DNA from: a virus
Length of the DNA: 44,597 nucleotides
Virus record (IMG/VR): IMGVR_UViG_3300031463_000548
Location: 1-44,597 of that record
Direction: 5' to 3' (one strand)
The translations under genes and the position numbers were made by a program. Each line of letters starts with the position of its first letter. Positions within the stretch are counted from its first letter, which is position 1. The notes beneath the pieces are model-generated. The model made no database searches and had not been told where the DNA came from. It saw only the letters and a list, made by a program, of their open reading frames with translations. Positions 1 through 44,597 of this stretch are shown here, piece by piece.

Positions 1-471
1 CTATCTATCCGTGAGTATAAGGTATTTTTTTCTTTTGTCTGTTTTGGAATTCTTCACCTCGACGAAATCGCATGTTCGTATCAGTCGGGAGAACTGGTAC
101 TTGCTTATGCCCATTAACCTCATCGCATCTTTAAAAGACATTCTACCGCCGTTTGCAATAAGCATCGACTTCAGAGCAAGTCGTCTATTCTCACTGAGGT
201 CGCTATTTCCATGTGACAGGCTCCTCCTGAGCTTTGTTACATTTTCGATTGCAATCACTGCATTCTCGTTAGCGGTGTTGATGTCGTGCTCCATCCTGCT
301 CAGCTTTGCCTTCAGCTCTGCATTCTCCTTTCTGAGCTCATTTATCTCGCTGACCAGAGTATGCGTCGCATTGTCGATGGCGACATCTATTATTCTCTGG
401 ATATCGATGGCCGACAACTGCTGCGATGGTAAGGTTAATATGTTAGGACTACCAACTATTTCCATAGTCAT
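1..471 (-). CDS. Coiled-coil protein with C-terminal HTH-like domain, putative regulator
   Basis: The protein is 156 aa and its stop codon is the first three bases of the window. I chose the ATG at 471 (second codon pair M-T-M-E) because AGGAG lies 10 nt upstream; a longer frame reaches 519 but crosses a hairpin. Residues about 45-85 form a charged heptad-like coiled coil (NELRKENAELKAKLSRME). The last 60 residues (MSFKDAMRLMGISKYQFSRL) look like a helix-turn-helix followed by a basic tail. It lies alone downstream of the primase, behind its own TATA-like box and a strong hairpin, so autoregulated DNA binding is a reasonable inference. The family is not recognised; it could equally be a replication accessory protein. 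Confidence 0.7.
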   Translation of the reverse strand: MTMEIVGSPNILTLPSQQLSAIDIQRIIDVAIDNATHTLVSEINELRKENAELKAKLSRMEHDINTANENAVIAIENVTKLRRSLSHGNSDLSENRRLALKSMLIANGGRMSFKDAMRLMGISKYQFSRLIRTCDFVEVKNSKTDKRKKYLILTDR

Positions 472-490
472 GCGCGCACGGCTCCTGGCG

Positions 491-515
491 TGAGCGGGTT
501 TGAGAGACCCGCTTA
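491..515 (-). promoter_or_regulatory. Inverted repeat (operator or 5'-UTR hairpin) ahead of the HTH gene
   Basis: The arms AGCGGGT and ACCCGCT form a 7-bp perfect stem, 9 bp with one G-U pair, around a 7-nt loop (500-506). The repeat lies between the TATA-like element and the ribosome binding site of the downstream gene, about where transcription should start. It could be an operator for the HTH protein or a leader hairpin. There is no T-run, so a terminator is less likely. Confidence 0.5.
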
Positions 516-521
516 CCACAT

Positions 522-533
522 TCCTTATACATG
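522..533 (-). promoter_or_regulatory. TATA-like promoter element for the HTH gene
   Basis: On the minus strand ATGTATAAGG lies here, flanked by 6-bp inverted arms (CACATT and AATGTG). A start about 25 nt downstream would fall near 500, inside the hairpin, leaving a leader of roughly 30 nt. This is a consensus match by eye only. Confidence 0.4.
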
Positions 534-558
534 CAAGTAATGTGATTGAATTAAGTAT

Positions 559-2994
559 TTATGTTTTTTCCCCAAACAGCTCTGCAACTATTTTTGACGC
601 ATCTGATGTGCTGCTGCGGCTGCTCATCGAGTTTATAAACTCATTCAATTCTTTGTAGTTTATCAGCACCCCATCAAACCCTTTTCCACGTTTGCCGTCA
701 CTGATTCCATTTCTACTTGCCTTTTTATATACTTTTGATATGTATCTACCAAGCACAACATCACGCTTCGCGGTGGCATTTATGCATCTACAGAAACTTT
801 TGTATGCCTCGTATATCTCGGAAGTCAGAATGAATGGTGCGCCTGGGTCGTATGAGATGAACCGGTCAACGAATATAAACACCGAATCGGATTGCATGTA
901 ATACTCATCTGACATCTGATCTCCAGGTTTCACGTGGTATATGTGGCCAGTCCTGATGACGTGAGGAGCTCTCTTGATCACGATATTCAGCAGTCCGGAT
1001 AGCTCGGTCGGTGTTAAAATCTTCTTGTATATGTCTGGGTCTTCCTTTTTCTGCATGGGGTCATTCGGATCTGGATTCGGTGTGAATATGTAAGGGCAGT
1101 CGATTTTCAGTATCCTCCTGGTGAATCCACGAGAATTATCGTGAAATCTCTGCCCGATGTTCGTATCGAATACCTGGAAGCAGAATGGAGAGAATTTTAT
1201 TCTATTCTTATATTTTACGTCGCTGTCTGTGACATCGCCAGTAGCAATAAGCTTGATCCAGTCTGATTCTGCTTTCTCTCCGCTTACTTCAGAATTTATC
1301 AATAGCCGCTTGTTTTTCAGCGACATTCTGGCAAACCGATCATTATCCAGCTTGCTGACACGAACAGTGGTATAGTTTTCATGTCCCACATACTCCATCA
1401 TCAGGGTTTCCAGTACCTTCTTACCATTACCACCTATTCCGATAAGAGTCAGAAAATAACCTGATGCGATTGATCTGGACATCGCAACAAAGCAATCAAT
1501 TATCGTGAGGATATCATCATCTGTGGCAAATATTGATCTAAGAAACTTCTTTATTTCAGGGCAGTCGGCCTCTGGGTCATATACAACAGGAGATCTAATC
1601 GTTATATACATTTCCGGAGAATATTCCATAAATTCCCACGTCTCAAGGTTTATAACTCCATTAGCGACTCCGAATAAGTTTGGATTCGCATTCCATCTTA
1701 TTCCTGACTTTCTTGTTTCAATCTGAACCTTCCTGATCGTTTCTCTACTCATGTTAAGTGTATATAGATCGCCTGCCACACGGCTGAGTGTTTTATCGAT
1801 CAGGTCATTGACACCGTTTACATATATACCGTTGTCATATACCCACATATCCCCATCTTCGTCTGTTATTATTGTATATATCGACAGGATGGCCCTCGCG
1901 GCCTTAGTGGGGCTGAACCGAAGAATGGAGGGATCGTTTCGATCTGGCTTGGTCACATCGTATATGGTGAGTATCTGATTATTTCCTACCACCACACTCC
2001 CCATCACTTCTCCATGCTTCTTAAGTACGTCATTCCATGTGTACTCCTTGCAGTGGTCGTGGTGGCACTTGAACAATATCCTGCCGTTCTTGCATTTTAT
2101 AATACATGCAGACTTATCAGTATGCTCTGGGTTCATGGGGCATGTATCCAGAACATATATTCTGCCGAGGTAGCCGTCCTTCTCGCGATATATGGTGTAC
2201 CCGTGATCTTCTATCCACTTCTTGATATCAATTTCACATGCCGAGCCATATGACAGCACGTCTACCTGCTGTGATCGGTCTTTCAGAAGCGCGGCAAAAC
2301 TTATTAGCTGATCTTTACTAACTACTCCAATATTATCTGGAGCCTTCAATATTCTGGACATCCTCCATGGGCGATCCTGTGAGTTTTCCCCCTTCCTGGA
2401 AGTCGTGCCGTACAGCTTCCATATCCGGCTGGCATTTGATACTGATGTATCGATCTTGACCTGATCACTGTCAAACAGGTCTGCCATAACTCTAAGACAT
2501 GAATCGATCAGCCGGCGGGATTCTTCATCATTTGGGAGATCAATCCTCCATAAAAGATGTGCACCATTTCCTGAGTCAGCCATTACTGGTTCCGGCCAGC
2601 CCATGTCCTGCATGAACTCGATTATTCGCCTCGCAACTTCAATCGCAATTGCGTGCTCATTATCGGTAGAGGACACTCCGGATTTTCTTACTGGATCGAC
2701 ATCGACGGGAAACCAGATCCTCTTTAGTATGTCCATATCGGACGTTGCTCGTGTGGATTTTATGATATTTTCGGGGGATATGTTATACAGCTCAGGTTTT
2801 ACAGGGTTTAGTGTGATATGTATGCCTTTATACTTCCCGCTATCGTCGAGGTCCTGTGCTCGTCGCGCAAGGACATCTTTGTATTTAAAGTATCCAGATA
2901 TGATCTCTTTTCTGTCGCGACCGAACGCTCGCAGCTCTACGATCTGGCCATCATCGATAAGAATCTGTAGTGCTTTCTGGATCTCTTCTAGCAT
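559..2994 (-). CDS. AEP primase-SF3 helicase (D5-like) replication protein
   Basis: This 811-aa replication protein primes and unwinds viral DNA. The archaeo-eukaryotic primase core shows the DxD motif (FPVDVDP, D98/D100), the SxxxxH motif (DSGNGAHLLW, about 140-149) and a third acidic residue (KIDTS, about 182). A zinc-knuckle-like Cys/His cluster follows at about 285-315 (CPMNPEH to CHHDHC). The C-terminal D5/P4-type helicase has a P-loop GIGGNGKK near 519-526, a Walker B-like LLINSE and a sensor-like FDTN near 610. The P-loop Ser/Thr is replaced by Lys, which is unusual. The ATG at 2994 is preferred over the overlapping TTG at 2997 because GGAGGT is spaced 6 nt away. It is divergent from the Lsm-like gene. 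Confidence 0.9.
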   Translation of the reverse strand: MLEEIQKALQILIDDGQIVELRAFGRDRKEIISGYFKYKDVLARRAQDLDDSGKYKGIHITLNPVKPELYNISPENIIKSTRATSDMDILKRIWFPVDVDPVRKSGVSSTDNEHAIAIEVARRIIEFMQDMGWPEPVMADSGNGAHLLWRIDLPNDEESRRLIDSCLRVMADLFDSDQVKIDTSVSNASRIWKLYGTTSRKGENSQDRPWRMSRILKAPDNIGVVSKDQLISFAALLKDRSQQVDVLSYGSACEIDIKKWIEDHGYTIYREKDGYLGRIYVLDTCPMNPEHTDKSACIIKCKNGRILFKCHHDHCKEYTWNDVLKKHGEVMGSVVVGNNQILTIYDVTKPDRNDPSILRFSPTKAARAILSIYTIITDEDGDMWVYDNGIYVNGVNDLIDKTLSRVAGDLYTLNMSRETIRKVQIETRKSGIRWNANPNLFGVANGVINLETWEFMEYSPEMYITIRSPVVYDPEADCPEIKKFLRSIFATDDDILTIIDCFVAMSRSIASGYFLTLIGIGGNGKKVLETLMMEYVGHENYTTVRVSKLDNDRFARMSLKNKRLLINSEVSGEKAESDWIKLIATGDVTDSDVKYKNRIKFSPFCFQVFDTNIGQRFHDNSRGFTRRILKIDCPYIFTPNPDPNDPMQKKEDPDIYKKILTPTELSGLLNIVIKRAPHVIRTGHIYHVKPGDQMSDEYYMQSDSVFIFVDRFISYDPGAPFILTSEIYEAYKSFCRCINATAKRDVVLGRYISKVYKKASRNGISDGKRGKGFDGVLINYKELNEFINSMSSRSSTSDASKIVAELFGEKT

Positions 2995-3032
2995 CAAACT
3001 ACCTCCGGAGATTTTAAAATTGGATATGATAC

Positions 3033-3047
3033 TGATTTAAGTATATT
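3033..3047 (-). promoter_or_regulatory. TATA-like promoter for the primase gene
   Basis: The minus strand reads AATATACTTAAATCAG here. Initiation about 25 nt downstream would leave a leader of about 20 nt carrying GGAGGT at 3001-3006. The box at 3062-3069 also reads TATATAAA on this strand and is an alternative. Confidence 0.4.
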
Positions 3048-3061
3048 GGATATTGGAAATA

Positions 3062-3069
3062 TTTATATA
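3062..3069 (+). promoter_or_regulatory. TATA box of the Lsm-exonuclease operon
   Basis: TTTATATA is preceded by a purine-rich GGAAATA that could act as BRE. Predicted initiation about 25 nt downstream (near 3092) leaves a short leader containing AGGTGG ahead of the ATG at 3110. Read on the other strand it is TATATAAA, so it may serve both divergent transcripts. Confidence 0.65.
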
Positions 3070-3109
3070 TCTTTGATCCATATTTGAGTTCACAATAGGT
3101 GGTCATGAG

Positions 3110-3319
3110 ATGGAAATCGAAGATCTGGTATACCGCACCCTTTCAGCACATGTTGGTAAACGAATTACCGTAGATGTTCTTGAGCATAGAAGTTATGCTG
3201 GTATATTGCAGGATTTTTCAATGTCAGCAATATTGCTCAAGACAGACAATTCATCATCTAAATATGTGCTGCTGCCAGTTGATGCTATTCTATCTATAAC
3301 ATACATGGAGGAATCGTGA
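3110..3319 (+). CDS. Small Sm/Lsm-like (SmAP-type) protein
   Basis: This 69-aa protein has one short helix, then a predicted five-strand SH3-like barrel. An Sm1-like stretch (GKRITVDVLEHRSYAGIL, about 16-33) has the conserved Gly at the strand turn, and an Sm2-like stretch (YVLLPVDAILSIT) closes it. Archaeal SmAPs form rings that bind U-rich RNA; this role is inferred from fold pattern only. The canonical Sm2 Arg-Gly is absent, so another SH3-like family is possible. AGGTGG precedes the ATG by 8 nt. It is translationally coupled (TGATG) to the exonuclease and forms the only plus-strand transcription unit in the window. Confidence 0.55.
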   Translation: MEIEDLVYRTLSAHVGKRITVDVLEHRSYAGILQDFSMSAILLKTDNSSSKYVLLPVDAILSITYMEES

Positions 3320-3888
3320 TGGAGGTTGTAATGGATATCGAAACGATCAGTGCCCCTCAGGACGTTGTTGATCAGTTCATCTCTCTTTTCTCATCGAAGA
3401 AGAAAAAGATGTCAGCACCTGCTCTTCATCCATGTACATCGAAAATAATCGTTGTAGGTTTCAAACCGATTGGAAATGATTCTGTTATATTTGTCGGTGA
3501 TGAAAGACAGGTTCTGCTAGACACGAAAAATTTTCTAGAAAAGAACAATCCGACACGGATTATTACATTCAATGGAATCGGATTTGATATACCAATGATA
3601 CGGTGGAGAGCAGCAAAAAACAGAATAACTGGATTCGGTGATCTTCTCCCATCATCAAAAAGCCCGCGAAACTACGATATATATCAAAAGATAAAGTGGG
3701 AAATGCCGATGAGCCTGGGGGAGCTGAGTATGCTGATCACTGATAAAATAAAATCCTCTACCGGAGAAATAGTTGAAGAGCTCTATAATGCCGGAAAAAT
3801 AGATGAGCTGGTAGAGTACAATAAAAGAGACCTTGAGATAACAGAAGCACTGTATCTAAATCGTAAGGATTATCTTGGTCTGGACTAA
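3319..3888 (+). CDS. DnaQ/PolB-type 3'-5' exonuclease
   Basis: This 189-aa stand-alone proofreading-type exonuclease has an RNase H-like fold. Exo I is MDIETI (D6, E8), Exo II is TFNGIGFD (N85, D90) and Exo III is the YxxxD form YNKRD (Y167, D171), so the metal-binding acidic residues are present. It resembles the PolB-exonuclease-like family (DEDDy). I start at ATG 3319, which overlaps the Lsm-like stop codon (TGATG) and has GGAGG 6 nt upstream; GTG 3316 is the longer option. The substrate could be DNA (replication repair) or RNA, given the Lsm-like partner. Its stop codon directly abuts the stop of the convergent baseplate J gene. Confidence 0.8.
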   Translation: MEVVMDIETISAPQDVVDQFISLFSSKKKKMSAPALHPCTSKIIVVGFKPIGNDSVIFVGDERQVLLDTKNFLEKNNPTRIITFNGIGFDIPMIRWRAAKNRITGFGDLLPSSKSPRNYDIYQKIKWEMPMSLGELSMLITDKIKSSTGEIVEELYNAGKIDELVEYNKRDLEITEALYLNRKDYLGLD

Positions 3889-5310
3889 TTAAACCATTGA
3901 TACCGTAACGCTTCCGGCTCTGATTCTCTGATCTGGCTCTACCTCTATTTTTTCACCGTAGCTATTTATTGAGGTATTGTTTCCAGATATGAGTATACTG
4001 TTAACAGTGTCTATTCCAACAAATTTTCTACCGTTTTCGCCATACTCGAAGTACACATACTGCGCAAGATCGCTGAATTCAAGAGACTCTCCGATGCTGA
4101 ACGAGTTGAGGAAGTTCGTAACGGATGCTTCGATATTCTTGTCCAGATCCTTCTCAGGAGTATCTGTCGGAGTTATGGATATGGTAACTGTAACCAGAAC
4201 AGTTTCAGGCAGGTTAAACAAATACGGATACTCTCCGAGGCCAATCAGAGCTGTGTAGCTGTACTGCACAGTGCTCGATCCAGTAATCGAGGTTGCGAGC
4301 TTTCCCTGGGGCATCTGAGCCTTTATAGCAAACCCCTTTGGAGTATTTCTTGGAATGATAACAGTTGCCTCCTGTGTTTCCCCATTTTTATCCTTGAAGT
4401 AAATTGTGATTGTCTCATCATTTGGAATCATTCGCTCGGCTCGCAGCCATATGTATCCTCCATCAGAATCTCCGAGCTCATACATTGGATTAGCATAATC
4501 AATTATAGCGGCATACAGTCCACGAGATACAATCCCAGCGGCTATGTTCTCTTCAATTTTCTCGCTTACTTCAATGAATCTCTCCTCACTCGGTTCGGCG
4601 CAATCTACGATTATCTCAACCTCACCGCCACCAACATTGTAGCATCTGGCTTCAAGAATCATTGCATCGTCCTTGAGATGCTGCTCTATCATATTGGCAG
4701 TGGCCCGTCCAGGCACGTTGACCGTATACATGTACCTCTTTCTCAGGTCGTCATCAGATTCCTCATTGGATCCTCCTGTAAATGGATATGGGTTCTCAAC
4801 TCGAACAACGCCTGGAATGGTGGATACCATATGATTTATAGCATATGCGACAACATTCCCGTTGATGCCTTCCTTCTCGGCGACTGCATTGGTTGAGACG
4901 GATGTTTCTCCGACCGCTATTATAGCATCCTCAGTTGTCACAAAGTATATGGTGTCCATGGTCGGATGCACAGCCGCCAGTCTGGTTCCAGCCGGAATTG
5001 TGATATCGGATGTAGCGGGAGTGTCACGCGAGAAAACCACTATACCACTTGCCTTCGTGCCTGGATGTCTCCCCTCCGGCAGTCGATCCTTGATGAGCCG
5101 GTCCAGATCGGACCCAGTTGCGCTATCTATGAACAGAACCCGCTCAGTCCTCTCTATCTCCTTTTCAACCTCGTATAGCTGTACTGCAAATGCTTCCACG
5201 ATTGTTCTTATAACAGATAGTGGACCCCAGTAGCTCAGTTGCGGATTTCTACGCATTATATCAAATTTCATCTCGTCAACAATCTGGCTTACAGTTCGTC
5301 GACTACTCAT
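3889..5310 (-). CDS. Baseplate J-like wedge protein
   Basis: This 473-aa protein belongs to the baseplate J / gp47 family that builds the wedge of contractile tails. The family signature GGSNEESDDDLRKR is at 179-192. An N-terminal helical region (RRTVSQIVDEMK) and a beta-rich C-terminus (400-473) follow the usual layout and length. ATG 5310 is preferred, with GGTGA 5 nt upstream; the longer frame begins at a GTG at 5319. It overlaps the gp25-like gene by 8 nt and is the last gene of the late operon. No terminator is visible between it and the convergent exonuclease gene. Confidence 0.88.
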   Translation of the reverse strand: MSSRRTVSQIVDEMKFDIMRRNPQLSYWGPLSVIRTIVEAFAVQLYEVEKEIERTERVLFIDSATGSDLDRLIKDRLPEGRHPGTKASGIVVFSRDTPATSDITIPAGTRLAAVHPTMDTIYFVTTEDAIIAVGETSVSTNAVAEKEGINGNVVAYAINHMVSTIPGVVRVENPYPFTGGSNEESDDDLRKRYMYTVNVPGRATANMIEQHLKDDAMILEARCYNVGGGEVEIIVDCAEPSEERFIEVSEKIEENIAAGIVSRGLYAAIIDYANPMYELGDSDGGYIWLRAERMIPNDETITIYFKDKNGETQEATVIIPRNTPKGFAIKAQMPQGKLATSITGSSTVQYSYTALIGLGEYPYLFNLPETVLVTVTISITPTDTPEKDLDKNIEASVTNFLNSFSIGESLEFSDLAQYVYFEYGENGRKFVGIDTVNSILISGNNTSINSYGEKIEVEPDQRIRAGSVTVSMV

Positions 5311-5758
5311 TTGTCTCACCCATCAATTCTCTGAACGGGTCCCATATGCTATTCTTCAGGTTCATGAGCTCCTGCTCATCAAGTAGGAACTGAATTTTGC
5401 CGCTCCCTACGGTCATCTCTCCGAATATGGTGTGGTTATCCAGATATATTAGGTTCAGTGATTTTATACCAAGACCTGGAAAGTGCCATTTCAGCGATTC
5501 CTTTAATTCATTCTGAAACTCAGCCAGGTTTGCACTGGTGGACTTTTTGTGCTGATAATCATACCATGGACAGCCTATGCGCGGATCGAGACGCTCACCC
5601 TGCGGTATTCCCCAGTAAAGCAGAAAGTTCTGATTGAAGAGCTCAATATCATCCGATGTGAGCGCCAGGTCTCCATATGGTGTGATCTCCAGCTCCAGTG
5701 TGGAGTGGCACTTCACATAACCAGCATCAAACATCATATTGGTCTTGAGGTCCGGCAT
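5303..5758 (-). CDS. GPW/gp25-like baseplate wedge protein
   Basis: This 151-aa protein has the gp25/GPW pattern: a central acidic strand-rich core (LELEITPYGDLALT) and a C-terminal region of strands and helix. Its place directly upstream of J is the standard order. The start at 5758 (MPDLKT) follows GGGGTGAT by a few nt and leaves 19 nt to the spike gene; the longest frame (5830) would overlap that gene by 53 nt. It acts in baseplate assembly. Identification relies on context and length more than on a decisive motif. Confidence 0.68.
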   Translation of the reverse strand: MPDLKTNMMFDAGYVKCHSTLELEITPYGDLALTSDDIELFNQNFLLYWGIPQGERLDPRIGCPWYDYQHKKSTSANLAEFQNELKESLKWHFPGLGIKSLNLIYLDNHTIFGEMTVGSGKIQFLLDEQELMNLKNSIWDPFRELMGETNE

Positions 5759-5777
5759 AATATCACCCCGAATAAAT

Positions 5778-6803
5778 TTAACCACAACTGCATGGTCCAT
5801 GTGTACAGCTCGATACTGTGAGGTGGCCATGAATCGTTACGTCGCTGTATATATGTACATGCGCAGCCGTGATCTCAACCACACCACTCTTGTAGATTCT
5901 CACATGCGCTCCAGTGTCTCTGTGAAGCATGTCTGCCGCGATTGTGGATGGATCCTCCGGAGCGTATACGGTAACGGATGCACCTGAGCTCTCATTATGA
6001 TCACTATGCATCTCGATTGTTCCGGTTGGATAGAAGATTATATGCCCTTTCGGCGACTCCTGTACCTTATTTTCTATATGGATCGTCCCGTCATAATCGA
6101 AATACACAATCGATCCTGTTATGTGGTGATATTTTGTTCTCCAGTTGGGGTCTATTTTGGAGTTTGTGTTTCCGGATAGCACCTTCAGGTATGTACCTGC
6201 ATCGATGTAATCCACTGTATTACAGTTTTCACATACTTCATCATGTCCCTTGTATCCATGTGGACATGTGTGCACCAGGACGCAGTCCCTGGTATCATCA
6301 AAGTACTTCATGCAAACAGGAGGATGTGATGGGAACGGATGCTCTGTCCAGTTGTATTCATTCTCCTTTGTACGTTTAGGTCGCTCCCACTTACATATCT
6401 TGCACACCATGTCATATATGGAGTCCTCATTGCTATTTGGCCGGCAGACGGGCTCCTGAAATATATTTGGCAGCGTTCCAAGTATTATCGGCAGGTTGTC
6501 ATGCAGATACAGCACAAGAACAAGATCTCCAACCCGTGGGGTCCATGGTGTGCCACATGCGTTTCCATGATATCGCTGGAGAACGAGAGCTCTCTTATAG
6601 ATTTTTATATCATTCTCGTCGTTTGGGGGTTCTCTGATATCACGTAGATGAATATCGACTACATTGAACTTCCGGTCTCCTGCTCCCATATTCCAGGCTT
6701 TTTGATGGGGATATATCTTATCCACCATGCATATCGCAGGAGCTATCGGCTTCGCCAGATATGCATCTACAAGTGATTCGGTTCCTTCTCTAACAATTGC
6801 CAT
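5778..6803 (-). CDS. Baseplate spike protein gpV-like with zinc-finger insertion
   Basis: This 341-aa protein has an N-terminal OB-fold-like domain (RVGDLVLVLYLHDNLPIILG, about 90-110) typical of gpV/gp5 spike hubs. A Cys-rich insertion follows (CKIC at 134-137, then C180, C191 and C194), probably zinc-binding. The C-terminal part is repetitive beta-helix (GHIIFYPTGTIEMH, GAHVRIYKSGVVEIT). The last residues HGHLTVSSCTHGPCSCG form a His/Cys-rich tip; known P2-type spikes hold a metal at the apex with HxH, so a metal-capped tip is likely here. The start has TAGGAG 8 nt upstream. The protein would puncture the cell envelope. Confidence 0.78.
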   Translation of the reverse strand: MAIVREGTESLVDAYLAKPIAPAICMVDKIYPHQKAWNMGAGDRKFNVVDIHLRDIREPPNDENDIKIYKRALVLQRYHGNACGTPWTPRVGDLVLVLYLHDNLPIILGTLPNIFQEPVCRPNSNEDSIYDMVCKICKWERPKRTKENEYNWTEHPFPSHPPVCMKYFDDTRDCVLVHTCPHGYKGHDEVCENCNTVDYIDAGTYLKVLSGNTNSKIDPNWRTKYHHITGSIVYFDYDGTIHIENKVQESPKGHIIFYPTGTIEMHSDHNESSGASVTVYAPEDPSTIAADMLHRDTGAHVRIYKSGVVEITAAHVHIYSDVTIHGHLTVSSCTHGPCSCG

Positions 6804-6814
6804 ATTTTTCTCTC

Positions 6815-7213
6815 CTATCGTATTATCCAGTTTGGCCAGCCATACACAATGCTACCGGCCACATATGAGCTATCCCACGGATGTACGATCCACAGATATT
6901 CAAAGTTGTCAATCGTAATCACATCCAGTTCGTACCTGGTATACACGATCGGTGTATCAGTCCTATAATCATAATAGAGATCGTATTCCCCCTGCGGCAG
7001 AAAATCGGTATATAGATATGGTTCTCCTTTGCTTTCCGCATTGAGCTTATCCAGGAGCCGCTTGAATTCATCCTTTGAGACGAAATATACGATACGATAG
7101 TTCATCTGCCGTGTGTAGCCGACGATTGCACTATCGGACATGAATACCTTCGCTCCAACCGGATTCAAAGGAGTTATATCCGTTGGAGCCTTACTACTGC
7201 TGGCTGCTGGCAT
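6815..7213 (-). CDS. Unknown tail/baseplate protein
   Basis: This 132-aa protein begins MPAASSSKAP. The start at 7213 has GGGGGT 9 nt upstream and overlaps the hub gene by 20 nt. The chain is rich in Tyr and strands (YRIVYFVSKDEFKRLLDKL, YDLYYDYRTDTPIVY). It lies between the gpD-like hub and gpV-like spike genes, a slot often used for LysM or small hub-adaptor proteins in myoviruses. I see no recognisable LysM motif, so function is left open. Confidence 0.65.
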   Translation of the reverse strand: MPAASSSKAPTDITPLNPVGAKVFMSDSAIVGYTRQMNYRIVYFVSKDEFKRLLDKLNAESKGEPYLYTDFLPQGEYDLYYDYRTDTPIVYTRYELDVITIDNFEYLWIVHPWDSSYVAGSIVYGWPNWIIR

Positions 7214-8414
7214 TACTCGACCCCCATAGCTCCTGATCATTCAGCGGCTTCAAGCCTAGCTGACATACCCATCCATCAGCGGAAAACTCAACACGCTTTG
7301 ATATGACACGTCCAGTGATCTTTATTGGACCCTGGATTATTCGGTACGTATTTCCAGGATTCATTCTCCCGATCTCTGCCAGTGTATACGACACTATGTC
7401 GGTGAGCTTCGGAGATACGCCCATGAATTCGGGATGAGCGATACCTTTGTTGACCTGCCTGCTGGTAATTACGATCTTCCTTGCCCTCTCCTCACATTTC
7501 TCCTTATCATACTGTGTAGGATCGAATATCGTTGGGCCGCTGAAGATCTTTGTACCAGGATCAATCTGTGTATGCTTGCCAAATATCCTCCTGGTATCCA
7601 TGATCTCCGAGCCGATCGCATTCGGATCCACAATTATTGGATTTCCGCCTCCCACAACAACGACATCATTCAGATATCCAATAACATTCAGACCATATGA
7701 TGGTAGCGTAACCTTCTCGGTGAAATCCCATATACGGGTTTCCATGCCAGTATTCTGTGCATCTGTGAAGTGAAAGTATGCAGTACCTGGCTGCTCTCCG
7801 GCCTCAACCCACCAGATGGCGCCGCACATATTTGCAAGGAAGTCCATTATATCTCTGTACTTCTCGTTGGTCTTGCGTATCACATTACCCATTACAAGGT
7901 CATTTTCTACCTGAATGAACCGCTTATCGAATTTGATGCCGTTTTTCTTTTCATAATCATCAAGAGTTTTGTTGACGGCATCAGATATTTTCATGCCGGT
8001 GAACACAAGCTCGTTTGAGGGGTAATCAGCACCAAGCTCGTCCTCCAGGAATGACCCCTTTATAAGGACATTGTACAGGTCATACTCGACGTACTGAACA
8101 GTGCCTCGGCATAGTGGGAATTTATCCTGATATACTCGGACAGGCTTGTCACTATTCGGTCGTGCTGTATATCCTTCATCGATCAATGCAAACCATACGA
8201 AATCAGTGACCATCCACCTGCCGGTATGCTTATGGTCGATATTAGCCAGCTTTATAGTGAACGTCTGGCCATCAGCGTTCTGCATTGATTCAAGCACCAG
8301 CTCAATCAGATCGGCATTGACCTTTTCAGGATCGTCCCTGTACGGTCTTCCTGGATCGTAATTGGCATTGCTGAGAACAGTATCTCCGATCTTTATCCAG
8401 TACTTGATTGGCAA
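7194..8414 (-). CDS. Baseplate hub protein, gpD/gp27-like
   Basis: This 406-aa protein begins with TTG at 8414 behind AGGTGAT. The chain has the hub layout: an N-terminal beta barrel that includes FTIKLANIDHKHTG, a domain with a repeated helix (ISDAVNKTLDDYEKKNG, YRDIMDFLANMCGAIWWVE), then a second barrel and a basic C-terminus (ITGRVISKRVEFS). Late control D-like proteins form the trimeric hub onto which the spike docks, and the spike gene is nearby. The call rests on position, size and pattern rather than a single diagnostic motif. Confidence 0.65.
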   Translation of the reverse strand: MPIKYWIKIGDTVLSNANYDPGRPYRDDPEKVNADLIELVLESMQNADGQTFTIKLANIDHKHTGRWMVTDFVWFALIDEGYTARPNSDKPVRVYQDKFPLCRGTVQYVEYDLYNVLIKGSFLEDELGADYPSNELVFTGMKISDAVNKTLDDYEKKNGIKFDKRFIQVENDLVMGNVIRKTNEKYRDIMDFLANMCGAIWWVEAGEQPGTAYFHFTDAQNTGMETRIWDFTEKVTLPSYGLNVIGYLNDVVVVGGGNPIIVDPNAIGSEIMDTRRIFGKHTQIDPGTKIFSGPTIFDPTQYDKEKCEERARKIVITSRQVNKGIAHPEFMGVSPKLTDIVSYTLAEIGRMNPGNTYRIIQGPIKITGRVISKRVEFSADGWVCQLGLKPLNDQELWGSSNASSQQ

Positions 8415-8422
8415 ATGATCAC

Positions 8423-8935
8423 CTACTGATTACCTGAGCTCGTATTATCGGTCGGAAGCGGCTGTGTCTCTGTCGGATATCCAGGAGTGATTCCATAGCT
8501 TTCAGCTCCTGTACCGTCGTAGCATTCAATCAGCTCGAATACCCATCTCATTACGTCCTTATTACCTGGCTCCTGGACACCACGCTTTCTCTCGATATAG
8601 CATGGGAGCGACATTCGGTCAGTGACAACCCAGTGCGGTCCAGCATTCATCTCAACAATTTTATCGCTTGTCTCCTTACGGGTAGTTGTGAACTCGATAA
8701 CCAGTCTCCACAGCCCCTCCGGCTGGGTACACTGTGTTTTTGGTTTTGGTATACAGTCATGTACTCGAATACTGAAGTCCTGTGTGTACGTAATTCTTTG
8801 TGGATTTGGATCCGGATCTATGAGGTTCTCGCCAAGTGTCAGAGTGCCGATCTTTACGGCAACGCCCCTTCCTGACGTGTTCGATCCTGAAGTATCATCA
8901 GTATTGGTATCATCGATATTGGTATCGTCTGGCAC
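8423..8935 (-). CDS. Unknown tail protein with Asp/Thr-rich N-terminus
   Basis: This 170-aa protein begins with GTG at 8935, seven nt after AGGAGG. Residues 2-20 are low-complexity repeats of DDTN type and the C-terminus is Pro/Thr/Ser-rich; between them is a beta-rich core (WRLVIEFTTTRKET, HWVVTDRMSLPCYIERKRG, MRWVFELIECYDG). It sits between tape measure and hub, where initiator or LysM-type tail proteins usually lie. The family is not recognised. Confidence 0.65.
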   Translation of the reverse strand: MPDDTNIDDTNTDDTSGSNTSGRGVAVKIGTLTLGENLIDPDPNPQRITYTQDFSIRVHDCIPKPKTQCTQPEGLWRLVIEFTTTRKETSDKIVEMNAGPHWVVTDRMSLPCYIERKRGVQEPGNKDVMRWVFELIECYDGTGAESYGITPGYPTETQPLPTDNTSSGNQ

Positions 8936-8946
8936 GCTTTAACCTC

Positions 8947-11900
8947 CTAAGCTCTTGTATAGTATCTCATTTCACGATGTATCACATCGCGGATCATTCT
9001 CTCGACCCTGTGCCGGAGCTCAGTAGTCAGCTCCTCAATCCTCTCTCGGCTATCAATAACAGGATTATCGACATTCACTGATAGATTTACATTATACGTA
9101 GGCATTGAGTACGTTTCCTCTCTTTTAACGTTCTCTGATATCATTTTCTCCAGCGAAATATGGCTCCGCTGCATAGCTGCATTTATTATGCTGGAGCTCC
9201 GGCTGTTTACCTGGTTGAGAGAGAATTTATGCAACATACTCAGCGCATTGGATATTGGTCCAGGGCCCTTCTTCGCAACTGCCTGAGGAATTATCTCTTC
9301 AGGGGCGTGAACAATTCCTTTAAATAATCCAGTACGGTTAAATGATACACCGATATCGTATTTCTCTGCTCTTGAAATCTCCCGTCTGTTCTGCTCGATA
9401 ATGTTTTGCAGCGTGTTTATAGCAGACGAGATCGGTCCAGGACCTCTCCTGGCAACTGCCTGTGGGATTATCTCCTCCGGCGCGTGAACAATACCTGCAA
9501 ACATGCCACCGCGCTCGAACGTCGATCCGACATCAAACTTGCTGAGAGCTCCTTTGCCAGCGCTATATGCATACTTGAGCGGCGAGAATATGCTCCAGTC
9601 AGCGGCGCCCATTGCGGTGGATTTGTTTTTAAGCCCCTCCTCCGTCTTCTGTGCGGATTCTTTTGTCTGCTCTTCCAGGCCCTCCTTTGCTCCTTCCACA
9701 ATCTCGCCTGGAGATGGTAGTTTTGCCGGCTCAGGGGGTTTTTCGTTCTTCGCCTTATCAAGAAGGTCTGGTGGCACTCCCAGGCCGCCCCTTTCAATAG
9801 GCAGGGTTGCCTCGTATGGAGTGTAGTATTTCGCGAAGATTGGCTTTAAATACTCAGCCATCTCAGGATGCTCTTCGACGAACTTCTTGTACTGCCCTCC
9901 TGCCAGGTATGAATTACCCCCACTGTATTCAGATATTAGTCTTGCAAGCTCACCAGAAAGCTCAGAAGGCACCTTTGAATAATTGATGCCATATGCCTGG
10001 AATCCAGCCATCCCTTCGTTCTCTTCTGTTCCCCACCCGACAAATCCATACTGCTCTTTGAGCTCTTTCTCAGCCTCAGACTCAAACAGACTACCAACAC
10101 CTGGGATTTTTGATAGTATACCAGCCAGCCAATCCTTGAACCCAGATACCCAGTCCCAGATCTTTGATATCAATCCATGAATCCATTCGAGCTTCTCATT
10201 TATCCAGTCAAGTAATCGGCGCAGGAGCTCATATATCTTGAGTATTATCTCATAAGCAAGATTTATTATGGTAATCAAAAACGGAAAACGATCGACGAGA
10301 TTGCCCATAACAGGGCCGGCTACGGCATTTGTTACAATTTTTATCTGGTTCTTAATATCGCCAATGTCTCTCTGCTCCGGACCAGCCACCTGGGCAGTGA
10401 GCATTGTTTTGAATGGCAGAGCAGATAAAAATCCGAACGATTTCTCCTTTATTGTATTAACAATCGACTCTGCCTTGGCTACGCCAGGAACATTCTTTAT
10501 TCCAAAATCTTTAATCTTATCAACTATGCGTACAATCTCGCCCCAGATCGAAATCAGCTTATCATATATGCCTGAGGCGATACCGGATAGCATATTTATT
10601 GCATTGATAACAGGATCAAAGAGATCATGTAATGTGTACTTAATACTGCCAACAATCGCATCCGGAATTGAGAATATGGCATCTGTTATCCTTGATCCCA
10701 GAAATGAGATGTACTCTCCCTTAAGAGCATTCCCGATATTGCTGAGGATTGTGCGGATCTGACCAAGATCGCCTGAAAGCAGCTTTCCTAAATCGAATCC
10801 CTTGAAAACACCCAGCGGACCTTCTCCGATGGATATCTTTATGCGGGATGTTATCATCTCCTTTATGTTATCCGCAACGACGCCGAGCTGACCGATATCT
10901 CCAACCAGGAGCTTGTTCACATCAATGCCTTTGAACAAATCCGCAATCCATCCCAGCTTTGAGCCGATCTTCTCAAGTATCGGCGGTAGAAGCACGATAA
11001 CTCCAAGTATTGCAGCAAACGCAGCGGCGATCTCAGGCACACCCAATCCTATTCCGGCCAGGAGAGATGCCATTATACCGAGTCCGCCGACTGCGGACAT
11101 TATTATGCTGGCAATCAATCCTATTATGGTTGCAACGAGTCCGAGAACAAGTGCCCATCCAATAATGGTTGCAAGAATTTTATGGCTGCTGATAAAATCA
11201 GCCAGCTTTCGCGCCCAGTCCGCCAGGGTCATCATTGCAGGGAGGATTGTATCACCGATGACAATCCCAACATCAAGCACAGCCGCATAGAAGTCCTGCC
11301 ACGACATCCGCGAATTATCTGCAATCCGCTTCTCCAGGTCGGTTGTGTCCTGAAGCTTTTTATTTATGGCATCAATCGCGGCAAGCTCCTTGACACGCTG
11401 CTCTGCGATATCTGCCGGCATTCCCTCTTTGATGTACTCCTGCATTATCTCTCGATACGCCTCAGGAATTGCCTGAATCTCTGTAATTATGCTGGTACCG
11501 AGAACAGGTCTCAGTACTTCGTAATTGCCGGAATGAATTGCAGACATCAGCTCGCTGAAGCTACCGATTCCAGATTGAGTACGAAGAGTCTCCTTGTATG
11601 CCGCATAAAATTTCTCCATGTTGGTGATTTGCGGCAGCAGCTTTTCAGGTTCTCTCTCGTACCATCCAACTGTACTCAGTGCTTCTAAATGCTCATATCT
11701 GGATATGCCTTTAACAGCCGGCTTGCTTGCAGTAAGCTCTTCAATTATATCCTCTCCCCAACCCTTCTCACGGGCGCGTGCAATGAACTCTCTCTTCATC
11801 TGGTCGTAGTTCATTGCTGCCTCAGGCAGCTTGGTGAAGAGGTACATCGATGCAAGCGATGTGAATATCGTCGTTGTTGCAAACCTTTCAGCTCGCAGCG

Positions 11901-12642
11901 CCTGACCAAGAGTCTTGACCCTCAGAGTCAATTTACTGGCCGAATCTGCCATATCGTCGGTCTTTTCTTTGGCCTCGTCCATCGCTTCCGCATATCCACG
12001 CTCTCCACGGATATCCCTGAACTGGCCGATGATACTGCCCATAACCCCGCCAAGGGCATTAAGCGCAGATCGGAACAATCCGGTGTTTCCGGTGAGCTTG
12101 GTTACAGCATTCACCTTGATGCTGGCACTTCGCTCAAACTGAGTAGAATCGAGCAGCGGAGCTAGCTCTTTCTCGGAAAGAGGAGCTATTCTGCGCTCAG
12201 GAAGAGGAGCTATCCCACGTTCAGGAAGAGGAATGATCCCTGTTGAAACGAACTCAGATGGAGGAATCTTCGTGGTTTTTGCTAGAGGGATCTTGCCTGA
12301 GTATTGAATTGGGAGATAGAGAGGCGGAAGTGAAGGTGTCTCAGTGAGCCTGGGACGTACTGGAACCTCCTGTGGAGGAATGGAGGGTACCTCAATTTCC
12401 TCTGCCTTCTTCTTTTCTTCTCCGAGCTCAACAGGCACCTCGGCAGTCCTGGTGGCCTGAAGAGCCTTCTCAATCACTTCGTTGCTACGCTTTAGCGACT
12501 CAGAGTCTACTGCAACCTTTATCACAATAGGATTCTTTGCCATCTGGACTAGCTGCTTGAATGCTCCAATGATCTTGGTTATCTCCTGTAGAGCATTTCC
12601 AACAACCTGAATCGCTATTGTAGCATTTCTAATGTCGGACAT
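8947..12642 (-). CDS. Tail tape measure protein
   Basis: At 1231 aa this is the longest complete gene in the tail block, placed directly after the tail chaperones as expected. It sets tail length and is ejected with DNA. Residues about 488-556 are strongly hydrophobic (ATIIGWALVLGLVATIIGL onward), the usual membrane-inserting core. Pro-rich PLPER-type repeats lie at about 137-163. Two copies of an FKG(I/F)D-LL-GD(I/L)GQ module follow the hydrophobic core. Two copies of an APEEIIPQAVA module lie near the C-terminus. The start overlaps the second chaperone frame by 28 nt within GATAAAAAATG. The ribosome binding site is weak, suggesting translational coupling. Confidence 0.9.
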   Translation of the reverse strand: MSDIRNATIAIQVVGNALQEITKIIGAFKQLVQMAKNPIVIKVAVDSESLKRSNEVIEKALQATRTAEVPVELGEEKKKAEEIEVPSIPPQEVPVRPRLTETPSLPPLYLPIQYSGKIPLAKTTKIPPSEFVSTGIIPLPERGIAPLPERRIAPLSEKELAPLLDSTQFERSASIKVNAVTKLTGNTGLFRSALNALGGVMGSIIGQFRDIRGERGYAEAMDEAKEKTDDMADSASKLTLRVKTLGQALRAERFATTTIFTSLASMYLFTKLPEAAMNYDQMKREFIARAREKGWGEDIIEELTASKPAVKGISRYEHLEALSTVGWYEREPEKLLPQITNMEKFYAAYKETLRTQSGIGSFSELMSAIHSGNYEVLRPVLGTSIITEIQAIPEAYREIMQEYIKEGMPADIAEQRVKELAAIDAINKKLQDTTDLEKRIADNSRMSWQDFYAAVLDVGIVIGDTILPAMMTLADWARKLADFISSHKILATIIGWALVLGLVATIIGLIASIIMSAVGGLGIMASLLAGIGLGVPEIAAAFAAILGVIVLLPPILEKIGSKLGWIADLFKGIDVNKLLVGDIGQLGVVADNIKEMITSRIKISIGEGPLGVFKGFDLGKLLSGDLGQIRTILSNIGNALKGEYISFLGSRITDAIFSIPDAIVGSIKYTLHDLFDPVINAINMLSGIASGIYDKLISIWGEIVRIVDKIKDFGIKNVPGVAKAESIVNTIKEKSFGFLSALPFKTMLTAQVAGPEQRDIGDIKNQIKIVTNAVAGPVMGNLVDRFPFLITIINLAYEIILKIYELLRRLLDWINEKLEWIHGLISKIWDWVSGFKDWLAGILSKIPGVGSLFESEAEKELKEQYGFVGWGTEENEGMAGFQAYGINYSKVPSELSGELARLISEYSGGNSYLAGGQYKKFVEEHPEMAEYLKPIFAKYYTPYEATLPIERGGLGVPPDLLDKAKNEKPPEPAKLPSPGEIVEGAKEGLEEQTKESAQKTEEGLKNKSTAMGAADWSIFSPLKYAYSAGKGALSKFDVGSTFERGGMFAGIVHAPEEIIPQAVARRGPGPISSAINTLQNIIEQNRREISRAEKYDIGVSFNRTGLFKGIVHAPEEIIPQAVAKKGPGPISNALSMLHKFSLNQVNSRSSSIINAAMQRSHISLEKMISENVKREETYSMPTYNVNLSVNVDNPVIDSRERIEELTTELRHRVERMIRDVIHREMRYYTRA

Positions 12643-12956
12643 TTTTTATCGAATCCAAGCCTCCTGCGTGCCTCCTCTATTCTCTGACGTGCGTAATCTC
12701 GTGCCTCTTCGATCGCAGCCTGCTTCATTGCAGCGAATCTCTGTTTGAGCTGCTGTAGAGTCTCCTTTCCACGGAGAGACCTCTCGAACTCCTCCTCCGT
12801 CATCCGTATGAGCTTGCGTCCGGATGGTGTGATCTCCTCGACAGGCCCATTCTCGCCGCTGTTGATATATGCCTGAGCACGAGCAATCAATTCAATCTGC
12901 GCGGGCGTGAGCTTTTCAATACTCTTATCGAACTTATACCCCGCAGCATGAAGCAT
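12615..12956 (-). CDS. Tail assembly chaperone, downstream (T) frame
   Basis: This 113-aa highly charged helical segment (MTEEEFERSLRGKETLQQLKQR and a long R/E/A-rich helix) corresponds to the T part of a lambda G/GT-type chaperone. Its ATG overlaps the upstream stop (TAATG) but lacks a good ribosome binding site. The frame is -1 relative to the upstream gene, and a slippery heptamer lies 30 nt before the upstream stop with no stop codon in the -1 frame. It is therefore probably made mainly as a frameshift fusion (see the slippery site entry). It binds the tape measure protein in known systems. Confidence 0.75.
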   Translation of the reverse strand: MLHAAGYKFDKSIEKLTPAQIELIARAQAYINSGENGPVEEITPSGRKLIRMTEEEFERSLRGKETLQQLKQRFAAMKQAAIEEARDYARQRIEEARRRLGFDKKCPTLEMLQ

Positions 12957-13423
12957 TATGAACTGCTTTCCGTCGTTTGAGTTGTAAAATTTGAAATATC
13001 ACCACTGGTGATCTCGATAACTCGATACCCGATCAGCTCCAGAGATCCGCCACGGAGGAGCTCCAGAGCCATGACCTTATCAGGTTGTCCTGGCTGCCCC
13101 TTCAATGGGTTATCCACAAGCTCCCTGAGCTCTGGATCTACAATACCATATCTTGCGGCTTGAACAGCCAGCTTGCTCGACGCTGTGATCCAGTCTCTCA
13201 TTATCTCCGGATCACTTGATATCTTTTCGAGTATCTCCTTATCAGAACCTCCCGTGATTCCTCTTTTAGCAAGTATATCGATTATCCCAGCCGCCTCTCT
13301 GCACTCAAACAGCTCAACATCTGTGAGAGGCCGGATGGTCACTGTTGCATTATATGCTGGAAGAAACACATCTTCTCTGTAATCTATACCCTGAATTATT
13401 ACCGACTTACTTAGCTTTCCCAT
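12956..13423 (-). CDS. Tail assembly chaperone, upstream (G) frame
   Basis: This 155-aa protein has the usual chaperone pattern: a beta-containing N-terminus (YNATVTIRPLTDVELFECRE) followed by helices (ILEKISSDPEIMRDWITASS). It lies between tube and tape measure. The ribosome binding site is AAGGAG 8 nt before ATG. The polar Thr/Ser-rich end (TTQTTESSS) is translated only if the ribosome does not shift at 12986-12992. In known siphoviruses and myoviruses the G and GT products act at a fixed ratio to guide tube polymerisation. Confidence 0.78.
   Translation of the reverse strand: MGKLSKSVIIQGIDYREDVFLPAYNATVTIRPLTDVELFECREAAGIIDILAKRGITGGSDKEILEKISSDPEIMRDWITASSKLAVQAARYGIVDPELRELVDNPLKGQPGQPDKVMALELLRGGSLELIGYRVIEITSGDISNFTTQTTESSS
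12986..12992 (-). promoter_or_regulatory. Candidate -1 programmed frameshift site A_AAT_TTT
   Basis: On the minus strand the zero-frame codons TCA AAT TTT contain the heptamer A AAT TTT, which fits X XXY YYZ. A -1 slip here gives an open frame running into the downstream chaperone frame (N-F then Y-N-S-N-D-G-K-Q-F-I-M-L-H). A weak 5-bp stem (AAGCA/TGCTT, 8-nt loop) begins about 17 nt downstream and could be a stimulator. Confidence 0.6.
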
Positions 13424-13436
13424 ATTACACGCTCCT

Positions 13437-13457
13437 TAATAGCTAATAACTATTAAA
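13437..13457 (-). repeat. AT-rich inverted repeat between tube and chaperone genes
   Basis: The arms TTAATAG and CTATTAA (7 bp) flank a 7-nt AT-rich spacer. The repeat lies between the tube 3' hairpin and the chaperone ribosome binding site and contains TATA-like sequence (CTTTTAATAG). It may be part of a weak internal promoter; this is speculative. Confidence 0.3.
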
Positions 13458-13459
13458 AG

Positions 13460-13487
13460 GATTTTCCTCCCAACAGGGAGGAAAATC
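13460..13487 (-). terminator. Hairpin behind the tail tube gene
   Basis: A perfect 12-bp inverted repeat (GATTTTCCTCCC with GGGAGGAAAATC) and 4-nt loop starts 2 nt past the tube stop codon. On the minus strand it is followed by CTTTTAATAG, a short T-rich tail. It could terminate part of the transcription or protect a processed 3' end. Similar hairpins follow the capsid gene and the 22325-22900 gene. Confidence 0.7.
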
Positions 13488-13489
13488 AT

Positions 13490-14071
13490 TTAGTAGGGCT
13501 GCCGCCTGAGGGCAACGTACTCGTACTTCGTAGCAATAACGTTGCCTGGCTCGCCAATATCTATTCCGCTGCTGGAAAGAGTACAGTACAGCACCTTCAC
13601 AATGACCGGCGAGGCCTGTGAGGCACCTCCCGACTCACCAGAACCGCTGGTCTCTCCAGTCTGTGACTCTTCTCCTCCGGCTCCGACACGGTCCGTTATG
13701 ATGATATCGAACTCCAATGGAGTGCCTTCCCACTTCTCCTGGGAGTATACAAGGCGCTCCAGCTTCATCTTCTCAGCCTGATCTATCCACGAATTGATGG
13801 TAAAGCTGCCCTTGTAGCCAACCTTACCATACGTCTTCTGATAGGCCAGATGTGAACCGGTGCCGTACACTGGAGTCACATCGACTGTTTTATCACATGT
13901 AAATGCCTTCAGCGGAATCTTCAATGTTTGAATATTTGCGGGCGTACCATTTCCTTTTGATGGAGTGAAAATCGCAACAATATCTCCAGGGTCCTGAGCA
14001 ACTATATCAATGTTATGCTGGTTTGCAAGAATTGTACCCTGGTTAAATGCTGGTTTATAATTTCCTGGCAT
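13490..14071 (-). CDS. Tail tube protein
   Basis: This 193-aa protein lies immediately downstream of the sheath gene, the standard position of the inner tube. It is beta-rich with a tube-like centre (GYKGSFTINSWIDQAEKMKLE) and a Gly/Ser/Glu-rich insertion at about 132-155 that probably projects as a loop. The start follows AAGGTGGTGAT at good spacing. The strong 3' hairpin fits the need for many copies. Identification is by order, size and pattern. Confidence 0.82.
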   Translation of the reverse strand: MPGNYKPAFNQGTILANQHNIDIVAQDPGDIVAIFTPSKGNGTPANIQTLKIPLKAFTCDKTVDVTPVYGTGSHLAYQKTYGKVGYKGSFTINSWIDQAEKMKLERLVYSQEKWEGTPLEFDIIITDRVGAGGEESQTGETSGSGESGGASQASPVIVKVLYCTLSSSGIDIGEPGNVIATKYEYVALRRQPY

Positions 14072-14086
14072 TAATCACCACCTTTT

Positions 14087-15703
14087 TTACTCTTTCGGCA
14101 GTACTCCGACGCCGAACACGACCCTCACGCGCTCAATGTGTCCGATGTTCTGTACCAGCAGCTCGACATCAACGCGGTTGACATCTATCTCGTTCGGCAT
14201 CACCTCAACGTGATACCTCTCCACGTTGCCGAGTATGACCTGCTCATCAAGAATACCCTCAATGGAGGCCTTGAGCGCAGTCAGAACCTCTGGAGTCCTC
14301 CTCTGGTGGTAGAACTGTTTACAGACATAATCCAGTGCGGTGATTATCCAGTTGATTGTTCTGTTATCAACGCACCTCATGAACTGCCAGTCGGTTGCTG
14401 TCGTAATACTGACATACGGCTTTATACCACGCTGCTTCATGAATACGTTAATACCGCCGCGCGTGAGTGCGTCCATCTCGTCCTGGTTGAATGTGACCAG
14501 AAGGTCTCTTACACCATTTAGAGAGTTCATAGCAAGAGCAGTCGACTCGCCCAGCGCAACTGCCGCCTCCTTAGCAGCATGAGCAACCGCGAGGTTCTTT
14601 CTCGGATTCGACTGATCCCATCCGTTGCCCTCTATGACAAGGAGACGATTATTGTATCCAGCCGCCAGATCGAGCAGATTCGCAACAGACTCGTTCTCTC
14701 TGGCAGACACGAAACCTATACATGGCTGGAACCTGTTTGCCATCCAGGTGACGAATCCATCCAGAACCGGAATCAGGTCGTAAGACGATGGCTCGACTTC
14801 GTAGCTGGTTATGGCAACGGTCGTGGGCGCAATTGTATTGCCGAGAAGGTACAGCGCCTCCTCCCAATCATCGGTGACGATCTCCTGTCCATCACTACCG
14901 TCCTCAAGAGCAAATGTGCTGTTGGCGGGTAGGTGCAGCGCGCCAGCCTTCGGCACGAAGTTTGCCAGTGCGCTTGTTCTCAGCCTGGCCTGGAGATCAA
15001 TGAGATCACGTATGTTGCGGTATGTCTCAGTCATCTCGTTATCTGTGAGAGTGACTGTTCTGGTCATGTACTTGACATAAACAGAAATCGTCTGCGCTGT
15101 TGTTGGTTCCTCGCCCTCATAGAATGTAATTGTACCGTTTACCTTATCAACATATACCTTGCCCTCTCCGAGATCGCCTGAATTGTATACAATCGTTCTC
15201 GGAATACCATTGACCTTGACATAGTTTCTCGGAGACTCGATAATATCACAAACCTTCAGGGCATACGGGCCGGCGGTACCATCTCCAGCGAATATTTCAA
15301 CATCGGTTGCCTTGAATTCACCATCCTCGATGGTGATTATAACCGAGTTACCCCATATACCTTCGCTGGCAGCGTAAAATGTACCTACTTCACTCGGTGT
15401 AGTGGCGCCATCCTTAACCTTCTTGCTTGCCTTCTTGTTCCCCTTACCAAGCACACGAACAGCATAAATCACAGGACAACCCTGCTGGAATGCGAGCTCA
15501 ATTGCCTCCTTGAGATCGCCACTGTGGTAAAGCCTGGTACCGGTGGATGGCATCCCTATCGGGACTGCCTCAGATGTTGGACCTCTGTTCGATGTCCCGA
15601 CGAGGCCGCATATCCCCTGGCCGATTATTATAGGGACTGGGCCAATCGCCCTGAGCTCAATAACGAGCCCAACAAAAGCATTCTTATTTCCGTATACTGG
15701 CAT
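14087..15703 (-). CDS. Contractile tail sheath protein
   Basis: This 538-aa sheath subunit shows the family N-terminus (VPIIIGQGICGLVGTSNRGP), DLKEAIELAFQQGCPVIYAV and a C-terminal domain (IGHIERVRVVFGVG) that strand-swaps between neighbours in known sheaths. Its presence defines a myovirus-type contractile tail. The ATG overlaps the stop of a 59-aa gene (TAATG) and has GGTGAT 5 nt upstream. It is followed by the tube gene after 15 nt, with no hairpin between, so sheath and tube are co-transcribed. Confidence 0.92.
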   Translation of the reverse strand: MPVYGNKNAFVGLVIELRAIGPVPIIIGQGICGLVGTSNRGPTSEAVPIGMPSTGTRLYHSGDLKEAIELAFQQGCPVIYAVRVLGKGNKKASKKVKDGATTPSEVGTFYAASEGIWGNSVIITIEDGEFKATDVEIFAGDGTAGPYALKVCDIIESPRNYVKVNGIPRTIVYNSGDLGEGKVYVDKVNGTITFYEGEEPTTAQTISVYVKYMTRTVTLTDNEMTETYRNIRDLIDLQARLRTSALANFVPKAGALHLPANSTFALEDGSDGQEIVTDDWEEALYLLGNTIAPTTVAITSYEVEPSSYDLIPVLDGFVTWMANRFQPCIGFVSARENESVANLLDLAAGYNNRLLVIEGNGWDQSNPRKNLAVAHAAKEAAVALGESTALAMNSLNGVRDLLVTFNQDEMDALTRGGINVFMKQRGIKPYVSITTATDWQFMRCVDNRTINWIITALDYVCKQFYHQRRTPEVLTALKASIEGILDEQVILGNVERYHVEVMPNEIDVNRVDVELLVQNIGHIERVRVVFGVGVLPKE

Positions 15704-15882
15704 TAACTATCACCATAAAGCGAACCATACGATACCTCCTGTGTCGTTGTTTTGTCAGGAACCTCAACCTCAATCTTCATGCTGGCCCACGTATCAGGAT
15801 TCTTTCTAACATATTCCTGATATTTTTCTTCTGTTATAAGACCAGCAGCCTTAGCGTCAATCAGCCTTTTTACTATCTTCAT
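15703..15882 (-). CDS. Small protein ahead of the sheath gene
   Basis: This 59-aa protein begins MKIVKRLIDAKAAG and ends SLYGDS. AAGGTGAT lies 3 to 4 nt before the ATG, and the stop overlaps the sheath start (TAATG), which supports real translation. The N-terminal half is basic and helical, including a segment ITEEKYQEYVRKNPDTW that resembles the short helix-loop-helix found in many small phage proteins. The C-terminal half is polar. No function is assigned; coupling suggests a tail role. Confidence 0.65.
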   Translation of the reverse strand: MKIVKRLIDAKAAGLITEEKYQEYVRKNPDTWASMKIEVEVPDKTTTQEVSYGSLYGDS

Positions 15883-15886
15883 AAAA

Positions 15887-16468
15887 TCACCTTACAAGCT
15901 TAACTGTACATCCGTATGCGCCTGGCTCGAATAGCATCCCTGTCAGATAATCGTTAATTTCGTATCCAAACCGACGTATCGCCGGATCGGAATCGCGCCA
16001 CCAGGATAACTCGTATTCGAGCCAGATGTCAATATGCACTCTGTGCACAAGTTTTCTATCCTGCTCAATCCTCACCGAGGTGAATATCGGTGAGGATATC
16101 ACATCAATAAACTTGACTCGATCACGTGGCCAGTAAAATCCAAGCCGCGTTCGGAATATTTCACGAAGCATCTCCGAAGCCATATCGAATAGTTCTGCTT
16201 TGTCATAACTGTTTATAGTAATACTGACAACACACTTGTGCATCTGGCCCCATCGTTCTTCGTATTCATATTTCTCCCGATTATATCGCAACGTTATTGG
16301 AGACGATGACCATCTTGCACGAACGCCCTGCGTCAGGTAAGTTATCTCAATTCCAGGAACCTGTGGCGACTGCACATACTGATCTGTAACACGTTTCGGT
16401 ATCGTTTTGCCACACAGGTTATTCGGAATCGAATTGAATACCTTTATTCGCTGCTCTCTCGTTAGCAA
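15887..16468 (-). CDS. Putative tail terminator/completion protein
   Basis: This 193-aa protein starts at TTG 16468, five nt after GGGTGA. The chain mixes strands and helices (CVVSITINSYDKAELFDMAS, VHIDIWLEYELSWW), the pattern of neck or tail completion proteins that encode a small alpha/beta domain. It lies just upstream of the sheath-tube pair, a usual place for a tail terminator. No specific motif was recognised, so the assignment is contextual. Confidence 0.6.
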   Translation of the reverse strand: MLTREQRIKVFNSIPNNLCGKTIPKRVTDQYVQSPQVPGIEITYLTQGVRARWSSSPITLRYNREKYEYEERWGQMHKCVVSITINSYDKAELFDMASEMLREIFRTRLGFYWPRDRVKFIDVISSPIFTSVRIEQDRKLVHRVHIDIWLEYELSWWRDSDPAIRRFGYEINDYLTGMLFEPGAYGCTVKLVR

Positions 16469-16473
16469 TCAGC

Positions 16474-18432
16474 TCACCCACCGTATTCAATATCCTTTCT
16501 GGAATCGAACACATCATACCTGAGCATCTTCGACCACAGTTCGAATATCTGCGGAATTACTCTCTCGAACTCGACCACGGCCTTGTCAAACATGTTCTCA
16601 ACAATTATCACATTCGCACCGAATTCGCTGTTAACTGGCTTCAGAGAATAGAAATCACTGTAAAGCACCTTTCCAAGCTCTGTTCTGCATAAATAATCAA
16701 CAGGATACTCGAATCCAAGTGCCTTTACCAACAGTGAATCGTGAGGCAATTCCTGGATAAACGTCTTTCTGGAATAGAAACGCTCTTTATATGTCGAATT
16801 GAATGCCTTCGATAATAACAATTTATCAGTGAATCCAAATTTATGTGTGCGCTGCATGTACGCACGAATCGGATATGTGCCAACAAATGTCTTCCGTGAA
16901 TAAAATTTATTATTTATATTAAATTCAAGCGTCTTTTGCAGCCACGCATCCATCTCGCCATACTTGAAATCGATCGTACCAACCGACATCATATCAGATG
17001 CATATTCTGAATCGAATGCCTTCTGCAAGTACTCTCGCATAGCCATTGATTTGGCACGAGTAACTCCGATTGAAGCACGGCTGGTAAATGATTTCTGTAA
17101 GGCCTTTCTGAGCCACGCATCCAAATACTGTATGACATTTATGCGATCCTTTCTAATCAGCAGATCAGTAACGAACGACTTGGTGCGTTTTTCCCAGTTT
17201 TTCAGATAAACATCAGCATCGAATGTCATCATAACTTCTTTCTTGTACCATTCTGCGTGAACATCATATGTATACCATATATCATTACCACACCATGTCG
17301 CATGTCGTGTATATTTAACATTGAATGTTATATAGTATGGATTACGTGCTGGATATGATGATAGATCCTTAGCATCATATACCTCCACCCATGCATCGAG
17401 TGTGGTCGGAGTTGATCCTCCGCTAATTTCTCCTGTGATATCTATACCATATACTGAAAACTCACTGATATTCATATCCTGCCAGGTAATCCCACCATCC
17501 AGGCTGTACTTCAGTGATGGTTCGTAAGCGTTTCGCTGGGTATTGAACCGCATCTGTGAGGAGAATACCATTGACTCAATATTTGGCGTACCTACTCTCT
17601 GGATAATATGAGTAGCGAGCTGACCATTCTCATATCCTGAGAATGGTTGATCAAATTTTGCAACACCTAGCTTGAATGGATCCGATATATAGTAATGCCG
17701 GACAATTCCAAGATTCTTAAAATATACCCGCATCATATATCTTGGATAAAAGTTATAATCAATATAATCCAAACGAGTTAAAATTATTTGTAATATCCGC
17801 ACATCATTTCTATTCCAGATATTATAATTTTCATAATGTGCTGTGCGTTCATTCCAGGTATTCCCTTCGTCATTTGATACAAAAAGCCTACCACCAACAG
17901 CAGCCAATACCTGCCTACCAAAACCATCGATAGCTGGATATGAATCGTTATCCCAGGAAGGATTTAAAACTGTATACCAGTTTCTTCCACGATTAGTTGA
18001 TTTCCATACCTTTCTCCCATCATGTGCGAGTAATGTATCGTTTCCAACATTCACTATTGCACGGCATCCTGGAGCATCAGATGATATTTTGTACCAGTTC
18101 GTACCAGAGTTTGTTGACTCATACCACCCATCCGACGCGCTGCATAGCATCCATCCTGGATCAACCCTGAGAACATTATATAAAACGCTTGGAGCATTGT
18201 ATACCAGTCTCCATGTCCTGCCATAATCTCGGCTCTGGTAGATCGCATACGCATTCGTTGTCAGCCGGACAATCGCCACATAGTATGTACCATACGCCCA
18301 GTCATAATCAACCACATCCGCAACATCGCCTGGGAGTGGCTCTGATACCCACCACTCCTTGAAATTCTGGACATCAAACGTCCCGACAAAGCGAGGTTCA
18401 TTGGGTAATCGAGTTAATACAACTGGTCGCAT
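16474..18432 (-). CDS. Asp-box (BNR) propeller protein with fibre repeats
   Basis: In this 652-aa protein residues 60-200 carry at least four Asp-box motifs of type SxDxGxTW (SRDYGRTW, STNSGTNW, STNRGRNW, SNDEGNTW) and a fifth lies near 310 (SLDGGITW), so the N-terminal half is probably a beta-propeller as in BNR proteins. No sialidase catalytic set is evident. From about 400 the chain changes to short repeats (LQKAFDSEYASDMM, LLSKAFNSTYKERFYSRK) of the family that fills the giant fibre at 40551-44597. It likely acts in host recognition on the baseplate. GGTGA is 4 nt from the ATG, and the next gene upstream ends at the same base. Confidence 0.72.
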   Translation of the reverse strand: MRPVVLTRLPNEPRFVGTFDVQNFKEWWVSEPLPGDVADVVDYDWAYGTYYVAIVRLTTNAYAIYQSRDYGRTWRLVYNAPSVLYNVLRVDPGWMLCSASDGWYESTNSGTNWYKISSDAPGCRAIVNVGNDTLLAHDGRKVWKSTNRGRNWYTVLNPSWDNDSYPAIDGFGRQVLAAVGGRLFVSNDEGNTWNERTAHYENYNIWNRNDVRILQIILTRLDYIDYNFYPRYMMRVYFKNLGIVRHYYISDPFKLGVAKFDQPFSGYENGQLATHIIQRVGTPNIESMVFSSQMRFNTQRNAYEPSLKYSLDGGITWQDMNISEFSVYGIDITGEISGGSTPTTLDAWVEVYDAKDLSSYPARNPYYITFNVKYTRHATWCGNDIWYTYDVHAEWYKKEVMMTFDADVYLKNWEKRTKSFVTDLLIRKDRINVIQYLDAWLRKALQKSFTSRASIGVTRAKSMAMREYLQKAFDSEYASDMMSVGTIDFKYGEMDAWLQKTLEFNINNKFYSRKTFVGTYPIRAYMQRTHKFGFTDKLLLSKAFNSTYKERFYSRKTFIQELPHDSLLVKALGFEYPVDYLCRTELGKVLYSDFYSLKPVNSEFGANVIIVENMFDKAVVEFERVIPQIFELWSKMLRYDVFDSRKDIEYGG

Positions 18433-20330
18433 TATTTCACCAGGGTGACACTAAAGCTGCATGACGATTCATTTCCTTTTATAAATGTGGTCCATAACCA
18501 CATCTCTCGTATCCAGGATACCGAAACATAGCTCCGCATAGCAATTGATCTAGCTATAGTTCTTCGAGTAATTACATCAAATGGATAATCATATCTCATG
18601 AACGGATATGATATAAGTAAATCAGCATCATATATGCGCTTTTTAGTAGATGCGATACCCGCTCTGAACAGATATCCTCTATGCAGAACGAATTTCAGCT
18701 TCGCGTCGACGCGATAGCTGCGTAAAAGTATTCCCCATATAGACACATTAACAATATAATTCTTATTAAAAACCAGTGCAGTTAGAGCGCTTGCACCATA
18801 TGTTTTTAAAAACGTATCCAGAAGAAACACATCGGTATCAAAATCACATCTCCCAGTCCCAGCCGGACCATATCCCATCGTGTAATCCGCCAGGCCGAAA
18901 TATATCTTCCAGTCAACTCCAGCCGCCAGAGTCCTCCGGAGAGCGTATTCAACCAGAGATTGGTTCTCCATCACGAACCGAATTGCATCAACGTCCTTCC
19001 ATCGTATATACACCTTACCTGGCTCGTAAATGGATATTTCAGTGCTGCCCACCTTTCCAGCAATCTCGTCAAGAACCCGCTGACATGTTTCCTTCGTTCC
19101 AGAGCCTACCTGAGAAAGCACATACGTCTTCAGTCGCTTTCGGTATTGAACATCGTCCTCATCTGTAAATCTCGGTAGATTGTACAGCTTTCCCCACTTT
19201 GTATCCAGCTCATCTCCGGTCGAATAATCTATCTTGTGCGCCAGATCAAGCGTTACCAGCCTGGTGCGCACGTCTGCAATTTGATAAGCAAGCAACTTTA
19301 CCAGAGTGCTTACAACCGGCCTGGCACCAGGCAGAATTCTGAGCTTCAGGTTCGCCCCGTAATTTGCCTCATATTTTACGAGCTTTGATATGCTCATCCG
19401 GTATGGGATCCGGTCCTTCTCAGGATATGCTATAAATGCACCGCTGGAAAACCCCTTGGAGAACTGCTTCTGTGTCAGAAAATCTACTGGATAAGCACGA
19501 CTATCGATATAAAATATCTCTACTGTATCCAGGCATCCATATACTCGTGCACCGCCGATCGATATCGCATTTGCAGAATTACCATCTCCTGCCAGCTCAG
19601 CCCTGGCCAGAAGCATCGAGGATTCGGCAGTGAAAACGTCTCCTGTGTATACTTCAGTATCACCATAAAAGTTCCCGCTCAGATCCGACCCGCCGAATGC
19701 GATCATGTTATTGTACATGCCGCCAGCAGCCAGAGATATCCTGGCTACAAGCATGGTCGGACCATTGACCCAGGCCTCTCCATTATAGAGTACTGTGCTG
19801 TTCAGCACAGAAGACCCATTGAATCCACCAAGGCATACTGAGCTAGTTGATGGCAATCCCACAGCAGCGCCCATCTCACGCGGCTGTGGTAGAGATGGTA
19901 TGGCTGACCAGCTACTACCATTAAACTTCTCGGCTGTATAGAGGATATCCGCACCGCCGGAACCACCAGCAGCAAAAGCGTTTGTAATCCTGCCGTATCC
20001 CATATGATACGATCTGGAATACAGCATATTACCAGCCGACTCCCATGAGGTACCATTGAACTTCTCAGTCGAGCTGAGCCGACCACCAGATGACGACACA
20101 CCACCGTATACTATCGCGTCGGTCAGATCTCCACCGGCATGATATGCACGGGGTGTTATCAGAGGAGCAGAAGTGGACCACGTGGTTCCGTTATACACAA
20201 ACGTGCTGCCACTTATAATTGAAGTATTATCAATACCACCGGTTACACGAGCTCCAGTCCGATTTCCTCCTCCGACTGCACCTTTACGTGCCGATGGTAT
20301 ACTGGGAGCGGATGCCCATACGCCGACCAT
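18432..20330 (-). CDS. Kelch-like propeller fused to gpI/baseplate-type domain
   Basis: In this 632-aa protein residues 1-270 hold about six Kelch-like units (GGxxxSG, EKFNGTSWESAG, VLYNGEAWVNGP), so a beta-propeller is expected. Residues about 290-480 carry a baseplate anchor resembling tail protein I-type domains (YSTGDELDTKWGKLYNLPR, YRKRLKTYVLSQVGSGTK). The C-terminal 150 residues contain copies of the short fibre repeat (YDADLLISYPFMRYDYPFDV). The architecture suggests a receptor-binding wedge that links propeller and fibre parts to the baseplate. GAGGT precedes the ATG by 6 nt. Confidence 0.75.
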   Translation of the reverse strand: MVGVWASAPSIPSARKGAVGGGNRTGARVTGGIDNTSIISGSTFVYNGTTWSTSAPLITPRAYHAGGDLTDAIVYGGVSSSGGRLSSTEKFNGTSWESAGNMLYSRSYHMGYGRITNAFAAGGSGGADILYTAEKFNGSSWSAIPSLPQPREMGAAVGLPSTSSVCLGGFNGSSVLNSTVLYNGEAWVNGPTMLVARISLAAGGMYNNMIAFGGSDLSGNFYGDTEVYTGDVFTAESSMLLARAELAGDGNSANAISIGGARVYGCLDTVEIFYIDSRAYPVDFLTQKQFSKGFSSGAFIAYPEKDRIPYRMSISKLVKYEANYGANLKLRILPGARPVVSTLVKLLAYQIADVRTRLVTLDLAHKIDYSTGDELDTKWGKLYNLPRFTDEDDVQYRKRLKTYVLSQVGSGTKETCQRVLDEIAGKVGSTEISIYEPGKVYIRWKDVDAIRFVMENQSLVEYALRRTLAAGVDWKIYFGLADYTMGYGPAGTGRCDFDTDVFLLDTFLKTYGASALTALVFNKNYIVNVSIWGILLRSYRVDAKLKFVLHRGYLFRAGIASTKKRIYDADLLISYPFMRYDYPFDVITRRTIARSIAMRSYVSVSWIREMWLWTTFIKGNESSCSFSVTLVK

Positions 20331-20339
20331 TTAAAAACC

Positions 20340-20555
20340 TCATGATAACCAGCGTGTATCTTCGCACAGGTATGGATTCACGTTCTCCTGAGACAGTACC
20401 CTGAACGATATGCTTCTCTTTGTCTTGGGGAGTTTGGGACGATTCGACAGGATCACACTAAAAGATCCCTGTAAATAATCACGAATACTGGCGTGAATAA
20501 CACCTGCTCTGCATCTAGTGCATACTCCATAGATGTTATACCTGGTGGTTGTCAT
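20340..20555 (-). CDS. Small protein of unknown function
   Basis: This 71-aa protein sits tightly between two genes (9 and 5 nt gaps), which argues that it is real although its ribosome binding site is weak. It has a CTRC pair near residue 12 that could bind metal with C64, and a basic centre (NRPKLPKTKRSISFRV). The family is not recognised; a small tail or baseplate component is the contextual guess. Confidence 0.55.
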   Translation of the reverse strand: MTTTRYNIYGVCTRCRAGVIHASIRDYLQGSFSVILSNRPKLPKTKRSISFRVLSQENVNPYLCEDTRWLS

Positions 20556-20560
20556 AAAAA

Positions 20561-20986
20561 TTACTCAACAGTAAGTATCGGTGTGGCAAATGTCAGTATT
20601 ATACCATCCCCGCTCTGCACGGTGATTTCCTGCATCAGGTCAGCAAAGCATACAAGAGCGTCATTTGTATGGGAATCATTATAGATAACAACATATCGGA
20701 ATGGTCCAAACGATCCACCAGATGCCATATATATAACATCACTGGCCAGCAGCATTGCATTACCCGACTCCTCATCTATATCCCATGTAACATCAAGCAC
20801 TGATTCCGAATACCCATTCTGCTCGACGATTCCTGGAATATCCGATTTCACAGTGTCCTCAGCAGCGGATGGAGCCGTATTGGAGAGATATACCTTTAAA
20901 ACATCACCACAATCCCCAAAACAATGCTCGCCCTTCGCAAATGCACCTACAAAACTCTTGAACTTCACAAAACTGGCATCTGGCAT
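20561..20986 (-). CDS. Phage structural protein of the short beta type
   Basis: This 141-aa protein has the pattern KFxxFVGAFAKGEHCFGD, then VLKVYLSNTAPSAAEDTV, which resembles a small virion protein family common in tailed phages (strand followed by SNTAP). The C-terminus is beta-rich (PFRYVVIYNDSHTNDALVCF). GAGGTG precedes the ATG by 5 nt and the start overlaps the upstream stop by one base. A tail-fibre-associated or decoration role is possible. The family match is from memory and not tested. Confidence 0.65.
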   Translation of the reverse strand: MPDASFVKFKSFVGAFAKGEHCFGDCGDVLKVYLSNTAPSAAEDTVKSDIPGIVEQNGYSESVLDVTWDIDEESGNAMLLASDVIYMASGGSFGPFRYVVIYNDSHTNDALVCFADLMQEITVQSGDGIILTFATPILTVE

Positions 20987-21672
20987 TATTGCACCTCAGA
21001 TAGCATCTTTAAAGCATTTGCAGCAACCGTTCCCAGCCGGTCATAGAGACCAGCCTGCTTACATATATCAATTAACTTAATAACTCTCCGCTTCGCAACC
21101 GCTCGTCTCTCAGGATCCGGCGAGTTCAGATCATCCGGAAGCATCATACATGCTCGCATCGTCATTGATAGCAGTTCATCAACACCACGGTTGCTGGTAT
21201 TGAATGACCCATCATCCAGGCCATCCTTTATATCCTGCCACAACTGCAACTCACGAATGCGATCTCTCATCCGTATGCGGAGAGAATGCAGCTTGTACAG
21301 CAATTCGTCTTTATCAATTTCAAGGAGCTCTCTATCAACCCCAGGCGGACATGTTGCAAGCCTCTCCTCAACATCTCTGAGCTTCACAACAGTCCTGCGA
21401 GCTTCAAACGATTCGGCAACGAGCGCATCCAGCATTGTGATCTGCTCCAGCGTTGCCTGATGATATTTGCTCGCATTGGTCGGATGCCGAACATCGTCCA
21501 GGACGGCATATATTGCTTCTACCGGAGTCCTCCATATTATATAAGTATCAACAGCCTTTTCTAAATCCGGAATCAGTGACTGTAGCGCTTCTATATCCTT
21601 CTCAGGAAGAATTCCGGATAATGGATGAGCTATCCGGCTCAAATTCCTCGATGAACTCTCCTCTATCATCAT
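20986..21672 (-). CDS. Helical protein of unknown function
   Basis: This 228-aa protein is almost wholly helical, with a coiled-coil-like centre (DRELLEIDKDELLYKLHSLRIRMRDRIRELQLW). The listed start overlaps the zinc-ribbon gene by 71 nt; an in-frame TTG at 21642 would shorten the overlap. The end overlaps the next gene by one base. It lies in the connector-to-baseplate segment, so a virion assembly or chaperone role is possible. No family was recognised. Confidence 0.6.
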   Translation of the reverse strand: MMIEESSSRNLSRIAHPLSGILPEKDIEALQSLIPDLEKAVDTYIIWRTPVEAIYAVLDDVRHPTNASKYHQATLEQITMLDALVAESFEARRTVVKLRDVEERLATCPPGVDRELLEIDKDELLYKLHSLRIRMRDRIRELQLWQDIKDGLDDGSFNTSNRGVDELLSMTMRACMMLPDDLNSPDPERRAVAKRRVIKLIDICKQAGLYDRLGTVAANALKMLSEVQ

Positions 21673-22252
21673 ATTTACGTACTTTCCCCCCAGAATGCCC
21701 TATGCAGTAAAAAACTTCATGTGACATACCAACATGGAGTGTAAGAGACCTCGTGCGTATGAGCCCATATGGATCGCCTTTCTTCTCGCATATGGGGCAT
21801 CGCACTTCCCCATTCGGCAGAAAGATGGGATCTTCAATGATCTCCTTGCATCTCTTACAGTACCAATCATTACTCGACAGGCATGTGGGACACTCCAGCT
21901 TGTTTGTGCCATCCCAGAAGACCACTGTACCACACACGGTGCATTTATAATAATCATACTGATTTATTTCATGAACCCTGTAAACAATAGGTACTTCTCC
22001 TTCCGGAATATCCAATGATATTATAGGGTTATCAGTCGCAATTGCGAGAATCTTAGATGTATTCCAAACCTTTCTCGCCAGATCATCATTAAACGGACAG
22101 AGTATTACCCTGGATATATTCTCCAGTGGAAGGTCTTTCCATAGATTCTCATGACCAGTCATTGGATCAAACTGAGGGATTGCATTTTCGCCGTCCTTCA
22201 GGACTACGATCCAATGATATGTATATATCGGTTCGGGTTGATTGAGCACCAT
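21602..22252 (-). CDS. Double zinc-ribbon structural protein
   Basis: This 216-aa protein has two CxxC-CxxC sets, at 104/107 with 121/124 and at 132/135 with 152/155, giving two predicted zinc ribbons. The N-terminus is beta-rich (YHWIVVLKDGENAIPQF) and the C-terminal part contains TLHVGMSHEVFYCIGHSGG. Together with the Cys-rich spike this shows several zinc-binding virion-region proteins. GGGAGG lies 5 nt before ATG, just after the hairpin at 22301-22327. The function is unknown; it could be a tail or neck protein or a nucleic-acid-binding factor. Confidence 0.65.
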   Translation of the reverse strand: MVLNQPEPIYTYHWIVVLKDGENAIPQFDPMTGHENLWKDLPLENISRVILCPFNDDLARKVWNTSKILAIATDNPIISLDIPEGEVPIVYRVHEINQYDYYKCTVCGTVVFWDGTNKLECPTCLSSNDWYCKRCKEIIEDPIFLPNGEVRCPICEKKGDPYGLIRTRSLTLHVGMSHEVFYCIGHSGGKVRKYDDRGEFIEEFEPDSSSIIRNSS

Positions 22253-22300
22253 GTTTTCCTCCCAGTTCCTCTTCAGGAAGCCAGCGCCCTAAAAAGGAAA

Positions 22301-22327
22301 TAGGAAAATGCTGAACGCATTTTCCTA
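22301..22327 (-). terminator. Hairpin overlapping the stop codon of the 22325-22900 gene
   Basis: A perfect 11-bp inverted repeat (TAGGAAAATGC with GCATTTTCCTA) and 5-nt loop begins at the stop codon itself. On the minus strand it is followed by TTTCCTTTTTAGG. It should act as a partial terminator or mRNA-stabilising end. The hairpin includes the TAG stop, which may also influence termination of translation. Confidence 0.68.
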
Positions 22328-22900
22328 AATCTCATCGTATCTGAACGTAAACGTCTCGTTCGGCTTGTCGCCCTGAGTGGCATCAGGCGCAATCTTTATC
22401 TGAGTCACAACGCTCTTGGAGCCGAATGCTGCGGTGTACGTGCTGGTATCAACCACCAGCGGGTTGGCGGATGTATAGTTATCCGCATCGACCGCAGGCG
22501 TGCTCTGGCTCTTATAGTACAGATGACCGTTCGAGGAATCCCCAATATAGTATCCTGTAGTACCCTGGACACCAGTGGCCTGAGCATAGTTTGCCTCTGG
22601 ACAGCCGTTATCGCCAGAATCCCTCTTGCCGACAAGCAGCATTCCACCAGTGCCGAGCTGCCAGTTGGTCTTAACGTTGCCAGATGTAAACCACCTGATG
22701 TTCGTTATTCTGGTGAATGAGCCGGAGGCATACATCCTGTGATGCTTCCAGTAGCTGTAATTGAATCCAGACGAAGGAACTACGCAAACATAGTTATCTC
22801 CTGGGTTGTATGTATCGGCTGTACAATATCTGCCCTGTGTAATTGTAGTCCAAGTGACTGTTGAACCATTACCTTCCTGAATAACAACAGTTGCCGTCAT
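22325..22900 (-). CDS. Unknown beta-rich, probably abundant virion protein
   Basis: This 191-aa protein is rich in Gly, Ser, Thr, Tyr and Asn and has alternating strand patterns (TVTWTTITQGRYCTADTY, GGMLLVGKRDSGDNG, VVTQIKIAPDATQG). Such composition suits an exposed virion protein. A strong 3' hairpin like that behind the capsid and tube genes implies high expression. GAGGTGAT precedes ATG by 6 nt and the end of the upstream gene overlaps by 4 nt. It lies in the neck region. The family is not recognised; decoration, neck whisker or a second tube-like protein are options. Confidence 0.68.
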   Translation of the reverse strand: MTATVVIQEGNGSTVTWTTITQGRYCTADTYNPGDNYVCVVPSSGFNYSYWKHHRMYASGSFTRITNIRWFTSGNVKTNWQLGTGGMLLVGKRDSGDNGCPEANYAQATGVQGTTGYYIGDSSNGHLYYKSQSTPAVDADNYTSANPLVVDTSTYTAAFGSKSVVTQIKIAPDATQGDKPNETFTFRYDEI

Positions 22901-23295
22901 TCTTTAATCACCTCTTCAAAATAATCAAAAATCTTATTCACTACTTGTTTTGAAATACGATCAATATTCTCATCGAATGTTAGACGGAGAAATGGTCTGG
23001 AGGGAATAAATGATCCAGGAGCTCCAAACTCGTTTATCAGTGCAATTCTTTCAAGCTCAGGATCAAATACTCCTATCCGTCCAATAACGCGATCAGGCTC
23101 GTCGATTATTTCATATTTTATACTGTTTACAAGGTCCCCGTGCTCATACAGAGGATGATCAAATCCCTTTTTACGTATAGTGGCCGGAGCATTCGGTACG
23201 AACCTATCGCCTACCAGAATGTTCTGTTTCATTATTTGAGATAGCTCATCAGATGCCTCACGAACGATCTCAACAATTCTCTTATCCAGAAACAC
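22897..23295 (-). CDS. HK97 gp10-like neck/tail completion protein
   Basis: The 132 aa from GTG 23295 begin with a helix (LDKRIVEIVREASDELSQIM) followed by the family pattern HGDLVNSI, INEFGAPGSFIPSRPFLR and a final helix, as in gp10-type head-tail joining proteins. The longest frame reaches 23367 but overlaps the upstream gene by 86 nt and adds unrelated residues, so the GTG overlapping that gene by 14 nt is preferred. It joins the head connector to the tail. Confidence 0.78.
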   Translation of the reverse strand: MFLDKRIVEIVREASDELSQIMKQNILVGDRFVPNAPATIRKKGFDHPLYEHGDLVNSIKYEIIDEPDRVIGRIGVFDPELERIALINEFGAPGSFIPSRPFLRLTFDENIDRISKQVVNKIFDYFEEVIKE

Positions 23296-23944
23296 TCCCC
23301 GTATACACGATACCAAATCCCTTTGGCAGGGTTGTGTTAACCTCGTTACAGAATGCCAGCCAATCATCCGGCTTAGCTGGCGTCTGATTTATGCTCAGAT
23401 AGCTCCGTATCGTCATCCAGCCAATTTCCCTGTAATCTGCAACGGTTACTGGCCTTCCAATATTGTCCTGTGTTACAATCTTTCCACGGAATGTTGCGTT
23501 ACCATCCATTATAATGAGACTATCGTGGCTCTCCGTTCCAACACCTAACTTAATAACATCAGATGATGCAGAACCAGAAAAACTGCCAGTTATCTTGGTT
23601 GCAACATACTCGTGCTTATAACCAGCACCATATGATCGAACCTCATATTTATTCCGATATCCTCCACGAACGCCCTCGACTATAAAAGATGATGTGAATG
23701 TATTCGTGGACTCATCCCAATTCCGCTTCGTCTCATACATCACAAAAGACGCATTCTCTGCCATCGCCCGATCATATGAATGCCTGGTCATTGTGGTATC
23801 GTCAATTGTGCCAGATCCAGACACGCTATGCTCAACCACATTCGCATCCCCGAAACATGCAAACAATACCATTAGGCCAATAAGGGATAATACAGTGGTT
23901 ACAAATATCAGTAATACAGTTTCATGTACCGAAAGTGCCCTCAA
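23282..23944 (-). CDS. Membrane-anchored or secreted protein in the neck cluster
   Basis: This 220-aa protein starts at TTG 23944, eight nt after AAGGTGG. Residues about 8-32 form a hydrophobic segment (TVLLIFVTTVLSLIGLMVLF), then ACFGDAN. The rest is polar and strand-rich (SFIVEGVRGGYRNKYEVRSY, NATFRGKIVTQD). The topology suggests a host membrane-anchored or exported protein, which is odd between connector genes. The cysteine after the segment is near-lipobox (LFAC) but the -2 Phe is not canonical. Superinfection exclusion or host surface modification are possible roles; no family was recognised. Confidence 0.65.
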   Translation of the reverse strand: MRALSVHETVLLIFVTTVLSLIGLMVLFACFGDANVVEHSVSGSGTIDDTTMTRHSYDRAMAENASFVMYETKRNWDESTNTFTSSFIVEGVRGGYRNKYEVRSYGAGYKHEYVATKITGSFSGSASSDVIKLGVGTESHDSLIIMDGNATFRGKIVTQDNIGRPVTVADYREIGWMTIRSYLSINQTPAKPDDWLAFCNEVNTTLPKGFGIVYTGSVSG

Positions 23945-23956
23945 GACTTCCCACCT

Positions 23957-24349
23957 TTAAAACAATAAAAATCCTGGTCTGACGATCCGACCCGCAGTGC
24001 CATATGCGACTATCATGCGAACCGAGTCAAGTGCAGTCTCCCTGAGATGACGGAGTTTTTGATGAACATCTCTCATTATGACCTCCCCAGTCGGAGTCCA
24101 TATGCCTTCAGCATTGACCGATCCAGGGAGCTCGTTAACAACTCTATCACTGTATGTCTGATATGCTAGATATGCAGCATAGTTTCGCTTAGCAATATCA
24201 ATCACAGACTCCTCGATGACAGATCTCCTCGCAAGCGCGTTTATATACTCCTCAGCCCGCTGTATGGCGATAAGAATTGATTCATCCGAAAGCTCCTGAG
24301 GATTATGCATATTCAGCATACTCCGAACTCCATCAATAGTTACCGCCAA
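23957..24349 (-). CDS. Head-tail adaptor-like protein
   Basis: This 130-aa protein starts at TTG 24349; GGTGAT lies 3 nt upstream and overlaps the previous stop, leaving a 4-nt gap. The longest frame reaches 24487 but would overlap the previous gene by 134 nt. The chain is a helical bundle (ESILIAIQRAEEYINALA, IDIAKRNYAAYLAYQTY, IMRDVHQKLRHLRETALDSV), the expected fold class of gp6/gp15-type connector proteins. The function is inferred from position and helical pattern. Confidence 0.6.
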   Translation of the reverse strand: MAVTIDGVRSMLNMHNPQELSDESILIAIQRAEEYINALARRSVIEESVIDIAKRNYAAYLAYQTYSDRVVNELPGSVNAEGIWTPTGEVIMRDVHQKLRHLRETALDSVRMIVAYGTAGRIVRPGFLLF

Positions 24350-24353
24350 AATA

Positions 24354-24905
24354 TCACCCAATCTCCTTATGCTTCCTCCAATCATCAATCGAGAAGCCTG
24401 TACGGAGCCACTGTGTCGTCCCCATCGGCATATCTCGTGTAAAGAATGGTGCAGCGTCGCTTGATCCGTTGTATGGTCCGGCGGCACGCAATCCTGCGCT
24501 TGTTATGACATCTAACAACTGGTTGTATGCCTCACGCGGAGCCGTGTTATCTCTTCGCTCTATATCTATGACCGGCAGTCCGCTTCCTGGATCAACACGC
24601 TGCCGCCGGTATGCCCAGTCAGGGTTCGATTTCTCACAGTAATCCGCTATCAGATGCGTCAGAGCAGCACGTGTCTGTGAGTAGGTTGCCTTTATTCCGC
24701 CTCTGCTCAGCAGATCATACCTGAACTCATCAACGGCGAGCTCATACAGCATCTCAAAAAATACGAACGGCACATAGGCAGGATCTGTAAACTGGTTTTG
24801 CAGAGCCTGCTCGCGTGTCTGAACCGGAATATATTGATACTGAAACCTAAACATTGCGAGAACATCATCAACAGTGGGATACTCGCCGGTTTCAGACATG
24901 ATCAT
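24354..24905 (-). CDS. Unknown connector-region protein
   Basis: This 183-aa protein starts at ATG 24905, overlapping the previous stop (TGATG); a second ATG at 24899 is possible. Helical segments (FEMLYELAVDEFRYDLLSRG, YSQTRAALTHLIADYCEKS) and a polar C-terminus (FFTRDMPMGTTQWLRTGF) are visible. It lies between the head fibre-like gene and the adaptor. No family was recognised; a neck or head completion protein is likely from context. Confidence 0.6.
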   Translation of the reverse strand: MIMSETGEYPTVDDVLAMFRFQYQYIPVQTREQALQNQFTDPAYVPFVFFEMLYELAVDEFRYDLLSRGGIKATYSQTRAALTHLIADYCEKSNPDWAYRRQRVDPGSGLPVIDIERRDNTAPREAYNQLLDVITSAGLRAAGPYNGSSDAAPFFTRDMPMGTTQWLRTGFSIDDWRKHKEIG

Positions 24906-25405
24906 CACGCAGTGAGGTCCTGATACAGAACATATAGCTTGTCGCCAGTTGTATTGGTCCCACCAGTATTGTTTATTGTATCATTACCTGTAATCGTAAA
25001 CTCAGATGTCAGATCCGCCACACCAACAATTCCTCCGGTATCGACATCAAACTGTATGACTGATATCAAGGAATCTCCTACCCTTATACCGGACACAGTA
25101 TGGTTGCCAGCAGCACCGCCGTTTATGAGCTTTGCAACAATAATCCCAGATGGCAGCTTCGGTTTTGTTACTGCCCCGTTATCAATTTTATCGGATGTCA
25201 CGGCGCCATTAGCAAGCTTGGATGTCGTAACAGCACCATTAGCAAGCTTGGATGTCGTAACAGCACCATCAGCAAGCTTACCAGATGTCACCTCGCCTGG
25301 GATAACCTCTGTGTCATTAATAAACAGACTGCGAGTTTTTACAGCATCGAACGCAGTTGTGCCCTCAATCTTCTGTACTGGAAGAGTCATTATAATCACA
25401 CCCAT
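24905..25405 (-). CDS. Putative head fibre with GAVTTSKLAN decapeptide repeats
   Basis: This 166-aa protein has ten-residue repeats of the type GAVTTSKLAN at residues 39-84, a motif common in phage fibres and in trimeric shaft proteins. The C-terminal domain is beta-rich (VIQFDVDTGGIVGVADLTS, GDKLYVLYQDLTA). The gene lies two places from the major capsid gene, so a head fibre is favoured over a tail fibre. The start at 25405 overlaps the previous stop (TAATG); ATG 25390 is an alternative. Confidence 0.62.
   Translation of the reverse strand: MGVIIMTLPVQKIEGTTAFDAVKTRSLFINDTEVIPGEVTSGKLADGAVTTSKLANGAVTTSKLANGAVTSDKIDNGAVTKPKLPSGIIVAKLINGGAAGNHTVSGIRVGDSLISVIQFDVDTGGIVGVADLTSEFTITGNDTINNTGGTNTTGDKLYVLYQDLTA
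25154..25291 (-). repeat. 30-bp tandem repeats encoding decapeptides
   Basis: Four to five imperfect 30-bp units encode the GAVTTSKLAN decapeptides; two adjacent units around 25210-25270 are almost identical at DNA level. This indicates recent tandem duplication, as in other phage fibre shafts. It is coding and not CRISPR-like. Confidence 0.75.
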
Positions 25406-25584
25406 TATCTCCTTTCAGGGGCTGTCTTCACATCATCATCACTCTCGGCAATCGGGTCCAGATATCCAGTCACAACCAGCGATTTGATATTCTTCCAGTT
25501 CTTTACCTGGTCCTCTCCGAGAATGTCCCCTCTTTTATATGTCTTCTTTCCCCCATTGAAGGGCTGCAAGACTCTGTACTTCAT
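25405..25584 (-). CDS. Small SH3-like capsid-neighbour protein
   Basis: This 59-aa protein begins MKYRVLQPFNGGKKTY and continues with RGDIL and a VTGYLD turn, a pattern seen in small SH3-like proteins encoded next to capsid genes in many tailed phages. GGAGGT lies 4 nt before the ATG, and the stop overlaps the next start (TAATG). The C-terminus is acidic (AESDDDVKTAPERR). The role is unknown; a minor head protein is likely. Confidence 0.7.
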   Translation of the reverse strand: MKYRVLQPFNGGKKTYKRGDILGEDQVKNWKNIKSLVVTGYLDPIAESDDDVKTAPERR

Positions 25585-25607
25585 AATACCTCCAAAAATA
25601 TAAAATT

Positions 25608-25627
25608 AATGGCAGGCATCTGCCATT
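25608..25627 (-). terminator. Hairpin behind the major capsid gene
   Basis: A perfect 8-bp stem (AATGGCAG with CTGCCATT) and 4-nt loop begins at the capsid stop codon. On the minus strand it is followed by AATTTTATATTTTT. It is the third case of a hairpin placed directly behind a virion gene, consistent with attenuation or a stable processed 3' end. Confidence 0.65.
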
Positions 25628-26634
25628 TAGGATACAGCATTGGCGAAGAACACGCCAAGGTCCTTACCAATCACCTTCTGATCGTAGCACATGTATCCCT
25701 GTGTGTAATCAACCATGTGCCTCTGATCAGGTATTCTCTGGATTACGACCTCGTAGCCTCCACCAAGGCCGGTGAATGAGAACGTGTAGCCGGATGCAGG
25801 CATCATCAGGCTCGGCGAGGGCGGTACATAACCAACCCATGCATTCTTGCCGAAAACCCAATCAGCAGTGAAGTTATCATCACCAGCGCCCTCCTCACTG
25901 GTGGCAACGATTGCAGACCCGATATAGAGCTTCTCTATACCGAGAACGTTCGCAATCATATCCGGAGTAACAACCGGAACCTGTGTGTATTTATACATCT
26001 CCTTTATCACGGGATGTATCCTGAGCTTCTGATATACCTGCTCAGACATCACACACACGTTCGGCGTGTATCCCGTCTTGGACTTTATTGTGAGAATTGC
26101 CTTGGTGAAGTCCTCGATCGGGTTGGAATTGACGTAATCATCCCACTTTATGAACTGAGTGCTGTTCGGACCAGATGTGACACCGGTCAGATCGGTGCCC
26201 CACACACCAGGCTGGAAGAATGTCTGAGACCACTCGATCTCCCTGCCGAGGAGCAGTGTATGTGTGACAAACTCCGCAACAGCCCTCTCGAAGTTGATGA
26301 CACTGTCAGCGTTGCGAGCAATATCCCACCTTAGGGGATGCTCGAATGCACGGAACTGACACGAATATGTCGGAGTATTGTCTAGATCGAACATGCTCTG
26401 CGGCATAGGTGTGCCAGGTGTCCACTTGCGAGCTCTATTCCTGAAGAAGGTATCCCTGGCAAAGGTGTAGTACCTATTGCTGAGGAACGTTACAGGAATT
26501 GTGGGGAAAACTTTTGTTGCGATAAAAGTATCAATGCTCTGCATATACGCAACGGACATGGTAGTAAGCGGGACATCAACGTGGACATCCCCAACGTCCG
26601 CTGCTTTCGTAATTTCTCTGTATGGGTAATTCAT
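25627..26634 (-). CDS. Major capsid protein (HK97 fold)
   Basis: This 335-aa protein matches gpE-type capsid proteins in composition and order: N-terminal arm (PLTTMSVAYMQ), IATKVFPTIPV, FEHPLRWDIARNAD, the spine-helix region (INFERAVAEFVTHTLLLGREIEW), then KTGYTPNVCVMSEQVYQKL and a C-terminal KDLGVFFANAV. It follows the decoration gene after a 13-nt gap; GGTGAT precedes the ATG by 5 nt. The 3' hairpin fits high expression. Capsid shell formation would require the upstream scaffold and protease. Confidence 0.88.
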   Translation of the reverse strand: MNYPYREITKAADVGDVHVDVPLTTMSVAYMQSIDTFIATKVFPTIPVTFLSNRYYTFARDTFFRNRARKWTPGTPMPQSMFDLDNTPTYSCQFRAFEHPLRWDIARNADSVINFERAVAEFVTHTLLLGREIEWSQTFFQPGVWGTDLTGVTSGPNSTQFIKWDDYVNSNPIEDFTKAILTIKSKTGYTPNVCVMSEQVYQKLRIHPVIKEMYKYTQVPVVTPDMIANVLGIEKLYIGSAIVATSEEGAGDDNFTADWVFGKNAWVGYVPPSPSLMMPASGYTFSFTGLGGGYEVVIQRIPDQRHMVDYTQGYMCYDQKVIGKDLGVFFANAVS

Positions 26635-26647
26635 TAAACATCACCGT

Positions 26648-27043
26648 TTATGCTACACGAAGTGTGTGTCTTATACCACCATCAACTGTTATTGACGCAA
26701 GAGATCCAGCATTTCCAGGAACGACACACTTACCTAGGTACATTCCTCCATCAGCCGAAACTGCAACAGCGCATCCATCATCATCGGAGCCAACCGGAAC
26801 GCCCATATTGAGATTGGCGTTGGCTCCAACCTTCACACGGGATACGCCCTTTATCCTGACCTTTGCAGCCTGGCCGGCCTTAGGCTTGTTTACAAGAACG
26901 CCATAAGGCTCATCTTCGGATGTGCAGATATCGACCTTGCCATCGGAATTAAGCGTGACTATGTAGTACTGTTTGTTGGAAAGATCCGATGCAGCAACAT
27001 GGAATGAATAATCAGAAACATCAGTCTCAAAAAGCTCAGCCAT
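26648..27043 (-). CDS. Capsid decoration-like protein
   Basis: This 131-aa beta-rich protein (YYIVTLNSDGKVDICTS, YGVLVNKPKAGQAAKVRIKG, GVPVGSDDDGCAVAV) has the pattern of DUF2190-type or gpD-like decoration proteins, placed directly between scaffold and capsid genes as usual. GGTGG precedes ATG by 5 nt. It would bind the mature capsid surface. Cysteines at about 40, 90 and 106 are notable but their role is unknown. Confidence 0.68.
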   Translation of the reverse strand: MAELFETDVSDYSFHVAASDLSNKQYYIVTLNSDGKVDICTSEDEPYGVLVNKPKAGQAAKVRIKGVSRVKVGANANLNMGVPVGSDDDGCAVAVSADGGMYLGKCVVPGNAGSLASITVDGGIRHTLRVA

Positions 27044-27856
27044 TTAAACCACCCCTGCCCTTCTGGCAGCCTGGTATTCAGCATACAGCTCAGGATGGTC
27101 CTCCCAGGCCTTCGCCTCGGCCTGTGCGAGTGTCATTGTCGGATTGCTTGCAACATAGCTCTTGGCAATGGCCTTTATCTTATCAACAACGGACCCGCCA
27201 GGAGCCGAGCCGGACTTGCCAATCTCGGTGAAGAGTGTTGCATCAATCCTCTGGTTTGCGGCCTTGAGTATGTCAGTGAGCTTTCCATACGTCTCAGGGC
27301 TCAGCCGCTCCGAGGCCTCCTTGAGTATCAGGCCAACCTCATCCGGATTGCCGAGCCTGACATACTCGGCCTTGGCGAGATCGATGAACTCCTTCCTGAT
27401 GCGCTTCTCACGCTCCTCGTGGAAAGCCTTCTCGATCTCCTTCAGCCTCTTCTCAAGCTGCTGCTTCTCCTGGAGAGCCTTCTCCAGCTCTACCATTGCC
27501 TTATTTACCTTCTTGTGCAGCGACTTGGAGACCTCAGGCTTCTTCTCCTCATCATCATCGGCTTCCTTCTCGGTGCCCTCTCTGTTCTCATTAACACCGA
27601 TCGCATCAGGGCCAGTTGTGCCCTCGCCCTCAAGTGCCTTCTCTTCCTCTTCCTTCTTCTCATTGCACGGCGCATCACTATTTACTATCTCCTCACCGGC
27701 ATGAGAAACCTTATCAGTAACAGATTTCTTAGACATGTTTAAACCCTCGTTATTCAACGATTTGTAAATAATTCGTTTATTGTTTGCTCCTTTATCGACC
27801 AAACTTACCTCAAAAACTTCAATATCTGTCAAAATATTGACCCTACCGTCCTTCAA
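27044..27856 (-). CDS. Scaffold protein carrying the detached protease C-terminus
   Basis: From TTG 27856 the protein is 270 aa; GGGTGAT lies 4 to 5 nt upstream (a GTG at 27865 overlaps that site). Residues about 8-25 (ILTDIEVFEVSLVDKGANN) are the motif that normally ends XkdF/S78-type prohead proteases. Then comes an acidic linker (EKKEEEEKALEGEG), a long charged coiled coil (about 95-160) and a C-terminal helix, the usual scaffold layout. It is in the same frame as the upstream protease, separated by TAA TGA CGG. The scaffold should be cut by the protease during head maturation. Confidence 0.78.
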   Translation of the reverse strand: MKDGRVNILTDIEVFEVSLVDKGANNKRIIYKSLNNEGLNMSKKSVTDKVSHAGEEIVNSDAPCNEKKEEEEKALEGEGTTGPDAIGVNENREGTEKEADDDEEKKPEVSKSLHKKVNKAMVELEKALQEKQQLEKRLKEIEKAFHEEREKRIRKEFIDLAKAEYVRLGNPDEVGLILKEASERLSPETYGKLTDILKAANQRIDATLFTEIGKSGSAPGGSVVDKIKAIAKSYVASNPTMTLAQAEAKAWEDHPELYAEYQAARRAGVV

Positions 27857-27871
27857 CAGAATCACCCGTCA

Positions 27872-28726
27872 TTAAATAGACGTAGACCGGCCAATGCCGC
27901 CGATCGATAAACCGGTAATGCGGCCCTCGATAACGTCCTGCCATATCTCAGGATCATAAATCTTGATCACCATCACCCACGATCCCTGCCGAACAAGCTC
28001 AGATCCGAGCATGAAATCAACAGGAGCAATGTAATTCTGAACGATGACCGCATCCTCAATCGGGCGTTCGTGCTGCAAGCTGATCGTTTGGTATTTCTCC
28101 ATATAACGGTCAGACGCTTTCTCGATCTCCTCAGGTGGGACCATATCTCCCTGCAAATCCACCTCATTAGGGCTGAGCACCACACCATACACTTTATGCT
28201 GGTACTCATCAACCTTCTTTATTGGGACATAGAGGGACTTACTGATACTGAGCGTCTGCCCACCCGAATCATCGGACTCGAACTTCTGTGCAGCACCGAT
28301 CGGTCGGTCAACATGCACATCAGAAGTATCCGCAGCCTTTTCTCTGATCGACTTCAGTGTGTCGGAAAGCATCTTGTGATGCCCGACCTTATCGTGGAAA
28401 ATACGCCGAAACATATCCCGCGTGCTTTTCTCTGTCTCGACGAAATTATTGTAAGAACGCTCGTAGAGGTCAATTATCCTCTCTTCCTCTGCAATCAACT
28501 GACTCAGCAGATCGATAATTCCTGGCTGGCTGGATTCCTCCCTGGCCAGCTCATCATCGATCTCCTTGTTTATCACATCTCCTTCGATCGCATAACCCTG
28601 CACATACGCTCGGCGCTTCGCTTCACGTCTTCCCTCATCATCGCCAGGCGTATATGTGTAGCATTTGCCACTATCACCCCATTTATATCCTGGACGACCA
28701 TTTTCAGTACATTCCTTTAATGGCAT
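27872..28726 (-). CDS. XkdF-like prohead serine protease, catalytic part
   Basis: The C-terminal half of this 284-aa protein carries XkdF-type motifs: VYGVVLSPNEVDLQGDMV, SLQHERP (candidate catalytic His), GSWVMVIKIYDPEIWQDV and ITGLSIGGIG (candidate Ser). The N-terminal half has a segment with CTENGRPGYKWGDSGKC and a helical region not typical of the minimal protease. The family's last motif (SLVDxxAN) is missing here and lies at the start of the next gene. The start overlaps the phosphoesterase stop (TAATG). It cuts scaffold and capsid proteins in prohead maturation. Confidence 0.78.
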   Translation of the reverse strand: MPLKECTENGRPGYKWGDSGKCYTYTPGDDEGRREAKRRAYVQGYAIEGDVINKEIDDELAREESSQPGIIDLLSQLIAEEERIIDLYERSYNNFVETEKSTRDMFRRIFHDKVGHHKMLSDTLKSIREKAADTSDVHVDRPIGAAQKFESDDSGGQTLSISKSLYVPIKKVDEYQHKVYGVVLSPNEVDLQGDMVPPEEIEKASDRYMEKYQTISLQHERPIEDAVIVQNYIAPVDFMLGSELVRQGSWVMVIKIYDPEIWQDVIEGRITGLSIGGIGRSTSI

Positions 28727-29571
28727 TAATAATCATCCTCTATTTCATTGTAATTTATGAAACGAATACCAAACGTCCGGTCATCGAAAACATCAATCAG
28801 CATCGCGCCTATTGTGGGATGAATGCTGTATTTCTTCATACTGTCGAAACCACCGACCATGCAGGGCACATGAATTAAGAACGAATCACACCACCTTGGT
28901 ATTACCCTCCATGTATGTGTATGACCATTAATGATTATGTCAGGAACGAACTTTGCCATTTTCATTACCTGGGATTTGGACTCTGTCTTTGATTCTTTTG
29001 AATAATTACAAACACCATGAGTGATGAAAGTCTTAATCCCGTGCCGAACATGGATTGCGTGCATCGAGCCTATATACTTGAGATCATCACGCAGCTCAGA
29101 GATCTCCTGACATATGTCCCGTCCAAACATCTTCACGAAAACTTCATCATGGTTTCCCGAAATCAAATATGTATCAAGATCGTCCGGATACATACCGACT
29201 ACATAATCAATCACATCCTCAATCGATGTTAGAAAGCGATCATTCTGATGGGTTATCGGAGTAGATATCCCATCGATCAGATCTCCCGCATGAATAATAT
29301 ATTCACATCCCACTGTTTTTGCAAACCTGTAGAAGCTCTTTAGATGAGTAAGCTGTTGAAATATGCTCCCAAGATGTGTGTCGCTCACAACTCCAAAACG
29401 AAAACTGCACCGCTTGAAGTACAGAGGATCTTCTCCAACACGCTCCCACCACAGCTTGGAAAATGTGGAGCGACTCATACCAAGCGCATACGCGGCGCGC
29501 TTAAACGATCCATATGATTCATAAGCACTCAACAGCTCCTCCCGACCCAGATCGTTATATCGTCGGGGCAA
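28726..29571 (-). CDS. HTH-metallophosphoesterase (calcineurin-like)
   Basis: The 281 aa from TTG 29571 follow AGGAGG by 6 nt. The longest frame extends to 29739 but would translate the end of the IS element. Residues 8-45 form an HTH-like segment (YGSFKRAAYALGMSRSTFSKL). The phosphoesterase motifs are complete: SDTHLGS (D64, H66), GDLIDG (D97), GNHDE (N140, H141), THG (H185) and GHTH (H217, H219). Substrates in this superfamily include nucleic acids and nucleotides. The HTH suggests DNA targeting. The gene lies between fibre and capsid genes, directly behind a mobile element that separates it from its former upstream region. Confidence 0.82.
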   Translation of the reverse strand: MPRRYNDLGREELLSAYESYGSFKRAAYALGMSRSTFSKLWWERVGEDPLYFKRCSFRFGVVSDTHLGSIFQQLTHLKSFYRFAKTVGCEYIIHAGDLIDGISTPITHQNDRFLTSIEDVIDYVVGMYPDDLDTYLISGNHDEVFVKMFGRDICQEISELRDDLKYIGSMHAIHVRHGIKTFITHGVCNYSKESKTESKSQVMKMAKFVPDIIINGHTHTWRVIPRWCDSFLIHVPCMVGGFDSMKKYSIHPTIGAMLIDVFDDRTFGIRFINYNEIEDDY

Positions 29572-29800
29572 CAAACACCTCCTGTGACATCCTCCCCCGA
29601 ATGAATTCGGGGGCATCCTAGCGTGGGATGGCAGCTTTCGCCGCAGGTTAGCCAGCATTCCCCGGATGACCCGGATCATCACCTTGGCCTTAAGGGGTGT
29701 CACGCTCCCCTTTCTCTCAGAGACGTGCCCCGAGAGCATCGAGCGCTTTAGCGGCGATATTCAACGCTCCAACCCTGTCGGCATCTGACTGGTAGCCGCA
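29565..29800 (-). ncRNA. Predicted omega/reRNA at the tnpB right end
   Basis: In known TnpB systems the guide RNA scaffold covers the tnpB 3' end and the element's right end, and the guide is the adjacent flank. Here the 132 non-coding bases after the stop contain short stems (GATGA/TCATC, CCCCCGAA/TTCGGGGG). The guide would start AGGAGGTGTTTG, the ribosome binding site of the phosphoesterase gene. The limits are approximate and inferred. Confidence 0.4.
29594..29613 (-). repeat. Right-end hairpin of the IS element
   Basis: CCCCCGAA and TTCGGGGG form an 8-bp stem with a 4-nt loop. It matches the imperfect palindrome normally recognised by TnpA at the right end and forms part of the predicted guide RNA scaffold. 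Confidence 0.75.
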
Positions 29801-30841
29801 TCTTGTGCATTTGAACCAGCCCTGAGTCTTGCGGTTGTAGCGGGAAACATTCCTGCACCGCGGACAGGTTTTGGAAGTCTCCTTGGGGTCGACGTAGATT
29901 ACGGGCACCCCGGCAAGGGCGGCCTTGTATCCGATGAATGAAGCCAGCTCCCGAAAGTTCCAACCCGACATCATGCGGTTGAACTTCTTGGAGCCTTTGG
30001 CCCGTTCACGAATACCCAGCAGGTTCTCCAGGGCAATGGCTTTACCTTCAGCTTTTGCTATTTTCACAATACGTTTGGAAATACAGTGGTTGATATACCG
30101 CATCCATCTTTGTTCACGACCCGATTCCTTCTTGACGCGGGAAAGCCTGCCTGCTTGCTGAAGTGCTTTACGCCGCTCTGCCCAACGTTCTTTTCGCCAC
30201 CTCACCTGTCGTCCGTCGAAGAATACGTTGTTGGACAATACAGCAAGTTTTACGATGCCGAAGTCGACCCCGATTACGCCGCACGGCTCGTTGAGACATG
30301 TTTCGTAGACGAGGGATATGGCTGCGTACCACTCGCCGCTTTTGTCTCGCCATATCTCCACAGACCCTTGACGGCAGGAACCTCCTGCCAGATCCTGGAG
30401 CCTTTTGGCGTGGTATGTGGAAGCGGCAAGGGGTACGGCTATCTGGCTCCTACCGGAGGAAACGGGGAATTTGATGACCCACGTGCCGGAGGGAAGTTGG
30501 TGGAGGGAGTAGCAGTCCTGCCGCACCATTACCGGAACCGTTTTCTCAAATTTGGGCAGGCTGGCCTTTTTGCCCCTTTGTTTGCGGGAAAGGTAGGAGC
30601 GCCTGACGGACAGCGCTTTGAGCATGGCGCACTGGAGCGTGGCCCGGTTAAGATCGAACAGTTCACATGCCTGTCGGTAGGTTTCGCGGTTTAGGTATGC
30701 CCGACTAGTGGTGCCAAGTGTTACGGCCTGCTCTAGAAACCAGCAGCATGCCTGATGATAGGTCTCCAGCATGCGGCTCATTTTGTCTCGCTTACCCTTG
30801 TTGGGCGGCAGGAGTTTTACCTTGAGGGTTACCACCTGCAT
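29717..30841 (-). CDS. tnpB: TnpB RNA-guided nuclease (IS605 family)
   Basis: From ATG 30841 the protein is 374 aa, the ordinary length; GGAGG lies 8 nt upstream. The RuvC catalytic set is complete: GVDFG (D193), ALENLLG (E272) and DADRVGALNI (D355). The zinc ribbon CPRC/CTRC (C326, C329, C345, C348) is intact. TnpB proteins cut DNA guided by an RNA made from the element's right end, and help retain the element at its site. It appears functional. It interrupts the viral operon between propeller genes and the phosphoesterase, in the same direction. Confidence 0.92.
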   Translation of the reverse strand: MQVVTLKVKLLPPNKGKRDKMSRMLETYHQACCWFLEQAVTLGTTSRAYLNRETYRQACELFDLNRATLQCAMLKALSVRRSYLSRKQRGKKASLPKFEKTVPVMVRQDCYSLHQLPSGTWVIKFPVSSGRSQIAVPLAASTYHAKRLQDLAGGSCRQGSVEIWRDKSGEWYAAISLVYETCLNEPCGVIGVDFGIVKLAVLSNNVFFDGRQVRWRKERWAERRKALQQAGRLSRVKKESGREQRWMRYINHCISKRIVKIAKAEGKAIALENLLGIRERAKGSKKFNRMMSGWNFRELASFIGYKAALAGVPVIYVDPKETSKTCPRCRNVSRYNRKTQGWFKCTRCGYQSDADRVGALNIAAKALDALGARL

Positions 30842-30899
30842 CGACATTTCCTCCGGTCTGCTTAAATTGTCTCCACTGTAGTATAATACCGCCATTCAT

Positions 30900-30919
30900 C
30901 CCCTGATTAAAATCAGGGG
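30900..30919 (-). repeat. Left-end hairpin of the IS element
   Basis: CCCCTGATT and AATCAGGGG form a 9-bp stem with a 2-nt loop. It lies 18 bases inside the inferred left boundary, as expected for an IS605-type end. Confidence 0.72.
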
Positions 30920-30987
30920 CATTCTGGCGGAGCTTTTGTAATTCTGACATTGTTATAACTAGCATATAACACAACATAATTCGCCAT
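30913..30987 (-). pseudogene. Truncated third propeller-like paralog
   Basis: Fourteen nt past the 31001 gene stop, an ATG at 30987 behind GGTG opens a frame reading MANYVVLYASYNNVRIT. Its start matches the N-terminus of the intact neighbour (MANYIVLY). After about 17 codons the frame enters the IS element and stops in the left-end hairpin. Nothing resembling the rest of the gene is found beyond the element's right end, so the remainder was deleted or lost. Confidence 0.6.
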
Positions 30988-31000
30988 ATTTACACCAGAA

Positions 31001-31705
31001 TTATAGACTAACCGGACCCCATGTACCTGCCCAGCCTGGAGGGATCGATGCCTGGCCTACGTGGTTATCCCATTCAATACCAAGTCCTGCATATGATCCG
31101 CTTATTGTCGCGGATTCGAGAATCGTTGACGAAAATCCGCTATATTTTATTAAATAAAATGCTGTATTATCCGAACGACATAATGAGACGACAAGATTCG
31201 ATCCAGCCCACGTGATATCAATCGGATAATTTGAAACACTGATATATGCAGTCATTGTGGTCGAAAATCCTGAAAATTTATGAACCTCGCAGTAATAGTT
31301 TTCAGCCGCAATTAAATTCCCACCTGCCCAGGTTACGCCATAATACCACTTCGTACCACTAAACTGCAATAATGCATCACAAGTTGATGTAAATCCAGCA
31401 TGTCTACAAATGCGTATCGTGCTATTAGAGTGTATTAGCTTACTCCCATCCCAGGTAACACATCTCGACCCAGTTGAGCAATAAATAGAATCATATAATG
31501 TAGATGAATATCCATTCATGCGCAAAATCGTGCCATCGATCGTGCATGTTGACATTATGAGATTAGACCCTGTCCAGGTTATACCGTACTCGTATGACTG
31601 TCCAGTACCCATTGCGTGATCATATGGCACGACTATCGATCTTCTTCGTGTAATCAATGCTCCGTAGCCGCTACTTAGGCAGTATAGAACAATATAATTT
31701 GCCAT
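31001..31705 (-). CDS. Propeller-like fibre protein, paralog B
   Basis: This 234-aa protein consists of about five units with the pattern GITWTGSNLI followed by a line such as KFSGFSTTM, which suggests a beta-propeller of short blades. It ends EWDNHVGQASIPPGWAGTWG, nearly identical to the end of the gene at 31721-32401 (NHIGQASLPPGWAGTWG). Start MANYIVLY follows GGTG by 5 nt. It is probably a receptor-binding or fibre-tip module, duplicated in tandem. No enzyme motif is seen. Confidence 0.68.
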   Translation of the reverse strand: MANYIVLYCLSSGYGALITRRRSIVVPYDHAMGTGQSYEYGITWTGSNLIMSTCTIDGTILRMNGYSSTLYDSIYCSTGSRCVTWDGSKLIHSNSTIRICRHAGFTSTCDALLQFSGTKWYYGVTWAGGNLIAAENYYCEVHKFSGFSTTMTAYISVSNYPIDITWAGSNLVVSLCRSDNTAFYLIKYSGFSSTILESATISGSYAGLGIEWDNHVGQASIPPGWAGTWGPVSL

Positions 31706-31720
31706 ATGTGTGCACCATGA

Positions 31721-32401
31721 TCACGTAATCGGACCCCATGTACCTGCCCAGCCAGGAGGGAGAGATGCCTGTCCTATGTGGTTATCCCATTCGAGACACT
31801 GTATACCACTAACCGTATATGATCCAATTACAGTACCAGAGAAGCCCTGGTACTTTATGAGCCACTCTGTGCTACCAGACTGATAGCTGGCACCCAATTC
31901 ATTGGTACCATCCCATGAAGTATCTCTTGGAGTATACGCTCCAGTATGCTCTGCCAGAACAGTTGACGTAAACCCCTGGTGCTTTCTATGCAGATATTGA
32001 TTTGTAATTACACCGAACGTATTCCCACTGGCTATTGTTATTCCAGTAGCATACCATCCTGATGTATATGTAATACTGCTTGAAATCGTTGATGAGAACC
32101 CGCTGTGTTTATAAAGCTTATTTCCATAACCATCAGTACTATATAAATTACCACTACTATCAATCGATAATCCCATAGGGTTGGTAAGCGGGGTCGTGAT
32201 ATAATCAACATAGGTTCCAGAAAACCCAAGGTATCTAATTACATAACCATTGGCATCTAACCGACGCGAAACAAATAAGTACGTACCGTTCCAGGTAACT
32301 CCTCCAGTAAGATATCCAGTGCTAAAATAATAATCTATAGTACCGCTAAACCCACGCAATCTTCCTACATTAACACTTGTTGCATATATCACATGTGACA
32401 T
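31721..32401 (-). CDS. Propeller-like fibre protein, paralog A
   Basis: This 226-aa protein has the same repeat as its downstream paralog (GVTWNGTYLFVSRR, GLSIDSSGNLYSTDGYGNKLYKHSGFSSTI, DTSWDGTNELG) and the same C-terminal tail. The N-terminal blades differ strongly from the paralog, while the C-terminal 25 residues are conserved, which suggests a fixed attachment tail and variable recognition blades. It starts one base after the glycosyltransferase stop; the ribosome binding site is weak. Confidence 0.68.
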   Translation of the reverse strand: MSHVIYATSVNVGRLRGFSGTIDYYFSTGYLTGGVTWNGTYLFVSRRLDANGYVIRYLGFSGTYVDYITTPLTNPMGLSIDSSGNLYSTDGYGNKLYKHSGFSSTISSSITYTSGWYATGITIASGNTFGVITNQYLHRKHQGFTSTVLAEHTGAYTPRDTSWDGTNELGASYQSGSTEWLIKYQGFSGTVIGSYTVSGIQCLEWDNHIGQASLPPGWAGTWGPIT

Positions 32402-32992
32402 TTATATACCAAGTTTTACAATATGCTTGACCTCCACGCTCCTATCAGCATACACCTTAAACCCACTCAATCTCGCCTTATTATAAAAATAAAAATCTTC
32501 TACATGACCTTCAAACCACGGAGGAGAAACCCGCTCAAACACGCTCCGATGAATTGCAGCACACATCATTCCAGCCGCGTCTATTTCCATATATTGTTTG
32601 TGACCACATTCCCCCACTTCTAAAACACGGTACTCCAGCCGGTCAGACTCGTCGACCTTTTTAAGCAACAACGGAATTCTCTTGATTATTCCGTCGCTAT
32701 CAGGCTTCATCGTATAACCTATAGCTGTAACAATCGGACGATCTATGGTAGCAGTAAGTGAATCGATTGCATGTAAAGGCGGTATCACATCAGAGTCTAT
32801 GAACAAAAGCCAGCTCCGGCCAGATGCGAGAAATGCTCTAACACACTCATTTCGCGCCTCTGAAAGCGGCCTTAAAGAAGATGAGTGTACCATAACATGA
32901 TCTCCGTACCTCATCTTCCATGAATATATAACCTGAGCAAGCTCAATACGAATATCGCCAAGTGTTGGAATAGCGATAAATACAGACTTCAT
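32402..32992 (-). CDS. GT-A type glycosyltransferase
   Basis: The 196 aa from ATG 32992 follow GGGAG by 8 nt. The core of a family 2-like GT-A fold is seen: KSVFIAIPTLGDIRIEL at the start, LSEARNECVRAFLAS, the metal-binding DSD (66-68, LLFIDSDVIPP), AAGMMCAAIHRSVFE and EDFYFYNKARLSGF near the end. It transfers a sugar, perhaps to fibre proteins, virion surface or host surface glycans. Its place directly upstream of the propeller pair suggests modification of these proteins; this is inference. Confidence 0.8.
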   Translation of the reverse strand: MKSVFIAIPTLGDIRIELAQVIYSWKMRYGDHVMVHSSSLRPLSEARNECVRAFLASGRSWLLFIDSDVIPPLHAIDSLTATIDRPIVTAIGYTMKPDSDGIIKRIPLLLKKVDESDRLEYRVLEVGECGHKQYMEIDAAGMMCAAIHRSVFERVSPPWFEGHVEDFYFYNKARLSGFKVYADRSVEVKHIVKLGI

Positions 32993-33007
32993 CGGGATCG
33001 CTCCCAA

Positions 33008-33466
33008 TTACATACCATCGAATATAGACACGTCCTTCGGACGCCGGTTTATGCCTCGTGTGGGCTCATCCGGATCGAGCACCTTGAGATCATCCTCACT
33101 CAACTCAAGGCCGGCCATCTTCTTTGCCATTATAGCCATCACACGGTTCGGATCGGTCACCACCTCCTCCGGCATGTCTCGTCCCTCCCATTCGTTCCGG
33201 ATGAATTCATTCGCAGCCTCCTCAGAGAGCTCCAGAATCTCCAGAGGACAGCTCCGCAGATATCTATCTGCTACCTCATCGTTATGGAAGCAGACGAGGC
33301 AGTACTCGAAATCATCTCCTGCACGAATCCGACCGGAGTAAAGAATCGGACCGACCTTTGCGCCCTCTACCTCATACGCATCCCAGCAAGCCGGATACTT
33401 CATCATGTTCTCTCCGGCTGCCATATCTCCCCTAGTAATTTTTACCCTCAAATATCTCCTGCTCAT
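33008..33466 (-). CDS. Unknown protein with acidic C-terminus
   Basis: This 152-aa protein begins MSRRYLRVKITRGDM, 8 nt after AAGGAGG. It has a strand-rich N-terminal half (YSGRIRAGDDFEYCLVCF) and an acidic helical second half (ELSEEAANEFIRNEWEG, LELSEDDLKVLDPDEP). No family was recognised. Lying between the fibre and the glycosyltransferase, a fibre-assembly or chaperone role is conceivable. Confidence 0.65.
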   Translation of the reverse strand: MSRRYLRVKITRGDMAAGENMMKYPACWDAYEVEGAKVGPILYSGRIRAGDDFEYCLVCFHNDEVADRYLRSCPLEILELSEEAANEFIRNEWEGRDMPEEVVTDPNRVMAIMAKKMAGLELSEDDLKVLDPDEPTRGINRRPKDVSIFDGM

Positions 33467-33479
33467 CAGAATAACCTCC

Positions 33480-33617
33480 TTACCCAGGACACCCTGGTTC
33501 GGGTTCCGGCATTATATTGCTTGAAAATATATCTTTCCAGTTATCTTCAAGCCACGCATTTATGACCGCTTCGCTGTCCACCAGCCACGGGTCTGAACGT
33601 AGTAATCCCAGTTGCAA
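33480..33617 (-). CDS. Small overlapping protein, TTG start
   Basis: This 45-aa frame begins with TTG at 33617, 4 nt after GGGGTGA, and reads MQLGLLRSDPWLVDSEAVIN onward, ending in Pro/Glu-rich PEPEPGCPG. It overlaps the end of the 66-aa gene by 58 nt in a different frame and fills the gap to the next gene, whose ribosome binding site follows its stop. Amino acid pattern and spacing are gene-like, but with so short a frame the call is tentative. Confidence 0.45.
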   Translation of the reverse strand: MQLGLLRSDPWLVDSEAVINAWLEDNWKDIFSSNIMPEPEPGCPG

Positions 33618-33760
33618 AATTTCACCCCTATCGCAGCATCCCACATCTGCTTTTCCAGCTCGGATTCGCTCATCCGGAGATCAGCCAGCCACCACGCAAT
33701 TTGAGGCGAGCAGCAGACCATATAGTAAATCCCTCCAGAATAGTCAGGAAGCTCTACCAC
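33560..33760 (-). CDS. Small Trp-rich protein
   Basis: This 66-aa protein begins with GTG at 33760 (V-E-L-P-D), seven nt after GGGGTG and overlapping the fibre gene's end by 7 nt. It carries five or more Trp (AWWLADLRMSESELEKQMWD, GWWTAKRS). The helical centre and tight overlap favour a real gene. Small fibre-assembly proteins often follow fibre genes, which is a contextual suggestion only. Confidence 0.55.
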   Translation of the reverse strand: MVELPDYSGGIYYMVCCSPQIAWWLADLRMSESELEKQMWDAAIGVKFCNWDYYVQTRGWWTAKRS

Positions 33761-34956
33761 GTCATCGCACCCCAGATATATCCCTTGCCGGAAGTGACAG
33801 CCACGTATATGTTGGTGCTATCTGCATACAGGCCGAGCACGTTTGTACCGCTTGATGTCGGAACGATCGAAACGACCGTCGGGGTTGCGCCCAGACCGTG
33901 TGCGATTGTCTGTGTGCTGCCCGTGCCGGTGGATGAGCCAGATGACTTCGTAATACCAGACGCAGCGCTTATAGCAGATCTGACCGCCTTTTCGGTCGGA
34001 ATGTTGGAATCGCTGCCAGGATTGCCAACTGTCGTGACGACAGGAATAACGGTCCCGACTGTGTGCCTCGATGTTGTGTCATGCCTGGTGGTGTTAAGAT
34101 ACTGTGTGTGATCATCATCGGTCAGGCCGCCAATCGAGCCATGGTCAACTACACTTGAGCCGTGTCGAGCAGTCGTGTCGTGTCTGGTCGTGTTGAGATA
34201 CTGTGTGTGATCATCGTCTCCCAGACCGCCTATAGACCCGTGATCAACCACGCTTGAGCCATGTCGAGCAGTTGTGTCATGTCTGGCCGTGTTGAGATAC
34301 TGTGCATGATCATCGTCTCCCAGACCACCTATCGAACCATGATCGACCACACTTGAGCCATGCCGAGCAGTTGTATCGTGCCGAGTAATGTTAAGATACT
34401 GCTGATGATCATCATTTGTAAGCCCATCGAGGAAGCTGTGATTATCATGCGGAACCACAGTACCGATCGGATGCCTGCTGGTGGTATCGTGCCGGCTGAT
34501 GTTCAGGTACTGGGTATGATCATCGTCTCCCAGGCCGCCTATTGAGCCATGATCGACAACAGATGACCCATGCCGAGCGGTTGTATCATGTCTGGTGGTG
34601 TTGAGATACTGGGTATGATCATCATTCGATAATCCAGATAGCGAACCATGACTGATTATGGAATGCGCAGACCATGATCCAACCCCATCAGCATCCGATA
34701 TCAGTATCTTATTTGCCCCTGGAGTGCCTCCTCGAATCCTGATCTGGCCATTGACATCAAGCATTGTGGTTGGCGATGTCGTGCCAATACCCACTCTACC
34801 ATTGATATCAGCAGTAATCACACGATACTCATTTCCTGAGGAGTCGAGTATGTATAATCCAGCCGATTTTGTATAAATGGTATCAAATCCAGAAGGAGGA
34901 GGAGTAGGTGCACTCGACCGGCGTAAAATACGAAAATCATCAACGTTCAGAGACAT
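33754..34956 (-). CDS. Tail fibre with DDH-type 33-residue repeats
   Basis: This 400-aa protein has an N-terminal beta segment (DINGRVGIGTTSPTTMLDVNG) of the kind found in spike and fibre proteins. Residues 103-305 then carry six repeats of about 33 residues (HGSIGGLGDDDHTQYLN, RHDTTARHGSSVVD), and a C-terminal domain follows (IAHGLGATPTVVSIV, SGKGYIWGAMTW). The repeats are very rich in His and Asp and could coordinate metal along a trimeric shaft. It lies next to the portal. GTGAT precedes ATG by 5 nt. Confidence 0.82.
   Translation of the reverse strand: MSLNVDDFRILRRSSAPTPPPSGFDTIYTKSAGLYILDSSGNEYRVITADINGRVGIGTTSPTTMLDVNGQIRIRGGTPGANKILISDADGVGSWSAHSIISHGSLSGLSNDDHTQYLNTTRHDTTARHGSSVVDHGSIGGLGDDDHTQYLNISRHDTTSRHPIGTVVPHDNHSFLDGLTNDDHQQYLNITRHDTTARHGSSVVDHGSIGGLGDDDHAQYLNTARHDTTARHGSSVVDHGSIGGLGDDDHTQYLNTTRHDTTARHGSSVVDHGSIGGLTDDDHTQYLNTTRHDTTSRHTVGTVIPVVTTVGNPGSDSNIPTEKAVRSAISAASGITKSSGSSTGTGSTQTIAHGLGATPTVVSIVPTSSGTNVLGLYADSTNIYVAVTSGKGYIWGAMTW
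34042..34650 (-). repeat. Tandem 99-bp repeats in the fibre gene
   Basis: Six units of roughly 99 bp encode the 33-residue DDH repeats. Units differ by scattered mostly synonymous changes, with two adjacent units nearly identical, which implies ongoing duplication or gene conversion. Copy number may vary between related viruses. Confidence 0.8.
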
Positions 34957-34962
34957 TAAACA

Positions 34963-36477
34963 TCACTTTTTCCGCTTTTCTGTCACCACTCTCGGCATAA
35001 CGTCCTGAGTATCTGGAAGATCTACCTTCACATCCTCGTTTTCGGGAGAAAGCAGTCCATTCAGCAGCATTTCCTCCTTTAGCTGCTCATCACGCAGATC
35101 GTCCGCATCCTTCTCTGGATCAGGCAGTCCAGCCGCAGAGTACAGAAACCGCAACATGTTGTTTGTAACCGCTATCGGGACTCCAGCGTACTTCAGCGCT
35201 CTCAGGTATGCGCTCAGAACCTCAAGATCGGATCCAAACAAGGTCTCATGTACAATCTTTGGATATTCTTTAACCTTAATATCTGGGTTCAGCTTAAATA
35301 AAGCGGGTACTGCCCGACGATTAAATACATCCGCAATAATATCAAGAAATGCTTCAATAGCACTTGTGAACACTCCGACCTTTGAAATAGCCAGTGCACG
35401 GGATCCAACATTTTCATGACCCAGCATTATGAAATCTGCTAGAATCGTGGATAGTATCTGAGTATTATACCTCCGAATGACCTCATTCGTATCAATCTGC
35501 CGGCTGCCACCTGAGCTGAGCAGTTGAATATCATACATCGGAACCGTCGTGCCCTCAAATACATCTGATGGGAGCACTATACCTTCCTGAGCATCGCGCC
35601 TGATATTGGTTGCAAGTGATATGTACTCATCGTATATCACACGCATCTCAGGATCGTTATCCTTTCCAATAATAACTTTGGAGGGTATCTTAACAACAGG
35701 CAGACCAGCCAGGTCGCGCTCGATGCCGATCCCCTCAATAACTTCAATGTTCTGCTTGAACTTCCAGGCTCTAACAACGTTACGCAGAATCGAGCGACCT
35801 TCTGGATTGTTTCTACTAATCTCCGTTCTGAATAACAAACATTTCGATAACGGAATATCAATCATCTTGAAATCTGGAGGCGAAAGCTGCCGCATGGCAA
35901 TAATATCACCGGAACCATCCTCGGCGAATATCCATCCAAAAAGCGTCGGCTGAGCTCTGAGAGATATCTTTCTCCACCCTATCCGTCCATCACTGTACTT
36001 GCTCCTCTTGCTCGGATCTTCCTGATCTGGACCAAGCCGCTGCTTGTACACTACCTCCTCAAGTGCCCAGCCATATACAAGAAATGACAGAATCTCAGTG
36101 ATAACGTCCTGCCACGGAGCCTCCATATCGTTCATGCAGGACTCCAGGAATTTGCTCGCCTCAATATCCTCTGGATCATTCGATGCCGGAGAGACGTACC
36201 ACTTCACCGATCGACACAGCATCTTTACCGCAAAGATCATTGCGCCGATCGTTGCATCATTGTCTGCCATCTCGCGGTATATCTGCATCGCTCGTGCAGA
36301 CGACTGTAACTCCTGGACTACGTCGTCCAGGACAAACATCCCGAAACGACGCAGTCCGGATCTACCAACCTCGGCAAACGGAGATATATGATTTATATCT
36401 CCTATCGTGGGCACAGTTGTCGGAGGTGGTGTGTACTTTTTATCTATTTTATCTGATGGCAAACAACGATCACCCAT
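34963..36477 (-). CDS. Portal protein
   Basis: This 504-aa protein has the Mu gp29/DUF935-like portal pattern: REMADNDATIGAMIFAVKML, LCRSVKWYVSPASNDPED, EEVVYKQRLGPD, LRNVVRAWKFKQNIEV and DLAGLPVVKIPSK. The dodecameric portal is the DNA gate and joins the head to the neck. The ATG overlaps the upstream stop by one base; a TTG at 36462 lies 6 nt after GGTGAT and may be the real start. The C-terminus is acidic and Pro-rich. It lies downstream of terminase, with four small genes between. Confidence 0.85.
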   Translation of the reverse strand: MGDRCLPSDKIDKKYTPPPTTVPTIGDINHISPFAEVGRSGLRRFGMFVLDDVVQELQSSARAMQIYREMADNDATIGAMIFAVKMLCRSVKWYVSPASNDPEDIEASKFLESCMNDMEAPWQDVITEILSFLVYGWALEEVVYKQRLGPDQEDPSKRSKYSDGRIGWRKISLRAQPTLFGWIFAEDGSGDIIAMRQLSPPDFKMIDIPLSKCLLFRTEISRNNPEGRSILRNVVRAWKFKQNIEVIEGIGIERDLAGLPVVKIPSKVIIGKDNDPEMRVIYDEYISLATNIRRDAQEGIVLPSDVFEGTTVPMYDIQLLSSGGSRQIDTNEVIRRYNTQILSTILADFIMLGHENVGSRALAISKVGVFTSAIEAFLDIIADVFNRRAVPALFKLNPDIKVKEYPKIVHETLFGSDLEVLSAYLRALKYAGVPIAVTNNMLRFLYSAAGLPDPEKDADDLRDEQLKEEMLLNGLLSPENEDVKVDLPDTQDVMPRVVTEKRKK

Positions 36478-36827
36478 TAATTATATATATCATCCATATC
36501 GGACGATGTATGTGCATTCAGTAAACTCGCCGCGAGGTTTTCTGCGGTTTCTATGATCTCAGACATGCCCCAGTTACATGTGAACATGTCCACCTGGTCC
36601 ATCCATATGTTGATTCCCCTTGCAGTCTGCCCCTCTTTGATTATGAGAAGCACCAGGTTAACCTCATTCGATCCAAATACAATGTAATCACAATCGATTC
36701 GATTACATCCACGCATACCAAACAAGAGCTTCAATATCCTCGTCAGAACGGACCTGTCGTCATAATAAACAGTCCACTGACGAGTCGGAGCACTCTCGCC
36801 AAACAAAATTCTACGTAACCGAGACAA
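36477..36827 (-). CDS. Unknown small protein upstream of portal
   Basis: This 116-aa protein begins MSRLRRILFGESAPTRQW, contains strand-rich DYIVFGSNEVNLVLLIIKEG and an acidic helical C-terminus (SEIIETAENLAASLLNAH). Its stop overlaps the portal start. It resembles a DNA-packaging or host-interaction protein only by position; no family was recognised. Confidence 0.62.
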   Translation of the reverse strand: MSRLRRILFGESAPTRQWTVYYDDRSVLTRILKLLFGMRGCNRIDCDYIVFGSNEVNLVLLIIKEGQTARGINIWMDQVDMFTCNWGMSEIIETAENLAASLLNAHTSSDMDDIYN

Positions 36828-36838
36828 TATTTCACCGC

Positions 36839-37027
36839 CTATGAATTACCTGTCTGCCCGCGTGTTGCGAACCAGAATGCTGCAATTGTGCCGATAATCC
36901 CACTGAAGGTATTGATGACATTATCCATTACTGGATTCGCATTGCACGTTCCAACAAGAACGATTATAACATATGCTATTATAAAAACAATTGTTATATA
37001 AAATCCCTGCATCTTATCAATATTCAT
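36839..37027 (-). CDS. Two-segment membrane protein, holin-like
   Basis: This 62-aa protein has two hydrophobic segments: residues about 9-27 (FYITIVFIIAYVIIVLVG) and 39-55 (INTFSGIIGTIAAFWFATR), with a short turn between and a short polar C-terminus. Size and topology are like small class II holins, and the block SGIIGTIAAFWFATR is typical of such proteins. No endolysin gene is found in the window, so a lysis role is uncertain. GGTGAT lies upstream at somewhat long spacing. Confidence 0.62.
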   Translation of the reverse strand: MNIDKMQGFYITIVFIIAYVIIVLVGTCNANPVMDNVINTFSGIIGTIAAFWFATRGQTGNS

Positions 37028-37039
37028 TATCGTATCAGA

Positions 37040-37393
37040 TCACCTGGAGCGAATCACATAGAACGTATTATCCCCTGGAGGAAGCTTTTTCTTCAAACGC
37101 ATTACCAGCTCAGGATCAGGATACTCTGGATACTTCTTGACATACTCCTTTCTGGTCATCGCATTCCCGTCACCATCTATGAAAAGTATCCAGCCCTTAT
37201 CGATAGCATCCCGTATTGCCGCATCATCTGCGTATTTCCAGAAAGTATCTGGAAGACCTTTCAACTTTATGCCGACAGGGAATGCCTTGACATCCTCTGG
37301 AAAACGACAGATCCCATCATTCCCAAGCCAGTTGCCCTCGACCAGCTTCTTCTTATCAAAAGAAGAAATATCAAGTATTTTCCGACGAACCAT
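37040..37393 (-). CDS. Unknown small protein
   Basis: This 117-aa protein is placed at ATG 37393, 6 nt after GGAGG; an ATG two codons earlier is possible. It shows EYVKKYPEYPDPELVMRL and WLGNDGICRFPEDVKAF, with many Lys and Asp. No recognisable family. The start region overlaps the end of the secreted-protein gene by 23 nt, suggesting translational coupling. Confidence 0.62.
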   Translation of the reverse strand: MVRRKILDISSFDKKKLVEGNWLGNDGICRFPEDVKAFPVGIKLKGLPDTFWKYADDAAIRDAIDKGWILFIDGDGNAMTRKEYVKKYPEYPDPELVMRLKKKLPPGDNTFYVIRSR

Positions 37394-37868
37394 TACCATC
37401 CTCCTCGCTCGAAATTACCGACCTCAGGTTGAACGTGCCCTTTGAATACGATCTCGCCAGATCATCCCAGTGTCTGCCGTCTGATGTAGGCGTTATCACG
37501 AACGAGCGGACACTGCCAGTGCCAGATAGGGACAAATCCACCACCCCAGATGCGGCACTATTCGCGGCAAACAGATCCGTCAGCCCCTGCATTGTATACA
37601 GGCACGCAAAATCCGTCCACGAGTATGCAATCCGGTATGCACCACTCGTGCCATTAAACTCTGCATACGATCCGAATGCATCCTCATCAAGCATTCTAGT
37701 ATACGACCAGTTTCCGGTACCGGACATCATGTCACCATAAGCGAATGCATTCGTAGATGTCCACAAATAACCACTCCCCATCCACTTTTCATTAATAGCT
37801 ATTGCCCCACTAGCAATTTGGCAGTAGATAATAAATAACAACAAAAAACTAATTACTCTTAGCAGCAT
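37371..37868 (-). CDS. Secreted or membrane-anchored protein
   Basis: The 165 aa from ATG 37868 begin with a signal-like sequence (MLLRVISFLLLFIIYCQIASG), probably cleaved after residue 20-22. The mature part is aromatic and strand-rich (YLWTSTNAFAYGDMMSGTGN, YRIAYSWTDFACLYTMQG). The longest frame reaches 37928 but would overlap a well-supported small gene. It is the second exported viral protein in the window besides 23282-23944. Possible roles are host surface modification, exclusion or lysis. Confidence 0.62.
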   Translation of the reverse strand: MLLRVISFLLLFIIYCQIASGAIAINEKWMGSGYLWTSTNAFAYGDMMSGTGNWSYTRMLDEDAFGSYAEFNGTSGAYRIAYSWTDFACLYTMQGLTDLFAANSAASGVVDLSLSGTGSVRSFVITPTSDGRHWDDLARSYSKGTFNLRSVISSEEDGNGSSENT

Positions 37869-37977
37869 TCTTCTTCCGCCCCATCCGCTTGGATTTCTTC
37901 TGAACATCTGCCTCTGCCTCCTTATCATCTCGCGGGCGGATCCATCCCTTCACAGCATCGTACTTCCATGAATCCAC
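37849..37977 (-). CDS. Small Lys-rich protein
   Basis: This 42-aa protein starts at GTG 37977, 4 nt after GGAGGTGA. It reads MDSWKYDAVKGWIRPRDD and then a strongly basic tail (QKKSKRMGRKKNAAKSN). The good ribosome binding site and the placement right after terminase (12-nt gap) favour a real gene. The basic tail could bind DNA or RNA. Confidence 0.58.
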   Translation of the reverse strand: MDSWKYDAVKGWIRPRDDKEAEADVQKKSKRMGRKKNAAKSN

Positions 37978-37989
37978 TATATCACCTCC

Positions 37990-39435
37990 TCACACAATTG
38001 ACCATTTACTACTACCAATGCTCACAGACCAGCGACCCTTCGTGAATATCGGTACCCGAACGACATCAATACGCTCAGACCGAATATACCGCTGCAAGCA
38101 CATGACAAGCGTTGAAAGAGCATCCGGACCGTCATCGTGTGAATGCCCAGGAAATGCCTTCAACTGATTGATGAGCTCTGGATACTTGAACCTGTAGTCA
38201 TCCCTGAACACAATCTGACCATTGCTGTAGAACGGTTCAATAGCTCGAATACGATCGGCCTTCTTGATCGTATTCCACACGAGCTCATATGGGAGAACTA
38301 CCCCATACATTGTCTGCCGGCGACGAAGCTCAGTCTCGAACAGAGACTCACCAGGGGCAGACTTTGCATGTCCGAGCGAGTTTGCCTCAACCCAGACCTT
38401 CGTGAAATTATATATCGAATGAAGCGCAAGAAGCTTGTTGATTGTGCTGCTCAAAGTACCCCGATTTATATCACAGTCATACACCAGCCATCTGCCATCT
38501 GACATTACTCCGATTATAACGATTGCTGTATAGTCGTCTCCTCCCTCAGACGGATCACATGCAGCAAAAAACTTAAGCTCCTCCTTCGGTACAGGCGGTA
38601 CCAGATGCGGATCTGACGTGAACATGCTGCCACTTATGGATACATCCCAGCGACCATTCATTAACTGCTCACGTGTGACATGATCAAGCTGGTTCAGAGC
38701 AGCAACATATCCCTCCTGATCGATAAACGGATTGTCGAACAGCCTGGCAGGAACAAATATCGGACCGTTCTCAATAGGTTCGGTTGCAATTGGAAATCTC
38801 CGCAGCACCCAATCGTTTCCGACACCGCCTGGGTTTGTAGCTGCGCGCATCCTGATCGGAACAGGAAATGTTTTCAGCCGGCGAAGCCTGGAGAACATAT
38901 ATAGATAACGATCCTCTGGAAACTGTGTCAGCTCGTCCATTCCTACAAACTGAAACTCCGACGACTGATACCGGTATTTATCGTTCTCTGTTTCAAGATA
39001 TCCGAACGTCAACGTGGCGCCTGAAGGGAACTTCCAGGTCTTGTCCGTTTCCGACCACTTCGCATCAGTATCTGCTAACCACTGCGCCGCGCGGTCCATC
39101 AGCGCGCCGGCTAGAGCCAGATCTGAATACGTTCGCCTCAGCAGCAGCGCACGGTATCCTGGTACCATTGCATACTGCAATGCGGCCATAAGAAGACAGT
39201 CAGACTTGCCCCCTCCAGCCGCGCCTCCATAAAGGGCCTCCATACCCTCGTATGCAAGGAACCTACGCTGCTGGAGAAACGGTATATGTGGTATGTATGG
39301 GTTTTCCCATATCGTTTTCTGAAGGACCGCCATCCCCCTGTAGCCGATCGTTTCCACCTCCTCCGGTGTCAGAACCTGCATCAGGGGGGGCCAGTCCTCG
39401 TGCACGGATTTCGTTGAACTTCCTTTCATACTCAA
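37990..39435 (-). CDS. terL: Terminase large subunit
   Basis: This 481-aa packaging motor and nuclease has Walker A GGAAGGGKS (70-78), Walker B FQFVGMDEL (D167, E168) and a coupling TNPGG. The RNase H-like nuclease shows CDPSEGGDD (D294 and following), VWVEAN (E350) and DGPDALSTLV near the end. The full-length frame overlaps terS by 173 nt; starts at 39429 or at ATG 39381 (MQVLTPEE) are alternatives, none with a strong ribosome binding site. Together with TerS and portal it packages the genome. Confidence 0.92.
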   Translation of the reverse strand: MSMKGSSTKSVHEDWPPLMQVLTPEEVETIGYRGMAVLQKTIWENPYIPHIPFLQQRRFLAYEGMEALYGGAAGGGKSDCLLMAALQYAMVPGYRALLLRRTYSDLALAGALMDRAAQWLADTDAKWSETDKTWKFPSGATLTFGYLETENDKYRYQSSEFQFVGMDELTQFPEDRYLYMFSRLRRLKTFPVPIRMRAATNPGGVGNDWVLRRFPIATEPIENGPIFVPARLFDNPFIDQEGYVAALNQLDHVTREQLMNGRWDVSISGSMFTSDPHLVPPVPKEELKFFAACDPSEGGDDYTAIVIIGVMSDGRWLVYDCDINRGTLSSTINKLLALHSIYNFTKVWVEANSLGHAKSAPGESLFETELRRRQTMYGVVLPYELVWNTIKKADRIRAIEPFYSNGQIVFRDDYRFKYPELINQLKAFPGHSHDDGPDALSTLVMCLQRYIRSERIDVVRVPIFTKGRWSVSIGSSKWSIV

Positions 39436-40168
39436 GAGCCAGCCTGTCTATGTCCTCGAACACATTTTTCACATGAACCTCAATAGATGCGGAACCGCTA
39501 TCGCGGGATGACCGTGATGACACATCCTTCCACCGATCAGGAGCTCGGTTACAGAGCCAGAATTTCTGCGCCTGAAAATTGCCTTCGAGAGCGCTTTTAT
39601 AAAGAGCATTTTCAATTTTTTCACATGCTTCAAGCTCGGCCTCGGTTATTGCATTACGAATCTCCTCATCGCGAGCAATATATTTTATCAGGTTGCTCAG
39701 TGAAATGCCGGCCTGCTTACATGCCTCATTTCGGCTGAACCCCTTTCGGAGCAGTTCAATAAGTACTTTCCTCTGATCAGGTGATATCCACCTGGTACGC
39801 TCAGTTGGAGAATATCTTTTAAGGTAGACCTTCACAACCTCATAAAATTCTGGATTCCGGCTACAGTACTTAGCCATTGTAGTTTCAGTGACTCCGGCAC
39901 TGATTGCAGCATCTTTAAAGGTCATACCCCTTTCAAGGCTTTCCAGAAACTTTGCACGAGCCTCTGGTGTGACCCTCCTGGTAGAATCAACGTAACGCTC
40001 ATCTACAGCCTTGCGAAACTCCTCATTCGTATTGTATTCATTAACAAAATTCTCCTTGTGAACGCCAGCGATTGCTATTGCCGCAGATTTCGTTGCTCCT
40101 CTTTCCAGCTCTTTCAATATCGCTTCACGTTCGTAATCAGTTAGACCGCCATGTACGCCGGAAACCAT
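39263..40168 (-). CDS. terS: Terminase small subunit, HTH repeats
   Basis: This 301-aa protein has three HTH-like units in series: EAILKELERGATKSAAIAIAG, FLESLERGMTFKDAAISAG and VLIELLRKGFSRNEACKQAG. A coiled coil (EACEKIENALYKSALEGN) follows, then a disordered Gly/Asp-rich tail (DTGGGGNDRLQGDGGPSEND). The position directly before terL is standard. GGAGG precedes ATG by 7 nt, and a TATA box lies about 50 nt upstream, so it heads the main late transcript. The tail is translated in a frame overlapping terL. Confidence 0.85.
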   Translation of the reverse strand: MVSGVHGGLTDYEREAILKELERGATKSAAIAIAGVHKENFVNEYNTNEEFRKAVDERYVDSTRRVTPEARAKFLESLERGMTFKDAAISAGVTETTMAKYCSRNPEFYEVVKVYLKRYSPTERTRWISPDQRKVLIELLRKGFSRNEACKQAGISLSNLIKYIARDEEIRNAITEAELEACEKIENALYKSALEGNFQAQKFWLCNRAPDRWKDVSSRSSRDSGSASIEVHVKNVFEDIDRLALEYERKFNEIRARGLAPPDAGSDTGGGGNDRLQGDGGPSENDMGKPIHTTYTVSPAA

Positions 40169-40212
40169 ATGATATCCTCCGGAGGTATGTTCTGTTTCCT
40201 ATAATAAATCAA

Positions 40213-40222
40213 TTTATATATA
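40213..40222 (-). promoter_or_regulatory. TATA box of the late operon
   Basis: The minus strand reads AAGTATATATAAATTG here. Transcription should start about 25 nt downstream near 40192, leaving a leader of about 24 nt with GGAGG ahead of terS. The AT-rich intergenic stretch 40169-40242 holds no other gene. This is the only strong TATA box I see for the whole minus-strand virion block. Confidence 0.65.
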
Positions 40223-40242
40223 CTTATCGATGTCGATGCCGC

Positions 40243-40542
40243 CTACAAAAATTCACCCTCAGGTAATACGGCGACCCTCAGCGGCGTGCCTGGTGCCGAT
40301 CTACCATCAGAGAATGTTATATATGGCCATATCCGCCAGACGCCGATCTCATCCAGGGTCTCAGATGAGTTGACATCATAGTATATCACACCATTTACAG
40401 GATCCTCTATATTCGCAACCCATTCACCCTGCGCTCCGGATGGTTTTCTAAAGCGAATCGCTACTGAGGTGGCATCAGAGATATCTGCATCCATTGCCAC
40501 TCTAAAGCGCAGTGCACTCTGATGTTGATATACTACTATCAT
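40243..40542 (-). CDS. Small beta-domain protein, BppU-like
   Basis: This 99-aa single beta domain has the pattern SVAIRFRKPSGAQGEWVA, VNGVIYYDV and GVWRIWPYITFSDG, similar to the small immunoglobulin-like N-terminal domain of baseplate upper proteins. The start at ATG 40542 follows GGGGG by 5 nt; it lies 8 nt after the giant fibre stop. It could be a fibre adaptor or virion surface protein. Confidence 0.65.
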   Translation of the reverse strand: MIVVYQHQSALRFRVAMDADISDATSVAIRFRKPSGAQGEWVANIEDPVNGVIYYDVNSSETLDEIGVWRIWPYITFSDGRSAPGTPLRVAVLPEGEFL

Positions 40543-40550
40543 AAAACCCC

Positions 40551-43500
40551 CTATGGCCACATGCCATCAAATTCTGCTTTACTGTTACGAATCAATTTTG
40601 AATCAGCATTGACCGTGATGAATGCATCAAATTCTGCTTTACTGTTACGAATCAATTTTGAATCAGCATTGACCGTGATGAATGCCCTGGATTTATACGG
40701 TGCCATGCTGGTTTGAATCCGGCTCTTTCCTCTGACGGCAACAGTGTACTTTCTGAAACGAGCTATGTTATTATATCTGCTATCAAATATATTGGATATA
40801 TATGTATCATATATAACTGATTTTTGATATTTTACAAGCAAATATGTAAATATATCATATGATGTATCGATAGTCTTATCAAGCATCGCTCCAAAATCGT
40901 AAGATGAAGTGAACATCTTTTCAATTAAAACTGATTTATAATACGACAGTGATTGAGTCCCCTCCAGAAGCATATCGAAATCATATTCAACATCAATTGA
41001 ATCTCTCCTCAAAAGCATATCGGATGGCAATGACTTATCAAAAACACGCTTGATAACTGTATCAGCATCATACACCGCATCCTGGATAATTTTGATTAAT
41101 GCAATCATCTGATCATATACTTCGCGAATTATTTTTATCGTGCTGAGTGTGGGATTACTACAGTCAAATCCCTTCTGGAGCAGCATTTTACTGGCGACAT
41201 CCACAGGTATGTCTTTCCGTATAAGGAGCATATCAATACTGGATTCGACCTCCTGTATACGTTTAATAGTCGCATTAATCGATGAGCTCATCTCGAACAT
41301 CTTCTCCACAAGAGCATCAATACTGAAGGATATATCAGGAACGATTTTCAGCGTGCCAGCCGCAACATAGCTCTTCGGAACATCTCTGATCTCAATATAT
41401 GCCCCAAGCCCAAGCATGGCTTCGAGAATGATCTTTACTGAACTGCTCAGTGCCATGGATATATCAAACGAGATTTGCAGCAGCATGTCTAGATCATGCT
41501 CAGCCGCAAATGTAGTCTCGATAAGAGAATCAATATGACCGCTGCGATCAACATTGCGCAGCTCGACCAGTGCATCGGACTCAGCACTTCTACTCAGCTC
41601 CTTAATTGCATACAGATGCGAATCGTAATCACGTTCAAACTCCTTCTGGAGGTACATGTCGTGCACATAATCGGCGCATATGCCAAAGCGAATAAGGAGC
41701 ATATCTACAGCGTGCAGTATATCCTGAATACGCTTTACAGTATTATTAAATGCTGAATAAGCATCCAGACTTTTAAGCATAAATACATCAATATCTGCAT
41801 TGGAATGGAATGTGCGCTCCAAAACCATATCGAGATCGAAACCAACATCGATCCCCAGCCGGTTGAGCAACATGTCCAGCTCGGCAGACGCTTTATTGAT
41901 GGCCTTCAGGACAGTATCGGATGATTCAAGCAAATCATATGCTTTGCGCTGAAGCAGGTTGATATCATATGATGCATCGAAGATGTGCTTAATGGATACA
42001 ATCGAATTGTATATATGCGGAATACCTCTCTTTTCTATTACTGTCTTATATATATAATCGATGTCAAATGTCTTGAGGAGATATTCACTCGAAGTGAATG
42101 AGCTATCGAATACCTTTAATACATATGCATGTGTAAACGCACTTATATCGATGTTAAATCTCTTTATTAAAGAATTTATATTCAATGTACGATCACGTAT
42201 CCATTTTATGGTAGTATAAAGACTGATCAGGCGATCAAATTCCTTCTGAGTGATGATATTCGCATTATATGTATCAGTAAATGATGTCTGAAGTAGCAGA
42301 TCTTCGTCATAAGATGTACCAATATCGAGGCGATTGACCAGGACATCGAATACCGCCTGAGAATGCCGACGAAGGGCTAGCTGCAATTTGGACTCGTATA
42401 TGGCACGGAGCAGCATCTCGATATAAATATTGCCAGTAGCTATATCGAGCACAGTACCAGAGAGACTGAACGGAGGCCGTGTCCAGATCCTGGTGCTGAT
42501 GGCAAACGGCGCTGTGAAGGATGCCTGGAATACTGCGGACGAACCGTATGGGGAATGATAAATGTTCTTCAGAGTGGTCTGTGCATCAAATTCTTTATTA
42601 ATATCGTACCTGATCAGCAATGACTTGATACTGCTGGAAATATCCTGAATGAGCTTTATCGATCCAATTATTCCAGCATACTCGTCAAATTCCTTCTGTA
42701 CCAGTGCATTACCATCATATTGTATACCAAATTCCTTCTCCAGGGCCAGGTCGATATCATAGCCAGCAGCAATATCGAACCTGTTTATCAGGCTGTCCAA
42801 TTCAAGATACCGGTCAAACACCTTCTGTAGCAGAATATTGCTATCATACTCCGAGCTAAATGCTCTCTTCAAGATCAGATCGATACTGAAGATAGTATCG
42901 ATATCGAGCCTGTTTATCAGGCTGCCTATCGCCAGGTACTGGTCATACTTCTTCTGCAATAAGAGATCATTATCGTAGTCAGCATCATAGGCTCTTTCTA
43001 AAATGAGATCTGAATCGGATCTAGTATCAAATGTTGTTTGTAAGAAATGACCTAGATTATATAAAACGTCTATATCGTCCCGCCTGATCAGTGAATTTAC
43101 ATACGCACTTATATATCTTCTATAAACTAGCTGCCAATCTATCGCATATTCTCTCCGCAGCATCATCTCAAGAATCAGATCGCCGGTGGAAATGTTGAGG
43201 TAATCTCCAGATAACCTGAATGGGGCGCGAGTCCAGATTCTTGTACCGATCGCGAATGGCGCATCATACGCCCTCAATAAATATGTGTCAATACCCCCAC
43301 TTAAATCAAATGTTGTTTCTATAAACACACCGCCCAGGAGCTCAACATCAATATCCAGGCGGTTAATTAAGGTATCAATATCATAGGAGATCTCTCCAAT
43401 ACGCTTTATGGTAGAATATGCATCAATAATCCCATCGAACGCTTTTTGAGTAATTATATCCATATCATATGATATATTGATATCCAGTCGAAGCAATAGA

Positions 43501-44597
43501 AGGTCTGCGAAATAATCTATATATCTCCAATGCACAAGCGTCCAGTTGATATTATATGCCATACGGAGCAGGAGTTCTGCATACATATCACCCTCAGATA
43601 TTAAGAGCTCGCTTCCAGAAATGCTGATGGGTGGACGAGTCCAGATCCTGATTGCGTTCCCATATAGTCCATCGTATGAACGCTGGTTAAGTGCATTCTG
43701 AATATAGGTGCAATCAAACATCCTGCTTAATAATATATCAGATACAAATTCGTATAATTTTGTATCCTGTAATAATATATTATTAATATATGTTAAATTC
43801 TTAGCTGCCTGGATTAGCGAATTCAATGATATATCTTTTTTAAATGTTTTGCTTGTAATTACATCATTATCTACATATTTATTAAATTCCTTTATAGCAA
43901 GTGCATCTACTGAAGGTAACTCATGTGATAGGGTCTTCTGTATCAGTATATTATCAACATATGTTAAATTATTGATGAGCTTTATTGTTGCATTTGATGT
44001 TGAGCTCGTATTAAATGTCTTACTAATAACAACATCATCAACTTTCGATGCGCCAAGTGTTTTTTTAACAAGTACGTCCACTGGATAGGTACAGGTTCGC
44101 GTATTCCATGCAGATTGCTCTGTGTTCAGATATGCTGGAATCAGGTTCACGTAAGGGGGAACGTGACTGGCGGAGTCTAGCGTAATGGTTATAGTATGCG
44201 TATGAGATGGTGGTACGAATGTTGAATTTCCTGTTTTATTTGATAGCGAACCGCCATAACTGCTCGATGTGCCCGAATATGAATGTGTATGTGTATTACT
44301 TCCAGAAGTCGCTGGATTTGTATCGTTAGCTCCTAAAATCGCATCATTCCACCCCGTTATTACCGTCCACTCTGAAGTAGGAGCCCCATCGAAAAAGCAA
44401 ACAACATTGACAGGAGTATAGATAACATCATTTTTAGCACGATAAAACCGAGTATATACAGAGTATGGTAGCAACGTACCATCATTGGAGTTTCCTGAAT
44501 ATGTATGAGTATGACTACCACCTCCAGCAATTGTGGTTCCGGAGCCGCCATCAGATAAATATGAGCTACCACCACTAAGCGACCCTGAGACAGAATG
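40551..44597 (-). CDS. Giant repeat fibre protein, N-terminus beyond the window
   Basis: The frame is open to the last base, so the 1349 codons seen here are partial; the TTG at 44474 is internal. The N-terminal part seen carries HTHTYSG and SHTHTI motifs of tail-fibre collar type. From about residue 165 to 1300 it is built of 14-15-residue repeats (consensus FDxxYDxDxLLxK, as in YDSNILLQKVFDRYLELDSL), with roughly 75 copies. Three longer modules start IWTRPPFSLSG. The end has two identical 20-residue units. It is a fibre or tail appendage for host binding; related repeats occur in the Kelch and Asp-box proteins. Confidence 0.78.
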   Translation of the reverse strand, partial: HSVSGSLSGGSSYLSDGGSGTTIAGGGSHTHTYSGNSNDGTLLPYSVYTRFYRAKNDVIYTPVNVVCFFDGAPTSEWTVITGWNDAILGANDTNPATSGSNTHTHSYSGTSSSYGGSLSNKTGNSTFVPPSHTHTITITLDSASHVPPYVNLIPAYLNTEQSAWNTRTCTYPVDVLVKKTLGASKVDDVVISKTFNTSSTSNATIKLINNLTYVDNILIQKTLSHELPSVDALAIKEFNKYVDNDVITSKTFKKDISLNSLIQAAKNLTYINNILLQDTKLYEFVSDILLSRMFDCTYIQNALNQRSYDGLYGNAIRIWTRPPISISGSELLISEGDMYAELLLRMAYNINWTLVHWRYIDYFADLLLLRLDINISYDMDIITQKAFDGIIDAYSTIKRIGEISYDIDTLINRLDIDVELLGGVFIETTFDLSGGIDTYLLRAYDAPFAIGTRIWTRAPFRLSGDYLNISTGDLILEMMLRREYAIDWQLVYRRYISAYVNSLIRRDDIDVLYNLGHFLQTTFDTRSDSDLILERAYDADYDNDLLLQKKYDQYLAIGSLINRLDIDTIFSIDLILKRAFSSEYDSNILLQKVFDRYLELDSLINRFDIAAGYDIDLALEKEFGIQYDGNALVQKEFDEYAGIIGSIKLIQDISSSIKSLLIRYDINKEFDAQTTLKNIYHSPYGSSAVFQASFTAPFAISTRIWTRPPFSLSGTVLDIATGNIYIEMLLRAIYESKLQLALRRHSQAVFDVLVNRLDIGTSYDEDLLLQTSFTDTYNANIITQKEFDRLISLYTTIKWIRDRTLNINSLIKRFNIDISAFTHAYVLKVFDSSFTSSEYLLKTFDIDYIYKTVIEKRGIPHIYNSIVSIKHIFDASYDINLLQRKAYDLLESSDTVLKAINKASAELDMLLNRLGIDVGFDLDMVLERTFHSNADIDVFMLKSLDAYSAFNNTVKRIQDILHAVDMLLIRFGICADYVHDMYLQKEFERDYDSHLYAIKELSRSAESDALVELRNVDRSGHIDSLIETTFAAEHDLDMLLQISFDISMALSSSVKIILEAMLGLGAYIEIRDVPKSYVAAGTLKIVPDISFSIDALVEKMFEMSSSINATIKRIQEVESSIDMLLIRKDIPVDVASKMLLQKGFDCSNPTLSTIKIIREVYDQMIALIKIIQDAVYDADTVIKRVFDKSLPSDMLLRRDSIDVEYDFDMLLEGTQSLSYYKSVLIEKMFTSSYDFGAMLDKTIDTSYDIFTYLLVKYQKSVIYDTYISNIFDSRYNNIARFRKYTVAVRGKSRIQTSMAPYKSRAFITVNADSKLIRNSKAEFDAFITVNADSKLIRNSKAEFDGMWP
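40565..40685 (-). repeat. Perfect 60-bp tandem duplication in the fibre 3' end
   Basis: Bases 40565-40625 recur without change at 40625-40685. Each copy encodes the 20 residues AFITVNADSKLIRNSKAEFD. The absence of any mismatch indicates a very recent duplication (or an assembly artefact). Confidence 0.9.
40690..44090 (-). repeat. Degenerate 42-45-bp coding repeats
   Basis: The 14-15-residue protein repeats of the giant fibre are reflected in DNA as imperfect units rich in ATCGATATC-like and TTCAAAT words; neighbouring units are rarely identical. The variation shows old repeats, in contrast to the perfect duplication at the 3' end. Confidence 0.6.

Follow-up and report, generated by a model that had tools for sequence, protein, structure and literature searches.

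The giant open reading frame (ORF) that closes the window, here meaning the whole 44,597-base stretch of viral DNA analyzed (the single IMG/VR contig IMGVR_UViG_3300031463_000548), probably encodes a long tail fiber or baseplate appendage of a dsDNA virus with a contractile tail and, most likely, an archaeal host; in this protein a long array of short repeats would form an extended, β-rich stalk. A rough probability of 0.7 is attached to this reading. What is established is the repeat itself, how widely it occurs, its association with adhesin-like and baseplate domains, and the synteny of the tail genes; the location on the virion, the stalk shape, the β structure, the orientation and the host are inferred. 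The fiber belongs, as a strongly diverged member, to an unnamed viral repeat family that is widespread, and its gene appears to be a real, N-terminally truncated tail-appendage gene. Long fibers built from repeats determine at what distance and in what way a virus reaches its host, and to our knowledge almost no such fiber of an uncultured archaeal virus is understood. The features of the window that bear on this reading are as follows.

40551-44597, minus strand: giant fiber ORF, 1,348 aa (1,348 codons without a stop), 5′-truncated and open at the contig end
44085-44597, minus strand: N-terminal HxH collar-like modules of the fiber, residues 1 to ~170, placed by HxH positions and homology to the related proteins L021 and L020
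40740-44088, minus strand: repeat array of ~70-75 units of 14/15 residues, residues ~170-1285, placed by autocorrelation and register searches
40565-40684, minus strand: exact 60-nt tandem duplication (20 aa, FITVNADSKLIRNSKAEFDA) at the fiber C-terminus, the 3′ end of the gene
40243-40560, minus strand: 105-aa ORF that overlaps the fiber stop by 10 nt
37990-39435, minus strand: terminase large subunit (phrog_979, E = 1.3e-70; 36-37% identity to psiM100/psiM2)
18432-20330, minus strand: kelch-like N-terminus, baseplate domain (phrog_1160) and degenerate repeats (repeat profile, E = 1e-4)
16474-18432, minus strand: BNR/Asp-box-like propeller protein with degenerate repeat copies in its C-terminal third (repeat profile, E = 2.9e-8)
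14087-15703, minus strand: tail sheath (phrog_279, E = 8.1e-25; 49% identity to the G002 contig)
3889-5319, minus strand: baseplate wedge subunit (phrog_6, E = 2.8e-45)

The initial annotation had described a run of units from about residue 165 of the fiber, and this was borne out by an array that extends from residue ~170 to ~1285 with a regularity far beyond chance. In a BLOSUM62 self-autocorrelation from residue 166, compared with 60 shuffles, z reached 9.6 at lag 14, 11.2 at lag 43 and 12.4 at lag 57, so the periodicity is kept on self-alignment, and longer lags also stood out (z = 7.3 at lag 100 and 9.6 at lag 250). A register search returned 70 units, with 46 spacings of 14 residues and 18 of 15, and an independent chain search returned 72 (38 and 19, respectively), compared with chains of at most three linked units in five shuffled copies of the fiber. 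The earlier count of roughly 75 units is thus a fair one, a few more being hidden in three longer inserts (RIWTRPPF.LSG…) at residues ~317, 453 and 703; the RIWTRPP insert used as a query gave no match. Both unit lengths that had been proposed are present, but they form a mix of about 2:1 (14 to 15) rather than alternating. The array has super-periods of 43 (14+14+15) and 57 residues, which shows that groups of three and of four units have a common ancestry.

The consensus first put forward, [KR]x[FY]DxxYxxDxLLxx, holds as a majority form only, with Asp in 50%, Tyr in 38% and Leu in 45-47% of units. Mean pairwise identity between units is just 16% in protein and 35% in DNA, in agreement with the view that the repeats are old and diverged at the nucleotide level, the exact 60-nt tandem duplication being the exception. 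Identity this low, with the second codon position the best conserved (0.417, 0.291 expected), indicates old duplication of units under selection acting on the protein.

No named family was found to account for the repeat, as the initial annotation had supposed: searches of Pfam, PHROGs and NCBIfam gave no match above cut-off and none that was credible, repeat profiles had no convincing chain match among PDB sequences, and Foldseek of the repeat models against PDB folds returned nothing at E ≤ 0.001, solved β-solenoids included, the query model of the relative L022 being of low confidence (pLDDT 56). No name, solved structure or experimental study of the repeat or its core peptide was found in the open-access literature, and the whole fiber, used as a single-protein query, had no match in viral contigs or phage records. 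In IMG/VR, it took degenerate patterns spanning two or three units to bring the family to light. A repeat profile built from 41 four-unit segments, rows from the window and its relatives included, matched arrays on 21 other IMG/VR contigs and on one contig of a Patescibacteria metagenome-assembled genome (MAG; L040); as the patterns accept exact matches alone, these are minimum carrier counts. One IMG/VR member is identical in sequence to L048, a contig in an Archaeoglobi MAG. The suggestion of a singular unknown is not supported, the same repeat being widespread in viral tail proteins.

The family (L020-L030 except L028, L040, and L075-L087 except L081) has the form [K]-[TS]-[FY]-x-x-D-x-[LI]-L-x-K, with KTFTxDALLKK in the arrays of the cleaner relatives, and unit spacings of 13-16 residues. 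The window array likewise consists of tandem units, with spacings mostly of 14/15 residues, and the giant fiber agrees with the family in unit register and in the conserved aromatic, Asp, Leu, Leu and Lys positions, although its units are far more diverged (Asp 50% versus 86%; Leu at position +6, 45% versus 71%). The repeat profile matches both the window and the family, as a profile that itself contains window rows; independently of it, the repeat region of the window BNR protein matched L025 (E = 4.7e-16) and L022 (E = 2.7e-10) by BLASTP. Two loci, L028 and L081, were set aside as chance pattern matches, and 24 pattern matches on genome contigs (Flavobacterium, Bacillus and others) mostly proved not to be repeat arrays by profile, L040 and L048 alone being so. 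Among 295 genomes of the phylum of the Archaeoglobi genome and 287 of that of the Patescibacteria genome, only the seed genome matched in each case; with two matches in about 580 genomes, the repeat is rare in the cellular genomes of these two phyla and mainly viral. The repeat is absent from relatives of the window virus identified by their terminase. A 5.1-kb contig (L002, 3300013755) whose terminase is 97% identical to that of the window is too short to hold the fiber.

The main argument for a stalk is the recurrent order, read by eye from domain architecture, of an adhesin-like head followed by the array and sometimes by a virion anchor. In relatives the array usually lies behind an adhesin-like N-terminal domain (HxH collar modules, BNR propeller or LamG), and the window fiber has the same layout, with HxH modules homologous to those of L020 and L021. 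In these two proteins a single chain runs from HxH modules through repeats to a baseplate domain (phrog_1160/phrog_6277-like) and then to further repeats. The contig of L026 encodes a 2,050-aa protein with BNR propellers, repeats and a C-terminal part resembling a tail hub, as well as a 1,030-aa protein with LamG, DUF2341 and repeats, and further viruses have the array behind BNR propellers, LamG with DUF2341 or other β-rich domains. Arrays thus come after adhesin-type heads and, in a subset of the proteins, ahead of a virion anchor, although the repeats that also follow the baseplate domain in L020 and L021 count against a simple order of head, stalk and anchor. Two of these loci show further peculiarities. 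The repeat genes of L020 are split over several frames (2408-4940 and 6674-8826; 390 + 293 + 252 aa and 645 + 78 aa), as in a decayed provirus or through sequencing errors, with cellular-type genes (ABC transporter ATPase) from position 11519, and the array of L023 (12171-14375) has a higher-order period of ~101 residues, or seven units, a block duplication.

In the proposed arrangement, the N-terminal HxH modules would serve as a folding, oligomerizing or binding head, and the ~70-75 units as an extended β-rich stalk that keeps this head away from the virion. Per unit there would be about one short strand (F/Y-x-x-D-x-L-L) plus a polar loop, the loops tolerating spacings of 13-16 residues, and the array could vary in length and sequence as units or blocks are duplicated and diverge. 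The window fiber carries HxH motifs at residues 29, 103 and 132, in a Gly/Ser/Thr-rich region that ends in PPYVNLIPAYLNT, and its N-terminus is 38% identical to L021 (E = 1e-26) and 34% to L020 (E = 2e-24). As its first residue aligns with residue 168 of L021, the fiber by this alignment lacks at least ~167 N-terminal residues, a stretch that takes in one whole HxH module, the first, and half of the next. The 105-aa ORF downstream is probably translated in one unit with the fiber gene; a search for its function gave only a non-significant BppU_N match (E = 0.28).

The nearest relatives of the window virus are G002 (IMGVR_UViG_3300006094_000039, 86 kb), which is the contig of L021, and G001. 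G002 shares with the window its sheath (49% identity), baseplate wedge (38%), BNR protein (39%) and a 191-aa tail-region protein (67%), the last of which is 51% identical in G001, likewise a contig with tail genes in common with the window. One protein of G002 (L069:3997-7335), complete at 1,112 aa, has the layout of the window fiber, a long 14/15 array after three HxH modules. Its third module is 43% identical to the window over 136 aa, and the protein can tentatively be regarded as an ortholog. It differs in its shorter array, in a C-terminal region that lacks the 20-aa duplication, and in the position of its gene between capsid-region and tail genes. The domain architecture, this architecture-matched complete relative and the tail-gene synteny together uphold the original description of a giant fiber-like protein; the missing N-terminus and the position of the window gene, beside the terminase instead of inside the tail block, are counted against the appendage reading.

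Sheath, wedge and tape-measure genes lie on the same contig as the fiber, a tail-module context that favors an appendage of a contractile-tailed virus. Two further window proteins carry the repeat: the kelch-like baseplate protein (phrog_1160, E = 2.7e-9), which is 30% identical to L021 over 305 aa (E = 3.5e-31), and the BNR protein, whose BNR-type matches fall below cut-off and whose propeller is 39% identical to the G002 contig. An archaeal host is reasonably likely. The nearest named relatives are methanogen viruses: the terminase comes closest to those of psiM100 and psiM2 of Methanothermobacter, although it has matches in 1,598 records, and vir525 (BK063673.1), a virus of Methanosarcinales, is the one phage record matched by the sheath and by the 191-aa protein. 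In addition, one family member lies on the Archaeoglobi MAG contig. The tail module of vir525 resembles that of the window in its sheath (38%), its tail-region protein (40%) and the order of its BNR-like and phrog_1160 baseplate genes, but the repeat shows in it no more than weakly (E = 8e-4), and no giant array was seen in the 40 kb read. The 191-aa protein (22325-22900, minus strand), which is also 52% identical in G007, is conserved in the carriers compared and is a possible marker of the tail module. A phrog_506-type transposase lies in the capsid-portal region of the window (29717-30895, minus strand), and the vir525 tail module holds a transposase of the same PHROG. In vir525, a relative of the window virus, a reverse transcriptase gene (phrog_1423) lies next to one for a tail protein (phrog_11262) at L074 28310-30760 (BK063673.1 38309-40759), a pair that looks like a diversity-generating retroelement.

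The fold of the array is where other readings have to be weighed. Hydrophobic residues occupy unit positions 0, 2, 4, 5 and 6 and polar ones positions 1, 3, 7 and 8, a pattern that fits one short β-strand and one polar loop per unit. An AlphaFold2 model of the cleaner relative L022 has ten regular strands of 7-10 residues, one per unit (pLDDT 56, pTM 0.49), although this regularity may partly come from the repeats in the alignment and the model is to be taken as a hint. The corresponding model of a window segment is helical and uninformative (pLDDT 44); this, the modest scores of the L022 model and the lack of a Foldseek match count against a stalk. With models of such low confidence, the solenoid or shaft of regular pitch that the initial annotation suggested is a conjecture. 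An α-helical or coiled-coil array of 14-residue, two-heptad units would account for the helices and for a hydrophobicity spectrum slightly raised at 100 degrees (1.22), but at 170-180 degrees the values (1.20-1.35) match or exceed this one, the frequent 15-residue units would break the heptad register, and the low confidence of the window model and the all-β prediction for L022 likewise speak against helices, which are highly improbable. A trimeric triple β-spiral shaft of the adenovirus/reovirus kind, with ~15-residue units and a Gly/Pro turn, draws on the unit length, the long shaft and the alternating hydrophobic positions, yet is also quite improbable, given that Gly and Pro together make up at most 9% at every unit position, in the window and its relatives alike, and that PDB chains offered the profiles no convincing match.

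The repeats could instead be docking elements, such that the arrays of the fiber, BNR and baseplate proteins of one virus zip together on a common β scaffold. Three window proteins and several of G001 and G002 bear the same repeat, and in L020 and L021 it flanks the baseplate domain on both sides, as docking would allow; array lengths within one virus, however, range from a few degenerate units to ~70, which pairing would not predict, and docking is considered unlikely. The extended β-rich stalk is the preferred reading. A bolder proposal, tentative and on balance doubtful, is that the 14/15 unit is an undescribed β fold used on the tails of many archaeal and bacterial viruses, either as an interchangeable stalk for unrelated heads (HxH, propeller or LamG) or as an appendage-docking device.

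A single simple repeat that the domain libraries searched do not contain connects tail appendages with different adhesin heads on at least 22 contigs; it could mark receptor-binding proteins in uncultured viruses by sequence and is a defined target for structural work. Two known systems invite comparison. Triple β-spiral shafts of adenovirus and reovirus fibers are built from units of ~15 residues, and the window array resembles them in having such a unit in a fiber shaft but lacks their conserved Gly/Pro turn and any sequence match to them. The tips of T4-type long tail fibers contain HxH motifs; although the window modules had no match in PDB or Pfam, are N-terminal and bear two HxH motifs ~30 residues apart per module, they resemble T4-type tips in that a Gly/Ser/Thr-rich part of a tail protein bears several HxH motifs.
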